Below are positions 1 to 64,000 of a DNA stretch of 64,000 nt, piece by piece. This DNA comes from Sipunculus nudus (Eukaryota; Annelida; Sipuncula; Golfingiida; Sipunculidae). The first letter of the stretch is position 1. Every line of letters begins with the position of its first letter. Location of the stretch: assembly GCA_026874595.1 (NCBI GenBank), contig CM049319.1, positions 65,030,417 through 65,094,416 on the forward strand, in the 5' to 3' direction. The position numbers were made by a program, and so were the translations under genes. The notes beneath the pieces are model-generated. The model saw only the letters and a program-made list of their open reading frames with translations. It searched no databases and was not told the origin of the DNA.

Positions 1-960
1 CGTTTGTCTTCTGTAGGTTTACCCATACTATTTTGAAAATGATTGGAGCTAGCATCATGAAATTTAATGCAAAAATTTAGCCATCTGAAAATTTTCTTAA
101 ATTTTATAGAGAAAAAGCTAAAAAAACTTTAAAAATCTTTTCCAAAACACTCAAGCCAAATTGTTCAATATTTCACAGAAATAATCTTTTATACCATCTC
201 CCTCAATTTTGTTCAGGAAGTTGAACTTAGTCATCTGTCCAAAAAAGCATACTAAAATGACAGTCTCAGAAACAGCCAGAGCTATCATCACCAAATTTTT
301 TGCCAGTGTTGGTCACATGAGTCATATATGAAATTCAGGTATTGGTGGCGCCACCTGAATTGACCTATTTTTGTACGGGGGTCATTGGTCATCTGTACAT
401 TAATCCATAATTTCTCAGGAATAGCAGGAGCTACCATTCCCAGATTTTATGCAATTATCTGTCACATATCAAATTTTGTGGGATTCAGCTTACTTTTTGC
501 TATCTGCATTTACTTAGATTTTATAAGGAAAAAGCTGACAATATTTTAAAAGTCGTCTTCTTGTAGACGGTCCAGCCAAATTGTTAAATATTTTACATAA
601 ATGATCCCAGAGGCAAGCCCTCTCAAGTTTGTTCAAATGGTATGCATTTGCTGAATTTTAGTGGAGTTACACAAATTTGAACAGTCATTTGGCCAAGTAA
701 GCATACTGACATAGTACTCTCAGAAATGACAGAAGCTAGCATTACCAGGTATTGTGCAAATGTTGGTCACATGACTCATATTTGAAGTTGTAGATTTAGT
801 GGTGCCACCTACATTGACCTGTTTTTATGGGCAAAAAACCTCATAATTTTAGCCTCTTTCAGCTTATTGATGCAACTGTCAAGTTGAATTGTTCAATTTT
901 TCAAAAGAATTATCCTAGGACATGGTTCTTTCAACCATATCAGAATATACTGAGTTTGTT
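1..960 (+). repeat. Degenerate tandem repeat, unit about 300-420 bp
   Basis: Matching blocks recur in the same order. An AGCCAAATTGTT-like segment is near 152 and 573. A GGAGCTAGCAT-like segment is near 46, 428 and 731. A GGTGGCGCCACCT-like box is near 345 and again, altered, near 805. A related GGTGGCGCCACCTG box sits at about 62356 inside the second 157-bp array element, so this is probably the 5' part of the same composite repeat family. No coding frame is supported. Confidence 0.6.
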
Positions 961-1295
961 GATTATTGGTTGAGTTGTGAAAAGCTTAAGTTGGTCTTAT
1001 GGCTATTATTATGTCTTTTTCAAACTGAGAACTGCAATAGTGTTCTTCTACAAAATTATTATTTCAATTATATCTTCTGTAACATTGCACAAAAATAATT
1101 CTTAGGTGGCCTTTGTTCAAGTTTACTAGAATGATTTTTGGCAGAACTATTGGACCTTTAACAATGAAAGTACTGCATCTTTTATTATTCTAGATATTTT
1201 GATAAAACGTTTATGAATATGTCGGCTTGAAAAAAGAAATTTTAACCAAAGTCTTTCAGTATGTGTAAACAGATATACCAACAGGCCAAGACTGA
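961..1295. other. Unassigned, AT-rich
   Basis: I see no ORF, repeat unit or motif that I can name. It sits between two repeat arrays and may be internal to the same composite element. Confidence 0.4.
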
Positions 1296-1860
1296 ATCTG
1301 TATCTTTAAATAGGTTGAGAAACTGCCAACTGTTTTAGATTAGGGAACAGATAAAGAGTTCATTCAGTGCAGCCAGATATAGGTCAAGAGTTCAACCAGT
1401 GCAGCCAAGCACATGGCATGTGATCACCTCATGGGTGACATGTGAACACCTCATGGGCACCATGTGAACACTTCATGGGTGTCAAGCCCCTCAGGGCAGG
1501 GCCCCTGCATGAGCTTATGCAATGGTGTGGCTACTATTTCAGATTTGGCAACAGGCTAGAGGTCAGTCTGGATCTATTTATAGCTTTGGCAGACTGCCAA
1601 CTGTATCAGATTAGGCAACAGGTCAAGAGTTCACTCAGTGCAGCCAGGTATGGGTTAGGATTTTACTCGGTGCAGTAGCTGCATTCTATTTATAGCTTTG
1701 GCAGACTGCCAACTGTGTCAGATTATGCAACAGGTCAAGAGTTCACTCAGTGCAGCTAGGTACAGGTCAAAAGTTCACTCAGTCTAACCAGGTGCAGGTC
1801 ATGAGTTGACTCAGTGCAGTAGTCTGAGCAAGCAATTTGTCACAGTTCACTCGGGGCAAC
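1296..1860 (+). repeat. Nested minisatellite (112-bp unit with about 27-bp and 22-bp sub-repeats)
   Basis: The block CTATTTATAGCTTTGGCAG recurs at 1574 and 1686, a 112-bp period, with a diverged earlier copy near 1299. Within each unit the phrase GGTCAAGAGTTCACTCAGTG is repeated with small changes. At 1415-1481 a separate sub-array repeats a TGTGAACACCTCATGGG-like 22-bp unit three times. The 78-codon open frame at 1442-1678 is only the repeat read through. Confidence 0.7.
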
Positions 1861-2859
1861 AGCCTTTCTCACCTAAGCCTTGTCAGCCCCATGCATCAGA
1901 CTCAAGGTAAGTTTGATGTATTGGCCTAATATTTTGACCTGTCTATATGTCTTTGATGGCTTTCTCGCTCACAAGACAGGTGTCGCCACCTACCATGACT
2001 TTTGCACACGTTTTTCTCAGGAGGGGTTTGATATATTAGTCTGAAATTGGGCGTATGTATAGCTGATAGCTACGTTGTATACAAGACTGTTGGTGCCAGC
2101 TACAATCTTTTTAGTGTTGTGTGCACCTATGCCAGAATTTCAGCAGTGATGTTTGTGTAATTGTTTCTTATTCAAAATGTTTAGTACTTGCATAGTTCAT
2201 ATACATGAAAAGTAATGGTCCAGCATTGAAGCATTATATCTGGTATATTTCCCAATGCACAGGTTCGCATTAGGCCTGTAGGCCTTGTTTATGTTTCAAC
2301 TAACTAGATCTTGCATGGTTTTAGCAATGATATCAGGCTTTCTCAAAGCTTTTTCCACACTTAGCCCTAAGTGTTGTTCCAAACGCAACAACTGTTCCTT
2401 GTCAACTGTTCAAGTTGATCAGGGCGGGGATTGTCAACAAAGTTGTCTCAGGTTTAAAATCTTCCATGTAAGATGTTAAAACAATAACAAAAAAAAAACA
2501 AAAAAAAACACTGAGATAAATCCTGTAAACAATGTACTGAAAACAATATGTAATCTTGTTAACAATGTATGATAAAACGTGTCCAGGTCAAGGTCTAATA
2601 AATTTTCAATACTTTTAATCATCCCGGACGAGCCCCCAATTTTATCTCACGGAAACTAATATCAACAGATCACGTATGCGTGATGAACATAAATTTTGTC
2701 AAGGACATAAAAAAATCAGATTCTGTAACACAATAAAAAGGGGCACCTGTAACAATATACACATATATATATATATATCTGCATGAGAAAATTAGTATGT
2801 AAGGCAAACTTAACTAGACTTGTTGTAATTGTCATGCGACACATTCATGGATCTCCAGC
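1861..2859. other. Inter-array DNA with small simple repeats
   Basis: No gene is recognised. It holds another GGTGTCGCCACCT-like box near 1979, an A-rich stretch near 2490-2510 and a short (TA)n tract near 2764-2778. The box suggests it is still inside the composite repeat. Confidence 0.4.
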
Positions 2860-4940
2860 TCTACCTCCCCCACATCCACCCTATCATAGGTCATGGTGAC
2901 CTATATTTTGTGACCTACGGGCCGAAAACATGATTTTGAGCACCCAAGCAGTCAGACGGGGCACAAATTGTAGGAGGTCCTAGGACAATGTCCTTGGAAA
3001 CCTAAAATTAGGTCATGGTGACCTATATTTTGTGACCTAAGGGGCGAAAACATGATTTTCGCCACCCTGAATGTCAGATTGGCACACATCTTATCTGTAA
3101 GGCCTAGAATCTTCTAACGCAACATCCTGGGAGGTTCTAGGCAAATCTCCTTGGAAACCTGAAAATAGGTCACGTAGACCTACATTTTGCTACCTACAGG
3201 CCGAAAACAGGATTTTGAGCACCCAGAAAGTCAGATATGGCATAAATTGTATCTGTTAGGCCTAGGATCTTTTAATGTAAGATTCTGAGACATCCTTGGC
3301 AAATGTGCTTGCAAACCTGAAATAAGGTCACCAAGACCTATATTTTGCGACCTATAGGAAAAGATGTCATATAAGCACCCAGACAGTCAGACAGGGCATA
3401 AATTGTATCCATTAGGCTTAGAATATTCTAAAATAAAATTCAGGGAGGTCCTAGGCAAATGTCCTTGAAAACCTGAAATTAGGTCTTGGTGTCCTAAATT
3501 CTTGGACCTATGAGCCGAAAAATGGTTTGAGCACCCAGACAGTCAGACGGGGCACAAATTGTATCCAATAGGCCTAGAATCTTCTCTCATGACATCCAGT
3601 ATGGTCCTAGGCAAATGTCTATGGAAAGATTAAATCAGATCATGGTGACCTATATTCTGCAACCTATAGGAAAAAGATGTTATATGTGCACCATGAATGT
3701 CAGATAGGTACAAATCGTGTCTGTTAAGTCGAGAATCTTCTAACACAAAAGCTAGGGAGGTTCTAGCTACATCCCTTTATGAAACTAAAATTAGGCCATG
3801 GTGACCTATATTTTGCAACTGAGGCAGAAAAAAATATTTTTAGCACCCAGACAGACGGGGCACATATTGTAACCATTAGGCCTATAATATACTAACATTA
3901 GATTCAGGGAGGTCCCAAGCAAATGTCCATGGAAACAAATTTAGGTCACCTTATGTGACCTATATTCTGTAATCTGCAGGGGAAAAGGTATCATATGAGC
4001 ACCCTGAATGTCAGATTGGCACACATTGTATGCATGAGGCCTAGAATATTCTAAAGCACCATCGAGGGAGGTTAAATCTCTTTGGAGACCAGAAAAGATG
4101 TCATGGTGCACCTAGGCTATATTCTATGTGCTCTGAGCCAAAAGAATATATGGATTTGAGCATCCAGACAGACAAGGTACAAATTGTATCTATTTTCCTT
4201 TGAACCTTATATTGAAAAATCTAGGGAGGTCTTTGGCAAGTCTTCTTTGAATCCTAAAATAGGTAACTTCATTCTTATAATACACGTCAAATATAGTCAG
4301 AAAGGGCACAAATTGTATCCTTATAAGCCTTAAAATCTTCCATCACTACATCCATGGAGATCTTGGCAAATCCCACTGGAAACCTGCATGTGACAGGCCA
4401 AAAACATGATCAGGGTACCTTTAATCTCAAGTGAGTACAAATTTTATGCATTAGGCCTAGATCCACGGCAAATCTCCTTTGGAATTTAAAATTATGTCAT
4501 GGTGACCTATATTCTGCAAGCTACTGGCCAGAAGCATGATTTTGAGCAGTCAGACAGGGCACAAATTGTATCCATTAACCCTAGACCCTTCTTATATGAC
4601 ATTCAGGGAAGTCCTTGCCAATTCTCCTTGAAAAACTGAAATTAGGTCATGGTGACCTATATTCTGCGAGCTATGGACCAGAATAATGATTTTGAGCATC
4701 CAGCCTGACAGGGTACAAATTGTCTATTTTCCTGGGAACCCTCTATTGTGAAATCCGGGGGGGGGGGGGGGTCCTGGGCTGGTCTCCTATAAATCCTTAT
4801 TTTTTTTATTTTCTGTCCATTTTTCAACTTAGTAACATTAGACATAGGCTTTTCTCACAGACAATATATAAAATTAATATAAGAAATGGGCACCAATTCA
4901 AATTTAGCTGAGCGTCATGCCCCATGGGCCACTTGTTGTT
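2860..4940 (+). repeat. Tandem array of about 157-bp units with palindromic AGGTCA-N3-TGACCT sites
   Basis: About 13 degenerate units are marked by a GCACAAATTGTATCCATTAG-like phrase near 2957, 3082, 3239, 3397, 3550, 3708, 3860, 4020, 4177, 4308, 4435, 4560 and 4711. Each intact unit also carries TCCTTGGAAACCTGAAAT, then AGGTCATGGTGACCT, then a second TGTGACCTA and CCGAAAACATGATTTTGAGC. The palindrome is perfect at 2888-2902, 3010-3024 and 4644-4658 and has one mismatch in several other units. The array ends near 4910-4940 in GAGCGTCATGCCCCATGGGC, almost the same end as the array at 60814-62850. It includes a G-run near 4757-4771. Confidence 0.85.
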
Positions 4941-5377
4941 ACTTGATTCATTGCTGTACACTTTCATTCGCTTTTTATACATAAAAAGGAATCTGCCTCT
5001 TGGCGTTAATTCTCAAATTATCAAGGGATAACAGAAAAATAAATCTAATTATGCATCACAGAAAAAAATGATGAATAATTGATGTTTTTCTCTTATTTCG
5101 AGTCTTGAAATGTTACAAGAATATATGTAAAAAATCTAAATGCAGAGTAATACCTCGCCTAACGACCCCTTCTGTTTAGCGACCACCTAGAAATAACGTG
5201 CACTTGTTGACGGTCTCGAGCCTTAATTTGCTCATTATATAAGACCTCACTAAGACGATCGCTTTCCAAAAAGAAAAGACTAAATCAATACAATCTGACC
5301 CTAGTTTATATACTCTTCTTTCCCTGACCCATATCTAAATGAGTTTAATTTTTTTTATAATCCGACAACAATTTTGG
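4941..5377. other. Unassigned; possible transposon end near 5141
   Basis: No gene is visible. A stretch starting near 5148 (AATACCTCGCCTAACGACC) loosely resembles the end of Tigger/pogo elements, but no matching inverted end was found, so it is left as a weak note. Confidence 0.3.
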
Positions 5378-5589
5378 CAGAAGCGGATCCGGGGGGGGGG
5401 GGGGGGTCCAGGGGGTCCGGACCCCCCTTTTTTTATCAGAAACAACGTTTTTTTAAGGGCTTCAGACAAAATTTTGCGGCTTGGACCCCCCCCCCCTTTT
5501 CCAGACCTGGGGACCTTTTTTTGGGGTTTTCATTGGTGTTCCTGGGTTGGACCCCCCCCCCCTTTTCCTAAATCCTGGATCCGCCCCTG
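5378..5589. mobile_element. Short hAT-like MITE rich in poly-C/poly-G
   Basis: The left end CAGAAGCGGATCC and the right end GGATCCGCCCCTG are imperfect inverted repeats, 212 bp apart. Inside are two GGACCCCCCC-plus-TTTTCC modules. The CAGNGGCGGATCC terminus is of the kind seen on hAT-superfamily MITEs (family knowledge). An exact 8-bp target duplication is not visible. The overlapping open frames at 5339-5771 are artefacts of the homopolymers. Similar GGATCC-plus-poly-C scraps occur near 26731 and 27943. Confidence 0.55.
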
Positions 5590-6149
5590 TTTGGGGTTAT
5601 CTCGCTTACATTTTTGTTACTCAGGCGGAGCAACCCTTATTGAGAAAAAAATGTATCCCAAACTTTATTGCCCTGAGGAAGCCACAAAGCAAACAAGTAG
5701 ACATATCCTGTTCTTGTAAGCGAAAAAAGGAGAACAAGGAGCAAAACCCGTCATGTTTTTATTTCCGTTAAAATAATTAAGGATTTATTCAAATTAGGAT
5801 ATTCCATGAAATAGATCGAAAATCAAAAAGCATGTTTTTGGCGTTGTTAGAGATGTCATACCCTACCGTATTTTGTCTTTCTGACAGTGGTCAGCTGAAG
5901 TCTTTATTAAAAATGAATAAAAACTCATGATCCATAGCCTACGTTCATCTTAAAAACACAACAACAGTTGCATATATTTTATAAAAATACCCGGAATTGC
6001 AATTCTTTGGGATTACGTGCGGTCTTTTAAACGCATTACTACCTCAACTGCATATTCTCTTTCAATCATAAAATATTTATAGATATATTTCATCAGAGTA
6101 TGTTCTACCAAGGAAGTTGGCATGCTAGGTTTAATGGAAATGCCTGTAC
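5590..6149. other. Unassigned AT-rich DNA
   Basis: I see no gene, repeat or motif I can defend in this stretch. Confidence 0.4.
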
Positions 6150-6345
6150 AGTCGAGTTGTAAAACTTGGCAATCTCTGCTAGCGACCCGGGTCAGATCCC
6201 CGGCGTTGCTTTGAGAGTGGGGTTACCCGTCCAAGGCCTGTGGTTTATTCCGGGTCCTCCGGGTTTCTCCACCCAAACAGATTACGAAACGCCACCATTA
6301 AGGCCATTGTGAGTACTCGTATAAGTTATTATAACTAGTTTTAGA
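6150..6345 (+). mobile_element. tRNA-derived SINE-like fragment
   Basis: GGGTCAGATCCCC near 6189 resembles a degenerate RNA polymerase III B box. It is followed by a GC-rich body with GGGTCCTCCGGGTTTCTCC near 6254 and a tail CACCATTAAGGCCATTGTGA. The conserved CTCCGG-TTTCTCC block downstream of a B box is common in invertebrate tRNA-SINEs. The A box is not clear and no tail repeat or target duplication was found, so it is probably an old copy. Confidence 0.5.
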
Positions 6346-7185
6346 ATCAACTTATTTGAGCCATAATTAGGTATATCCTGAGTAAGTATCAATGAAATTG
6401 GATGAAAAAGTGACAGAATGATAATAATAAGAACTAGCTGCTCCCGTGGAAAATCCACGGCTCCATCTGATGCATATTTTTGTAATGAGCTGATAGGAAC
6501 TAAACGACGCATATTTTAATCCAAAGGTTTTTGCAGGAACTTTTGTCATGTGTTTCACTTATATGGTATAAAGATAACTTCTGCTAGAATTCTCCAGGAA
6601 CACCCTCCCCCAAAATATGAACATAGACAGAAAAATTATTCTATTCCAGAAATCACACAAAAATATTGTTTCCCCGATAAACAACATAGGTCCGACAGCT
6701 TCATTGTTTGGAAAATATCGTAGATATAATGATTGTATACAGAAACACTCTACCGTGAAAATATATGAAAGATGCTTTGTATTATTTAAAGCTCAGGCGA
6801 CATCGTAAAACACGATGTTTATTCAGTGTAATCAGTTGATAGTATATAGTCTTAGGCATGCTAACAGACACGTGCATTATTTGTATACGCATGTATAGGT
6901 CGTTGAAATATCTTGTACGGGAAACGTTTAGCTGCCAATGTGGAAAATATAGGCGAAGAAAAATATATTCCAACAGTATTAAATTTTTGGTTTAAGAACC
7001 GTAAATTGTCAGGTTGATATATTTCGATGAAAGCATTTTGCAAAGAAACCACTTCAGCCTTGGTTCTTTGGATTGTCTTCCAGCAAATTAAAGCAAAATG
7101 TAATATACAGATTTTGCTGACATTTGTAGAGGGGTAGAGTAAAACTGCATCCTTAATCGATAACATTTTTGAGGGTAATTGGAAT
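6346..7185. other. Unassigned AT-rich DNA
   Basis: Several open frames of 60-100 codons overlap on both strands. None shows a recognisable domain, and their overlap argues against coding. No repeat is evident. Confidence 0.4.
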
Positions 7186-8560
7186 CACCATAATATATTT
7201 TTTTCTTAAGTGCCATTATCACAATTCCACAAAGGAATAATTATAAGGGGCTATTCCTTTGTCCCCAAGTGGAAACCGCCCATTCGTATGCAGTTGTTCT
7301 GCCACTCGCCTGGTGAACCCGTGTTTCTGAACCATGACAATGTTTCACATGAAACGTGCACGTATGAACGAACGACTAATTAGAAGATTCTGTTTTGGTT
7401 TTTAAAGTCCCAAAGAGATTGAGGACCCTTAGAATGGGGGGGCAACCCCCCCCCCCCGCCTCCCGCCCCAGGGCTTCCTTTTGAAAAAAACTTTTTTTTT
7501 CGAACAACCCATTAATCGGCCGAACTATTAAAACCATAGTTTTCATTGAAAGATACTTCTGAATGTATCAAAATCAACATACCTGTAAACCTATAAAACG
7601 GTGATCGTGTAAAGGGTCTCAGCTCTTTGTGTTTAATCAACGGAAAATGCTCACTATTAAAAGATTCATGTGGACATGTGTTCTGCGCTTGAATCTAAAA
7701 TATTTACATCCTTTTGACAAAGTTAACTTCCTTAACAGGCGATATAATGGAAATGGGGTTCAGTGGGGATTACAGGTGGCCTCCTGAAAAATTGTTACAG
7801 GCGAAAAATGTTTTGCTAAACTTTTGTAGAGAGTTAAGGTAAAGACATGTCAATAGTCCATTTCATTTTTCAATATATATTTTCTTATAAACCATTATGA
7901 CAAAGGACCATTCCTTTGTCCCCGAGTGGAGGCCACCCATTCGTATTAATTTATTCTGCCATTCGCAAGGTGATCTCGTGTTACTGAAGCATGACAGTGT
8001 TCACACATACACGTTATATTAAAGGAGATTCTAATGGAGGTCTGTACGCCCTGACTACAGATTCTAGTTTTTTATTTATTGAAAGATGTACTGGTGATAT
8101 TTTTTCATGCTTCACCGTCCCTACAGACAACGGATCTCAATAAATAAATGTGAACCCCCTGTCCTCCCCCCCCCCCCCACCCCAACCCGAATGATAATTA
8201 AGTTGTGGGGCTTCTTTAAAAAAACTTCATAAACACATGACTTGTCTGAACTTTTGAAACCATGGGTATCATGGAATGATATTTTTGAATGTATAAAAAT
8301 CAACATACCTATATCTCATAAAAAATTTGTCAAACGGTAGTCACACCACTTGACTCAGTGCCCAGTTTGGCCAAACTGATGGGACCTCGGGTTGAAAACG
8401 GAGTCTTGTGGTCTTTGGATTAAAAACCTTTACTTCTTTTTGAGAGAGATAATTCCTTTAGAGGAGGCGTAACAATGGATATGGGGATCAATGGAGATTA
8501 TAGTGGACTCGCGTGACCGCGTATTGCACGGAAATGCCTTTTTGGCAGGACATGCGCTCT
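7186..8560 (+). repeat. Diverged tandem duplication, unit about 700 bp
   Basis: Three landmarks recur in order. ATTCCTTTGTCCCCAAGTGG at about 7253 returns at about 7912. GAATGTATCAAAATCAACAT at about 7561 returns near 8288. The GGCGATATAATGGAAATGGG region near 7738 returns near 8466. C-runs lie near 7448 and 8166. No coding content is seen. Confidence 0.6.
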
Positions 8561-9061
8561 GGCCACGGTCTTAACAGGCCAGTGGAAATCCCCGAGGCGC
8601 CTCCTGAAAAATCCTCACAGGCGTGGAGGACCTTGCAGCACAAGAGATATAGGGGCACCTAATGGGGGAAATATTAAAATTATTAATTATTAAGCTTAAT
8701 AGGGCATAATCCCGCAAAATAAAACAAACTTGTTCTAGAAGAGCACACCACCGATACGTCTGCCGAATTTGGAGAGTCAAATCAGAACGGAAGCAGGTAA
8801 ACCGTGGTCTAGAAAAAACTAACTCCGTATTAATTATATAGATAAGAATGCTAAAAACAAATATCTTCACCTAAGGATAGATGGAGATAATCAACTGGGC
8901 CAGGTTGCCTAGGCACCCCCGCTCTTTTTCTTATATCCTCTATTCACCCATTGTGACAGTCTTTATGGGTGCATTTAAATATCTTTTAATGGTTACGTGC
9001 AATCATACCTCAGTGACCGTTCAGCGCCAGGCAATGGTCCTACATGAATTGTTTGGTTTGA
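8561..9061. other. Unassigned, upstream of duplication block A
   Basis: No gene is recognised. The stretch GAGGCGCCTCCTGAAAAATC near 8593 resembles GTGGCCTCCTGAAAAATTG near 7779, so the tandem duplication above may extend slightly into it. Confidence 0.35.
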
Positions 9062-9352
9062 ACCACGTTGCTCATGGTGTAAATCTTTCTATTTTCATTA
9101 GCTGCCCAGTTTTTTTCTCTATGAGGAAAAAAGCAAGAGCTTAGGGTTTTCTGAACACCCATGATGGAGCCAGGTACTATTTTAAAATCATTAACATTTT
9201 GCAGTTCTGGTTTTATTATGACAAATATTTTTTATTACGCATTTATTAAACTTCAGTTAAAGATAAGCATTTCTGGTTTTTTTTCTAAATATTTGTTTTC
9301 ATTACGCAGTTAATTTTACTTTAGTTTCAAGGGCTGAAGAATATCGAGCATA
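9062..9352 (+). promoter_or_regulatory. 5' flank of FMO-A with candidate splice acceptor
   Basis: This region is conserved with the 5' flank of FMO-B (37548-37857). A pyrimidine-rich TTTTACTTTAG ends at 9324, 28 bases before the ATG, and its counterpart TTTATTTTAG ends at 37830 in FMO-B. That suggests a spliced 5' UTR whose first exon and promoter lie further upstream and are not located. No TATA box is assigned. Confidence 0.4.
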
Positions 9353-9464
9353 ATGAAGAAACACGTGTGCGTGATTGGAGCCGGAGTGGCTGGTCTTGTG
9401 TCAATTAAGGAGTGCTTAGAAGAGGGACACGAGGTCACGTGCTACGAACAGTATGACGACATCG
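9353..9464 (+). CDS. FMO-A exon 1 (FAD-binding loop)
   Basis: It encodes residues 1-37 plus one base. It contains GAGVAG (9-14) and E32, and ends in ATCG before the donor GTAAGT, a phase 1 intron. The frame stays open past the donor to 9601, but that tail is intron. Confidence 0.93.
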
Positions 9465-12400
9465 GTAAGTGCACTTCAGGTCAAGTAAATGTATTATCAC
9501 ATGTCCTAAACTGCCCCTTAAGTCCACAACCCGGAAAAGAATATAAACCTTGCAGCGATGTGAGTGGCTGTCTTCGTTATGACATTATAAACTGCGTTTA
9601 AAACTGCGTTTATAAAACTATTTTATAGATGTTCTAGATTGTTGAATTTAGACCAATAAGTGTCCAGCTCATAAAGCCCATGACTTTAACTTTAACACAC
9701 ACACACACACACACACACGTTTATTTATTTGGCAAGGCCACACAATGGGTTCAATTGAGGAAATACATCCTAAGGTTCAAGCTGGTGAAGTAATCCATGT
9801 GCTATTAAATATTAATACTTCGTCACACCAGCTTGTTCTCTTTACATGTAAAAACAGACTATGAAGCTCATTATGATTTAACGCATTGTAAGGCCTCATG
9901 AGGATGCGAATATTTTCGTCATTTTTGACAACGCCGCATGGCCTACAGGTACACTGCCAATTAACATAAACCAGACCAATCGTTAGCATTTTTTGTTTAC
10001 TTTCTAATAACGCCAAACATGAGCGAGAAAAGTTCCGTTTTAACTCGGCATTTTGGTATATACCTTGTCATGTTTGTTGAATTTATGACCGCATGACACC
10101 CAGACAACTTGCAGGCGATACAGAAAATGACTCGTTACCAAAGTGATGGGGTTTTTGTTTGGGTTGTGAGTTAAAATGTATTCTATATTTTTCAAAATCA
10201 TCCATAGCATAATGTTTGGATTGTGAATAGATTTACCACAATATGAATGCAACATGATGGAACATGATATTGCTTGTATCACAACTCAAGTAGGCTCATT
10301 AACCCGATTATCATATCCTACTGAGTCGGGTTGTCACGGCTACAGACTATGTTACTCTCACAAAAAAACTCAGTATTCATGCGCATTTGTCGAAAGTAAA
10401 ATCTGCGAACATTAGAAGTTTAAATGCGAGAAGTGCGCTTTTTTATGTGTTAACTAATTGAAGGCTTGACACCCTTTAATGTTACACGTTACAGTTAGGT
10501 GATAAAAATTAAATTCCTTCAACAGGTGGCACGTGGTATTACTCTGAGCAGAAGAGACCAAACCAGGGTGGATCCGTATACTCTCGTATGCATTGTAACA
10601 CCAGCAAAGAAATGACGCGATTCAGCGACTTTCCTGTGCCAGACCACTACCCACTCTTCATGCCACATGAGACGGCTCTCGAATATCTCCGCAGCTACGC
10701 AAAAGAATTGGACCTTTTAAAACATGTGAAGTTTGAAACGGAGGTATTGGATGTCAAGCCTGCCGACGACTATGACGTCACCGGAAAGTGGGTGATAGTT
10801 ACGTCATCCAAGACTTCCGGTAAACAAGAACGCAGCACCTACGATGCCGTGCTGGTTGCTTCCGGTTATTTCAAGAATGAGCACCTTCCACACATCCCTG
10901 GGCAAGAGACGTTTCCAGGAGGGATCACACATAGTAAAAGTTACCGAAGAAGTGAAGATTTCCAAGGAAAGACCGTCGTTGTTGTTGGTAAGTTCCTTCA
11001 GCTATTCAGTTTTTAAGGGACGTCTCTGTATTTCTGTCACATACTTTCAGATGATCAAATATATACCTAGCACATGGTAAGAGCTTAGAGCTCAAACAGT
11101 GAAAAAAAATATAATAATAAGAACCTTCATTCTTGAATGACAAAAATTTGACTTAAGACCATCACATCCATATACACACTGGTGATACTGATGTATTCCG
11201 GACATGAGCCCCCTTTATAGGGACTCGGACATGGACGCGAGGGTTATTGACTTAGTCTAAGTTATTAAAACGCTGTTGCGTAAGGCCTTGTGTTCAGACT
11301 CTTCGCATTTTTCAGGAGTTAAAATGCTGATGGTGTCTCCAGCTGTCATAACACACTCTTATAATTTCGGGCATGATGCATCAGCAAGTGACTTGATAGA
11401 TTGAACCAATAGACCACAATCGGTAATTTTAGAGAGTTACACTGCTGGTATTATGGATATTCATCAACACTCTCTATAACGGACTACAGGCGGGATGCTT
11501 TTGATGTTGAAGTGTGAGAATTAAGCTTCTGTCCGGTTTTATAATTTCAGTTTCTATATGTCATTTTTGTTGGTGAGCTACGCTGGACACAGCTGCGATT
11601 GTCTCGTACAGGTCTTCTTAAATGAAAAACAAATTATCTATTTCTTTATAACAGACAAGCTACTGTTTTCTTTCCTGAGAGAAAACAGCTCCTGGTAGCG
11701 TCCAACTGATATTTGTTCTTCTCTATAAAGTTTGCCCCAACAAGGAGGGTATGTGGTCATCTCCGTTCGTGTATTTGTGTGTGTGTCGGTGTGTTTGCAT
11801 GTATGTTTGTCAAAAATATAACTTACGAAGTCATGAAGGGAATCTCATGAAATTTTCAAGGCATTTTTCTTGAATGGATTAGATTTTAGTGTGGATCTGG
11901 CCCATGATCCGGATTCAGATACATCATCAAGGAATATTCACCAATGTAGTCAACTATTCACGAATGAACCTCGGAGTATGGGCCGAATAAGTGAATGCAA
12001 ACCTGGTTTGGACAGCATTCCACTATAGGAACACCCACATGACGGAGGCTTGCAGTCCTTAGAATGCAGATTTCTAGTCCCACATACTTTTGTCCTCAGT
12101 GTAACCGTCCTGATTTTGTTATGTCCTAAGGCCATCTTTATACCCTCCTTCATGCCAGGAACTTGCCACATTTTACAGAGAGCCTGCTGCTTTGACAAAA
12201 GATTCATCTTGAAGCTTATAACACAGCGCCCTGGATCGTGTTGCGATTTGCTCCTTGCTTCATTCAATAGGAATGCTCATACGAATCGAAACTAATCATA
12301 TTAGGTCAATTATGAGGGTAAAAATCACATCTACCAGATATAATTTTTTTAATAAAAAAGAGATTCATGAAAAAAAGAAGAATAAGAAGAATGTAGTTTA

Positions 12401-12641
12401 ATAACTGACATATGTTATACACTTAAATACAATCTCTGTGTTTATATATTGCAGGAAATTCGTTTTCCGCCGGAGATGTTGCAACAGACGTAGCTTTCTC
12501 CGCCAAAAAGGTATTTTTTACAGGGGTCACGGGTATACGACAGTGGGTTTGGATTTGGGAAGTGTGAATCGAACTAAATACTGAGAAAAAGTTAATAAGC
12601 AGATTTGATACGAACTAATTTGTTTAATCTTAAATTGCCGG

Positions 12642-12712
<71 letters not shown>

Positions 12713-15398
12713 CTACACTTACGCCCCATTGTCAACCCTTATGTGCATAAGTTTGGCTCTAATTTCAGGTGTATTTGGCAGTTGGAGAAGGAACATGGGC
12801 GTTTCGGTACATCAAAAACAACGGTGAGCCCACTGATTGGCTCAGCCGCAGTTTCTATAAGCAGACCCCAGAAAAGATCAACCAAGCCCTCCGACAAGTG
12901 GCCTCCGAAAACATTGATCATTACAAAACGGGCCTTGCAGGAACGAAAGAGCCCTGCAATCAAGCTTTCATGTTGGTGGATAATCTTGGAAAGCTCATCG
13001 GGTCGGGAAAACTAATAGTTCAAGGTTTTTTGGAACGTTTCGATGGGCAAATTGCTGTGTTCTCGGGAGGTGTGACTGTCCCAGTAGATGACGTCATCAT
13101 GGCGACAGGGTACACACCCGAGTTCTCATTTCTTGACGAATCTGTCGTAGCAGGTAATGTTGTTTATTATATATTTTATTAATTAAAGTCTCCTTAATGA
13201 AGTTGCATTAATAACAAATGAGGCTACAGGTAAAAATCCCACCTTTCTTGAACCAGATATAAATATACAAAGGATAAAATGTTTACATGTCAGTAACGAT
13301 TTTAGCATCAGTGTGGTATGTTCGGTATAATGAGAAACTTATGTTAATATTCCTATTAAGGCTTAACACCAACATTAAATAAAAAAAAAGTTTCAACGAC
13401 AAACATGACAGCCTCCATGTACAGAACAACACATCGGGTTAACCACCAATTGTCTCACGTCTTTTCCGTTCCACTTCTTTCGGGCCTTGCAGGTCATTCT
13501 ATGAGTATTCATACTTCCTTGCATGTCAGCTAAACTATATAACGCTAGAAAGACATCTTAATGAACATTCAGACATTACTTCAGCTATATCTTAGCCTAA
13601 AAATATCATTCTCAGTTGTATGGTGCTTGATTGAAATGAAAACTGACTTTCATTTCCAAGAAATTGACATAAATCGTTAACAAGAATACCGGGTCATTCC
13701 TATAGTTACGCTACTCACATTGTTGCATTACAGTCGTTCCAGAAATGGTAGCGTTAAACTGCTGCTTTTTATGGCAAGCTTCTCTGGGCAGGACCACCAG
13801 GGTGTGCACAGAGCAAATAATTGTAATGAGACCACTTACATTGTGCACCCAATCCAAATTTTAAACATGTGACACGCGCACTCGTTAATTTGACACAAGT
13901 CCTCATTGGTCTAATTACACCAGGACACAAGCTCCCATTGGTCTAATTACACCGGGACACAAGCTCCCATTGGTCTGATTACACCAGGACACAAGCTCAC
14001 ATTGCTCTGATTACACCAGAACACAAGCTCACATTGGTCTGATACACCAGGACACCAGCTCCAATTGGTCTGATTCTTGGCTCTATGGCAATAAGGGTGT
14101 TATCAAACCAACGACAGTTGGGTGTTGCATGTATAAATATGGACTGTATGCAAAAAATATATATATATATATATAATAAAATAAATATCAAATTAAATAA
14201 ACCGCTATATGTTATGCTTGCCCTATGATAACAACTTCCGTTCACCTTACTGGTGAGAAGACGATGCGCATAATATTCCATTAGCATAAATATTGATATA
14301 AATGTAAATAAAATTAACACACATTAAAGAAAAATTTACATTCGTGCCAATTAATAGGAAAGTTTATCAATTAAATAAGTTCTCATGCAACTCTACATAT
14401 ATGCATTGTATGAGTTTAACGAGCACATAGGCTTCTGCCAGGGAAGAAAGTCAGCCTTTTATTAAGTCTGCCCTCGACGAAAAATGGGTCCGCTTGATGC
14501 ACTTTTGCCATATACAGTACTTGTTATTTTCAGGTTTTGCTCTTGTATTCTTGATATCAAAATAAGGTTTCACTTTTCGTGCCTATTCATCTCCCCATCT
14601 AAGATGCCAATAATCAAAGTTGTTTATACATTATATTTGTCTTTGGACAAAATAATACGTCTCACTTTTCATTTGCAGGTGATTTTAAGAAAATGCGCCT
14701 GTACAAGTTAATGTGGCCGAGTGAGATGAAGCACCCGACCCTCGCTGTGATTGGTTGTCTTGCCTCTAACACAAGCTTGTGGCCGGTGTTTGAGCTACAG
14801 GCCCGCTGGGCGGCCCTTGTGTTAAGTGGAAAGCGCCATCTACCGAGCAAATCAGAAATGATGAAGGACATCGACGCGTTCATTGAATCATCGACGCAGC
14901 AGTTTGGGTCATACAAGCTCTTTGTAAGCTTTTTTTTAAGCTGAGAATATTTATTATTAAAATTACCACCATATTACCACCATTACATTACAACATATAT
15001 TTGAGAGAAAAAGTTGCCACCTAACGTGCGGTCACATAAACTGACCTTCTGGATCCGGTTCAAACCCTATATCAGCTGAATCATCATTATTTCATCTCTG
15101 TAAATTATTTAATAGCCATTGTTAATTTTCTCTTTTTCAGACTGCCGCCATACCCTATGAGGATGAGTTAGCTAAATTGATTGGGTGCTACCCGAAATTT
15201 TGGGATTATGCCTTATCTGATCCGAAACTGGCTTGGGCACTGTGGAAAACTCCGGTTTTCCCCGTCCAGTACCGTCTAACTGGGCCTCATCCGCGGAGCG
15301 ATGCCAGGGAGGAATTCCTGAAGACATGCGACAGCTTGTACAAACCAATCAAAAACCGCAAGGTGGCGCCACCATCTAAGAAAGGGTTATTTTTTTGA
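9353..15398 (+). CDS. Flavin-containing monooxygenase, copy A (six exons, 505 aa)
   Basis: The coding exons are 9353-9464, 10526-10987, 12455-12510, 12769-13153, 14679-14923 and 15141-15398. All introns are GT-AG and the joined frame is 505 codons plus TGA. FMOs use FAD, NADPH and O2 to oxygenate soft nucleophiles (N or S) in xenobiotics and small metabolites. Seen: FAD-binding GAGVAG at residues 9-14 with E32 at the end of the second strand, GGTW at 38-41, the FMO signature [11 protein letters not shown] (FxGxxxHxxxY) at 167-177, a nucleotide-binding loop GNSFSAGD at 192-199, and ATGY at 322-325. No C-terminal membrane helix is visible, unlike vertebrate microsomal FMOs, so it may be soluble. 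The start is chosen because the FAD motif begins eight residues later and FMO-B has the same ATG. It differs from FMO-B at roughly 60 residues. No AATAAA was found within about 1 kb of the stop. Confidence 0.95.
9465..10525 (+). other. FMO-A intron 1 with (AC)n microsatellite
   Basis: This is a 1061-bp intron. An (AC)12 tract at 9695-9718 is expanded compared with the CATACACACAA at the matching site in FMO-B (about 39021). Minus-strand open frames at 9777-10282 show no domain. Confidence 0.7.
10526..10987 (+). CDS. FMO-A exon 2 (GGTW through FMO signature)
   Basis: It begins after AACAG and completes the GGTW motif. It encodes NTSKEM, FSDFP and the [11 protein letters not shown] signature, and ends in GTTG before GTAAGT (phase 1). 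Positions 10842-11000 are identical to 39686-39844 of FMO-B. Confidence 0.95.
10988..12454 (+). other. FMO-A intron 2
   Basis: This is a 1467-bp intron that aligns with FMO-B intron 2 (1402 bp), for instance at the ACCTTCATTCTTGAATGACA segment near 11124 and 39961. Open frames at 11950-12295 overlap on both strands and are not supported as coding. Confidence 0.7.
12455..12510 (+). CDS. FMO-A exon 3 (nucleotide-binding loop)
   Basis: A 56-nt exon between TTGCAG and GTATTT. It encodes the [19 protein letters not shown] segment and restores phase 0. It is too short to stand out as an ORF and was placed by frame continuity and its twin in FMO-B. Confidence 0.93.
12645..12710. repeat. (TA)33 microsatellite in FMO-A intron 3
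   Basis: An uninterrupted TA tract that, with flanking bases, more than doubles intron 3 (258 bp against 118 bp in FMO-B). The matching site in FMO-B lacks it, so it arose or expanded after the duplication. Confidence 0.95.
12769..13153 (+). CDS. FMO-A exon 4 (central domain, ATGY motif)
   Basis: It starts after AATTTCAG in phase 0 and ends in GCAG before GTAATG (phase 1). It encodes residues 211-338 plus one base, including [12 protein letters not shown]. The frame runs on to 13182 into the intron. Confidence 0.94.
13154..14678 (+). other. FMO-A intron 4 (compact form)
   Basis: This is a 1525-bp intron. It preserves the sites that are filled by a LINE (near 13345) and by larger insertions (near 14320-14480) in the 10.1-kb intron 4 of FMO-B. 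It contains the 32-bp minisatellite described separately and a short (TA)n near 14158-14175. Confidence 0.75.
13893..14075 (+). repeat. 32-bp minisatellite, about six units, each with an ATTGG box
   Basis: The unit ACACAAGCTCCCATTGGTCT plus AATTACACCGGG recurs with few changes. Each unit carries ATTGG (reverse of CCAAT), intact in five of six; the fourth reads ATTGC. It is absent from the matching intron of FMO-B. Confidence 0.85.
14679..14923 (+). CDS. FMO-A exon 5
   Basis: It starts after TTTGCAG, completing glycine 339, and ends in CTCTTT before GTAAGC in phase 0. It encodes residues 340-420, including a conserved [16 protein letters not shown] stretch and [11 protein letters not shown]. 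Confidence 0.93.
14924..15140 (+). other. FMO-A intron 5
   Basis: A 217-bp intron with a CTCTTTTTCAG acceptor. FMO-B intron 5 is 547 bp, partly because of an (AT)n tract. Confidence 0.8.
15141..15398 (+). CDS. FMO-A exon 6 (C-terminus)
   Basis: It encodes residues 421-505, ending in PPSKKGLFF and TGA. It contains [12 protein letters not shown] and [10 protein letters not shown], which correspond to the C-terminal region of animal FMOs. The tail is polar and lacks the hydrophobic anchor of vertebrate enzymes. Confidence 0.93.
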   Translation, partial: TAAIPYEDELAKLIGCYPKFWDYALSDPKLAWALWKTPVFPVQYRLTGPHPRSDAREEFLKTCDSLYKPIKNRKVAPPSKKGLFF

Positions 15399-16539
15399 GT
15401 TTGGTGAATTCGATGTTTCATTAATAGATGACCTCACAATCCAAGTGTTGACTGTTCTGCGTTGTATTTGCTCGTACTTAATGAAGAAACACCAGGGATA
15501 GAACAACAGCTATTTCATACTTCTGTACTTTTCTGTATCTATTTCGGTCAACCTCACGGACCATTAGGCACTGAGAAGATTACCCGTTCATTGGCAGGTA
15601 TTACGATACCGTTCTGGACTGGTTTTCCATGGGCCGAGATTGAATCCGGCCGGGTTTTAATAGCGTAATTTCTTATAGATGGCGCTGCCATGGATTCCTA
15701 GCAAAATCATACTAAAGTTTCCAGAATATACAAGTAAATGTTGAAAATTACACAAGAGTATCACTTAGGATACACTTTGCATCGCGCCCGACTTATCAAG
15801 ACTAAAAACGGTGTTTCCTAATTCCTAACCACGGAGATGTTGTTTGATAACGATCGAGTGTCTCCACCGACAGTTATAATAATTATACTAGTTAATATGT
15901 CTAGCTGTTATATATTATCCAGTACTTATTACCATTAATCACAATTTATTTTCTTCGCATCCTCAAGGAATCAGAGGTTTATATTATTCAAGCTTTGTAA
16001 ACACTGAATTTATCATGTTATTTTTAACTGCACGACACTGTCGTTCTACATGTTAGGCAAAAGGACATATATTACCTTGTTTCACAGATTTATAAACATT
16101 ACATTCGAAGTTCACTCGTAAGTTATCCTGGAACAGTTATTGCTTAAGAAACGTTTCTCTGTCACAAAACCCTTTCCATTCTTCTCTTTTTCCGGCTTCG
16201 TAACGCCCTCGAGTTTGAACAAATTGCCCATGACGATCAGCTCAATCTGACATATTGGTGACGCATCTATTAATTATTATGTTGTGATCTGATGTAAAAT
16301 ATTTGTTATGGAACCTTTAACAATAGGTTGAATGACTTCCAGCATTCACGCTTTTTTCCCTTGCTTTAATCCTTATAATACAGTTTACAGAAGATTTGAC
16401 CAGGAACTCCCAAGATGCTTAGTTAGAAGTTTTTAAAATCCAGATGCTATAATCAGTGCGCGTCTAATTAATGGGGTACTAAAACATGTTCTTTTACATA
16501 GCGCGCAGAATATGTCACAGTGAGCTTATTTTAGATTTC
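15399..16539 (+). other. 3' flank of FMO-A
   Basis: It aligns with the 3' flank of FMO-B (52939-54370), for example TTTTCCGGCTTCGTAACGCC near 16187. No AATAAA is visible, so the 3' UTR end is not placed. The open frame at 15462-15668 has no counterpart and is not supported. Confidence 0.5.
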
Positions 16540-16990
16540 GATTGAATTTTACAGGAAATAACCCGGAATCTTAATCAAATTAGAATCTTCAAGTTTTTTG
16601 GTCTAACTATAACAAATCGTGTAAATCTGTCATATAAGGTGCTCAAAATATATTCTGTCACATATTTTGCAGAATATTTTATGTCACATTGACCTTATTT
16701 CTGATGTCCGAGGAAACTGTATAATGACCTCCCATTACATTATGGAAGACGTTTCTAGATCTAACACTTAAGGTTTGTGCACTGTCTTACTTTCTTGGTG
16801 CTCAAAATTAGTTTATCTGCTCGTAGCTCACATATTATCATGGGTCATCACAGGTCATCCTGGCCTTAAATCACCGATTGAAGGAGATTTTCTCCAGGAC
16901 CTCCTTGAATTAGAAGTTAGATGGTTCTAGGTACATCCGTATTGATTTGAACCCATCTGATTCTCGCGGTGCTAGAGTCATATTTTTTCC
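16540..16990 (-). repeat. Decayed minus-strand copy of the 157-bp array unit
   Basis: Read on the minus strand, it shows array landmarks in order: GGTCCTGGAGAAAATCTCCT, a TGACCT half-site and ACTAATTTTGAGCACC, with a second set near 16620-16800. No perfect AGGTCA-N3-TGACCT palindrome remains. Confidence 0.5.
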
Positions 16991-17503
16991 TGTCACGGAC
17001 ACGGAGATTCTTCAATGGCTACTATCGGAGGTTTTGCTTCTTTCTGCATTAGTTTCTTTTTGACAAAAGGTGGTGCTTTACATAAGTAAAGTACGTGGAG
17101 CATATGTAACTGGGTCCATTTTATCTGTGCTATAATTTCATTTTAGGTAGAAAATTTTAACTTGCATGGTTTAAACTGGTTTGTTTATATATTCAAGTGT
17201 TAGTCTTTAAACATCGCCTTATGGTTTCTAGCAATTGCCCTTATTGTCTGGCCTGTATTCATTTGGATTATAACTGCATTCGCTTGGCACAGATATATTG
17301 CTGTTTATGGTGGTTTTTCTCATTTGCTTGTCGAAACCAGTTTTCTTATATATTATACATATCATTTTACCGATTGCTGAAAGGTATCTGTAAACTTTGT
17401 TCAATGATGACGTTTTCTCATATTCTCTGTAAATTCATTAACCTGATCACTACATGCCCTGGCTTTGTTCATCTTGCATGGTTGTGAACGCTGCTGTTAT
17501 ACT
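16991..17503. other. Block A intergenic, conserved with about 56840
   Basis: ACGGAGATTCTTCAATGGCT near 17000 matches ACGGAGATTCTTGAATGGTT near 56826. No protein domain is recognised in the 96-codon frame at 17197-17487. Confidence 0.4.
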
Positions 17504-17615
17504 TATGGCTGCGCGATTGTTATCTATATGCCGATATATTGCGATACGAAGATTCGCATATAACGTATCACGATATATGCAGTTTTTAAATATCGATATT
17601 TTCAATATTTTGTTA
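17504..17615 (+). mobile_element. hAT-like element end, ATATCG-rich (left)
   Basis: It begins ATGGCTGCGCGATTG and continues through repeated GATATAT/ATATCG motifs to AAATATCGATATTTTC. The same motif order appears inverted at 22191-22306, where the end reads AGGGCTGTGTGATATTATCG on the minus strand. Such ends belong to hAT-type elements in many animals. No transposase was found between the two ends. Confidence 0.45.
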
Positions 17616-18077
17616 ACGTGCTTAAAACTTATTTTTAAAGAGAACAAAAATGTTTTTGTTACAAATTGAGACATCAAAATGGATTGGGATTAATGACAGG
17701 CTTAAAGTGGAAGCAGATACCCTGTCCTAAAACGTTAATTAGGAATTTTAAAAGTAGGCCTGATATATGATACATCAAAGGTCCGTCCTGGGAAATGTGT
17801 ATGTCTGTAAGGTGACTCATTGGTATGCAGGAACTATTTCCATACAAAAAAATAGAAGTACGGAACACGGCCATAATATTAATTATTCAAGAATATTCTC
17901 TGCTCACATCTTATGACAAATGCATAAAGATTAAGTGTCACGTTAGGAACACTATTGTTTTAAAACAGGTATCTTTAAGATTAGGTACAAGGCTATGATT
18001 GTGCACACCGTTTATCCCTCTCAGCTAACAAACAGTCCAGCAATCTCTAACCTCCAAGTTATGTGCACGTGCAAGGC
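17616..18077. other. Unassigned block A intergenic DNA
   Basis: No gene or repeat is recognised here. Confidence 0.35.
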
Positions 18078-18209
18078 CTAACAAAAATTTTCTCTATGAA
18101 TACTGTCAACAGCACATGCATTGGTAAGTAGAATTCCCATATTTCGTGTGTTAAATAAACTTATCTGAATTAAATTTTATGATGTCATTATTTATAACAT
18201 GATAGAATA

Positions 18210-18250
<41 letters not shown>

Positions 18251-19022
18251 CCAGAATTCCGGCCATATCTAGACTCGCCCAAACCTTGCAATGGTTTAGG
18301 CTTAATTCCACAAGCGAAGAAAGCCATAAAAATTGCTTCTGCAATTTTCACAATTGTAAGAACAGGCACTGCCACCTTGCGGCAAAAGAACAGAACAGAA
18401 CAGAAGTTTTGTTCAGGAAAAAAGGCCTCGGGCCCAAAGTTCCAAATATTTCAATAAATATTCAGTTAAACAAATACATTAATACAATGTAGGGTAGCAG
18501 TCTTATATTTTCTGATAATCAATGCCATTAACACAAGTTACACAACTTCATACCTACATACACCAAGTATTTATTTTGCCATCATCAGTGAGTATAAACA
18601 TCGTCATCAGTAAGTGCTGTTTAAAATACATAATTAAACCATCTATAATTTTTCGTCTCCTAAAAAATAAAGAATTAAACACATATGCAGCAATTTTTGT
18701 TATTTCAAGTGGATTATCTAAGTTAAATAATATAAAATTTTGTTCACTAGCGGCAAAATATATAACTAATTTACGGCTGTTTGGCCGGCTATTTAATTTA
18801 GTGATAAGAGCTGACACTGAGTTACATCTATCAGTACATGGAATAACGTTTAATTTTACACTTTTTAGTAGCAAATGTAAATACTAAAACTTTGATTTAA
18901 AATTTTTCTTTGAGTACTCTCAACAGCACATGCATTAGTAAGTTGTATTTCCATATTTCGTGTTTGAAATAATCTAATCTGCATAAACTTTTATTGTGTC
19001 GTTATTTATAACATTATAAAGA

Positions 19023-19064
<42 letters not shown>
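18078..19064 (+). repeat. Local duplication of about 820 bp, each copy ending in (TAA)n
   Basis: The segment CAACAGCACATGCATTGGTA at about 18108, followed by CCATATTTCGTGTG, ATTTATAACAT and (TAA)n at 18211-18248, recurs from about 18898 with (TAA)n at 19024-19064. The sequence between has related stretches near 44548-44650 and 55490-55760, for instance GCTGACACTGAGTTAC, so this is a dispersed repeat family. The overlapping open frames at 18522-18887 are not supported as genes. Confidence 0.6.
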
Positions 19065-20189
19065 TAGATGTGGTCGGAGGATGGTCCTAAGAGGGCCCCG
19101 CATTTCCGGTAGTGCTGGACTAGTTAAAAAAAGGGTTAAAAGTTTAGTTTTTATTTAAAAATATGACTGAAAGAAACCGGTTTTTATCAATATGCATGAG
19201 GGAACAAAAATCCTACTGGATAAATTTAATTAAAGAATATATGTTTGAATTATTGTGGACAATACAAAATCACCGATTGTACACTGGCGGAAATTTTTTA
19301 TTTTGAGCAAGGCCGTAAATAAATAGGAGTGGTGTCAGGGGTGGGAGTCGGTTCCTTTTTCATAATCGTTCATTGGTTTGAGCAAACCGACAGTAATCGA
19401 TTATTTATCGGTTCAGACAAATATATTAAATTATCAAAGAAATGTGCAGTTATCTATGGAACTGTACCTACTTTTCCCCGGCAGGTATTCTCCTCTCGCG
19501 CATGAGTGTAATGTTCCTTCCACGTATAGAGACTAATTTAAAGGATCAAGTTTAACGATCGGCAACGAAAAAGTATCTTAGAATGTTAGGCCTATAAAGG
19601 GGCTGTCTTTTTAGCACATGAAGGCAGATTTTACGGGTCCAGGTGCGCTTGGGGCAGATCATACCAAAAAAACAATTGTAGACTAGTCCAAAAATTAATT
19701 CCAGCTGAAATCCAAACATTCGACCGGCCGGGTTTGCCCCAACAAAGAAATTTTTAAGGACGGCCTAAACAGATGCACCTAGCATCGGATGAATAGATTA
19801 TTTCTAAGAGAATCTCGCAAAATTTGCATAGACCTGGAGAATTTATGGAGTATTTTAATGCCTTCCCGCCAATATTTTGCAATGTACATTTCGTTAGAAA
19901 ACTTTCAGCTAATTCTTCAGCTCCCTGCGAGTTCACAGATAATAAGTTTAATAAGTCCTACCTTTTCGCATCTACCGTGTCATACTCATTTACATACGGA
20001 AGTTATTTGGGAACACAGACTCATTATATGAAGCGCAGGATGTGGAAGAAAATGGAAGTATAAATTTTGCTTATAACATAAAGGCATTCTGAAAAGAAAA
20101 CAATCATTATTATGATGTAATCGATAGTTGGCTTTGGGATTCGATTGCTTGAAAGTGGCAGCAAACCGACTGACTTTCGAAAAAACTCG
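19065..20189. other. Unassigned block A intergenic DNA
   Basis: Overlapping short frames lie on both strands with no domain. I see no repeat structure. Confidence 0.35.
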
Positions 20190-20860
20190 ATGATCGGCCC
20201 ACCACTATAGGTGGTGTCTTTATAGGCACCAAACATCCCTGTGAATTAGAAAAAAAAAATCATCAAGGGTATTCTGTTTGAAAATAAAATGTTTGCAACA
20301 GGATATCTCCGAACGTGATCTAGTGGGCATATTTGATTTTGTCGGGTGTGTAGTTTGATGGTGATGGAGCCGTCATAGGTACCAATCATCCCTACGAATT
20401 TTAAAAGGTCAAGCATGTTCTTGTTGAGATATCACATGGGAAAGAAAATCAGCAAGTGTGCTATGACGGTCATATTGGAATTCTGACAAGTCTGTAATTC
20501 AATCGGTGTTGAGCCCTCATAGGAAGCAATGATCCCTGTATATTTGAGAAAGATCAAGCATGTTCTTGTAGAAATATCGGTAACCAAAAAAACAACGATT
20601 GTGTTCTGGTGGCCATATTGGAATTCCGACTCGTCTGTAATTCAAAAGTTCTGGAGGCCTCATAGATATTTATCATTTTTGTGAATATGAGAAAGGTCAA
20701 ACATGTTCTTGTTGAGATATCGCGCTCGAAAGGAAATTATCTCTTGTGCTATGGTGGCCATATTGGAATTCCGACAGTTCTGTAATTCTTAAGTCTGGAG
20801 CCCTCATCGATTCCAAAAATTCCTGTATGTTTTTTTTGAGATATCATGCGCGAAAGTAAA
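20190..20860 (+). repeat. Tandem array of about 145-bp units
   Basis: The phrase CATGTTCTTGTTGAGATATC occurs near 20414, 20561 (as TTGTAGAAATATC) and 20702, with a remnant near 20829. Each is followed by GTGGCCATATTGGAATTCCG and by GAGCCCTCATAGG. Four to five units are present. No counterpart was seen in block B. Confidence 0.75.
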
Positions 20861-21539
20861 CCTTTAATTTAATTAATGAAATATCGAGATACGTTACTAT
20901 ATATTACCTAACATTGCAATATTAAATTTGTAGGCGATACCGAGACCGTGTATTAATATGACGAGCCCGTAGTCCCTTCATTGACTTTCATGTCGTATGA
21001 TATAAACCAAATATAGACCGGTACTAATCACGGATATTTCTGTATCTAGGTGAATATTTTCATGATCGGTGACGCTTCCTCCAGTCAGACCTTCACAATT
21101 AAAGAAAATTCTGATTTATTATGAGTATGTAATGACAGCAGTTAGTATTCCGGGAGGAATTTAAGCTGTATGATACATTATAATTAAAGTACACAAGCTT
21201 AAAATGTAATACTTGCTATAAATAAAACAGTTTCAGTCAGTAATAATGTGGTACTCTGATCTGACCATAAGTGACACAGGGATACACCAGTTTAACATTG
21301 ATGTTTTAGAATAACCTTTGTAATTTCAATTTCAACTTACTGTAGTCCTCGAAAGCCATCATTGAGCGTGTACTCAACAAAGTCGTGGAGTAAATACTGT
21401 TTGTCATGTATTTTTACAAAATTTGTGTATCATCTGCATATAAACGCAAAAAAAAGAAGTAAAAACCTCGGTATATCGGACATATCAGCTAGTTTTTCAT
21501 CAAATGAAACCGATTCCTGGAGGTAAAAAAACTTTTTTT
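20861..21539. other. Block A intergenic, conserved with 57600-59550
   Basis: It contains segments matched in block B: GTACTCTGATCTGACCATAA at about 21251 against 59330, and AAAGCCATCATTGAGCGTGT near 21352 against 59435. No coding frame is conserved between the two. Confidence 0.5.
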
Positions 21540-21790
21540 TTATCTATTTATTTTCAACACAAAAAAATGAGGTTCTGTGATATGTTCAATGACCATCGGC
21601 ACATCTACGAGCACAGGCAATTCGGCAGTGACGTCATGCACACACAGGGAAATCCCCTGGGAAAAATTAAAAAAAAGTCACACTTTGCTTCAGCCAATCA
21701 CATCAGGGCCTTGTCTCTGTTCTGGATGAATTCTCAATGCACACAACACGACCGCGTGCCTTTAGGTTTACCTAACTTTAAAAGGAAGAT
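21540..21790 (-). repeat. Dispersed repeat with a TGACGTCA box, minus-strand copy
   Basis: The reverse complement reads AGGGGATTTCCCTGTGTGTG, then TGACGTCA, CTGCCGAATTGCCTGTG and CGTAGATGTGCCGATGG. The plus strand at about 58190-58440 carries the same order. The 103-codon frame at 21504-21815 spans this repeat and is not conserved. Confidence 0.6.
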
Positions 21791-22190
21791 GTCGGTCCTG
21801 TATGTTTTCTTATAAACAAGTTACAAGTTTAGCATTCAGAAAAGGGAAGGAGATTGTTTACATAGTTGACTGAAAACTTTAAAAGCCAATATTTACACCA
21901 ATAGGGGTTCAAGTGCCTGTTTTCCTGCATGCATTAATCGTAAAATGTAAGGAGAAAAAGTTAAAAATGATTATGACCGTGTTTGACTTCCTTTCAATTT
22001 CTGTGAGAAATGAATATTGATACAATTATTTATAGAGCAAATTCATATTTTCTTGGACGGACATATGTCTATCAACCATAACTTTTGACATGTGAACGGC
22101 TGTCAATTTCAACTGTCATAATCCCAACCCATTTAATAGATGTCTAAATTTGTGACAGAAACCTCATTTTATAACAATAAATTAAGTTTA
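21791..22190. other. Block A intergenic, conserved with 59700-60120
   Basis: The GAGATTGTTTACATAGTTGA / AGTGCCTGTTTTCCTG segments match block B near 59795-59870. No gene is recognised. Confidence 0.45.
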
Positions 22191-22306
22191 AGTCACGTTT
22201 GACTGAATATGGGAAATATCGATATTTGAAAATATATCGTAACACGTCATATAAGCAAATCGCCGTGTTGGGACATACCGATATACGATAATATCACACA
22301 GCCCTA
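22191..22306 (-). mobile_element. hAT-like element end, ATATCG-rich (right)
   Basis: The minus strand begins TAGGGCTGTGTGATATTATC and runs to ATATCGATATTTCCC. It is the inverted partner of 17504-17615, and a related end lies at 60130-60246 in block B. Confidence 0.5.
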
Positions 22307-23919
22307 TAGTCGTCATAGTGGAAAAACTGGCTTCCAGTGCAGTGAATTCAGTTTCAAGAATCCGAGAACACGTACAGGGCCTTGAGTGAGATTTTATTGT
22401 GGAATCACAGACATTTCCTCTTGCTAGTCTCACTTATTATCGTTCATGATGCGTGTAAGACGTTCATAGTAAGATAAAAAATTGTAGCAGTCGGCAGGAT
22501 ATGTCGCTGGTAGAATACAGTGACAGGATTGGGCTAACGGCTATCCATCTTTACGAGCGGAATCGCAACTTAAACTGCTATATACTAAGATAAGCTTTGC
22601 AAAAAAATTGGATAGTGCAGACTTTCTGCTTTTTTAGCCACATACTGACTACTTCTGTAACTACATTATTACTCTCCATAAGCAACGGTTACGTTCGCTT
22701 AACTAAACGAGCAGCTGTAACCGCTGCACGAAATCGCGGTTCTCCGCCAGGTTTCACCACCAGGCGGTGCTGTCTCTGTGGAATTCCCTCCTGCGTAATA
22801 TTTTTAATTTAACCCCCCCCCCCCCCCATTTGGTATACACAGGATGCAATCGGTACCTTCCAGGACAGTCTCTTTACTAGCTTGGTGGTGTGGTCTTGGG
22901 TCAGTTATTTATTCCCCAATGTTTCCAAATTTCCTCTCTTGCAGTGCTGCACGACATGCTCTGCGTGGGCGCAGCCATGGTTGTTAACACGCTGAGCCAA
23001 TCTTACCTTACCCTAGCGTCGGTTTGGTTGCTTGCCAAACCTGAGAAACCTTCGATTTCTCACAGCGTGTGAGTAGAAGGTCACCGGGAGGTCACGCTGT
23101 GTTCAGAGCGTACTACATTATAAACAGACCTGCCCACCTAATGATTAATTTATCGTCATACGGAATAAGGGGCTGCAGTGGACAATCATGTGAATATGAA
23201 ATATAACGGTGGAAAATTCGGGACAAAAAATCTCACCGCTAATGTGGCTTAGGCCGTTATTGAGATGTGACCATAAGCAGGAGTTATACTGTTTATGTTT
23301 TCATATTGTTGTTTTTTACATGCGCTATGCAAGCTTCAATAAGCGGATGGTGGCTGTATCGCATGACTTGCTGTACCATTCCAGACAGAGCATGTGTAAT
23401 TATGACTCAACACTCGGTCACTGGGAGCGGATGCTACGACTTCAGGTTTCCTGAGGACCTCTTAATGGTACGTGTATGTTAATTTATTTGTTAAATTTCA
23501 CCTGAAAAATACAAAAGTTCAATACCATAAACCAACAATGCATGAAACTAAAGCAGTATCATCTGTTACAAGTTTCTCCACCTCAAGCAAAAATGTTTCT
23601 GTTTTCTGTGGTACACAGTCTCTGAACACCTACACCTTTTCTCAACATTATTTCTTCTAAAATCAATTCTCCGCATATTCTTAGAATAGTCGAATGCAGT
23701 CTTTTTGCAGAGTCTTTGGTGGGCAATCGCCGTGCTGCGTCCCTAATCTCAAAAAAAAAAAAATTGTCAAAAAGAATGTGCATGAAACAGTAGAGTTTGC
23801 GTTCGTTTTGTGCTTGATAACCGAATTACATTATGAATTCCCTTGTGTTCTCCAAGGTATAGGCTTTTCTCGGTTATTGCAGTGTCTCTAGTAAGATGAA
23901 TTTGTATTTCCTCGGTTGG
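22307..23919. other. Block A intergenic; poly-C near 22813-22827
   Basis: A strongly matched patch near 23360-23480 (GACTCAACACTCGGTCACTG) pairs with 60541-60660 of block B. Open frames at 22597-22812, 22890-23072 and 23209-23482 are not kept open in block B and show no domain. Confidence 0.4.
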
Positions 23920-24005
23920 AAACATTGTTATCATTTTGTATCAGATAATATTTTTTTGCATTATTTTCAGATGTCGTCGAACATATATCACCCTTTCAGT
24001 GTTTA
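23920..24005 (+). repeat. 85-bp direct repeat, copy 1
   Basis: It runs from GGAAACATTGTTATCATTTT to ATATCACCCTTTCAG. It is nearly identical to 26759-26842, about 2.8 kb away. It includes a pyrimidine-rich TTATTTTCAG followed by ATGTCGTC. Confidence 0.75.
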
Positions 24006-25586
24006 AATATTAGTTTTTTTTATCAAAAATTGTTATATATTTAGTTGGTACTACGTCATTATTTGTATTCATTTATACGTTATTAGCCTATATGATTTTG
24101 AAATGCAAATCAATTTCGACCATTCCCATGTACATATTACTGCAGTCTGCAGTAAAACTGCAGAAAAAAACTGCAGAATATCTGCCTACTGCAGTGTTTT
24201 TACGGTAGCAGTATTATACGGAAACATATAGATATACAATTACAATATAAAGTGACATAATTGTAAGGACTCTGCATTGTGAATTGTTCATTCAGTCCGG
24301 TTATAATACTTGAGCGAAATGCGTATAATTGCTTAAACAGCTGGATGCTTCATAACTCGGGAAATTTTATTTTCAATGAAATAGCGAAACACCTCCGTCG
24401 AATCTTATTGTTGTTATGACCTTGTCAGGACATTGCCGTAAATTAAACCTCTGCATCTTTATTTCCCGTGTTTAATAACTTTTGTGGCAGAGGCTCTCTG
24501 TATCAATGATTATGGTGTGTTCTTGTCATATATGCAAACTATGTCAACCTCGCTCATCCACTCCGAATGTATTAAAGGACTTTGTCTCCGTCTGCTTTCA
24601 AAAATGCATCTGCAAAAAGCACTTTATATAACCCACATATGGCTGTAGGACCTGTTGTAGGATCCGTCTAGGTCAAACCCGGCTTAGATGACCACTTCGA
24701 TATTACGACTACTTTATAAAGATCCCAAAAGTGGCCGTATTTATTAGATTTATTACATATGTAATATATATATAATTTCTGGACTAATCTGGCAATTTCT
24801 ACAAACAATTTGCCCTAAAGTATTATCAATAAAGTTGATAACAAGGAATTTTGGTCACGGGGGCAACACTGGGAACAGCTGAGGAACTGCTCCACTCACA
24901 ACTAAAGAAGGGTCAGAGCACCCAAATGCTAGTGAACAAGGACCAGCACAAAGGGTGTATTTTTTTAAGCAATTCAAAACTTTACATACGAGACAACTTA
25001 ATAAGTTAAATTTACATTTACAATCACAGAAAGGTATAGCTATGAACAATGACATCATTTCAGCTTCCTATTCAAAATGAACAGACTAAGCCAACAGTGA
25101 TATGATTATTTAATGGTTTGGTTTGCCCTTTATCTGAGTTTACTTAATATCCCACGGCCTCCCCGTGCCTGGCTCAAACGAACAAGACCTCCCACCCCCT
25201 ATAACTAACAGGAGTGTGGTTGATCTATAGATTACAAAAAGTTGGTGAATTCTTTTTATGTGGCTCTAATGCTAAACCCTAACACAAATAGAAACAAAAA
25301 AAGGTATCTATGCACAAATGTACCAAATATTTGTCTTGGCACCAGGTAGAGTCCTATGTATGTGACGAAAATGAATATTTTTATGAATGCAGAGGGCCCA
25401 GTTATCTAATTTTTGCGAGTTTCAACTGACGTTCAAAGACAAAGTCACTTAAATATTACAAAAAAGTAAACATTTGACAGACCGCAAATGTAGAATCTGA
25501 ATATGTAACACAAGATACGCACAACAAAGGCATAACATTGATGAATAACTTGTATATATGTGGATAGATGTGTAGTATATGTGCTC

Positions 25587-25624
<38 letters not shown>

Positions 25625-26758
25625 ATACTGTAAAACAGATAATGGTAGAATTAATAAATGGAAGACACTGTTTACTGTTTATAAGATGTTACCTCTCTCT
25701 GTAAACATGACGTTTTTTTAGGAACGTGTGACACTGCAAATGAGGTAGAGGTAAGTAACTTTAATTAGGTCTGTTCTTTATTTTCAGATAAATATTGATT
25801 CGAACATGCTATTAATTATAGAATTATAACATTGGGTAGTTCTTTCTGTAATGTAATTGTGCCGATCATCGAGTCGTTTAAAAGAAAATATGGTTCGCGA
25901 CTCATATTCCCGTTCGCCTTCGCATTCGCTCTCGCCTTCGGGCTTATTATGGCAACGTAATTTCAAAATTAACTTATTGGTGACTGTTTAACGTCAGTAA
26001 CTGATCTCCAGCCATCAACGTGTTTTCTCTGACTATAATCCCAAGCCTTTATCTGTTGTAAAGTTCAGGATCAAAGGAAAAGAAGGCATTTAAGCTCGGA
26101 TGTAAGAACGTATCGCGCTGGTGACAAATGTTTTGCACAAAGACTACAAGGTTCATCTAATTCACGCATGCCTCGACATGGAAAATAAAGAAAAACTTTA
26201 ACATAAACACCTCTTCAATTGTACAGTAGAGTTGAGCCGGTATTGACCTGAAACATTTTGGCATGCTGACTACACCTGACTGCTCGAGATCAATGTTTAC
26301 CTTCTTTCTGCTTTGAATGGAGTAATTACTCTATAGTCGTCAAAAAACAATTAACCCGCTCCTTATTTTCTTACTGGTAACCATGACCCTGTATAAGCTA
26401 AAAATAGAGCATTCGTGATCTTGTTAACCTGAAAACATGCTTGCACTAGCAGAGCTATGTTTGTCTGGTCTTTGTCACTATACCATGAAAATAAGGTAAA
26501 GACCACTATGCCGGTGCAAATCCGAAAATTTACTGCGACTTAATTGAGCTTATGAAAATTAGCCAAAATATAGTGCATACACGCATAGGTGGAAGTATAT
26601 GATCAAGCGCTAAAAGCCTTGATTCCCTACCGTTGAAGGCTTTGTAAGTCTAACCACACCTTCAACGGCAACCTACCAGTCAGAGCTGCTGGCTTATCTC
26701 GCATTACTGGCTCATTTGACCCAAACTTTGCAATGGCGGATCCACCCCCCCCCCCCAC
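24006..26758. other. Unassigned block A intergenic DNA
   Basis: No gene is recognised. It holds CTGCAG-rich short repeats near 24140-24195, a (GA)n tract at 25588-25623 and a poly-C run near 26743-26757 next to GGCGGATCC, a possible hAT-like MITE end. Confidence 0.4.
25588..25623. repeat. (GA)18 microsatellite
   Basis: An uninterrupted GA tract following GTGCTCTG. Confidence 0.95.
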
Positions 26759-26842
26759 AGGAAACATTGTTATCATTTTTTATCAGATAATATTTTCTTT
26801 ACATTATTTACAGATGTCGTCAAACAACTATCACCCTTTCAA
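26759..26842 (+). repeat. 85-bp direct repeat, copy 2
   Basis: It matches 23920-24005 with few changes. It starts immediately after a poly-C tract and ACA, which hints that its 5' border is a transposon junction. Confidence 0.75.
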
Positions 26843-28799
26843 CTGAAAAACAAAAGTTTAAAACAAACCTTAGGCGTGTTTATTACCATGATCATGTATA
26901 TTTTGTATTTTCAAAATATTTAGTTGAGCATTTTCTAACATTTCTTACAGACAAAACGTTGGATCTTTACATGATCGCTCATCAGGGACTTTCTCAAGCA
27001 TTGTTTCTAGCATTGTTCCAGATTTACATATAGCCTTTGACATCTTGCTTTTGAACGTGAATGTTTAAGCATCTGATTAAAAAACTAGCCCTTTTTTTAC
27101 CTTGCCTTATTCTAGAAATAAAACAATTTTTCCTGTTTAACAAAACGTTAATATTATCGTTCAATTAAGAAACAATGAATGTCGTGGAATATACATACAT
27201 GGTCTTTGATTTTTGATAGGCAGTGAAATAAGATGGGACTGGGACTTTTGCTGTATATATCAGATGAATCTGTTTTGAACTAATTTGTCATTCCCGCTGC
27301 TAAAAAGATAAACCGTTCAAATCCGTAAAATAAACTTATGTACTAACAATGTTAAATATAAGAAATATCGTTTTATGAAAGATGTATTATCGATAACAAA
27401 TGTATAAAATACCAAATAAATATGTAAACGATATTATGTTGCACATTAGTTCCCATTTACCAAAACATTTACAAATATATCAGGGCGTAAATATGAAGTG
27501 TAAAATGCAAAAGAAATATTTTTATATCTAGCTGTGGAGTCACGTGTTGTTAGATTCAAACCTGCAACTTATTTCGTTTTAGTTAAAAATTACAACTACA
27601 TGTCTACAAGAGATTGAATGTGATACCGACCATATCTAATACCTCCTCTGATCCATCAGAGACTCTTGGTTTTCTAAAATATTTCTAAAGTTTAGGAACA
27701 GAAACAGGGCAGTTTTCTTTTTAAAAACGGCAAGGAATTCTGATATATTTCGGGGTATGAAGTGCCATAAATTAAGGAAATGTATGCAACAACTCACCTG
27801 TTCCAGGTTTAACATTTTGAACATCAAAAGTATAAACTGCATTATAAATATAATTATATATATATATATATTTATATAATAAGATAAATGTCTTTGGGCG
27901 GTGCCTGCACCCATATACAGCCCCCCTCCCCTCTCACTTGGAAAATCCAGGATCCCCCCCCCTGCAAAGTAGCTTGATCACCTTTGCCCTCGTTAAATAT
28001 GCGTGGTTTTTGTTTAGATTCGAATTCGGGCGAGATGGTCTATTCGTGAGAAGTTATTCCCACCATTTAGGTGGCGACACTAATATAAACGTTAACGGAC
28101 GAACGGATCGACCGACAAAGAGATAGTGGGTATACAATAATACGTCCCGTTATGGACGAGATTAAAAAAAAAACATATTTAGTTCACTCTGCACTGTCCG
28201 AATGACAGGAGTTCTATAAGGGGCATATAAACTGTTTATAGTCGACCATAAATTACAAATATATGGGTTTCTTGGATTCTTAAAGGTTTATTGCATTGTA
28301 AGATTTATGGCGTAGGGGAACGGAAATGGTTCCTGTAAGAACCACCCTGATCCATTTATGCAAAGTTAAATCTGAAACTTCCCGGAAGGTTTTTCAATGG
28401 CACGATTTCGATCTAGGTTCTATGTAAAGATTCTTATAGAAATACCAAAAGGCTCCTTATAGTCCGCCAAACCTAAGAATATTTCGGTTAGAAGATACAT
28501 AAGATAAGATAAGCCTTTATACTTCATGCAAGACGTGAAATTCAGTTCGCAAGCATTTACAGTACATGTATAGACACCTACAGGTATTGTATATGAATCA
28601 AGTACAGACATTAATGCACATCACAGATAATTATAGCACATCACTGGTATTATATTAAGTATATCACAGGCATTTTTACACCACAGGTTTTATAATTACA
28701 CAGTAGTGAGCTAACATATACTACATCACCTATATATATATATAATTCCTATATCACTTACAACACAGTGCTTTCTGCACCATTTAACAATCTAATACT
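26843..28799. other. Unassigned block A intergenic DNA
   Basis: No gene is recognised. It holds a (TA)n tract near 27855-27872, an AAATCCAGGATCC-plus-poly-C scrap near 27943-27966 and a short (TA)n near 28730-28744. Confidence 0.4.
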
Positions 28800-31215
28800 A
28801 GTGGGTATGAAACATTATCTGTATCTTGTTGTGCGGCAATGTTCAGCCCTAAGTCTTTTTCTCGAACTCAGGGTATCATATAAACAAGAAAGTTTATGAG
28901 TAGAATCAACCCTGATAGACTGTGCCTTTCGTCTGACACAGCAGCAATAGAGTTCATTCAGCAGCTTACATTCTTCCAAGTTTGTTATTGGATGCTGTGT
29001 TGAAAATTCCAAACCAGCATGTAATGCAGACGTAATAAAGTTTCATTATTTTCATATCATCCATCCGGTACAGATTTCTCAGGAAAAACAATCTCATGTG
29101 TGCGCCTTTTTATAAATGCTTTGCACATTAGCTTCAAACTTAAATTTGTCGTCTATTATTGTACCCAGATGTTTTTATTCTGTCAACTTGTCCACGTTTT
29201 AGCCATTTATGGCAAGAGGTTCATGTTTTTGTAACGTATTACAAAACGTAAAAATAACGTTTTTGTAACGTATTATCTATAATCATTTCTTATGTCTTCA
29301 TAACGTATTTTAAGAAGTGAAGTTGAAACAATTATTGCCACACCACTCCACAAATCTCAGTATTTCTAGCATTATTACTATACAAAGGCTAATGAGTGTC
29401 ATGCTGTCGTCGTGTTTGATCAATTTACAACTCTCAGAGGTTACCCTGAAGTCACTGGGATACAAAGTAGATAATATGGGTGAGAGAACGCATCCCTGTG
29501 GAGCACCTGTACTTGTTTGAATTTCCTCAGATTTGACATTCTTTAATCTGGCAAACTGGCAGCTGAATGTTAAAAATCTAAATGTCCACCCTAGGATAGA
29601 TGGTCTGACATTCATGTTACAAGTTACTTAAGAAGTAGGTTTTTGAATCCTATTGGAGCGCTAGAGAAATCTATGAAAAAGATTTTTTTCAATCTTAATA
29701 TTTCCATTGCTGCATGGCGTATCAAGGAATTATAGAATATCGTGTGTGATCAGAATGGTAGGATCCACAACTTCCCGCTTGGTGGTGTAGGTATATTGTA
29801 AAGGGTCTTGTTGTTGTTTAATTTGTGTACATAACACCGCTTATTTATCTTTTCAAAACATTTCATAACAATTGCAGGGAGTGCCACTGGTCTGAAGGCG
29901 TTTTAAATCTTTGGGGAATTGTTTTAAGCAAGTGGTATAATTTCTGAAGTTTTCCATATGGTTGGAACATATCCCGTGTTTAATGAAATTGCCTGGGCTA
30001 ATGGCCTTACCAACTTTCACCTTGTTAAAAACCTTCATAATATCCTCTTCATTAATATCATCACCCCTATCTTTTTTCAATTAAAGATCTTTTAGCTGAG
30101 GTAACAATGCTCATTTATGTTTTCTGGTATAGGTAAGACAGTCTTCCTGGCGCTGCAAGTATGGGTTTTCAAACCTTTCCATGCTAATTATGAATCTTTA
30201 CACTCAACATTTACTTTATGCTATTTCATTCTTGTAGTTTTATATTATCTGTATCTAGTAAATAATACATTTTCTGATCTAGTCATTCTCTGAGCTCTTT
30301 TGTGACCCATGGTATACCATTTGGGTTATAGGTTACTGATTTGGTTTTCAAAATATTCTCGACACAGAAGTTAATGTACCCCGTGATGGTGTCTACATTT
30401 CTGTCATTTCTGACTTGCATCAGAATCGAACAGCTCTTCCCACTCAGTTGTTTCCATACAGTGCTGCAATTCATTACAAGTATCCCGATCCCACACTTTT
30501 ACTTTATTCCTCACAGGTTTACTTCGTTTCAGGTTCTGTTATCTTTAGGAAACATGTGGATAATGTTGTGATCTGTTTCACCCAGGAGACCTCTACGTTT
30601 AGAAATATTACCACCTTTAACATTACAGAAGAATAGGTCCAAGGTTTTATCACCTCTAGTTTGACAATGAGTATAAGGCTGGAGGTGAGGTGCTTTCACA
30701 GGCTTGGGTCTGATCAAACACTATATTTGAAGCTGCTTTAGCATCACCGTGGAATACATTCATTTAGTACAACTATCCTAGTGAATACTCTAGGCATAGA
30801 GACTGGTCTAAAACTTACTAAAACGAGCTCTATATTCCTATCACAGTGCTTGTTGCTGATCGTATAGTTGTTATACCATTTTTCATTTATGTAAACACGC
30901 AGTTTTCCCCGTGTCTGTCCGTTCTAACCATGGCAAATCCATCAATCTGGTAGTGACAATCAGGAACTTTCTCAAGATGTAACCAGGTCACTGTGAAGCA
31001 GAGTAGATGGCTTGTACGGAGAGTTTATCACCCTTGTTTCTCAGTGACCTCTTGTTGCCGTGGAATATCATCGGTAGTTGAGCTCGGCTGCCTCTTAAAA
31101 AAACTCTTTTCATGGGGTATTTTGAATAGCCGCTGGGATTTCATGTGGTAGTGTCTGCTTTTGACATTTCGTAATGCTAACAGTTCGGACCGGCTGTACC
31201 ACAAGTGCGGCATGT
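28800..31215 (-). pseudogene. Decayed LINE retrotransposon (endonuclease and reverse transcriptase remnants)
   Basis: Minus-strand fragments follow LINE order. Fragment 31028-31213 (YSRSELLALRN) resembles the start of an endonuclease ORF. Fragment 30529-30717 has TRGDKTLDLFFCNV and ETDHNIIHM, like the endonuclease C-terminal SDH block. Fragment 30283-30474 (YINFCVEN, NGIPWVTKEL) is the linker. Fragment 29310-29615 has EIQTSTGAPQGCVLSPIL, the reverse transcriptase GxPQG motif, followed by a damaged catalytic box (HDDS in place of an xADD motif). Many stops and frameshifts separate them, so it is long dead. It probably belongs to the jockey-like superfamily; the clade is not resolved. It is absent from the matching part of block B. 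Confidence 0.8.
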
Positions 31216-31977
31216 TGCTATATTTTGTTGTTTACATGACGGGATCCTCCATTGTCGCCCATAGTCTCAATGGCTTGTACAAAACACGCCGCTGCAAACA
31301 GCAGCATGATTGAAACTCCAGCTAAAGTTGTTGAGAGAAATGTGTAGATACTTTCGATCATCAGTCTATCAAAAGTGAAACAACTCAATGGAGTGATGCA
31401 ATAAAAACATGAAAAAAATGACACAGCTTAAATTTCTTGCTGGTCGCCGCGGGGCAGCGCCCTATGCCGAGCCTGTGTAAACGGTTCACATTACGTCATG
31501 TAGATTAACTTTTTGACAGGCTTATATACCAAAGGTCGGACTCGAGACTTACATCTCTGATCATTAGTTACCTCCTAACCAACCAACACTGATCTTGTTG
31601 AACTCGGAAAGGTACAGTGTATCATTTCATAAATCGTATATATTTAATTTATTAAAAAGATGTCTATTTTTGCATTCTGAGCTTATTCCTTAAGTACAAA
31701 CTTATCCAGAGAACTGTCGAGTAACTGGATGGTCGGCTGCAAAGGAATGAGGCTGTTTAAATAAAACAATTATAATTTTACTCTCAGTTAGCAAAAGCAC
31801 TGCCCAAGACATTGGCTTAATTTTGGACCTATATGATATTTTATTAGTCCGGAACTGAACGCTGGCGTTTCCAACCACCACTCCCCCCCCCCCCCCCCCC
31901 GAAACTCCTCGGCCTGTCAGCATCCAGCACGAAATTGACACTTTCAGTTCAACCGACAGTCAGAGGAGACCAGAAGG
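31216..31977. other. Block A intergenic, conserved with about 63120-63340
   Basis: Matched patches include AACCAACACTGATCTTGTTG near 31580 against 63148, and AGCAAAAGCACTGCCCAAGA near 31790 against 63288. There is a poly-C run near 31883-31900. No gene is recognised. Confidence 0.4.
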
Positions 31978-32110
31978 CTAGACTTGTACACTGCTCTATC
32001 ATGGCGCCTCTGCTTTCAGCTAACCATAGAGATGGGGGAACAACGCCATCTTCAGTACTCTAAGTTGCAACACCTGATCTTCCAGTAGACTGGTTCCAAC
32101 TCTTACATGT
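31978..32110 (+). mobile_element. Single end of the GACTGGTACC MITE family
   Basis: It begins TAGACTTGTACACTGCTCTA and contains ACAACGCCATCTTCAGTACT, matching the left arm of the MITE at 32977-33509. Only one arm is present. Confidence 0.55.
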
Positions 32111-32976
32111 ATATATATGAGAAAAATTAACATTTCGTTGGCTCGGGTGTTGCCAAAAGTTGGCTGTACATTTCAAATGACATTAATGATTAGATGAGTA
32201 AAACTTACGATGAAGCATTGTCACGTGAAGTGGATTATCAAACTTATTTTGTATATCGTTTTATATATACATCAAACATTCACTTGTGGATAAACTCCCT
32301 CTTAAATACATGTATTTTAAAAATAGAAGTGACAAAAGAACGTTTTCTTGCAAGAATTCTTCAAGGGTAATTAACCAGGACCCTTTGAGTAATTATGTCA
32401 ACCGACATGAGCGTTCATATTGGATTGGAACCAGTCTATCGTGTTGTCAGGAATTGCAGCAATATCATGCTTGTCACTCGATAATTTGTCACATACTTTT
32501 GAAAAAAAGTAGTATGCATGATTTTTTCTTGTGTCAGGCACAGGGAGTTTTTTTCATGAAACCGTATGTGGGTATGTGTGTGTGAATTGCGCTGTGAGTC
32601 CGACTATCAGAATATTTGCGCTATATAAATAATATATTATCATTATTATGATTACTTCTTAATACCGTACACGAAAGCTAGGCTTATATCGCCAAAGATC
32701 CTGAACACACTTGGGCAAAATGACTCACCATCATTGAACAAACGCATCTCCACGGCTTCAAGCAAAACCATCAAGTTTACAGGCGGCGACATTCAACGCC
32801 AGTGACAGTTGACATAAAATCATTAACCTCTCATTAATGGTGTTATAACTGATAAATGGAACGTCATTGCCGCCAAGCAATAACGCATTAAATAGACTTT
32901 ATAGACATTAAATTGTCTGTAAAAACCCATTCAGTTCAGCCATGCGTAGACGTGAAAAACCTCTCAAATGTCCCTA
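32111..32976. other. Block A intergenic, strongly matched to 63440-63711
   Basis: About 32690-32976 is among the best conserved non-coding stretches between blocks, including ATGACTCACCATCATTGAAC and AGCCATGCGTAGACGTGAA. The 99-codon frame at 32286-32585 is not conserved. Confidence 0.5.
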
Positions 32977-33509
32977 GACTGGTACCTTGCTCTATTATGG
33001 CCCTCAGCCAGCATAGAGACAGGCGTACAACGCCATCTTAAGTACTCCTAGTTGCAACTCCTGACTTACCTACAGACTGGTTCCAACTTCAGTATGCACG
33101 CTCAAACCGGTCATCATGGACGTTCACGCGATCCTGGTTGATTATCCGTTAAGATTTCTTATAAAATAACTTTCTTTAGTTAATTCTAGTTTTCAAATAT
33201 TAAAGAATGAGTTGTTGCATAAAAATTGAATGATGGATGCGTATATAATACGATATACTGAATCTTTGATTTTCCACTGTACGTAGCAGTGATTTATTAT
33301 TAATATCTATTAATCTAATCATTAATGTCACATTTAATATACAGCCAACTGTTGGTAACTTCTATGAGCAAACGAAATGCTTATTTTTATCATATATAAT
33401 ATATTCTGGAGTTGGTACCAGTCTGCCAAGAGTACAAAAGATGGCGTTGTACGCCCGTCTCTATGATTGGCCTAGAGCAGCGGTGCCTTAATAGAGCGGG
33501 GTACCAGTC
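32977..33509. mobile_element. 533-bp MITE with long terminal inverted repeats and TA flanks
   Basis: The left end GACTGGTACC and the right end GGTACCAGTC are perfect inverses, and the arms stay inverted-repeat for about 100 bp (GCTCTATTA, CATAGAGAC, GGCGTACAACGCCATCTT). TA dinucleotides flank it at 32975-32976 and 33510-33511, as expected for a TA-target transposon. Block B reads straight across the site near 63711, giving an empty allele. Confidence 0.8.
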
Positions 33510-33734
33510 TAAAAGATCCCAAGTTGAGACTGATTAATTCTCTTGTTATGGACACCTTTCTTCTGGTCGCTTTTCTTACGCGTAACATGTCACAAAAAGC
33601 GTGGAAGTTTACATAAATATTAGTAGTCAAAAATTATAAATATCAAATATATATAGCTGTCTTGGTGCCATGTAAAAAATACTGTCACTCTGCTCCTAAG
33701 TCTTACAAATTTAGCCTTGAGATCACTATTTAAC

Positions 33735-33741
<7 letters not shown>

Positions 33742-33810
<69 letters not shown>
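33742..33810. repeat. (TA)n microsatellite
   Basis: A pure AT/TA tract that directly abuts the MITE at 33811-33994. The MITE probably landed in it, since its target is TA. Confidence 0.95.
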
Positions 33811-33813
<3 letters not shown>

Positions 33814-33994
33814 TGAAACCTCGTTGTGTCCAAGTTGAAGGGACCCTCAGAAAACTTCGACATATCCGAGGTTCGACACAAGCGGATTTTAATTGATAAT
33901 AATTAAACAAGAGTGGTCCTGAATATCGAGTCAGTAACTTCGACTTAAGCGGGGTATTCGACTTAAGCGAGTGCGACACAACGAGGTTTCACTG
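33811..33994. mobile_element. 184-bp Tigger/pogo-like MITE
   Basis: The termini CAGTGAAACCTCGTTGTGTC and its inverse GACACAACGAGGTTTCACTG are perfect over 20 bp. CAGTRNAACCTCG-type ends are characteristic of Tigger/pogo transposons. TA flanks it on both sides. Inside, TTCGACTTAAGCG is repeated near the right end. It has no coding capacity. Confidence 0.85.
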
Positions 33995-35145
33995 TATATA
34001 TACTAGTATACCTTCATGATGGCTTATTTCATGCTAATATTTTCAAGGTTACATATCATGTTCGATGTACCTAGGATATGCTTTTGTGGATAAACCAATA
34101 TAATTAAACTATGAGAGGTTTGAAGACACTTCCGTTTCATACCTTAGTCGTGGGCTTCTCCTTCTGCCTGCTGATAAAAAAAATGACCTTTATGTAAGGA
34201 TAATAAGACACTTTATGAGGTAGAGTTAGCACATGCGGCAGATTATCCACCAAGCTTCAGTTCCATGGCTTGTAGTGATAGACGCATCGCTTCTCTTCAG
34301 TGTCCAAAGAAAACTATAGTCTGTGTCATGCTGTGGTACCGCTAGACATTTGGCAAGAATTAACTGACCGATTAATTCTAAATGGTATGGTGCAATCAAG
34401 GTGTGTTGGCATATCTACATAAGCCTAATTGATTATAACGAAATTAAAACCATACCTTGCAAAGTATTTCATATACGCAATAAAATTAATATCTGAGTAA
34501 AAAATTTATTTTTTATAACATCTTAAACCCATCTTAAATCGAAAGTCAAGATCAATGATGACACAGTAAAAAAACTACACGTCAACAACTCCCTATTTCG
34601 ATTTAATGTCATAACTATATCCTAAAAATGAGAGGCCGCCATCCCATGACAAACGCCATGTCATTTAGCCAAGATATCCAGAAGAACCAAAATGCTGCAA
34701 AATATAATTTTTTTGCAAAAAAGTTTTACATCTTATATTTAGCCTTCGGTGTTTCCACGCCACAAGATAATTCACTCAACGTAAGTGCAACAACTTTAAA
34801 ATAATTGGCGTTTTTCAGATTTTTTCCACACTAGCGACACCTGTCGGGAACGGATGAGATGGAGTGTCCGGGGCAATAACATTCACATAGGAGTGCCAGA
34901 TGATTAAAATTAAAAAAAAGACCGACCTCATCATAAATAATGAAGTTCCTGACGCATTTTCTGATCACATTTACTTGACAAAACCTAGGATGCTGACATT
35001 TTGACCAGAACACAGCAGGTTTTCTGGAGAACATACACACGTTTGATTAAACTTTCGCTGCTTATCTTCAATGAATCGGACCTTGACCCAGAATATTACG
35101 TTTAACCAGGTTAATTGTGTGATATCTAATGATATATATATATAT
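33995..35145. other. Spacer between duplication blocks
   Basis: No gene, repeat or motif is recognised. Short frames on both strands lack any domain. Confidence 0.4.
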
Positions 35146-35546
35146 TGTTACGGAGACAAATTGTTCAGGGGAAAACATTGGGCCGATCCCGGATTCGAAC
35201 GAATGTCGGTGGCGCACAAGTCCGGCGAACCAACCGCTTCGCCAGAAAAGCATACTAGCGAGACAGTTCGGTCCGCTTTTATGTCACCCCGTAACACACC
35301 CCCTCTTAAGAGCGTTCTGCTATCAGAACAAGACTAATTATCCCAGGAGTCACACTTTGGGAGCTTATTCCCTGGGCCACAAAGTTTCACCGCCACGTTG
35401 GACGAGTTGTTCAGGGGATAACATTGTGCCGGTCCCGGGTTCGAACCCATGTTGGTGGCGCACAAGTCCGGCGTACCAACCGCTTCGCTAGCAAAGCAAG
35501 CTTCACTAGCGAGTCAGTTAAATCCGCTTTTATGTCGCCCGTAACA
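35146..35546 (-). mobile_element. TGTTAC...GTAACA element with two tRNA-like modules
   Basis: The outer ends are TGTTACGG (35146) and CCGTAACA (35546), like the TG...CA ends of LTRs. Inside are two related modules (35146-35296 and about 35392-35546), each ending in TTTATGTC...CGTAACA. On the minus strand each holds an A-box-like TAGCGAAGCGG (intact in the second, TGGCGAAGCGG in the first) and, 40-50 bases on, a B-box-like GGGTTCGAACCC (TCGTTCGAATCC in the first). It may be a solo LTR or TRIM-like element or a dimeric tRNA-SINE. A clean target duplication is not visible. Confidence 0.55.
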
Positions 35547-37547
35547 ATACATATTGAAGGAATTTTCGCTCAGTATGTATATTAATATTATTAAATGTTG
35601 TGAATTGCTATTAAGTGTATTATATTAGGCACCTTGGTAAAAAGAAAGTTACGCGTTAATAAGGGCATTCTAAACTGCATGACAATAACCGAAAACTGTT
35701 TTTTTTACTTTACCAAGTTGATTTCTTTCTTTAACTTTTAATTTCGAGTATGTTTATATAAAAAAATAAAATTTCATTAAGAACGGCATTACAAGAAGGG
35801 TTGCCTTTGTTCCAAGAACAATTACTGACTTAAACATTTACTTTTATGCGAAGATAAAAATTTTATTTGTGTGCATCGTGCATTTAACAGTCTACAGTGG
35901 TCTTACTATGTTTAACACAGTGGTATTTGTAAATAAAGATATTATCAAGAGGAACATGTATTTAAGCGTAAATAATATACATACATTTATGTATTTGACA
36001 TTGCTTTATTTAAGAATCGACATGCTTGCTTATAAAATATAAAGGCCCAGCAGTAACCTTGTAATTTGCAATCTTGTAAAGGTCAGTTTCTCTCTTTCTG
36101 TGCCTCTGTCTACCATTCTCTCTCTCATACTCACACACACCATCTCACGTACTCGCCCACGTACACGTGTGTCGCACACTCAGACGACGTTTTGCTTAAA
36201 ATCTAAAGTATTCTTTGGAAAGGGTACAGACTGATGGGCATAAGGTGCTTAATTCATAATTCCCATTGAAAGCTAATCCCAGCGTCTCTCTTCACCCCCC
36301 CCCCCCCCCCCCCCCCATTTCCTGTCTGCTATCATGCCTTGCTCTCAGTCACCTAGGGCTCCTTCTGACGTCACTTGTCGACGTCACCTCTTGTTTTGGC
36401 TCATATCTGTTAGTAATACCCTAATGAAGCACAAACCATGAGGTTACGTGCATGAATTATTTTACAAAAAAATGTTATTTTTAAACCTCCATCTGTAGCT
36501 CACTGTCAACTACTATATAAATTGTAGTTACAAATACTTTACATCAACTAGCTTTAATATACAGGTCTTGCATGTGTGAGACATATAAAAGAAAATTTCA
36601 TTCTTTTTTATCTTGGTAATTATTTTTTTAATATTGCATCTTAATGTACCCTAAAAGAAATTAACAATATGTAAATTCTTAATCTTAAAAATCTTAATGT
36701 AAATTAACAATATTGAGACCAAATAGGCCGTGAAAGTTTAACTCTACTCTCATAAATCCGACACTATGTGATGGAATTTTTACAGAGTTCATCTCTTCGA
36801 CCTATTTTCCGGCCATAAGACTGATCGCGTTGACTCAGTTTTGTTTAATCTTTCTTTGTCACGAGTTTGATTAATAGACATAATTTCTATCTGATGGATA
36901 AATGCAAAATGACTGCCTTGCAAATACTCGGAAATGACTTTTTGAAAGTCTCATCAAATAAAAGTATGATAATTAGGCACAGAGTTACAGCAAATGTGTA
37001 ATGTGGCGGTATAAAATAAAGAAACATCTTTTAAATAGAAAAAAATACCGGTGGTACCACATATTTTGCTCAAACCATTAAACCCTCCAGGATCAGTCTA
37101 CGAAATTTTCTTTACAACAGAGGAACCAACATCTGTGAAATGTCACGGTAGCTGTAACACAGCAGTTAAAAACATAAGTAAATGTTCTAAATATTACCGT
37201 AATTGACGTAATGAGCGCCCCACCGTAATAAGCGGCCCCATGGATTTTTAGGGCTCTCTTTTTGAAAACGGAGGGAATGAGTCATTCTCAAATAAAAATC
37301 TTTGGCAGTACTTACGGTCATCGTTATTTTCTTAACACGCTTGAAGAATTCGATGGCGTGAAATTATGTCAGCTTTCCCAAGCCAATCAATATTACTACC
37401 GGATTGAAATTTTCCCTGAATTTGCATCTAAAAGTTTCCCCAAAATTAGAAGCCCCGGTGAATTGTGGGGTCAGATCCAAACAATCCCTTAACAGTGACT
37501 AACAGTGGAGTCGTACTCTTGTAAGTCCGAATCGGCGCAATGTGCCA
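35547..37547. other. Spacer between duplication blocks
   Basis: No gene is recognised. It contains a 22-base poly-C run (36295-36316) and, near 36370-36390, a TGACGTCA-containing stretch that resembles the dispersed repeat at 21540-21790. The 76-codon frame at 37262-37492 has no recognisable domain. Confidence 0.4.
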
Positions 37548-37857
37548 CGTTGCTCCCAGTGGCCGTGTAGATCTTTCTATTTTCTTTTGCTACCCGTTAT
37601 TTCTTTATGAGGTAAAGGCAAAAGCCTTTATTTTTCACTCTGGACATCCAAATTGAAATGAGGTACACTAAATAAATCATTAAAGTTTTAGCAGTACAGA
37701 ACTTCATGTATGATAATGACAAATATTGTTTTTGTTTCATAAATCAATTATTATATTTAAGTTAAAGATAAGCATTTCCGTTTTTATTTAGATAATTATT
37801 TGTTTTCATTATGATGTTAATTTATTTTAGTTCAAGGGCTGAAGAGTATCGAGCATA
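37548..37857 (+). promoter_or_regulatory. 5' flank of FMO-B with candidate splice acceptor
   Basis: It is aligned with 9062-9352. TTTATTTTAG ends at 37830, 27 bases before the ATG, and may be the acceptor of a 5' UTR intron. The block boundary lies here, so the two genes may differ in distal promoter sequence. Confidence 0.4.
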
Positions 37858-37969
37858 ATGAAGAAACACGTTTGCGTGATTGGAGCCGGAGTGGCCGGTC
37901 TTGTGTCAATTAAGGAGTGCTTGGAAGAGGGACATGAGGTCACGTGCTACGAACAGTATGACGACATCG
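37858..37969 (+). CDS. FMO-B exon 1
   Basis: It encodes the same 37 residues plus one base as FMO-A exon 1, with only synonymous changes. The donor is GTAAGG. Confidence 0.93.
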
Positions 37970-40900
37970 GTAAGGGCACTTAAGGTCAAGTAAAAGTATT
38001 ATCACGTGTTCTTTCTTGCCACTTTAGTCCACAGCCCCTAACAGAATTAATATAATCAATGCAGTGATGCGTGTGGCTGTTGCCGTTTTGACATTATAGA
38101 CTGCATTTAACAATGTATAAAATGTTTTTAAAGATAATATTGTTTATTTATCTGAGCAATTCGTTGGGCGGGTGTAAATATGTGGTCGATGTTGGTCAGC
38201 TGCCAGGAGTGATTTTCAACTTTTAGACATGTTTTATGAATATTATACTGATTACCGGCTTAAAATATTCACATTGGAAGGACAGACTGCAAACAACTCT
38301 ATTTACTCTATATCATTTACCTAAGCTAAAAATGGATTCAATTGAATCTGGAATTTCTTGGCACATGGTAGCGGCAGCCTGCAACCGCAGTCGATCTTGT
38401 ATTCTAGAGACATGGTGGTGGCAGTACAAGCTATAGGGTTCGGATCAGTTCTAGTATAAGCAGATGTACACCCCATGTTTTTCTGCCTGTCTTATTGTTA
38501 TTTTTCACAGATTTGATAAAAATGTTACTACATCCCGTATCAAGAACAACTCATTAGTCATCTCAAATAAACTTTCACATCTTTATGCCGTTATATTTGA
38601 TAACCAAGCCTATTTCATCATCAAATTGCACACGCATCATTCCATTAAACAAATCCTTTTAGGAAACGGTCTACGAGACTGCCGTAGACTTACATCCGGC
38701 GCAGATTTACCCACTGTACGGCGAACGAAGAAAATAATTGTCCATGAAATAAACTTATGTCCTGTAGAAATAAGATAAAAACGTTTCGAGCGCCTTTTTC
38801 GGTGATTAGTATGTTTTTTCCTATTTTTTATCATTTTTGTCCGTAGCAGGGGGGCCTTGCGCCTCCCACAATCCTATCCGGACACTCGACATAAAAATAT
38901 AGAGCAAGCAGACAAATAGATCATTAGTTCCATTCATATTTGTGAATGTAAATAAAAAAACATGGTTTTGTTTGTTGGAGAATTTATTCAGTTCATAAAG
39001 GTCATGGCTTTAACTTTAACATACACACAAACGTTTATTTTCTTATTGGTAAGGCCACACAATGTGCTAAATTGAGGAAATACAGGTTCAAGCCGGTGAA
39101 GTATGTTGCCCTTACATGTAAAAACACACCATGTAACTCTCACAGAATCATTTCATATTTGCATTTTATCGAGAAAAAAATTTGGGAATACTTTGGTATG
39201 AAAAAAGCGAGGAGTACACAATTGTTTTGAAGTAACAGTTTTCAATTAAAATTTCTTTTCTCTCATGCTAATATATAAATATATTCATCTTCATACTAAG
39301 TAGTCTCTGGCCTGACTGCCACAGACTTTGCAGCATGAAGATGATAAATATTCATATTATTTGCTTTAGGCGGCACATGGAACTACTCTGAGCAGACGAG
39401 ACCAAACCAGGGTGCATCCGTATACTCTCGTATGCATTGTAACACCAGCAAAGAAATGATGCGATTCAGCGACTTTCCTGTGCCAGAACACTACCCACTC
39501 TTCATGCCCCATGAGACGGCTCTCGAATATGTCCGCAGTTACGCAACAGAATTCGACCTTTTAAAACATGTGCAGTTTGAAACGGAGGTACTGGACGTCA
39601 AGCCTGCCGACGACTATGACGTCACCGGTAATTGGGTGATAGTTACGTCATCCAAGTCTTCCGGTAATCAAGACCGCAACATCTGCGATGCCGTGCTGGT
39701 TGCTTCCGGTTATTTCAAGAATGAGCACCTTCCACACATCCCTGGGCAAGAGACGTTTCCAGGAGGGATCACACATAGTAAAAGTTACCGAAGAAGTGAA
39801 GATTTCCAAGGAAAGACCGTCGTTGTTGTTGGTAAGTTCCTTCAAATATTTACTTTGTAAGAAACGTCTCTGTATTCCTGTAATCCGCTTTCAGATAATT
39901 ATTTATATACCTAGAACATGGTTAGAGCTCATAGATCAAGAGTGAACAAATAATAAGAAGAACCTTCATTCTTGAATGACAATTGGATTAAAGACCACAT
40001 CCATACCAGGTTGTTGATACTGCGCCTCAGTGATGTAGGCCGGACATGAGTCGCCTTTATAGGGAATCGGCCATGGACTCGAGGGTCTTGAACTCAAACT
40101 GAGTTAATGAAACGATGTCGTGTAAGGTCTGGTGTTCAGGCTCATGACATTTTCCAGGAGTTAAAATATCATGCCCATGGTCTCTTCAGCTGTCTTTCAA
40201 CACATTTCGGGCACATTGCATCAGCAATGGACTTGATAGACTACAATAAGTAACTGTAGAAAGAGTTGTACTGCTGCTTATGCATCAGCACTGTCCCGTT
40301 AACGGAATACTGGCGAGAGCATTGTGGAGGTGAACTGTGAGAATGAATTTACTGTCTGGTTTGTCATTTTTAATTCTCTATTTATTTTTTTCTGTTGAGC
40401 TACGCTGGACACAGTTACGATTTTCTTGTACGGTATGGCCTTTAATTAAAAAAGGAAAAATTATCTGTTTCTTTATTACAGCCAAATTATCATTTTTCTC
40501 TCCTTAGAGAACGGCTCCTGGTAGTGTCAGGCCGATATTTGTTCCTCTCTTTAATTATGCCCGACCAAGGAGCGGCTTGTGTGTTTGTGTGTATGTATGT
40601 ATTTTTGTTTACCATACAACTCACGCCATCATTAACGGAATCTCATAAAATTTTAAAGGCATTTTTCCTGAATGGGCCGATGAAAATCTATTAGATCTTG
40701 GTGTTGATCTGGCCGATGATCCGGATTCAGGAGCGTCATCAATGAATATTCACATAAGTACGAATGCACTTCGGAGTATTGGCCAAAAAGTTAATGCAAA
40801 CCTTATTTGGACAGGATCCCATATAGGAACACCCCTCATGGCGGAGGCTTCTATTCCTTAGAATAAAGATTTCTAGCTATAGTTTCACATACTTTTGTCC

Positions 40901-43900
40901 TCAGTATAACCGTCCTGGTTCTGTTATGTCCTGAAGCCAACCTTCTACTGTCCAACTTGCAAGGAATGTTGCCATATAATACAAGGAGCATGTTGCTTTG
41001 AAAAATATTCAGCCTGCTTCTCATAACACAGCGTCTTGGATGGTGTTGTGCTTTGCTCCTTGCTCCATTCAATATCAAAGTTAACACAAGTGTATACTAA
41101 TCGTATTTGTTCACTTGTAAGGATAACAGTCATATCTGCCAGCTGTTTTTTTTATAAAAAGGGATTCAAGAAAACAACAAGGATAGGAAAAATATATTCT
41201 AATACCTACAATCTCTGTGTTTATATATTGCAGGAAATGCGTTTTCCGCGGGTGATGTGGCAACAGACGTAGCTTACTCCGCCAAAAAGGTAACTTTGCA
41301 GGGGTCATGGGAGGGTGGGGGATGAATCGTAGAAAAAACTGATAAAATTAAATAAGCCGATTTGATACGACCGAATTAGTTTTTTTTAAGTTTGGCTCTA
41401 ATTTCAGGTGTATTTGGCTGTTGGAGAAGGAACATGGGCGTTAAGGTACATCAAAAACAACGGTGAGCCGATTGATTGGCTCAGCCGCCGTTTCTATAAG
41501 CAGAGCCCAGAAAAGATCAACCAAATCCTCCGACAAGTGGCCTCCGATAATATTGATCATTACAATACGGGCCTTGCAGGGACGAAAGAGCCCTACAATC
41601 AATCTTTCATGTTGGCAGATAATCTTGGAAAACTCATCGGATCGGGAAAACTTATAGTTCAGGGGTTTCTGGAACGTTTCGATGGGCCAAATGCAGTGTT
41701 CTCGGGAGGTGTGACTGTCCCTGTTGATAACGTCATCATGGCGACAGGGTATACACCCGAGTTCTCCTTTCTTGACGAATCAGTCGTGGCAGGTATTGTT
41801 GTTATTTTTTTCATTTTATTTACTAAAGTCTCCACAACGAGGTTGCATTTGTAACAAATGAAGCTATAGGTAATAATCTCACTTTTCTGGAACCAGACAA
41901 TACAAATATACAAAGAAATAAAAGTTTACGTCATTCATGTATGGAACGATTTTAGCATCAGTGTGGTATGTTCAGCATAGTTGGGAACTTACGTACTTTA
42001 TTTATTTATTTATTTATTTATTTATAATACATATTTAACCAGGATAGCCTATTCAGCAAAAGCTGTTTTTCAATAGGGTCCTGGTCTAGATGATATAGAT
42101 AAGTACACAGATAAAAAAGCAAATATGAAAGAACTGAAACTAAAATACATGCATACATAAAAAACAGTTATACATACATGGTTTTAAAATGATCATAGAA
42201 AAAAATCTGCTTAAATGATATACACGAATATTGAGTAAATAAATTTAAATAAGAGGCCTGACTAAAAATTAAAACATGTAAGATCGTGATTTCACAATAA
42301 ATATATTACATAATGACACAGATATATAGGTAATGAATACAAAGACGAAAAGGCACCTGTGAACAAGCTATGAAAAATTATATGGCATAAATTGCTTGTA
42401 CAATGATTTAAACTGGCAGAGACTGGTTGCAGATTTGACACTTACAGGTAAAGAATTCCAGTGGATGGGACCAGCATATGCAAGACTTGCTTTGAAGGAT
42501 TCTCTGTTTGGTTTAGGTAATGATAAATTGAAGCCCTGAGAAAAACGAGTATTAACACGGTTGAACGTATGCGTAAGAGAGGGAGGGACATTACCAGACA
42601 AACATTTAAAGACCATTAAAGAAACAAAATATTGGTATCTCTGTTTAACATTCATCCAACCCAATGTTGCAATCAATGATGTAGAGGATATATTGGTATC
42701 ATAAGTTTTAGTAACGATTCTAGCAGCTCTATTTTGAAGTTTTTGGAGTTGTAATAAATACGTTTTGGAGGAATTAACCCAGAGAGATATACAATAATCA
42801 ATGTGACTCTGAATAAAGGCATTGTAAAGTGTGTTTAAGCTAAAGACATCTAAGGTTTTACTTAATCTGAAAAGGAGACCTAGTTTTAATACTATTTTGT
42901 CGCACACCAGTTGAATATGTTTTTTCCATGTAAGACCAGCGTCGATGATAACACCTAAAAGCTTTGTGTGTTCAACCGGCATCACTGTAATGTTATCCAT
43001 GGAAATGTTCAGTTGATTTCCATTGGTTTTAGACTTGGGGCCAAATAGTATGAATGATGATTTTTACGTACAAATTCCTATTATAGCTAACACCAAAACT
43101 GGACGACCACAGGTCGTGCGCTTGCCGGAAATGGCATAGAAATGAGCAATTGCATGAGCTAACAAGAAGAAAAAGAAAATGAGCCATTGTATGCTAAGAT
43201 AGGAAAAATACTGACAAAGTTAGGGGAAAAAAGATTTTGACGTGCGTTGATGACCTTGACCTTGAACTTTTACCTCTATAAAATACACATACATGTAGCT
43301 TCTGCAATGCTTTCAGTATAGGATACGAATAAGTTTCTTAGCGATTCTTGCAAAACTATGTGCCTTTAGAATGCTATATGTCCAGTGCAAGAAATAGCAA
43401 GCACGCAAAATGAGGACAGACATACTGACAAAGTGACACATCTGAGATAAAAGATGGCTCGATAATCTGATGGAGAAGGCGAAAAGAAATGTTAAGAGCT
43501 ACACTTATCTAGATAAGGTTGAAAGTTTAGGATATATGCTGTAACGTTTCGAATGCAGCGCCCCCTAGCAGATATATTCCGAAAATGATAAAATGCCTTC
43601 GGCATATTAGTTTGCGACATAAGATGTACCATTTTTAAAAGGATTTCTGCAAGTCTGTGGTCTGTAGAATGGCCATTGTAAGACGTAAGAACCAGCAAGC
43701 AACCAAAATGGAGAACTACTGACAAACAGACAGACACACTGACAAAGGGACAGAAGAATGAGACCAGACGACTAAACCTGGTTCTAGAAAAGACCTAGAG
43801 AAAAAAATGAGCTATAGCTTGTAAAAATTGGACCAATTTTGACAAAGTTATGTTGAAAATAATATTCCGATGTGATGATTTTTACATTGACCATATGACC

Positions 43901-46900
43901 TATTTAAATAATTTACATAGGACTTCTAGAAATCATTCCTAAATACAATATATCTAAGTTACACAGTGATTCGTGTTGAATTGTGGCTGTAGAATTGTAT
44001 ATGCAAGACGCAAGAACCAGCAAGCAGGCGAAATTGAGGACTACTGAAAAACAGACAAACGTATTATAAAAATTAAGCGATCACTGCAACACTGTGCATT
44101 TTAGGCTCAAGACAGACAGAAAGATAACAAACAAACAGACATACGCAACTAACCATCGGCAAGTAATAAAATAAAAATTGTTAAAACGACAAACATGCAA
44201 GCCTCCCGGTGCAGAGCAACAGACAAGGTTAACGACCACTTGCCTCACGAGTTTTCCGTTCCACTCCTTGAATTCCAGGCCTTGCACGGACCAAGCTCTT
44301 CATTCTCTGAGATTTCATATATACTTCCGTGCATGTAAGCTACACTATATATAACCTTAGAAAGATAAACATATAAATGAACATTCAGAAACCACTTCTA
44401 ATATATCTAGACTTAAACGCATCATTCTTCATTCTATGGTGCTTGCATGATTGACATGAAAACTGACTCTGATATCCAAGAAAATGACAGACCTCATTAC
44501 CAAAAATACCGCATCAAGCTGCTTCTGTTGTATCTCAACGAGTACAACAGGTATTGCCACCTCGCGCATAGTATATAACTAATTTTCGCCGACTATAGCT
44601 TTTAGAGCTCAGTGCTGACACTGAGTTACGTCGATTGGTATATTGAATTACATTTTATTATACGCATTTTAAAATTTAGTGGTTAACGTAAATACTAAAG
44701 CTCATGCTGGCTCATGCTAGGTCAAAAACATTGAAAAAAATGACCTCCCTGGTCAGGTTACTCGATTGAACGTTCAAAAAATAGCTATTAAAATAAATAC
44801 ACCGCTATATGTTATACCTGCTATACGAACACAACTGAACGTCTCTAAACAGCGCAAATCACAGTACCTAACAGGCGAATAGACCCATCAAATAAATTTT
44901 AATGGAATAAATATTGATAAACGTGGAAACAAAAATAAGCCACGTTAAAGGAAAATTCACATTCGACCCTAAAAGAAACCAGGATGGACAATGAGCTTGT
45001 AAAAACTATATGATGTAGACATGAAATTGGGGTTACTGATATGTATCGTTGGGGCATACCCCCTTCTTCAACTTGGCGGAAGACGTCGTACCGCCAAAAC
45101 AATTGCTGGCGAGTGAAATCGACTGACTGACCCAGTGGCGATGTCGTCATTATTATGCATGCTTTATTTTTCTTACACTTATGCCAAAATGAAAAAGGTA
45201 TGGTTCTCAGGCACTTTTTTTTAGAAATCAATGCGGGCGGGCGGTTTTTTTTCTATATTTCAATAAAAATGTCAAATGATAAGGGAAAAACATGGTGATA
45301 ACATATTCATTTTGCTAAACAAGTGAATGCACTTCAAAACAAAGGAAATTGTATGATTTAATCTTCTTGAAAGAAATGTCAGAGCGGCTGCAGCTCAAAA
45401 TTGGAAAGTTTCTATTGAAAATTAAATTTAAAACAATTGATACGGGAGTTTAAAATTGATGCGGGCGGTGCCTGAGAACCATATCTTTTATTTTGGACTT
45501 GGTTTAAACATATTTATTTCTTTTGGATTGTACAAGTAGCGCTTATAAGCGCTAATATAAGTACTCTCCAAACTTTCAAACAGGAGATACAATATACAAA
45601 TGTCTAACAATTAAAGAGAATTGTGCATATATCAAATCCGTTATAACAATATATCAATGAATGTCTAAATAATATGCAAATATATATGATATGTATTCAA
45701 TAACAATATGTTGAGATATCAAAACCGAGGAAATCTGTTATCGATCATGCATTATATGATGTATCCATCATACTTATAGAAGATAAGATATGAACAATCA
45801 ACAAAGTCTGATAAATACATTTGAAATACAAAAACAAAGTTCAGTGATTAACGGTATTGAACTTTGATGTTTAAAAAAATATAGATAATATATCACAGTT
45901 ACAATTACATTTCATGACATATTTAGCATAAAAAACGTCTTGATGATTTAAGGTATGTGTAGACGTGATCAAGTATACACTGATTGACTATTATACTGAA
46001 ATCTGATGACCCATGTAACAAGATAGACATTAATTTATCGGTTTGTTGTCTGCCTGGATTTGAAATGAAAGAAGTTATTATATCAGGGATTATATTTTGT
46101 AATTGCTCTAGTAGCAGTTGTCGTGCGATTCCGTAGTATGGACACATTAAGAAGAAGTGAACAGATGATTCAACCATTCCACAGTGTGGACATTGATTTA
46201 TTTCTGACAGGCCATGTCTATATAGATGATCTTGGAGGCAGCTATGGCCGAGCCTAAGTCTTGAAATTAAAATATTCTGCTTTCTTTTTCCATAACTATA
46301 ATATAATGGGGGGTCTGACTCTAAGCCAAGGTATCTGTTTAGAGAAGATTTAAAACAATTTAATGACGCTGCATTTTTTAATGACGCATCTAATGAATTC
46401 CATAGGACTGTGCAAGATGGAATGAACGACGATTTGTATTTTTCAGTTCTTGCACGTGGCGGGCGCAAGTCACTAGCGTTTCTTAGGTTCCGAGGTGTAA
46501 CGTCTGAGACTGACGCACACATTAATCGTGACATGAACACTGGACACAGACCATGATATAACTTATAGAATAAACATAGCTTAGATTTTGTTCGTCTGCT
46601 TTCTAATGTAGGCCAGCCAAGTTCAGATAAAAGTTTATCATAACTGGTCGTTGGAAGTGCTCCTGTGACCAGCTTAGCAGCCTCGTATTGGATATTTTCG
46701 AGTTTTTTTACAGTTTGATATGCTCATATTATCGAATATTACATTTCCATACTCGAGGACTGAACGAACATGTGACTTGTATAAGTGGTCCAGTGTATGT
46801 CGCCTCATGTTATATTTCAGACGCCTTAGTAGTCCTATTTTTTTATTGGCTTTAATGCAAATATTAGAAATATGTTCGGACCATGACAGGTCTGATGATA

Positions 46901-49900
46901 AAGTTATTCCCAAGTGTTTGTGGCTTTGAGTCTCAGATAAAGGTTCGCCATTCAGGTACAAGGTTTGATGATGTGTTTTACCTACACGAGAAGAGAAAGT
47001 CATTGCGACAGTTTTGGTAGGATTAAATTTTATATGCCACCTCCGGGCCCAGCATCCAAGAGTATTCAGATCACGCTGTATTATACGAGCAGTGGAGAGT
47101 GGATTAGTAGCAACATTAAGGAGACATGTATCATCGGCGAAGAGATGCAAATCTGATTCAATACCTGAATTAATATCATTTACATATATAAGGAAAAGCA
47201 GTGGACCTTAAATAGAACCCTGAGGGACTCCTGCTGACGTCGACTGCCAGCTTGATGCCTTACCATTAAGAACAACTCGTTGGTGGCGATTTTTAACATA
47301 ATCAATTAGCCAGTTAAGTATGGATCCTTGAATCCCCCAGTTAAATAATTTAATGGAGAGACCGTCGTGCCACACTCGGTCGAATGCAGCAGTGGCGTCC
47401 AGAAAGACCATTCTGACATCACATTTTGTATCAATACCACGATAAATTTTATCCATTATTGCCACAAGCTGGTTAATAGTAGAATCTCCTTTTTTAAATC
47501 CAGAGTTATTGTCTATGAGGATTTTATTACTTACTAGGAATGCATAAAGTGCATCATGCACTGCTCTTTCAAATACCTTGGAAACGTTACACAACAGAGA
47601 TATAGGTCGATAGTTAGTGGTTTGGTTTCTATCCCCTTTTTTATAAACTGGAGTAACATTTGCCAGTTTCCATGGGGTCGGGAATGTGGCTGTCTGTAAG
47701 GATATGTTGAAAATCTTAGTGAGAGGTATGAAGATATTTTTGGCTGTTGCGCGCAACAGATGATTACCAATATCATCAGGCCCAGTGGCCTTACTTGGAT
47801 TCAGATCCATTAATATTTTCAGGACGTTCTCAGGATTTATGTTAATATTGGATAATCGTTGGTGTCCATTATGTGTTGACTGTGTTGTGAAACTCGTGTC
47901 ATTTGTGTGATTTGAAGAATCAGATGATTCGAAAAGTGAGATGAAATGCTGGTTAAACATTTCGGCTTTTTCTTGGTCATCAGTAACTAATTCGCCATCA
48001 TGTAAAAGAGGAGGAATTACGCTTTCCCTTTTATTGCCAATTATATGTATCACATTTTGCCAAAAAGATTTACTGTCAGAACTGTCTAGCCGTTCGTTAA
48101 GACTCTCCATATAATCAGAATATGATTTACGATTTAAGCGGACTACTTCATTACGTACTTTTTTGTAAACCTGGAAGTGGACCTCATTCGACGTTTTTCT
48201 ATAGCGCCTCCATAATCTATTTCGTTTCCGTATTAATCGTTTTAATTCACATGTGATCCATGGCTTATCACTTGGTCGAACAGTCACTTTTCGCCTGGGA
48301 ATAAAACGAGCCGCAATAGACAAAAACGTGTTTGTCCACAGTGTAGCTAAAGAGTTAACGTCTGTTGGTTCTGTATCTATGAAATCCCAACGTTCACGAC
48401 ATAAAGCTTCGTTAAGGCCAGGATGATCACCATTCTTAAAATCCCATATGTTTCGACTGTGCGACCTCCTTAAGACAGGTGCAAAACCGAGCCGTCCAGT
48501 TACAGGACAGTGGTCACAATTAGAAATGGGTGGTAAAACGCGGATATCGGAGAACGCGTCAGGGTTGTCAGTTATCAATAAATCCAATAATGAATTAGTG
48601 TACTCGTTACATCTTGTCGGTCTTTTTATTAGTTGTGTTAAACCAAGTCTTAACAGTAAATCGTAAAGTTGTAGACCCAATTCGCTTTCCCTGTGATTAG
48701 TCTCCCAATCAGTACATCTATCATTAAAGTCCCCGGTAATTATAACGGCTGCAGGTTTACATTTTAAAGCTGTATCAATCGACGATTCTAAGGCGGTTAG
48801 GAATGCCTCTCTTATATCACGAGTTTGGCCCGGAGGGCGGTAATAACTTGCGATTAAGACTGGGCCTGTTTTTGTTTTAATTTCAACCCAGACACATTCG
48901 GTGTGTGTAGGCATGAGATCATTCCTTAACCAGCATAATAATTTTTGTTTACAGAAAATAGCAGTTCCTCCGCCAGACCTACACCTGTCTTTCCGAAATA
49001 TCGTATGAAAACCTGGAATTGTAACCTGGGCATCATTTATGGTATCGTCCAGCCAGGTTTCACTCAGGCAAATCACATCAAAATTATTGTTCTCAGCCAA
49101 CAATTTGATTTCGTCACATTTGCCAATAGACATTAAACTCCTTATATTCAAGTGACAAACTCCAAGACAGGAGGTATTGTTTATGGGGCCTGGATTAGGA
49201 TGTACGTCGCCTGATATAGACAAAAGAATGAGGAGAAGAAAATAATCATTATTAAGCCTTTTCAGGGGTTTCAATTGGAGTCTCGTTTTTAGAAAGCTGC
49301 CGAAATCATTCAAATTCGAGTCTAACAGATGAAGGTTATGGGATTTAAGCCACATCATCGTATTGTTGGGTGCCAGGCTAGGCTAGTCCTTGACTTATGT
49401 AAATAATTTGGCCTGTGATGAGAATAAGAAAGCGATTCGTTGAATATGCTTTCGCATGACTTATGCAGTTCATCAGATGGTGGAAACAGTTGTGTTGTAA
49501 TGATAATCGTTGATAAATTCGAACATGATAAGTAATATGCACAATAGAAACAAAGTATTGTATGGCTATGAACAACAAAAATACAAACGAACATAGTTGT
49601 AACAGATATACGAGTGAAGTTAACAAAAGATAAATACGACAAGCGATCAAAGGAGCTGAGCTCCATTACAATCGTTGTTGAGAAGGTGCCGGTCGGGCCC
49701 CATGCTGGATTTGATACTTGTGGTACTAATACATTTGGCCTTTCAAATTAACCACAAGTTACCATGGGGTAGCTAATACCTGGTAATCCACTTACGTCTT
49801 GTAAGCTACATGAAAGGGTAGACGTAACCATGTGGTTACCCTGGTGTGACTAGTAACTTATAATCCACTTATACGTGTCGTAAGCTACATGGATATAATG

Positions 49901-52428
49901 GAATTGAGAACAGTTTAATGAGTGCATACAGCATGTAGTTTGTAATCCACCTTGAGATCTAGAGCGGCACCGTGCGCTGCAATAGTGAGGCTATGGTACT
50001 CACATAAAATTTGACTGTACAAAGGATTCATATAGTATGGTACATGGATAAAAAAAATGATTTTGATTTCGTACTGCATATATACCAATATGCATGAATA
50101 TACCAATATGTATGAATATACCAATATGCATAAATATGAACACCGAAACACCTCAAATATATATATATATATATATATATGCATGCATCCATATATTAAA
50201 GCCGCGCATATCGGCATATTACTATAGTTTTTTAAGTTCTTTGCCGGTAGACATTATTAAGAATAATGTGAGTACTATGATCATTTGTATATAATTGCGG
50301 AATTTATTAGTCTTTTATTAAGAAAAGCAATCTAGATGATAGAAAAAAAAGAAACAGGAGCTGATAATAGCAGGAGTTGTAGAAAAATATATATCATTAT
50401 GACAAGATGATAATTGTCAGTCAGTTAAAAAAGAATCGAGTTCATAAGTAGAACCAACTTATATACCAGGGAAATATTGAAGTAGTTTTTCCAAAGTTGT
50501 AAAACAGCTCACTTTGTCTTTGGACTTTATAAATATCTTTCCATCAAATGTCCAGGTGTCATTTATTAGTTTATTTTTCTTCAGTTGCCTTGCCTTGTAT
50601 GCTAACGTGGCTCTACGCTTAGTAAGGTCCTGATGAAAACATTGCTTCTGTTGTCTCGAAGAGTTCTGCGTGCCCGTAATACTTTGAGTTTAGCGCTGAA
50701 GTTTGTAAATTTGACAAGTATAGGTCTGGGTCCCAGTCGTGGGTTGCCTACTCTGTGGACTGCATATGTCTCTTTCATCAAGATTGACTTGGAGTTTTTC
50801 ACTTAAGAAGCGTCGTGTAATATTTTCACAGTTTTCATCATCATGTTCGGTTATGCTCGAAATGCGGATGGAGTTACGACGACTGTATTGTTCGAGGTCA
50901 TCTTGCTGGTCTTTTATAGTACTAAGTTCACTTTTCACAGATGCCAGCTCCTGCTCTCGTTCACTCAGAATCGCTTCTAATTTTTCAATTTTCTTATTTT
51001 GGGAAGTCATTTTGTCGTTGAATGATTTCCATAGATAATCTGCTTGTAGTTGTAAGAAATGTGCCAGCACTCCAATTGTTAATGGGGCATTTTTGTCCAT
51101 TTCAGAAAGGGCTACTTGCATAGGGTTTGATGAATCTGAGAGTTCGTCTTGTGGGTCGTTCATAATGTCAATGATACCAATAGGGCTGGTCCGGGACTTT
51201 TTATCTGTAGGAGCTGGGGTAGAAGGGGAGGTTGAACTTTCGGAAGGATGGTTTCGTTTTGGCGTGTTTTGAGTTAGGCCTACTCTAGCGGTAGGAGTTG
51301 ACATACTACATATATTTTGGTATACTTAAGTTTGTTGTAGTTAGCCTACCTCTTGTTCAAGACTTGTGGTTCGGTCTGGCCTCTGTTTCTATTAGTCCAT
51401 AGGCAATACTTATGGCACTAGTCCGTATGCTAAAACTATTCCAGTAAAGCCTCCATGCATTAGTCCTTATGTTTACTGGGTCGTATTCATGCCTTGCTCA
51501 TTGGGGCCCGTGTTAAGCCCTCCTAGGTGCGATGGATCATGCCGTGAGTCGGAGCGACCACAAAACACGTCCGCACGGCCCGACAGCCCTAGTCTTACAC
51601 ACTTACTTACACACAATATAAAATAAATGGTTACCTATATTGTGGCCAGTGCATGTGGTCAAACTTTTTCTGTACCCGACGGAATATGGGCCTGCATGGG
51701 GCACTTTTACCATAGATTTATTTTTTTTTTCAGGTTCTGTCCTGGTGACCTTGATATCAAAATAAGGTTTCAGTTTTCATGCAAATCTTTTTCACCTTAT
51801 TGGATGCCAAAAGTCAGTTTATTTTTAACATTTTACACTTGTTATTGTGCTTTGGAGCAAAATGAAACGTCTTACTTTTCATTCGCAGGTGATTTTGAAA
51901 ATATGCGCCTGTACAAGTTTATGTGGCCGAGTGAGATGAAGCATCCAACCCTGGCTGTGATTGGTTGTCTTGCCGCTACCACCAGCTTGTGGCCTGTGTT
52001 TGAGCTACAGGCCCGCTGGGCGGCGCTTGTGTTCAGTGGAAAGCGCCATCTACCGAGGAAATCAGAAATGATCAAGGACATCGACGCGTTCAAAGAATCA
52101 TTGAAACAGCAGTTTGGGTCACCCAAGGTCTATGTAAGTTTTTCTAGCAGAAAAAAATGTAAAAAGAAATAAATATATTTCTTGTTAATATTATAATCTC
52201 TATTGGATATGCATCAAGTGATCATTCGGGAAGTCAAGCAGACTACACAAAAGATCCAACCTTCTTTTTTTCAAAATGCATCGAAAAGTCTGATTCCGTA
52301 CATTATCCCCTGATCAAGGCCCAGTGCTTCTGCAAATAACAGCATCAGCCGATAACAGTATATATCTGATGATTTCACTTGCGTGGAAACACGCGACAAT
52401 GTCAAACTGAACATCTTCGTGTATTTTT

Positions 52429-52475
<47 letters not shown>

Positions 52476-52938
52476 AATAAATATATATATATGCATATGA
52501 GGGATACCAGCTTGCGTAAAGTCTCATAAATGGCCTTGAGGATCCGGCTGAAACCCTAGATTAGCTACCTCATCCTTAATTCAAGTCTGTGAATTTTATC
52601 GAAATGCAATAGGCAAACCCAATAGACAAAACCATTCATCACGAATTAAGTAATAACCATCGTTGATTTCTCTTTTTCAGATTTTCGCCATACCCTTTCA
52701 GGATGAGTTAGCCAAACTGATTGGGTGCTATCCGAAATTTTGGGATTATGCCTTCTCTGACCCGAAACTGGCCTGGGCATTGCGGAAATCGCCGAATCTC
52801 CCCGTCCAGTACCGTCTAACTGGGCCTCATTCGCGGAGCGATGCCAAGGAGGAATTCCTGAAAACATGCAACAGCTTGTACGGTTCAATAAAACACCGCC
52901 ATGTGGCGCCACCATCTAAGAAAGGGTTCCTGTTTTAA
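37858..52938 (+). CDS. Flavin-containing monooxygenase, copy B (six exons, 505 aa)
   Basis: The coding exons are 37858-37969, 39370-39831, 41234-41289, 41408-41792, 51889-52133 and 52681-52938. All introns are GT-AG and exon lengths equal those of FMO-A exactly. The predicted enzyme keeps GAGVAG (9-14), GGTW (38-41), [11 protein letters not shown] (167-177), the loop GNAFSAGD (192-199) and ATGY (322-325), so it should be catalytically competent. By eye it is about 87-88 percent identical to FMO-A, with changes clustered in the C-terminal third and in 42-150. Residues 147-192 are identical. Intron 4 is 10096 bp and holds two antisense LINEs, which could reduce or alter its transcript. It ends GFLF-TAA with no hydrophobic tail. 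Expression cannot be judged from sequence. Confidence 0.94.
37970..39369 (+). other. FMO-B intron 1
   Basis: This is a 1400-bp intron. The stretch from about 38150 to 38990 has no clear match in FMO-A intron 1 and may be a copy-specific insertion of unknown type. Homology resumes near 39000. Short open frames here show no domain. Confidence 0.5.
39370..39831 (+). CDS. FMO-B exon 2
   Basis: It starts after GCTTTAG and ends before GTAAGT. The first 316 bases differ from FMO-A at about 25 sites; the remaining 146 bases and the first 13 bases of intron 2 are identical to it. Confidence 0.95.
39832..41233 (+). other. FMO-B intron 2
   Basis: A 1402-bp intron colinear with FMO-A intron 2. No inserted element is recognised. 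Confidence 0.65.
41234..41289 (+). CDS. FMO-B exon 3 (nucleotide-binding loop)
   Basis: A 56-nt exon encoding [19 protein letters not shown], flanked by TTGCAG and GTAACT. Confidence 0.93.
41408..41792 (+). CDS. FMO-B exon 4
   Basis: It has the same phase and length as FMO-A exon 4 and includes [12 protein letters not shown]. The donor is GTATTG, weaker than GTAAGT, ahead of the 10-kb intron. Confidence 0.93.
41997..43063 (-). pseudogene. 5'-truncated LINE with (TAAA)n tail and target-site duplication
   Basis: The minus-strand frame 42368-43000 (210 codons) and its upstream codons to 43063 encode the end of a LINE reverse transcriptase [48 protein letters not shown] and [14 protein letters not shown] are typical of CR1/L2-like elements. 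The 3' end is a (TAAA)n tail (41998-42024, TTTATTTA on the plus strand). The 8-bp TTACGTAC repeats at 41989-41996 and 43064-43071. The matching FMO-A intron near 13340-13360 is uninterrupted, so this is a clean post-duplication insertion. Confidence 0.9.
43110..44110 (+). repeat. Degenerate tandem repeat, about 300-330 bp units
   Basis: AGCAAGCACGCAAAATGAGG near 43399 recurs as AGCAAGCAACCAAAATGGAG near 43694 and AGCAAGCAGGCGAAATTGAG near 44021. GACAAAG and CAAGAACCAGCAAGC phrases are in register. It is inside FMO-B intron 4 and not evident in FMO-A intron 4. No coding content. Confidence 0.6.
44111..45200 (+). other. FMO-B intron 4, colinear with 13390-14340
   Basis: Segments such as GACAAACATGCAAGCCTCCC near 44186 match FMO-A intron 4 near 13400, and AATTCACATTCGACCC near 44953 matches 14332. 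It lacks the 32-bp minisatellite of FMO-A. The 110-codon minus-strand frame at 44899-45231 has no domain. Confidence 0.5.
45201..45481. mobile_element. 281-bp MITE with TA flanks
   Basis: The ends TGGTTCTCAGGCAC and GTGCCTGAGAACCA are perfect inverted repeats, flanked by TA at 45199-45200 and 45482-45483. Sub-terminal ATGCGGGCGG occurs near both ends. No ORF. It directly abuts the 3' end of the LINE at 45484-51600. Confidence 0.75.
45923..49358 (-). pseudogene. LINE ORF2: 2A-like N-terminus, APE endonuclease, reverse transcriptase
   Basis: The N-terminal 716 codons are open (49358-47208). A hydrophobic LLLILLSIS leads into GDVHPNPGP at residues 50-58, a 2A-like motif. Apurinic-type endonuclease follows: LNIRS (N71), SETW (E100), ITGDFND and NCDHCPV. 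Then the reverse transcriptase: [17 protein letters not shown] and GVPQGS. One in-frame TAA interrupts the GSI/GPLLF junction near 47208-47210. The frame then continues with FADD (47130-47141) to about 46725. A one-base shift leads into 46540-45923, which ends with a [17 protein letters not shown] zinc-knuckle-like motif. Two lesions in about 1140 codons make it inactive but young. Confidence 0.9.
49359..50458 (-). other. LINE inter-ORF spacer
   Basis: It contains a 103-codon hydrophobic minus-strand frame (49666-49355) that overlaps the start of ORF2 by a few bases. It also has a roughly 80-bp direct repeat near 49765-49895 (TAATCCACTTA, GTAAGCTACATG), a (TA)n tract near 50158-50180 and repeated ATGAATATACCAATAT near 50093-50130. 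Whether the small frame is translated is unknown. Confidence 0.5.
50459..51304 (-). pseudogene. LINE ORF1 (coiled-coil, RNA-binding type), frameshifted
   Basis: The first 204-codon frame has a Ser/Pro/Thr-rich N-terminus and a long coiled-coil-like heptad region ([20 protein letters not shown]). It then reaches [13 protein letters not shown], a junction common in LINE ORF1 proteins. The next domain ([29 protein letters not shown]) is in another frame at 50602-50802, and the C-terminus ([15 protein letters not shown] to TAA near 50459) in a third segment. Two frameshifts therefore break it. It would encode the RNA-binding chaperone of the retrotransposon particle. Confidence 0.8.
51889..52133 (+). 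CDS. FMO-B exon 5
   Basis: It starts after ATTCGCAG and ends in GTCTAT before GTAAGT. It encodes residues 340-420 with [16 protein letters not shown] conserved. Confidence 0.93.
52134..52680 (+). other. FMO-B intron 5 with (AT)n tract
   Basis: A 547-bp intron. An interrupted AT tract at 52431-52492 accounts for part of the excess over FMO-A intron 5. The acceptor is CTCTTTTTCAG, as in FMO-A. Confidence 0.8.
52681..52938 (+). CDS. FMO-B exon 6 (C-terminus)
   Basis: It encodes the last 85 residues, ending PPSKKGFLF and TAA. It differs from FMO-A at about 19 positions, the most divergent exon. Confidence 0.93.
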   Translation: MFAIPFQDELAKLIGCYPKFWDYAFSDPKLAWALRKSPNLPVQYRLTGPHSRSDAKEEFLKTCNSLYGSIKHRHVAPPSKKGFLF

Positions 52939-53535
52939 CTTGGGCGAATTCCGTGGATAATGAAATAGCTGACGCCACAATCCAAAAGTTGACTGTTCTG
53001 AACTGTAACGAATGCTTTCGCTCGTACTTCATTAACGACACCAGGAATAGATCAATAGGTTTTTCATACTTCTGTACTTATCTGTATCTATCTAGGTCAG
53101 CCTCCGGGACATTTAGACACGATGAAGATTACCCGTTTTTGGGATAGGTTGATACGAATTCGTTCTGGACTGGTTTTACATGGGCCGAGTTTGAAGCCGG
53201 CCGATTTTTATTTGCGAAATTTCTGATAGAAAGCTTTGCAATAGAGCCCTCGCGAAATGATGTTTAAGTTTTCAGAATATATGAGCAAATATTGAAAATG
53301 GCAAACGTGTATCCTTTTGGACACACTTTGCATTTTCCCCGACTTTTCAAGACTGAGAACGGTCTTTTCTAATTCCTAACCACAGCAGAGTTATTTGATT
53401 ACCATAGGGTGCCACCACAGACATCAATATATACCAGTAAATATGTGCTAGCTTATTATATATTATCCAATATACTACTTACCCTTTATCACATTTTATT
53501 ATAAACGTATCCTAAAGGAATCAGAGAATTATGTT
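52939..53535 (+). other. 3' flank of FMO-B
   Basis: Colinear with 15399-15985. No AATAAA was found. The 64-codon frame at 52953-53147 has no counterpart in block A. Confidence 0.45.
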
Positions 53536-54195
53536 AAGGTGGTTTCCCTATCTGCGTAGTCCATAACCACAGTGCATGTGCGTAGCCCGCAAATATCTCG
53601 TTGTGGATATTTAAATAGGTCGTCTCCATTTATCCATGTGCGTAGTCTGCTACCGGGAGCTGTTTTGCGCACCACGCATACCATACACCTTGTCAATTTC
53701 AAGTTTAGCATAAAGCTTTCTCATTCAGTCCGTAATGTATGAACATTCTGTATTTCAAACAAGTATAAGGCTGCCTTTCCATGCGGTTATCACTTGATCC
53801 GCTCCCATAGAAAGGCAGCCTAAGTGGCTTTTCTCACATCAGACTTTCAGAAGCCAAACACATTGGCATTTTTTTTTCTTTCTTCATCATACTCACTGTG
53901 TTTCTATACGTTTGAAGGGTATAAACATCAGTTCCGCATATAAATTATAACTAATAAAGATCCTTTTCGAAATAATTCATATCATTTTAATTTAATCAAA
54001 CCAATTTGTGTTGCTTATGTGTAGAAACACACAAAACATATTGAAAAATGGCTTGCAAAAAAGAAAATGTTCAGCTATCGAACTCTTATCAACAGGGAGT
54101 GAGAACTACGTATACGTACTTATGAAAAAAATTGCGGATACGAATTAGGCATAAGGAGTACGCATTCTGACTACGCACTTATGGAAAACCACCTT
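53536..54195. mobile_element. About 660-bp MITE-like element, ends AAGGTGGTTT...AAACCACCTT
   Basis: The left AAGGTGGTTTCCC...TGCGTAGTC and the right GACTACGCACTTATGGAAAACCACCTT block are imperfect inverted repeats of about 30 bp. TTAA overlaps the left end. Block A reads across the matching point near 15985. A hairpin lies inside at 53768-53821: AGGCTGCCTTTC pairs with GAAAGGCAGCCT. Confidence 0.6.
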
Positions 54196-54392
54196 TTCTC
54201 ATGTGTTGTGAACCCCATCTTTATGCAGGTATTTGGAACTTTATTAACATGCTAGGCAATATGTGATCAAAAACAGATTGCTTTAGGAAGGTCTTTCAGA
54301 CATCAAGTCCCTCCAATCCTCCTCTTTTTCGGCTTGGTAACGCCCCCGTGTTTTAATAACGTGACTGCCGCTGATATAATCTGGCGGGTCAA

Positions 54393-54872
54393 AGCCCCAT
54401 TTACATTAAAAAAATGTTTCTCTCGCTAGACCGGTCCAAAAAAATGTGGAGCGGGCTGTATTTTAACTTTTGTTCACACTGTGCCGGACAAAGTGACCAT
54501 GTAAATCGCGCTACCCCTGCCTTGCACTTGGCCCGGCCTAGAATCTGCATTGCGTTTACACGCAGATAAATGCTGCAATCTGGCGCGGTCTAGACTGGAT
54601 TCCCCCTTGCGCGCATGGGTAAATCGCAGTCACATGACAGCCGATCTTGCTGGAGCGCTATAAAGATAGCGCGCTCCACTTCTGTTTACACACGTTCGAA
54701 GCACAAATGTAGGCCGCGCTTCTGGCGCGCGCTAGAACTGGAACCGACTCGAACCGGTGGTCAAAATGTAGCGCGCTACAGACCAAAAATCCTCGAAATC
54801 TGGCGCGTCTGGGGGACTTGGCTCGCGCTAAACGATGTAGAGCGCTCCAGTAAAACGTGTGTAAATGGGGCT
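54393..54872. mobile_element. 480-bp CG-rich MITE, ends AGCCCCATTTACA
   Basis: The left AGCCCCATTTACA (54393) and the right TGTAAATGGGGCT (54872) are perfect inverted repeats. The interior is far richer in CpG and GCGCGC than its neighbours, with palindromic GTAGCGCGCTAC and repeated TGGCGCG/CTAGA modules. Block A lacks it near 16230. The 99-codon frame at 54615-54914 is inside it and is not supported. Confidence 0.7.
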
Positions 54873-57800
54873 GAGAGACTAGTTTCTCCCAATGACGCCA
54901 GGTGCCGCTACTAACGTGTCTTGTGCAACCGCTAGCGCAGGGTTAAGTTCAACTAATTATGCATAAAAGCAACTCCTCTTGATAATAACTGATTTAAGCA
55001 TGTTTGACCTGACATTCGACCCAGCCACTGCCCCACTAGCTCGGTCAGAAAATGTGAACAACGTAACTAAAGATCCCTTAATTTGCAGTTATCGCTTATG
55101 TTAGCATGCAATAGTGGTTAATCCCATAAAATTTCCAGGTAATCCCTTTGCATATTCTTGAAATAACCACAAGAAGTATAACTTCACTGTCACCTTGCCA
55201 TTACATCTTCAGTAATTCTGGAAACACCTATATGAGGTTAACTGTTTAAGGAGGGACGTGTATAAGTGCCTGCTTATATTAACTATACCGCGTCGCGGAT
55301 ATTACACCACAAAAACAGATCCGCAGGTGTGGCAATATATAAAATATGTGTCAATGGGAAATAGCTTTTGTTGATTATATTTGGAATGGGTGTTGTCGAT
55401 GTGTGCTCTATATGTCCTCCATTTACTTAATTTGGAAAATAACACTACGAAGGCGAAATAATAAACTGGCCCAGTCGATGTAATGGTTAAGACTTAATTC
55501 CACTAACCGAGCCATAAAATTGCTCTTGAAGCGCCTCAACGATTAGAAAAGACATAGCCAGCTCGCGGCAAATTAGACAACTTATTTACAGTATTTTGAC
55601 CGACAGTTTCATCGACAGGCACGGTCCGACGGTTGTCAGGTGCTCAAAGAGCCTTGTCATATGTGATGATCTGGGATTCATTTTACGGACTTTTCAGTGC
55701 GTTAGTGATAAGGGCTAGCATTGCGTTACATCTATCGATACATAAGGCTCATTTGAGGACCTGCATGGCGATTCACTCTCATTAGCATATCAGGATGTCA
55801 AGCCTTTCCGCGAGGGAGTAATTTGCTATCAGACCGCTAGCAGCGGTCCCACACACTATCCAGAGACCCACGCCCTTTGTAACATTCACAGTAAAATAAT
55901 TCGCAGTGTAAACAGGTTAGAGCCCGGAGCCGTATTAGCAACACAAATGCGGCTAGCTTGGACAAAAAGACGGCTGATTTTAGTAGTATGCCTTGTTTCG
56001 TGGTGGCTCGACTCGTCCTGCAAAAATTCGGCTGGCTTTAACCTACCTAAAAGGTAATTCATTTGATAATGTTACATAGTACCCATTTTATACAAACACG
56101 TTTTCTATATGACATATTGCATGTTTTTCACATTTAACTAGTTTATGATTAATTATCGAGTAAAGTTAATCTTGGTGTTTTCGTACGCTTAAACCTTTCT
56201 TACTTGAACAACCTTGTCGTTTCCTTTCAGCGATAACAACCAAAATGATAAAATCTTACATTTGTTTTTGTCATTTTAAACTGTAAAAGGTTTATATTTC
56301 ATAATAACTGATCTTGATCTTAACCCTTACATGGACCTTCATCTTCTATGGCATTTCTCAATTGGACGGATATTAGGGTCTATAGGCTTAAATATAACTG
56401 CATTTATAGACACTATCGATATTTTAATGATAGCTTTCCTCCGCTAAAAAAATGACAGGCTCGGCGTTTTGTTAACCAGTCTATTGGGTTCCTTACTCTT
56501 ATTAAATAATAGGTCATGGCACTTCCACCATGTCCCGCTTCATCGGACTCTTATGACATTAGGTCTCTTTTATCGCCGCCATGTATTCTCTATAAGTGAA
56601 TCGGATTCCATCCAGGGCATCCAGAGTCAATGATGTTACATTTATTTTGATTGACAGCTGACCGGCCCGGTAGCCTGCGTTTAAATGGCTCTGTGCCGGC
56701 GGTATTTCGGGATTCTCTGGCCTGATTCGCAAACTGGAAGCCGGCAATAATTAATGACTGAAGGAACCAAGTTAATTTTGAGGACATATCTTGGAACGGC
56801 TACCAATAAGCCTGTGGAAGAGGCCACGGAGATTCTTGAATGGTTGCTACCTGAGGATTTTCTCCTCCACCTAGTTCCTGGGTTTGTCTCTTTTTGAACA
56901 CAAGGTGGCGCTATACATAGCATTAACCCGATTGCAGACGCAAATGCAAAACGTTCTTGTCTAGTGGTCTCTTTTTCCTACATCCTCATCTGTTCCCAAT
57001 ACTGTGGTTGGCTTTATATAAACGGGGCTCAGTTTTCGCGCTCAGACAATTTTTCATAGTTTCACTGGGTTCCATTTTCGCGTTGGGCCATATATCAATG
57101 TTTTTAATAAACACCAAAATAGGTATGAATTCTCTATTATAGAAAGTTGTTTTGCTCAAACAAAAATGACAGTCAATGCCGGAACCTGGCGATGCCACTG
57201 CAAAGGGCTATTGGTTTCACAGCTTGGCCATTACATATCAATATAAATAGGGCCCTCTCCGCTCTGCCCTTATCATATCATGTTCAGATTACGTAATAGA
57301 AACATCGTCCATGGATATAACAAGTTGGTTTCGGAAGCGGCCATATCCCTGAAGCGGCCAGGCACGGAAGGTCTGCCTGTACCCGAGAATGTGAATTTGA
57401 AGAAAGAGCAGAGTTATATACCATGCATGGCTTCGCTGGGTTTGTATTTATATGAACACCAACGTTTGTATTAATGGGAACACTAATGAAAACTAACACA
57501 CCGTAGTCCATACAAGGACATATCCTTCAATATGAAGGTGCGCAAAAAAGACCAGTACTCTCAAGTCATCCCTGATTCTATATCCAGGTACATAAATATA
57601 AAATATCCTGTGCATGAAGCTTTCTTCAGTATGAAAGGAAGTTCAAATTTATTATAATTACGTAATAACAGCAGTTAGTGTTTGTCACAATATACCTTTC
57701 AGGTTAAAACATTTTCAGGTTTGTTTTGAGACAAAGTGGCATGCTTGAAGTTAAACGGCCTTTCAGACCCCCCCCCCCCCCCCTTCACACACATCCCCCC

Positions 57801-58129
57801 CAACTCCTTGTGTTTTGCCTTAAGCAATACCCGGGGAATTCGCATTTGGAATTCATTCAGGCAGAAGCTTCATTTAGTGAGTGTTCTGTTCTGGTCTCTG
57901 TTTTAAACTCTGTGGATAAGCCTGTGTTGGTACCGTAAATTTTAAAAGACTACAAAAAGCTGTGCATACGGGTTATTGGGTAGGCAATTTGTTGAGGAAA
58001 ATCTTGACCACTGAAACTTGGTGAATATTGAGGTACCTCATGAACTCAAAAAATCATTGCTGTCACTGCTTTCTGTATGAGCAGTTGTTTGTTATTTGTT
58101 TGAGAAGACTCTACCCAGGTTAAGTAAAC
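54873..58129. other. Block B intergenic DNA
   Basis: No gene is recognised. Patches match block A: near 55490-55760 with 18290-18840, near 56826-56920 with 17000-17090, and near 57662 with 21133. It includes a 17-base poly-C near 57768-57784. Short frames (56559-57511) overlap on both strands. Confidence 0.4.
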
Positions 58130-58470
58130 CTATTCCACGTGCGTTTGTTGTGTGATGGGAGGATTTCACCCAGATCCCAGACTTTGCCCTGATTTGATTG
58201 GCTGGTACACGTGTTACATCATGGACTGAATTTTATCAACAACTCAGATCTAGTAATGCATGTTGTTTTTATTTTCTATTGAAAATTTGGGACTGACAGC
58301 GGTGGAAATACTGTGCTTTTACTGAGATCTAGAATTTTTAGTCAAAGGGGATTTCCCAGTGTGTGACGTCACTGCCGATTTGACAGTGCTCATAGATGTG
58401 CCCATAGTTTTTTAACAAATCACACAACCTCATGTTTTTAGTGGAAAAATAGATAGAAAAAAATGTTTTT
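58130..58470 (+). repeat. Dispersed repeat with a TGACGTCA box, plus-strand copy
   Basis: It contains GGGGATTTCCCAGTGTG, TGACGTCA, CTGCCGATTTGACAGTG and CATAGATGTGCCCATAG. It is the inverted relative of 21540-21790. Confidence 0.6.
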
Positions 58471-60129
58471 CCTCCAGGAATAGGGCTCATTTTATGTAAA
58501 ATCTATTTTAATATTTTTTTCATAGGCAATTATGTTATATGATAATATAATGAGATTTGGAATCCGTTTGCTTGACCCCCAGGACAGCCCAGGACGGTCT
58601 AGTGCTGTGTACGTGAACACATGGGTATTCAACAGCTGTCATGACAACTATATTGTGGTTCTTGATGGCATGGCAGAACTGGCAGGATACACATGATAGG
58701 TCTCCACTGATAAGTACACCAAACCCGTAAAGAGCATACATTGTGGTCTTCAGAGTAAATTATGTGTAATTTAGATATAATTTAAGTAAAACTGAACTAA
58801 AAATGTTGTGTTCGTGAGCCAATAATCCAAGGGGAAACCACGGGTAATTTTCTTATCAATTCCCGGAAACATTGTTTTGTAATAAAGTATTTTTGTTGTC
58901 AGTTTTAACAAGAAGGCATAACGTTTCTCCTTCAACAAAGCTGAATTTCATTGTTTCTCTTCAGGCTAGTAAAATTACTTATTTCTTTGTTTTATTTGCA
59001 TAAGTCTCGGTAAATGTGCACTGTAGAGAGATGCCACGAGAGCACAAATCCTCCCCAACTCGGTGACTGATTTGAGGAATGTTACTATTGTTGTCTGGTA
59101 TTACTGTTACTTTTTGGACAATTTGGAACATACCAGTTTAACTGGGACTATATGCCACTCAGTATTTATATATAGCAGTCTTGTATATAGTTAATAAATC
59201 AGACCAAGTCTTACCTTGACAATATCCCTCGAGGGATAAAATCATTATTGTACATTCTAATGAAATGAAGTGTAAAATGAAAAAAAATGTATTAAAGGAA
59301 AACATGTTTTAGTCAGTTATAATGTGATATACTCTGATCTGACCAAAATTGTTAAACGAGTTTTCCATTGAACTTGGGTTGGAATGAGCCTTGTTACTTG
59401 TTACACTATTATATTAACTAACTGTCATCCTTGAAAGCCATCATTGTCAGTGTACTCTAGTTGATGACTCTGCAGAGTCATGGGGTAAATACTGCCTTTT
59501 TCTGTCATGTATTAACACAAAATTTGTGTATCATCTACATATAAACTCCAGCTATATATAACTTATGTATTTTTTTTTGTCATCTTGGGATTGACTGTAA
59601 ACCTGTAATATATAGACTGGTACCCAGCAAAATTGTAAGAGTCTAATCACAGGGTTGCATGTCATTCTGTTCGGATCAACCAATCAATGGATGTAATGTT
59701 GTTGCAAAGGAAGATGCCGGTCTTGTATTTTTTTTTTCATATAAACAAATCACTGACAAACATTTATTACTCTGCTAACGCTCAGAAAAGGGTAGGGGAT
59801 TGTTTGCAGTTGACTGAGTTGTTAAAGTCAATTTGCACCCAAAGGGATTAATTTAAGCGCCTGTGTTCCTGTAGTAATCATGAAGTGTAAGAATGATATA
59901 ACTGATAATGACTTTTCTTCTTTTTCTGTGTGAAAATAATTTTGGTACCATTAATTATGGAGCAAACATAGATATTTCATAGGACGGACATATGGTCTTG
60001 CAAGCCTATACTTAAAAAATTCCGACACGTTAGCGGCTGTCTTTTCAACCTTTCACTAATTCCATTCCTAGTATGATGTCTTATTTTGTAAAAGAAACTT
60101 AATTTTTCAACAATAAATACAGTTCAAGT
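58471..60129. other. Block B intergenic, colinear with 21200-22190
   Basis: Matched patches lie at 59299-59350, 59420-59550 and 59700-59890. No gene is recognised. Confidence 0.45.
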
Positions 60130-60246
60130 TACGATTGACATAATATGAACAATATCGATTATTAGAAATGGTAGCGTGACACGCAATTAATTTGTGAATC
60201 ATAGTATCGGAATAAACCTATAGATCGATAATATTGCACAGCCCTA
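60130..60246 (-). mobile_element. hAT-like element end, block B copy
   Basis: The minus strand begins CTAGGGCTGTGCAATATTAT and runs through ATCGATATTGTTC. It is orthologous in position and orientation to 22191-22306, so it predates the block duplication. Confidence 0.5.
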
Positions 60247-60813
60247 GACAACTAGTGGAAAAGTCTTGCTACGCAGTGTGAGTTCAGTGTCAAGAATCCG
60301 AGAACCGTCCAGGGCTTACCATTCAGTGAGATAATATAGTTGGACCACAAAGACTTTTTAAACCCAGTTCCCTTTTATATATTTATTTATATATATACCT
60401 GTATGAAGGTATATGCTTTAATATGGTAACATTTAACATTGTGCGTTGTGCTCCAGTTACTGCATGGCGGCCGGTAGTTCACAATCATTAATTCCGTGCA
60501 CTTTTCATAGTAATAACACAGGACACTTGTAAATTCATTGCATGAGTTGCTGTACCGTTCTAGGCAGAGCACATATGACTATGACACAACACTCGGTCAC
60601 TGGGAGCTGATACTACGACATATGATTTCCTGAGAACCTGTTACTGGTACGTATATATGTTTCCAATTATGTTTCCAGTATATCGATATGTCTTCATTTA
60701 AACTGCACAACAGAAGGGGTGAGGTATAATCAAGTATTGCCATCTCGTAGACAAGATTACCCTCCTTTGTGGAAGGCTATGGCATTGCTTTTCGGATCGT
60801 CTGCATGTACTTT
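60247..60813. other. Block B intergenic, colinear with 22310-23490
   Basis: The patch at 60541-60660 (GACACAACACTCGGTCACTG) matches 23360-23480. A short (TA)n-rich stretch lies near 60376-60398. No gene is recognised. Confidence 0.45.
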
Positions 60814-62850
60814 TTAGCTAAGATGACTGTAAGTCATCTGAGCTATAGCAGTCACCCTTTGTCCGGCGTCCGTCCGGCGGCCCATCCGTTAGCAGGGCAC
60901 AAATCGTAACCGTTAGACCTAGAAACTTTTAACTGTACATCCAGGGAGGTCCTGGACAAATCTCCTTGAAAACCCGAAATTAGGTCATGATGACCTATAT
61001 TTTGTGACCTACGAGCCGAAAACATGATTTTGAGCATCAAGACAGTCAGACGGGGCACAAATTGTATCCATTAGGCCTAGAAACCTCTAACCTAAAATTT
61101 AGGGAGATCCTAGGCAAATGTCCTTGGAAACCTGAAACTAGGTCACTGTGACCTAAATTCTGCGACCTATAGGGAAAAGATGTCTTCTGAGCACCCTGAA
61201 TGTCAGATTGGGACAAATCGTATTCTGGGAGTTCCTAGGCAAATCTCCTTGGAAACATGAAATGAGGTCATGGTGACCTTTATTTTGTGACCTACAGGCC
61301 AAAAACATAATTTCGAGCACCCTGAATGTTAGATGGGGACATATCGTATAGGCGAGGCCTAGAATCTTCTAATTCAATATACTGGGAGTTTTTAGGCAAC
61401 TGAAATGAGGTCTTTGTGACCTATGGGCCGAAAATCATGATTTCGAACACCCAGACAGTCGAGTCAGACGGGACACAAATTGTATCCATTAGGCCTAGAA
61501 ACCTCTGTCCTGACATTTTGGGAGATCCTAGGCAGATGTCCTTAGAAACCTGAAACTAGGTCACTGTGACATATATTCTGTGACCTATAGGGAAAAGATG
61601 TTATATGAGCATACTGAATGTCAGATGGGGACAAATCGTATCTGTGAGGCCTAGAATCTTCTTACACAATATCCTGGGAGTTTCTAGGCAAATCTCTTTG
61701 GAAACCTGAACTTAGATCATATAGTGAACTATATTTTGTGACCTACAGGTCAAAAACATGATTTCGAGCACCCTGAATGTCAGATGTTGACAAATCGTTT
61801 ATGTGAGGCCTAGAATCTTCTAGCTCAATATCCTGATAGTTTTTAGGCATATCTCCTTGGAAACCTGAAATCAGGTCATGGTGACCTACATTTTGTGACC
61901 TACAGGCCGAAAACAGGATTTCGAGCATCCAGAAAGTCTGGCAGGGCACGCATTGTATCTGTTAACCTTATTTCAGACCTAAAAACTTCTAACTGTACAG
62001 CAAGGGATGTTCTAATCTTACCTCCTTATGGTAACCTAAAATTAGGATATTGTGACTTACATTTTGCGAGTTACAGGCTGAAAACATGATTTTGAGCACC
62101 CAGTCATTCAGACTGGGCACAAATTGTATCCGCCAGGACTAGAATTTCCTTCATAAAAGATCTCCTTGGAATCTTAAATTAAGTCACGTTGCCTTTTTTT
62201 CCTTTGAGCTATGGGGCTCAAAAGCCCCCCCCCCCCAACCGAATAATTAAAAAAGGTTGGTACAAAAGCTCAAGTATCTAAATAACTAATGTATTGACTG
62301 CCATAATCTTTCCATGCATATTGAAATTTAAGTGTTTCATCTTTTCCTGAAGACCGGTGGCGCCACCTGGATTTTTTTTCTAATTGTTACGCATTTTTTT
62401 CCATTTTGGGATCTTCAGATGAAGCAGACCGTCCGTTAACAGGGCACAAATCGTAATGGTTAGACCTGGAAACGTCAAACTTTACGTCCAGGCATGTTAT
62501 AGGCAAATCTTCTCGGAAACCTTAAATCAAATCATGGTCACCTATATTTCTGGCCAAAATCACTTTAAGCACCTAGACAGTCAGACTAGGGTACAAATTT
62601 TACTGTTGGACCTGGAATCTTCTGTCTTGATATCCAGGGATGTCGGCATACAAAAAGGCTAGATAATATGGGAATGGCTGGACATATTATCAGGGAACTT
62701 TTTCTTCTTGTTGATTTTGAAGAACTTTAATTGCAACTGTTGAATGGGGATACCACCTAAAACATTTGGCATTGAGATGATAAAATTCCTTTTGTGAATG
62801 TCTTCTTAGTCACCTGAGCGTCATAACCCATGGGCCATTTTTTACTTCAG
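60814..62850 (+). repeat. Second element with about 157-bp array and AGGTCA-N3-TGACCT palindromes
   Basis: The start is TTAGCTAAGATGACTGTAAG then GTCCGGCGTCCGTCCGGCGG. Units are marked by GCACAAATTGTATCC-like phrases near 60898, 61055, 61213, 61338, 61473, 61630, 61788, 61947 and 62117, and two more near 62441 and 62591. Perfect palindromes are at 60982-60996, 61140-61154 (AGGTCACTGTGACCT), 61265-61279 and 61873-61887. It ends in CACCTGAGCGTCATAACCCA and TGGGCCA near 62838, like the end at 4910-4940. Block A has no array at this position. Confidence 0.85.
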
Positions 62851-63119
62851 TGTTAAAGTATACATTTAGCCCCCGAAGCAGGGATAAAGTCTTGTATATA
62901 TTGTTTGATTTTTTTATATATTCTGTCACAAGAGACATGTATACATGTCTTTATAGTATATGACACCTTTGAGATAGACTTGGCCTGGTTTCTCGAGTCC
63001 TTGCCTCCGAGTCAGAGAGTAAGTCCTAGTTCTGAACCCTCGAGTCCAAGTCCAAGTCCTAGTCCTTTCATACTTTACTCGAGTCCTGACCGATCTTGAG
63101 CCCTACTTCCCTGATAAAT
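62851..63119 (+). repeat. Imperfect (GAGTCC/AAGTCC)n tract near 62990-63095
   Basis: GAGTCC, AAGTCC and TAGTCC hexamers alternate in a short cluster. Nothing else is recognised here. Confidence 0.55.
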
Positions 63120-64000
63120 AGTTAATTGTTTGGAAACTCCTTAGTAACCAACCCTGATCTTGTAAGAAGGTAATGATTATCATTACAAAAATCTTACATT
63201 TGATATTTAAAAATATGTTATTTTTTTACTCTTAGCTAATTATTTTGGCATGAGACCATTCAGAACGTTACAATTGTACCCACAGTCAGCAAAAGCACTT
63301 CCCTAACCATTTGCTTGAAATAAGAACCTATAAGGTGTCAGTTAATCGCTCCGTGAGAACGTACCTTAGGCACAGCGCTCTCTGTCACGTGGTTTGGCGT
63401 TTCCCTGTGGTTCTCTGTGCCAACAAACCATCATTTTCGATCCTGGACAGACTTTGGCAGTATGACTCACCATTATTGAACGAACATATCTCCACGGTTT
63501 CCAGACAAAACCTTAAAGTTTACAAGCAGCATCATTCAACGCCCCTGACAGTTGACATCAAACCATTAACCTCTCATTTGTGTTGTTATGCTTGACTAAT
63601 AAAACGTAATTTCCGCCGCGCAATAATATATTAATTAGACTTGTACCCTGAACTATAAAGGCCCGTTAAGTCCAGCCATGCGTAGACGTGAATAACCTCT
63701 GAAATGTCCCAAACGGCGACAGACATGATTAGATCTCTTGATATGGGCCACTTTCCTTCCGGTCGATATTCTACGCACAATGGGCCACAATAAGCGTGGA
63801 CGTTCATATAAATATTATAAGCCTAAATTATACACTTTTAATTCCCTGCCGTTTGAAGGGAGAACTAATAAGAGGTCCACGTCTGTCTGTCCGTCCCATT
63901 GTCCGTCCATCCCTCCGTCCCGCCACATTCTTTCACAGAATATCTCTAACATCCCTGCTGCTTTCTTCGCCATAGTTTACAAGCGTACTCAGCTCATGAC
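63120..64000 (+). other. End of block B and beyond
   Basis: 63120-63830 aligns with 31570-33640 of block A minus the insertions. After about 63840 a GTCTGTCTGTCCGTCC-type pyrimidine repeat begins (63872-63925), like the start of the array element at 60860. No gene is recognised; the 94-codon frame at 63311-63595 is not conserved in block A. Confidence 0.5.

Follow-up and report, generated by a model that had tools for sequence, protein, structure and literature searches.

Perfect estrogen response element sequences within the tandem repeats of a probable Helentron family in Sipunculus nudus

Results

Repeat arrays and monooxygenase genes at the locus

The window, by which we mean the whole 64,000-nucleotide stretch of Sipunculus nudus DNA analysed here, contains tandemly duplicated flavin-containing monooxygenase (FMO) genes and three arrays of a tandem repeat. 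FMO exons lie at 10513–15398 on the + strand, where four ORFs match Pfam PF00743; these belong to a neighbouring gene and not to the repeat element. The second FMO region spans 39348–52938 and contains a related exon at 39348–39857 (PF00743, one ORF), further FMO-like ORFs recognised by eye and, at 47208–49382 on the – strand, a LINE-type ORF with endonuclease and reverse transcriptase domains. An earlier note on this DNA placed the first array within 5 kb of a detoxification gene. The gene is indeed present, but the nearest exon found lies approximately 5.6 kb from the element (4937 to 10513); this is not necessarily the first exon, and the gene may begin closer to the array. The data give no support for regulation of FMO by the arrays, and the window arrays are a few among very many scattered copies.

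The first array occupies 2887–4799 (+) and consists of about 14 units of approximately 157 bp, as judged from the sequence and from 14 matches to an nhmmer profile of the unit. The unit length proposed earlier agrees with both the tandem period (156) and the units from the profile search (~157 bp). We interpret these units as the central repeats of a probable non-autonomous Helentron (HINE). The left border of the array falls within a unit, exactly at the palindrome described below (unit column 71); this copy is truncated and shows no 5′ HINE end at that border. The 3′ HINE end of this copy, at 4904–4937 (+), comprises the subterminal repeat TTAGCTGAGCG, the palindrome CCCATGGG and ACTTGTT, and the same end occurs in dispersed loci. 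The second array (60911–62644, +; nhmmer) has a 5′ HINE end at 60811–60875 (+), identified by eye against dispersed loci, with a subterminal repeat, a complementary repeat at 60835–60849 and a GTCC microsatellite at 60858–60875; its 3′ HINE end at 62811–62837 (+) is degraded. The third array, at 16388–16931 (–) and about 1 kb beyond the last FMO exon found, is a degraded run of the same ~157-bp unit (nhmmer). An Rfam scan of the window gave no family reaching its gathering score and thus revealed no self-cleaving or other known RNA within the unit.

The units carry the inverted repeat AGGTCA-N3-TGACCT (IR3), which matches the vertebrate estrogen response element (ERE) exactly. As the earlier note claimed, the first array has perfect copies on the + strand at 2888–2902 (AGGTCATGGTGACCT), 3010–3024 and 4644–4658. 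Copies one base off in other units, also claimed, begin at 3167, 3325, 3637, 3793 and 4494, and the site at 3481 is two bases off. Perfect copies in the second array, by IR3 count, are at 60982, 61140, 61265 and 61873. The window holds 19 matches with two or fewer mismatches, more than any of 100 dinucleotide shuffles (mean 2.13, maximum 6). A further TGACCT half-site had been described as frequent and as lying 11–13 bases after the palindrome. Where present it lies 8 bases later, and it is perfect at 6 of the 15 IR3-like sites examined and at 2 of 9 in the first array; it follows the sites at 2888 and 3010 and is degraded (CGAGCT) after the site at 4644.

Perfect IR3 sites are abundant genome-wide

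We searched the 1.43-Gb assembly (153 contigs) and found 13,608 perfect IR3 sites compared with 93 for the reversed pattern, used as a control. This bears out the earlier claim that a repeat family spreads arrays of such sites. Spacings of 4–7 pooled gave 789 sites versus 387 reversed, part of them from one IR7 minisatellite on contig C1. Among the spacings examined (3–7), the enrichment is therefore a property of spacing 3. The minisatellite, outside the window at C1:3360225–3362484, has AGGTCA-N7-TGACCT in its units, spaced mostly 54 bp and partly 27 bp apart.

To describe the context of these sites we took the first 34 listed on C1 and used 24 of them, namely loci L001–L004 and 20 others that were fetched. 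A 16-base box, described below, lay immediately upstream (four or fewer of 16 mismatches) at 15 of the 24, compared with 1.9% of random places within satellite loci; among the 10 sites left out of this sample, 4 come directly after the box. Several of the remaining nine resemble the family downstream when compared by eye, and two (L165, L168) are not obviously members. Across 62 loci and window stretches, 271 IR3 sites fell within units and none outside, and the 155 TGACCT-N8-TGACCT pairs in the loci were also within units. The enrichment is true and large, and its carrier is mundane.

The arrays have Helentron-type ends

Dispersed loci were chosen with parts of the unit that exclude IR3, in two sets of 30 that jointly span contigs C1–C17. 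By eye, the loci listed share a flank layout of TTTTTAGCTCAGCTGACTGTAAGTCATCTGAGCT, a GTCC microsatellite, the array, a right module and TTAGCTGAGCGTCATGGCCCATGGGCCACTTGTT. Among the same loci, the left flanks carry a 5′ subterminal repeat with a complementary inverted repeat (AGCTCAGCTGA...TCATCTGAGCT, by eye) and the right flanks a 3′ subterminal repeat with a short palindrome (TTAGCTGAGCG...CATGGCCCATGGGCCACTTGTT). The 22-base 3′ end has 882 exact copies in the genome and its reversed control none. By a rule drawn up after the flanks had been inspected, the standard left flank is present in 49 of 54 arrays with their 5′ side inside the locus and the standard right flank in 28 of 44 arrays with a visible 3′ side; the 5 and 16 sides lacking it were counted against the HINE reading. 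The 5′ subterminal and complementary repeats, GTCC microsatellite, central repeats and 3′ palindrome are all recognisable in the sequence, and the same list of substructures has been described for oyster (Crassostrea gigas) HINE elements (PMC7492417).

Several of the unit types are found at roughly one copy in each array (28 units in 28 loci, 32 in 32 and 37 in 36; loci L006–L064), so the arrays seem to move as ordered sets. We also considered membership of the BIV160/Cg170 satellites, using the published primers: the likeness seen was a weak 11-base match to one primer, and 23 of 1000 shuffles matched equally well.

The palindrome is conserved before, but not after, insertion

Each unit has a conserved core of about 40 bp, TCCTTGGAAACCTGAAATTAGGTCA-N3-TGACCTATAT, the second half of which is a perfect IR3 in most unit types. 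We measured conservation in 393 units from 55 loci, drawn from 656 non-overlapping matches; none had served in selection. Selected units, window units, loci L001–L004, the overlapping loci L005, L014, L026 and L056, and short matches were excluded, while L037 and L038, which share a right flank and are probably one duplicated element, were both kept. All 12 arm letters are present in 375 units, and 199 of these are perfect. Agreement with the consensus was 0.940 in the IR3 arms compared with 0.832 in the rest of the unit (Mann–Whitney p = 0.004, columns treated as independent), and the arms ranked first of 128 windows along the unit. The three spacer positions (0.63, 0.56 and 0.78) are free. 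The palindrome is therefore better conserved than the rest of the unit in this family, which we call the window family. Judged from these alignments, fixed arms and a free spacer form the pattern expected of a dimer binding site, and this counts against reading the motif as a passenger.

Variants shared by at least 5% of units had a frequency of 0.020 in the arms versus 0.131 elsewhere, and columns with any shared variant numbered 3 of 12 in the arms versus 84 of 138 outside them. By contrast, private variants were no rarer in the arms (0.041) than elsewhere (0.036). Because shared variants are rare and private ones are not, the arms are held in multiplying elements and decay normally after insertion. 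Constraint by the host on inserted copies is unsupported by the private mutations.

Clustering of the 393 units without the IR3 columns gave six types, with a silhouette of only 0.147. The consensus of five types keeps all 12 arm letters. Type 3 is fixed for GGATCATGGTGACCT, with GGATCA as its left arm, and only 1 of 32 units is perfect. The spacer CCA is the reverse complement of TGG (the other classes are TGG and CTG), and we considered that it might represent a flipped palindrome centre. This was rejected: the units with CCA make up a subfamily marked by 17 diagnostic columns, which implies few flip events at most.

The upstream box and the palindrome in related families

The box just upstream of IR3, TGGAAANNNGAAATT, has 46,008 copies compared with 805 reversed, far more than IR3 itself. 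Only 5 of the first 100 boxes listed are directly followed by a perfect IR3 (coordinates compared by eye). The 60 that we fetched all come from the first 89, with boxes in 338-bp runs thinned out, and this selection missed 3 of those 5; among the 60, IR3 is perfect in 2 and within one base in 9. Most remaining boxes belong to a related family, D, defined by downstream sequence alone (42 of 60). The consensus of family D at the IR3 place is AGGTCTCTGTTACCC, exact in 21 of 42 copies. Here the arms (0.905) and the spacer (0.93–0.95) are both conserved relative to other columns (0.796; rank 9 of 150), so the segment is conserved in family D too, spacer included, but not as a palindrome. The two families may thus differ in constraint, the spacer being free in one and as conserved as the arms in the other. 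Family D is the most numerous relative, with 38,903 exact copies of the 17-mer AGGTCTCTGTTACCCAT and none of its reverse.

For family B we sampled copies of a 25-mer that excludes the IR3, using 20 of the 34 listed. IR3 is the family consensus and is perfect in 3 of 20 copies, but these 20 copies show no special conservation of the arms (0.843 versus 0.855; rank 109 of 158). It was IR3 sites that first drew attention to families B and C, and C was seen only through such sites, so these families are not independent witnesses of the antiquity of the palindrome. At C16:1186948–1234861, seven family-B units follow one another at intervals of about 8.1 kb, the last being 7.4 kb, which may reflect a large tandem repeat.

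Nuclear receptors in the genome

A search for zf-C4 domains gave 67 exon matches. We fetched 66 of these (that at C16:37926229 is missing), which together with 4 matches from a query with the finger of the estrogen-related receptor (ERR) made 70 short stretches, and read the fingers in 64 of the 66 (none in L222 and L223). No estrogen receptor (ER)-type DNA-binding finger was among the 64 exons read, a count that a split or unassembled exon could escape. Two exons, at C3:3612680 and C3:3600429, represent ERR, their best PDB matches being ERR proteins. The ERR finger query gave 38 matches with E up to 10; ERR scored 71.6 bits and the next match, with a P-box unlike that of ER, 50.1 bits, compared with about 52–53 bits for ER chains in PDB with the same query. 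Other DNA-binding exons are, we assume, of RXR-, COUP- and HNF4-like receptors. Four more (L073, L076, L095 and L098) have the P-box CESCKAFF; we take these to be HR96-like and perhaps an expanded receptor group.

The extended site of ERR is TNAAGGTCA. By eye it is unmatched at either consensus arm (ATTAGGTCA, TATAGGTCA). As a comparison, two gastropods have an ER (PMC4388693), and the DNA-binding domain of a snail ER binds GGTCAnnnTGACC without ligand in gel shift; the ERR of the snail did not bind the ERE (PMC3778743).

Discussion

Our data support the idea that the arrays are probably the central tandem repeats of a non-autonomous Helentron family whose core is kept at the source and whose inserted copies decay. 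As family membership would predict, rolling-circle transposition would scatter whole arrays, with their unit types, over C1–C17. The rarity of shared variants in the core shows that it stays nearly unchanged in spreading elements, and the frequency of private variants shows that inserted copies decay like other sequence. The core is most likely kept for a need of the element or by homogenisation of the array and not for use by the host; host use is disfavoured because a related family with a fixed, non-palindromic version spread far more. Helentron transposition of a conserved-core satellite is thus the most likely working process.

A tentative alternative, less probable than not but one we take seriously, is ordinary ancestry, in which chance or an unspecified cause has conserved the core, and the dyad arises from its sequence by coincidence. 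Windows of the same 6 + 6 form in the adjacent box, at columns 55–57, have no variable column across the six unit types, whereas IR3 has two, although box column 63, which falls in the gap between the two halves of those windows, is variable. Moreover, family D retains the whole segment, spacer included, with no dyad. What stands against coincidence is that no other window in the window family contrasts arms and spacer as strongly as IR3 does.

It seems unlikely that the arrays are working or parasitic platforms for receptors (ERR, RXR, COUP-TF or an unseen ER) whose binding would make the element accessible or transcribed in the germ line, or would titrate the receptor. Such a role would fit the perfect consensus ERE, the strong preference for spacing 3, the fixed arms and free spacer, the ligand-free binding of GGTCAnnnTGACC by a gastropod ER (PMC3778743) and the presence of ERR and of the presumed RXR-, COUP- and HNF4-like exons. 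By contrast, the exact 17-mers of family D, which lacks the palindrome, outnumber perfect IR3 sites almost threefold, unit type 3 carries a fixed, broken left arm, the arms of family B are unremarkable, constraint after insertion is absent and no ER-type finger was among those read. The nuclear-receptor function suggested by the earlier note is therefore unsupported: conservation precedes insertion only, one of six unit types has a fixed broken arm, the most copied relative has no palindrome at the corresponding place, the arms of family B are conserved no better than the rest of the unit and no ER-type exon was read. On balance, the motif is better read as a passenger: a core carried by a transposon and conserved at the source, whose match to a perfect ERE is fortuitous. 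Its identity as an ERE is exact by sequence and its use as one appears unlikely; some nuclear receptors may plausibly bind incidentally at the thousands of perfect sites.

Equally doubtful is the idea that the palindrome matters as a DNA structure, a hairpin or cruciform serving rolling-circle replication, changes in unit number or breakage. The IR3 can fold as a hairpin in single-stranded DNA, and unit columns 67–92 contain 7 of the 21 nonstandard array ends (L064, L031, L024, L042, L043, L006 and window position 2888), five of them 3′ ends at columns 86–92; junctions of the phBglII400 satellite also fall inside a palindrome in 13 of 16 cases (PMC5139131). However, this clustering is small and was noticed after the fact, folding of the whole unit is ordinary (z = –1.18), and family D does without the palindrome. 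Mirror positions showed 4 Watson–Crick compensations and 76 G–T pairs versus 186 breaks; with no sign of compensation, these counts do not point to a conserved hairpin. It is very improbable that a Helentron lineage keeps the ERE in most of its tandem units because a bound receptor (ERR or another AGGTCA binder) aids its germ-line spread, with the genome a sponge of more than 13,000 sites from which family D later escaped.

Perfect EREs outnumber the reversed control more than 100-fold, and 15 of the 24 sites sampled share one position within a single Helentron-repeat superfamily; scanning such a genome by motif for hormone response elements would largely tally transposon repeats. The arrays also lend themselves to a natural test of receptor titration by tandem EREs.

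Compared with known systems, the site is identical in sequence to the vertebrate ERE, the difference being that no ER-type DNA-binding exon occurs among the 64 exons read here. Alu-borne DR2 retinoic acid response elements are likewise consensus receptor sites mass-produced by a repeat family; several of these are bound by receptors in ChIP (PMC1785376), whereas the site here is an IR3 in a probable Helentron. In the mollusc satellite and Helitron literature we searched, most of it outside subscription journals, we found no description of an ERE or receptor site. The BIV160/Cg170 satellites of bivalves have a unit of about 160 bp and two conserved motifs and are linked to Helitron-type elements (PMC5139131). 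For the oyster Cg_HINE, the available part of the account describes low-variability segments and mentions no IR3 or ERE (PMC7492417). Its arrays average 3.6 monomers (PMC7492417), whereas our 3-kb loci often have 9–15 unit matches. The likeness extends to the subterminal repeats, the complementary inverted repeat, a GTCC-like microsatellite, the 3′ palindrome, dispersed short arrays and satellite-like central repeats, which are 138–181 bp in Cg_HINE and about 157 bp here (PMC7492417).
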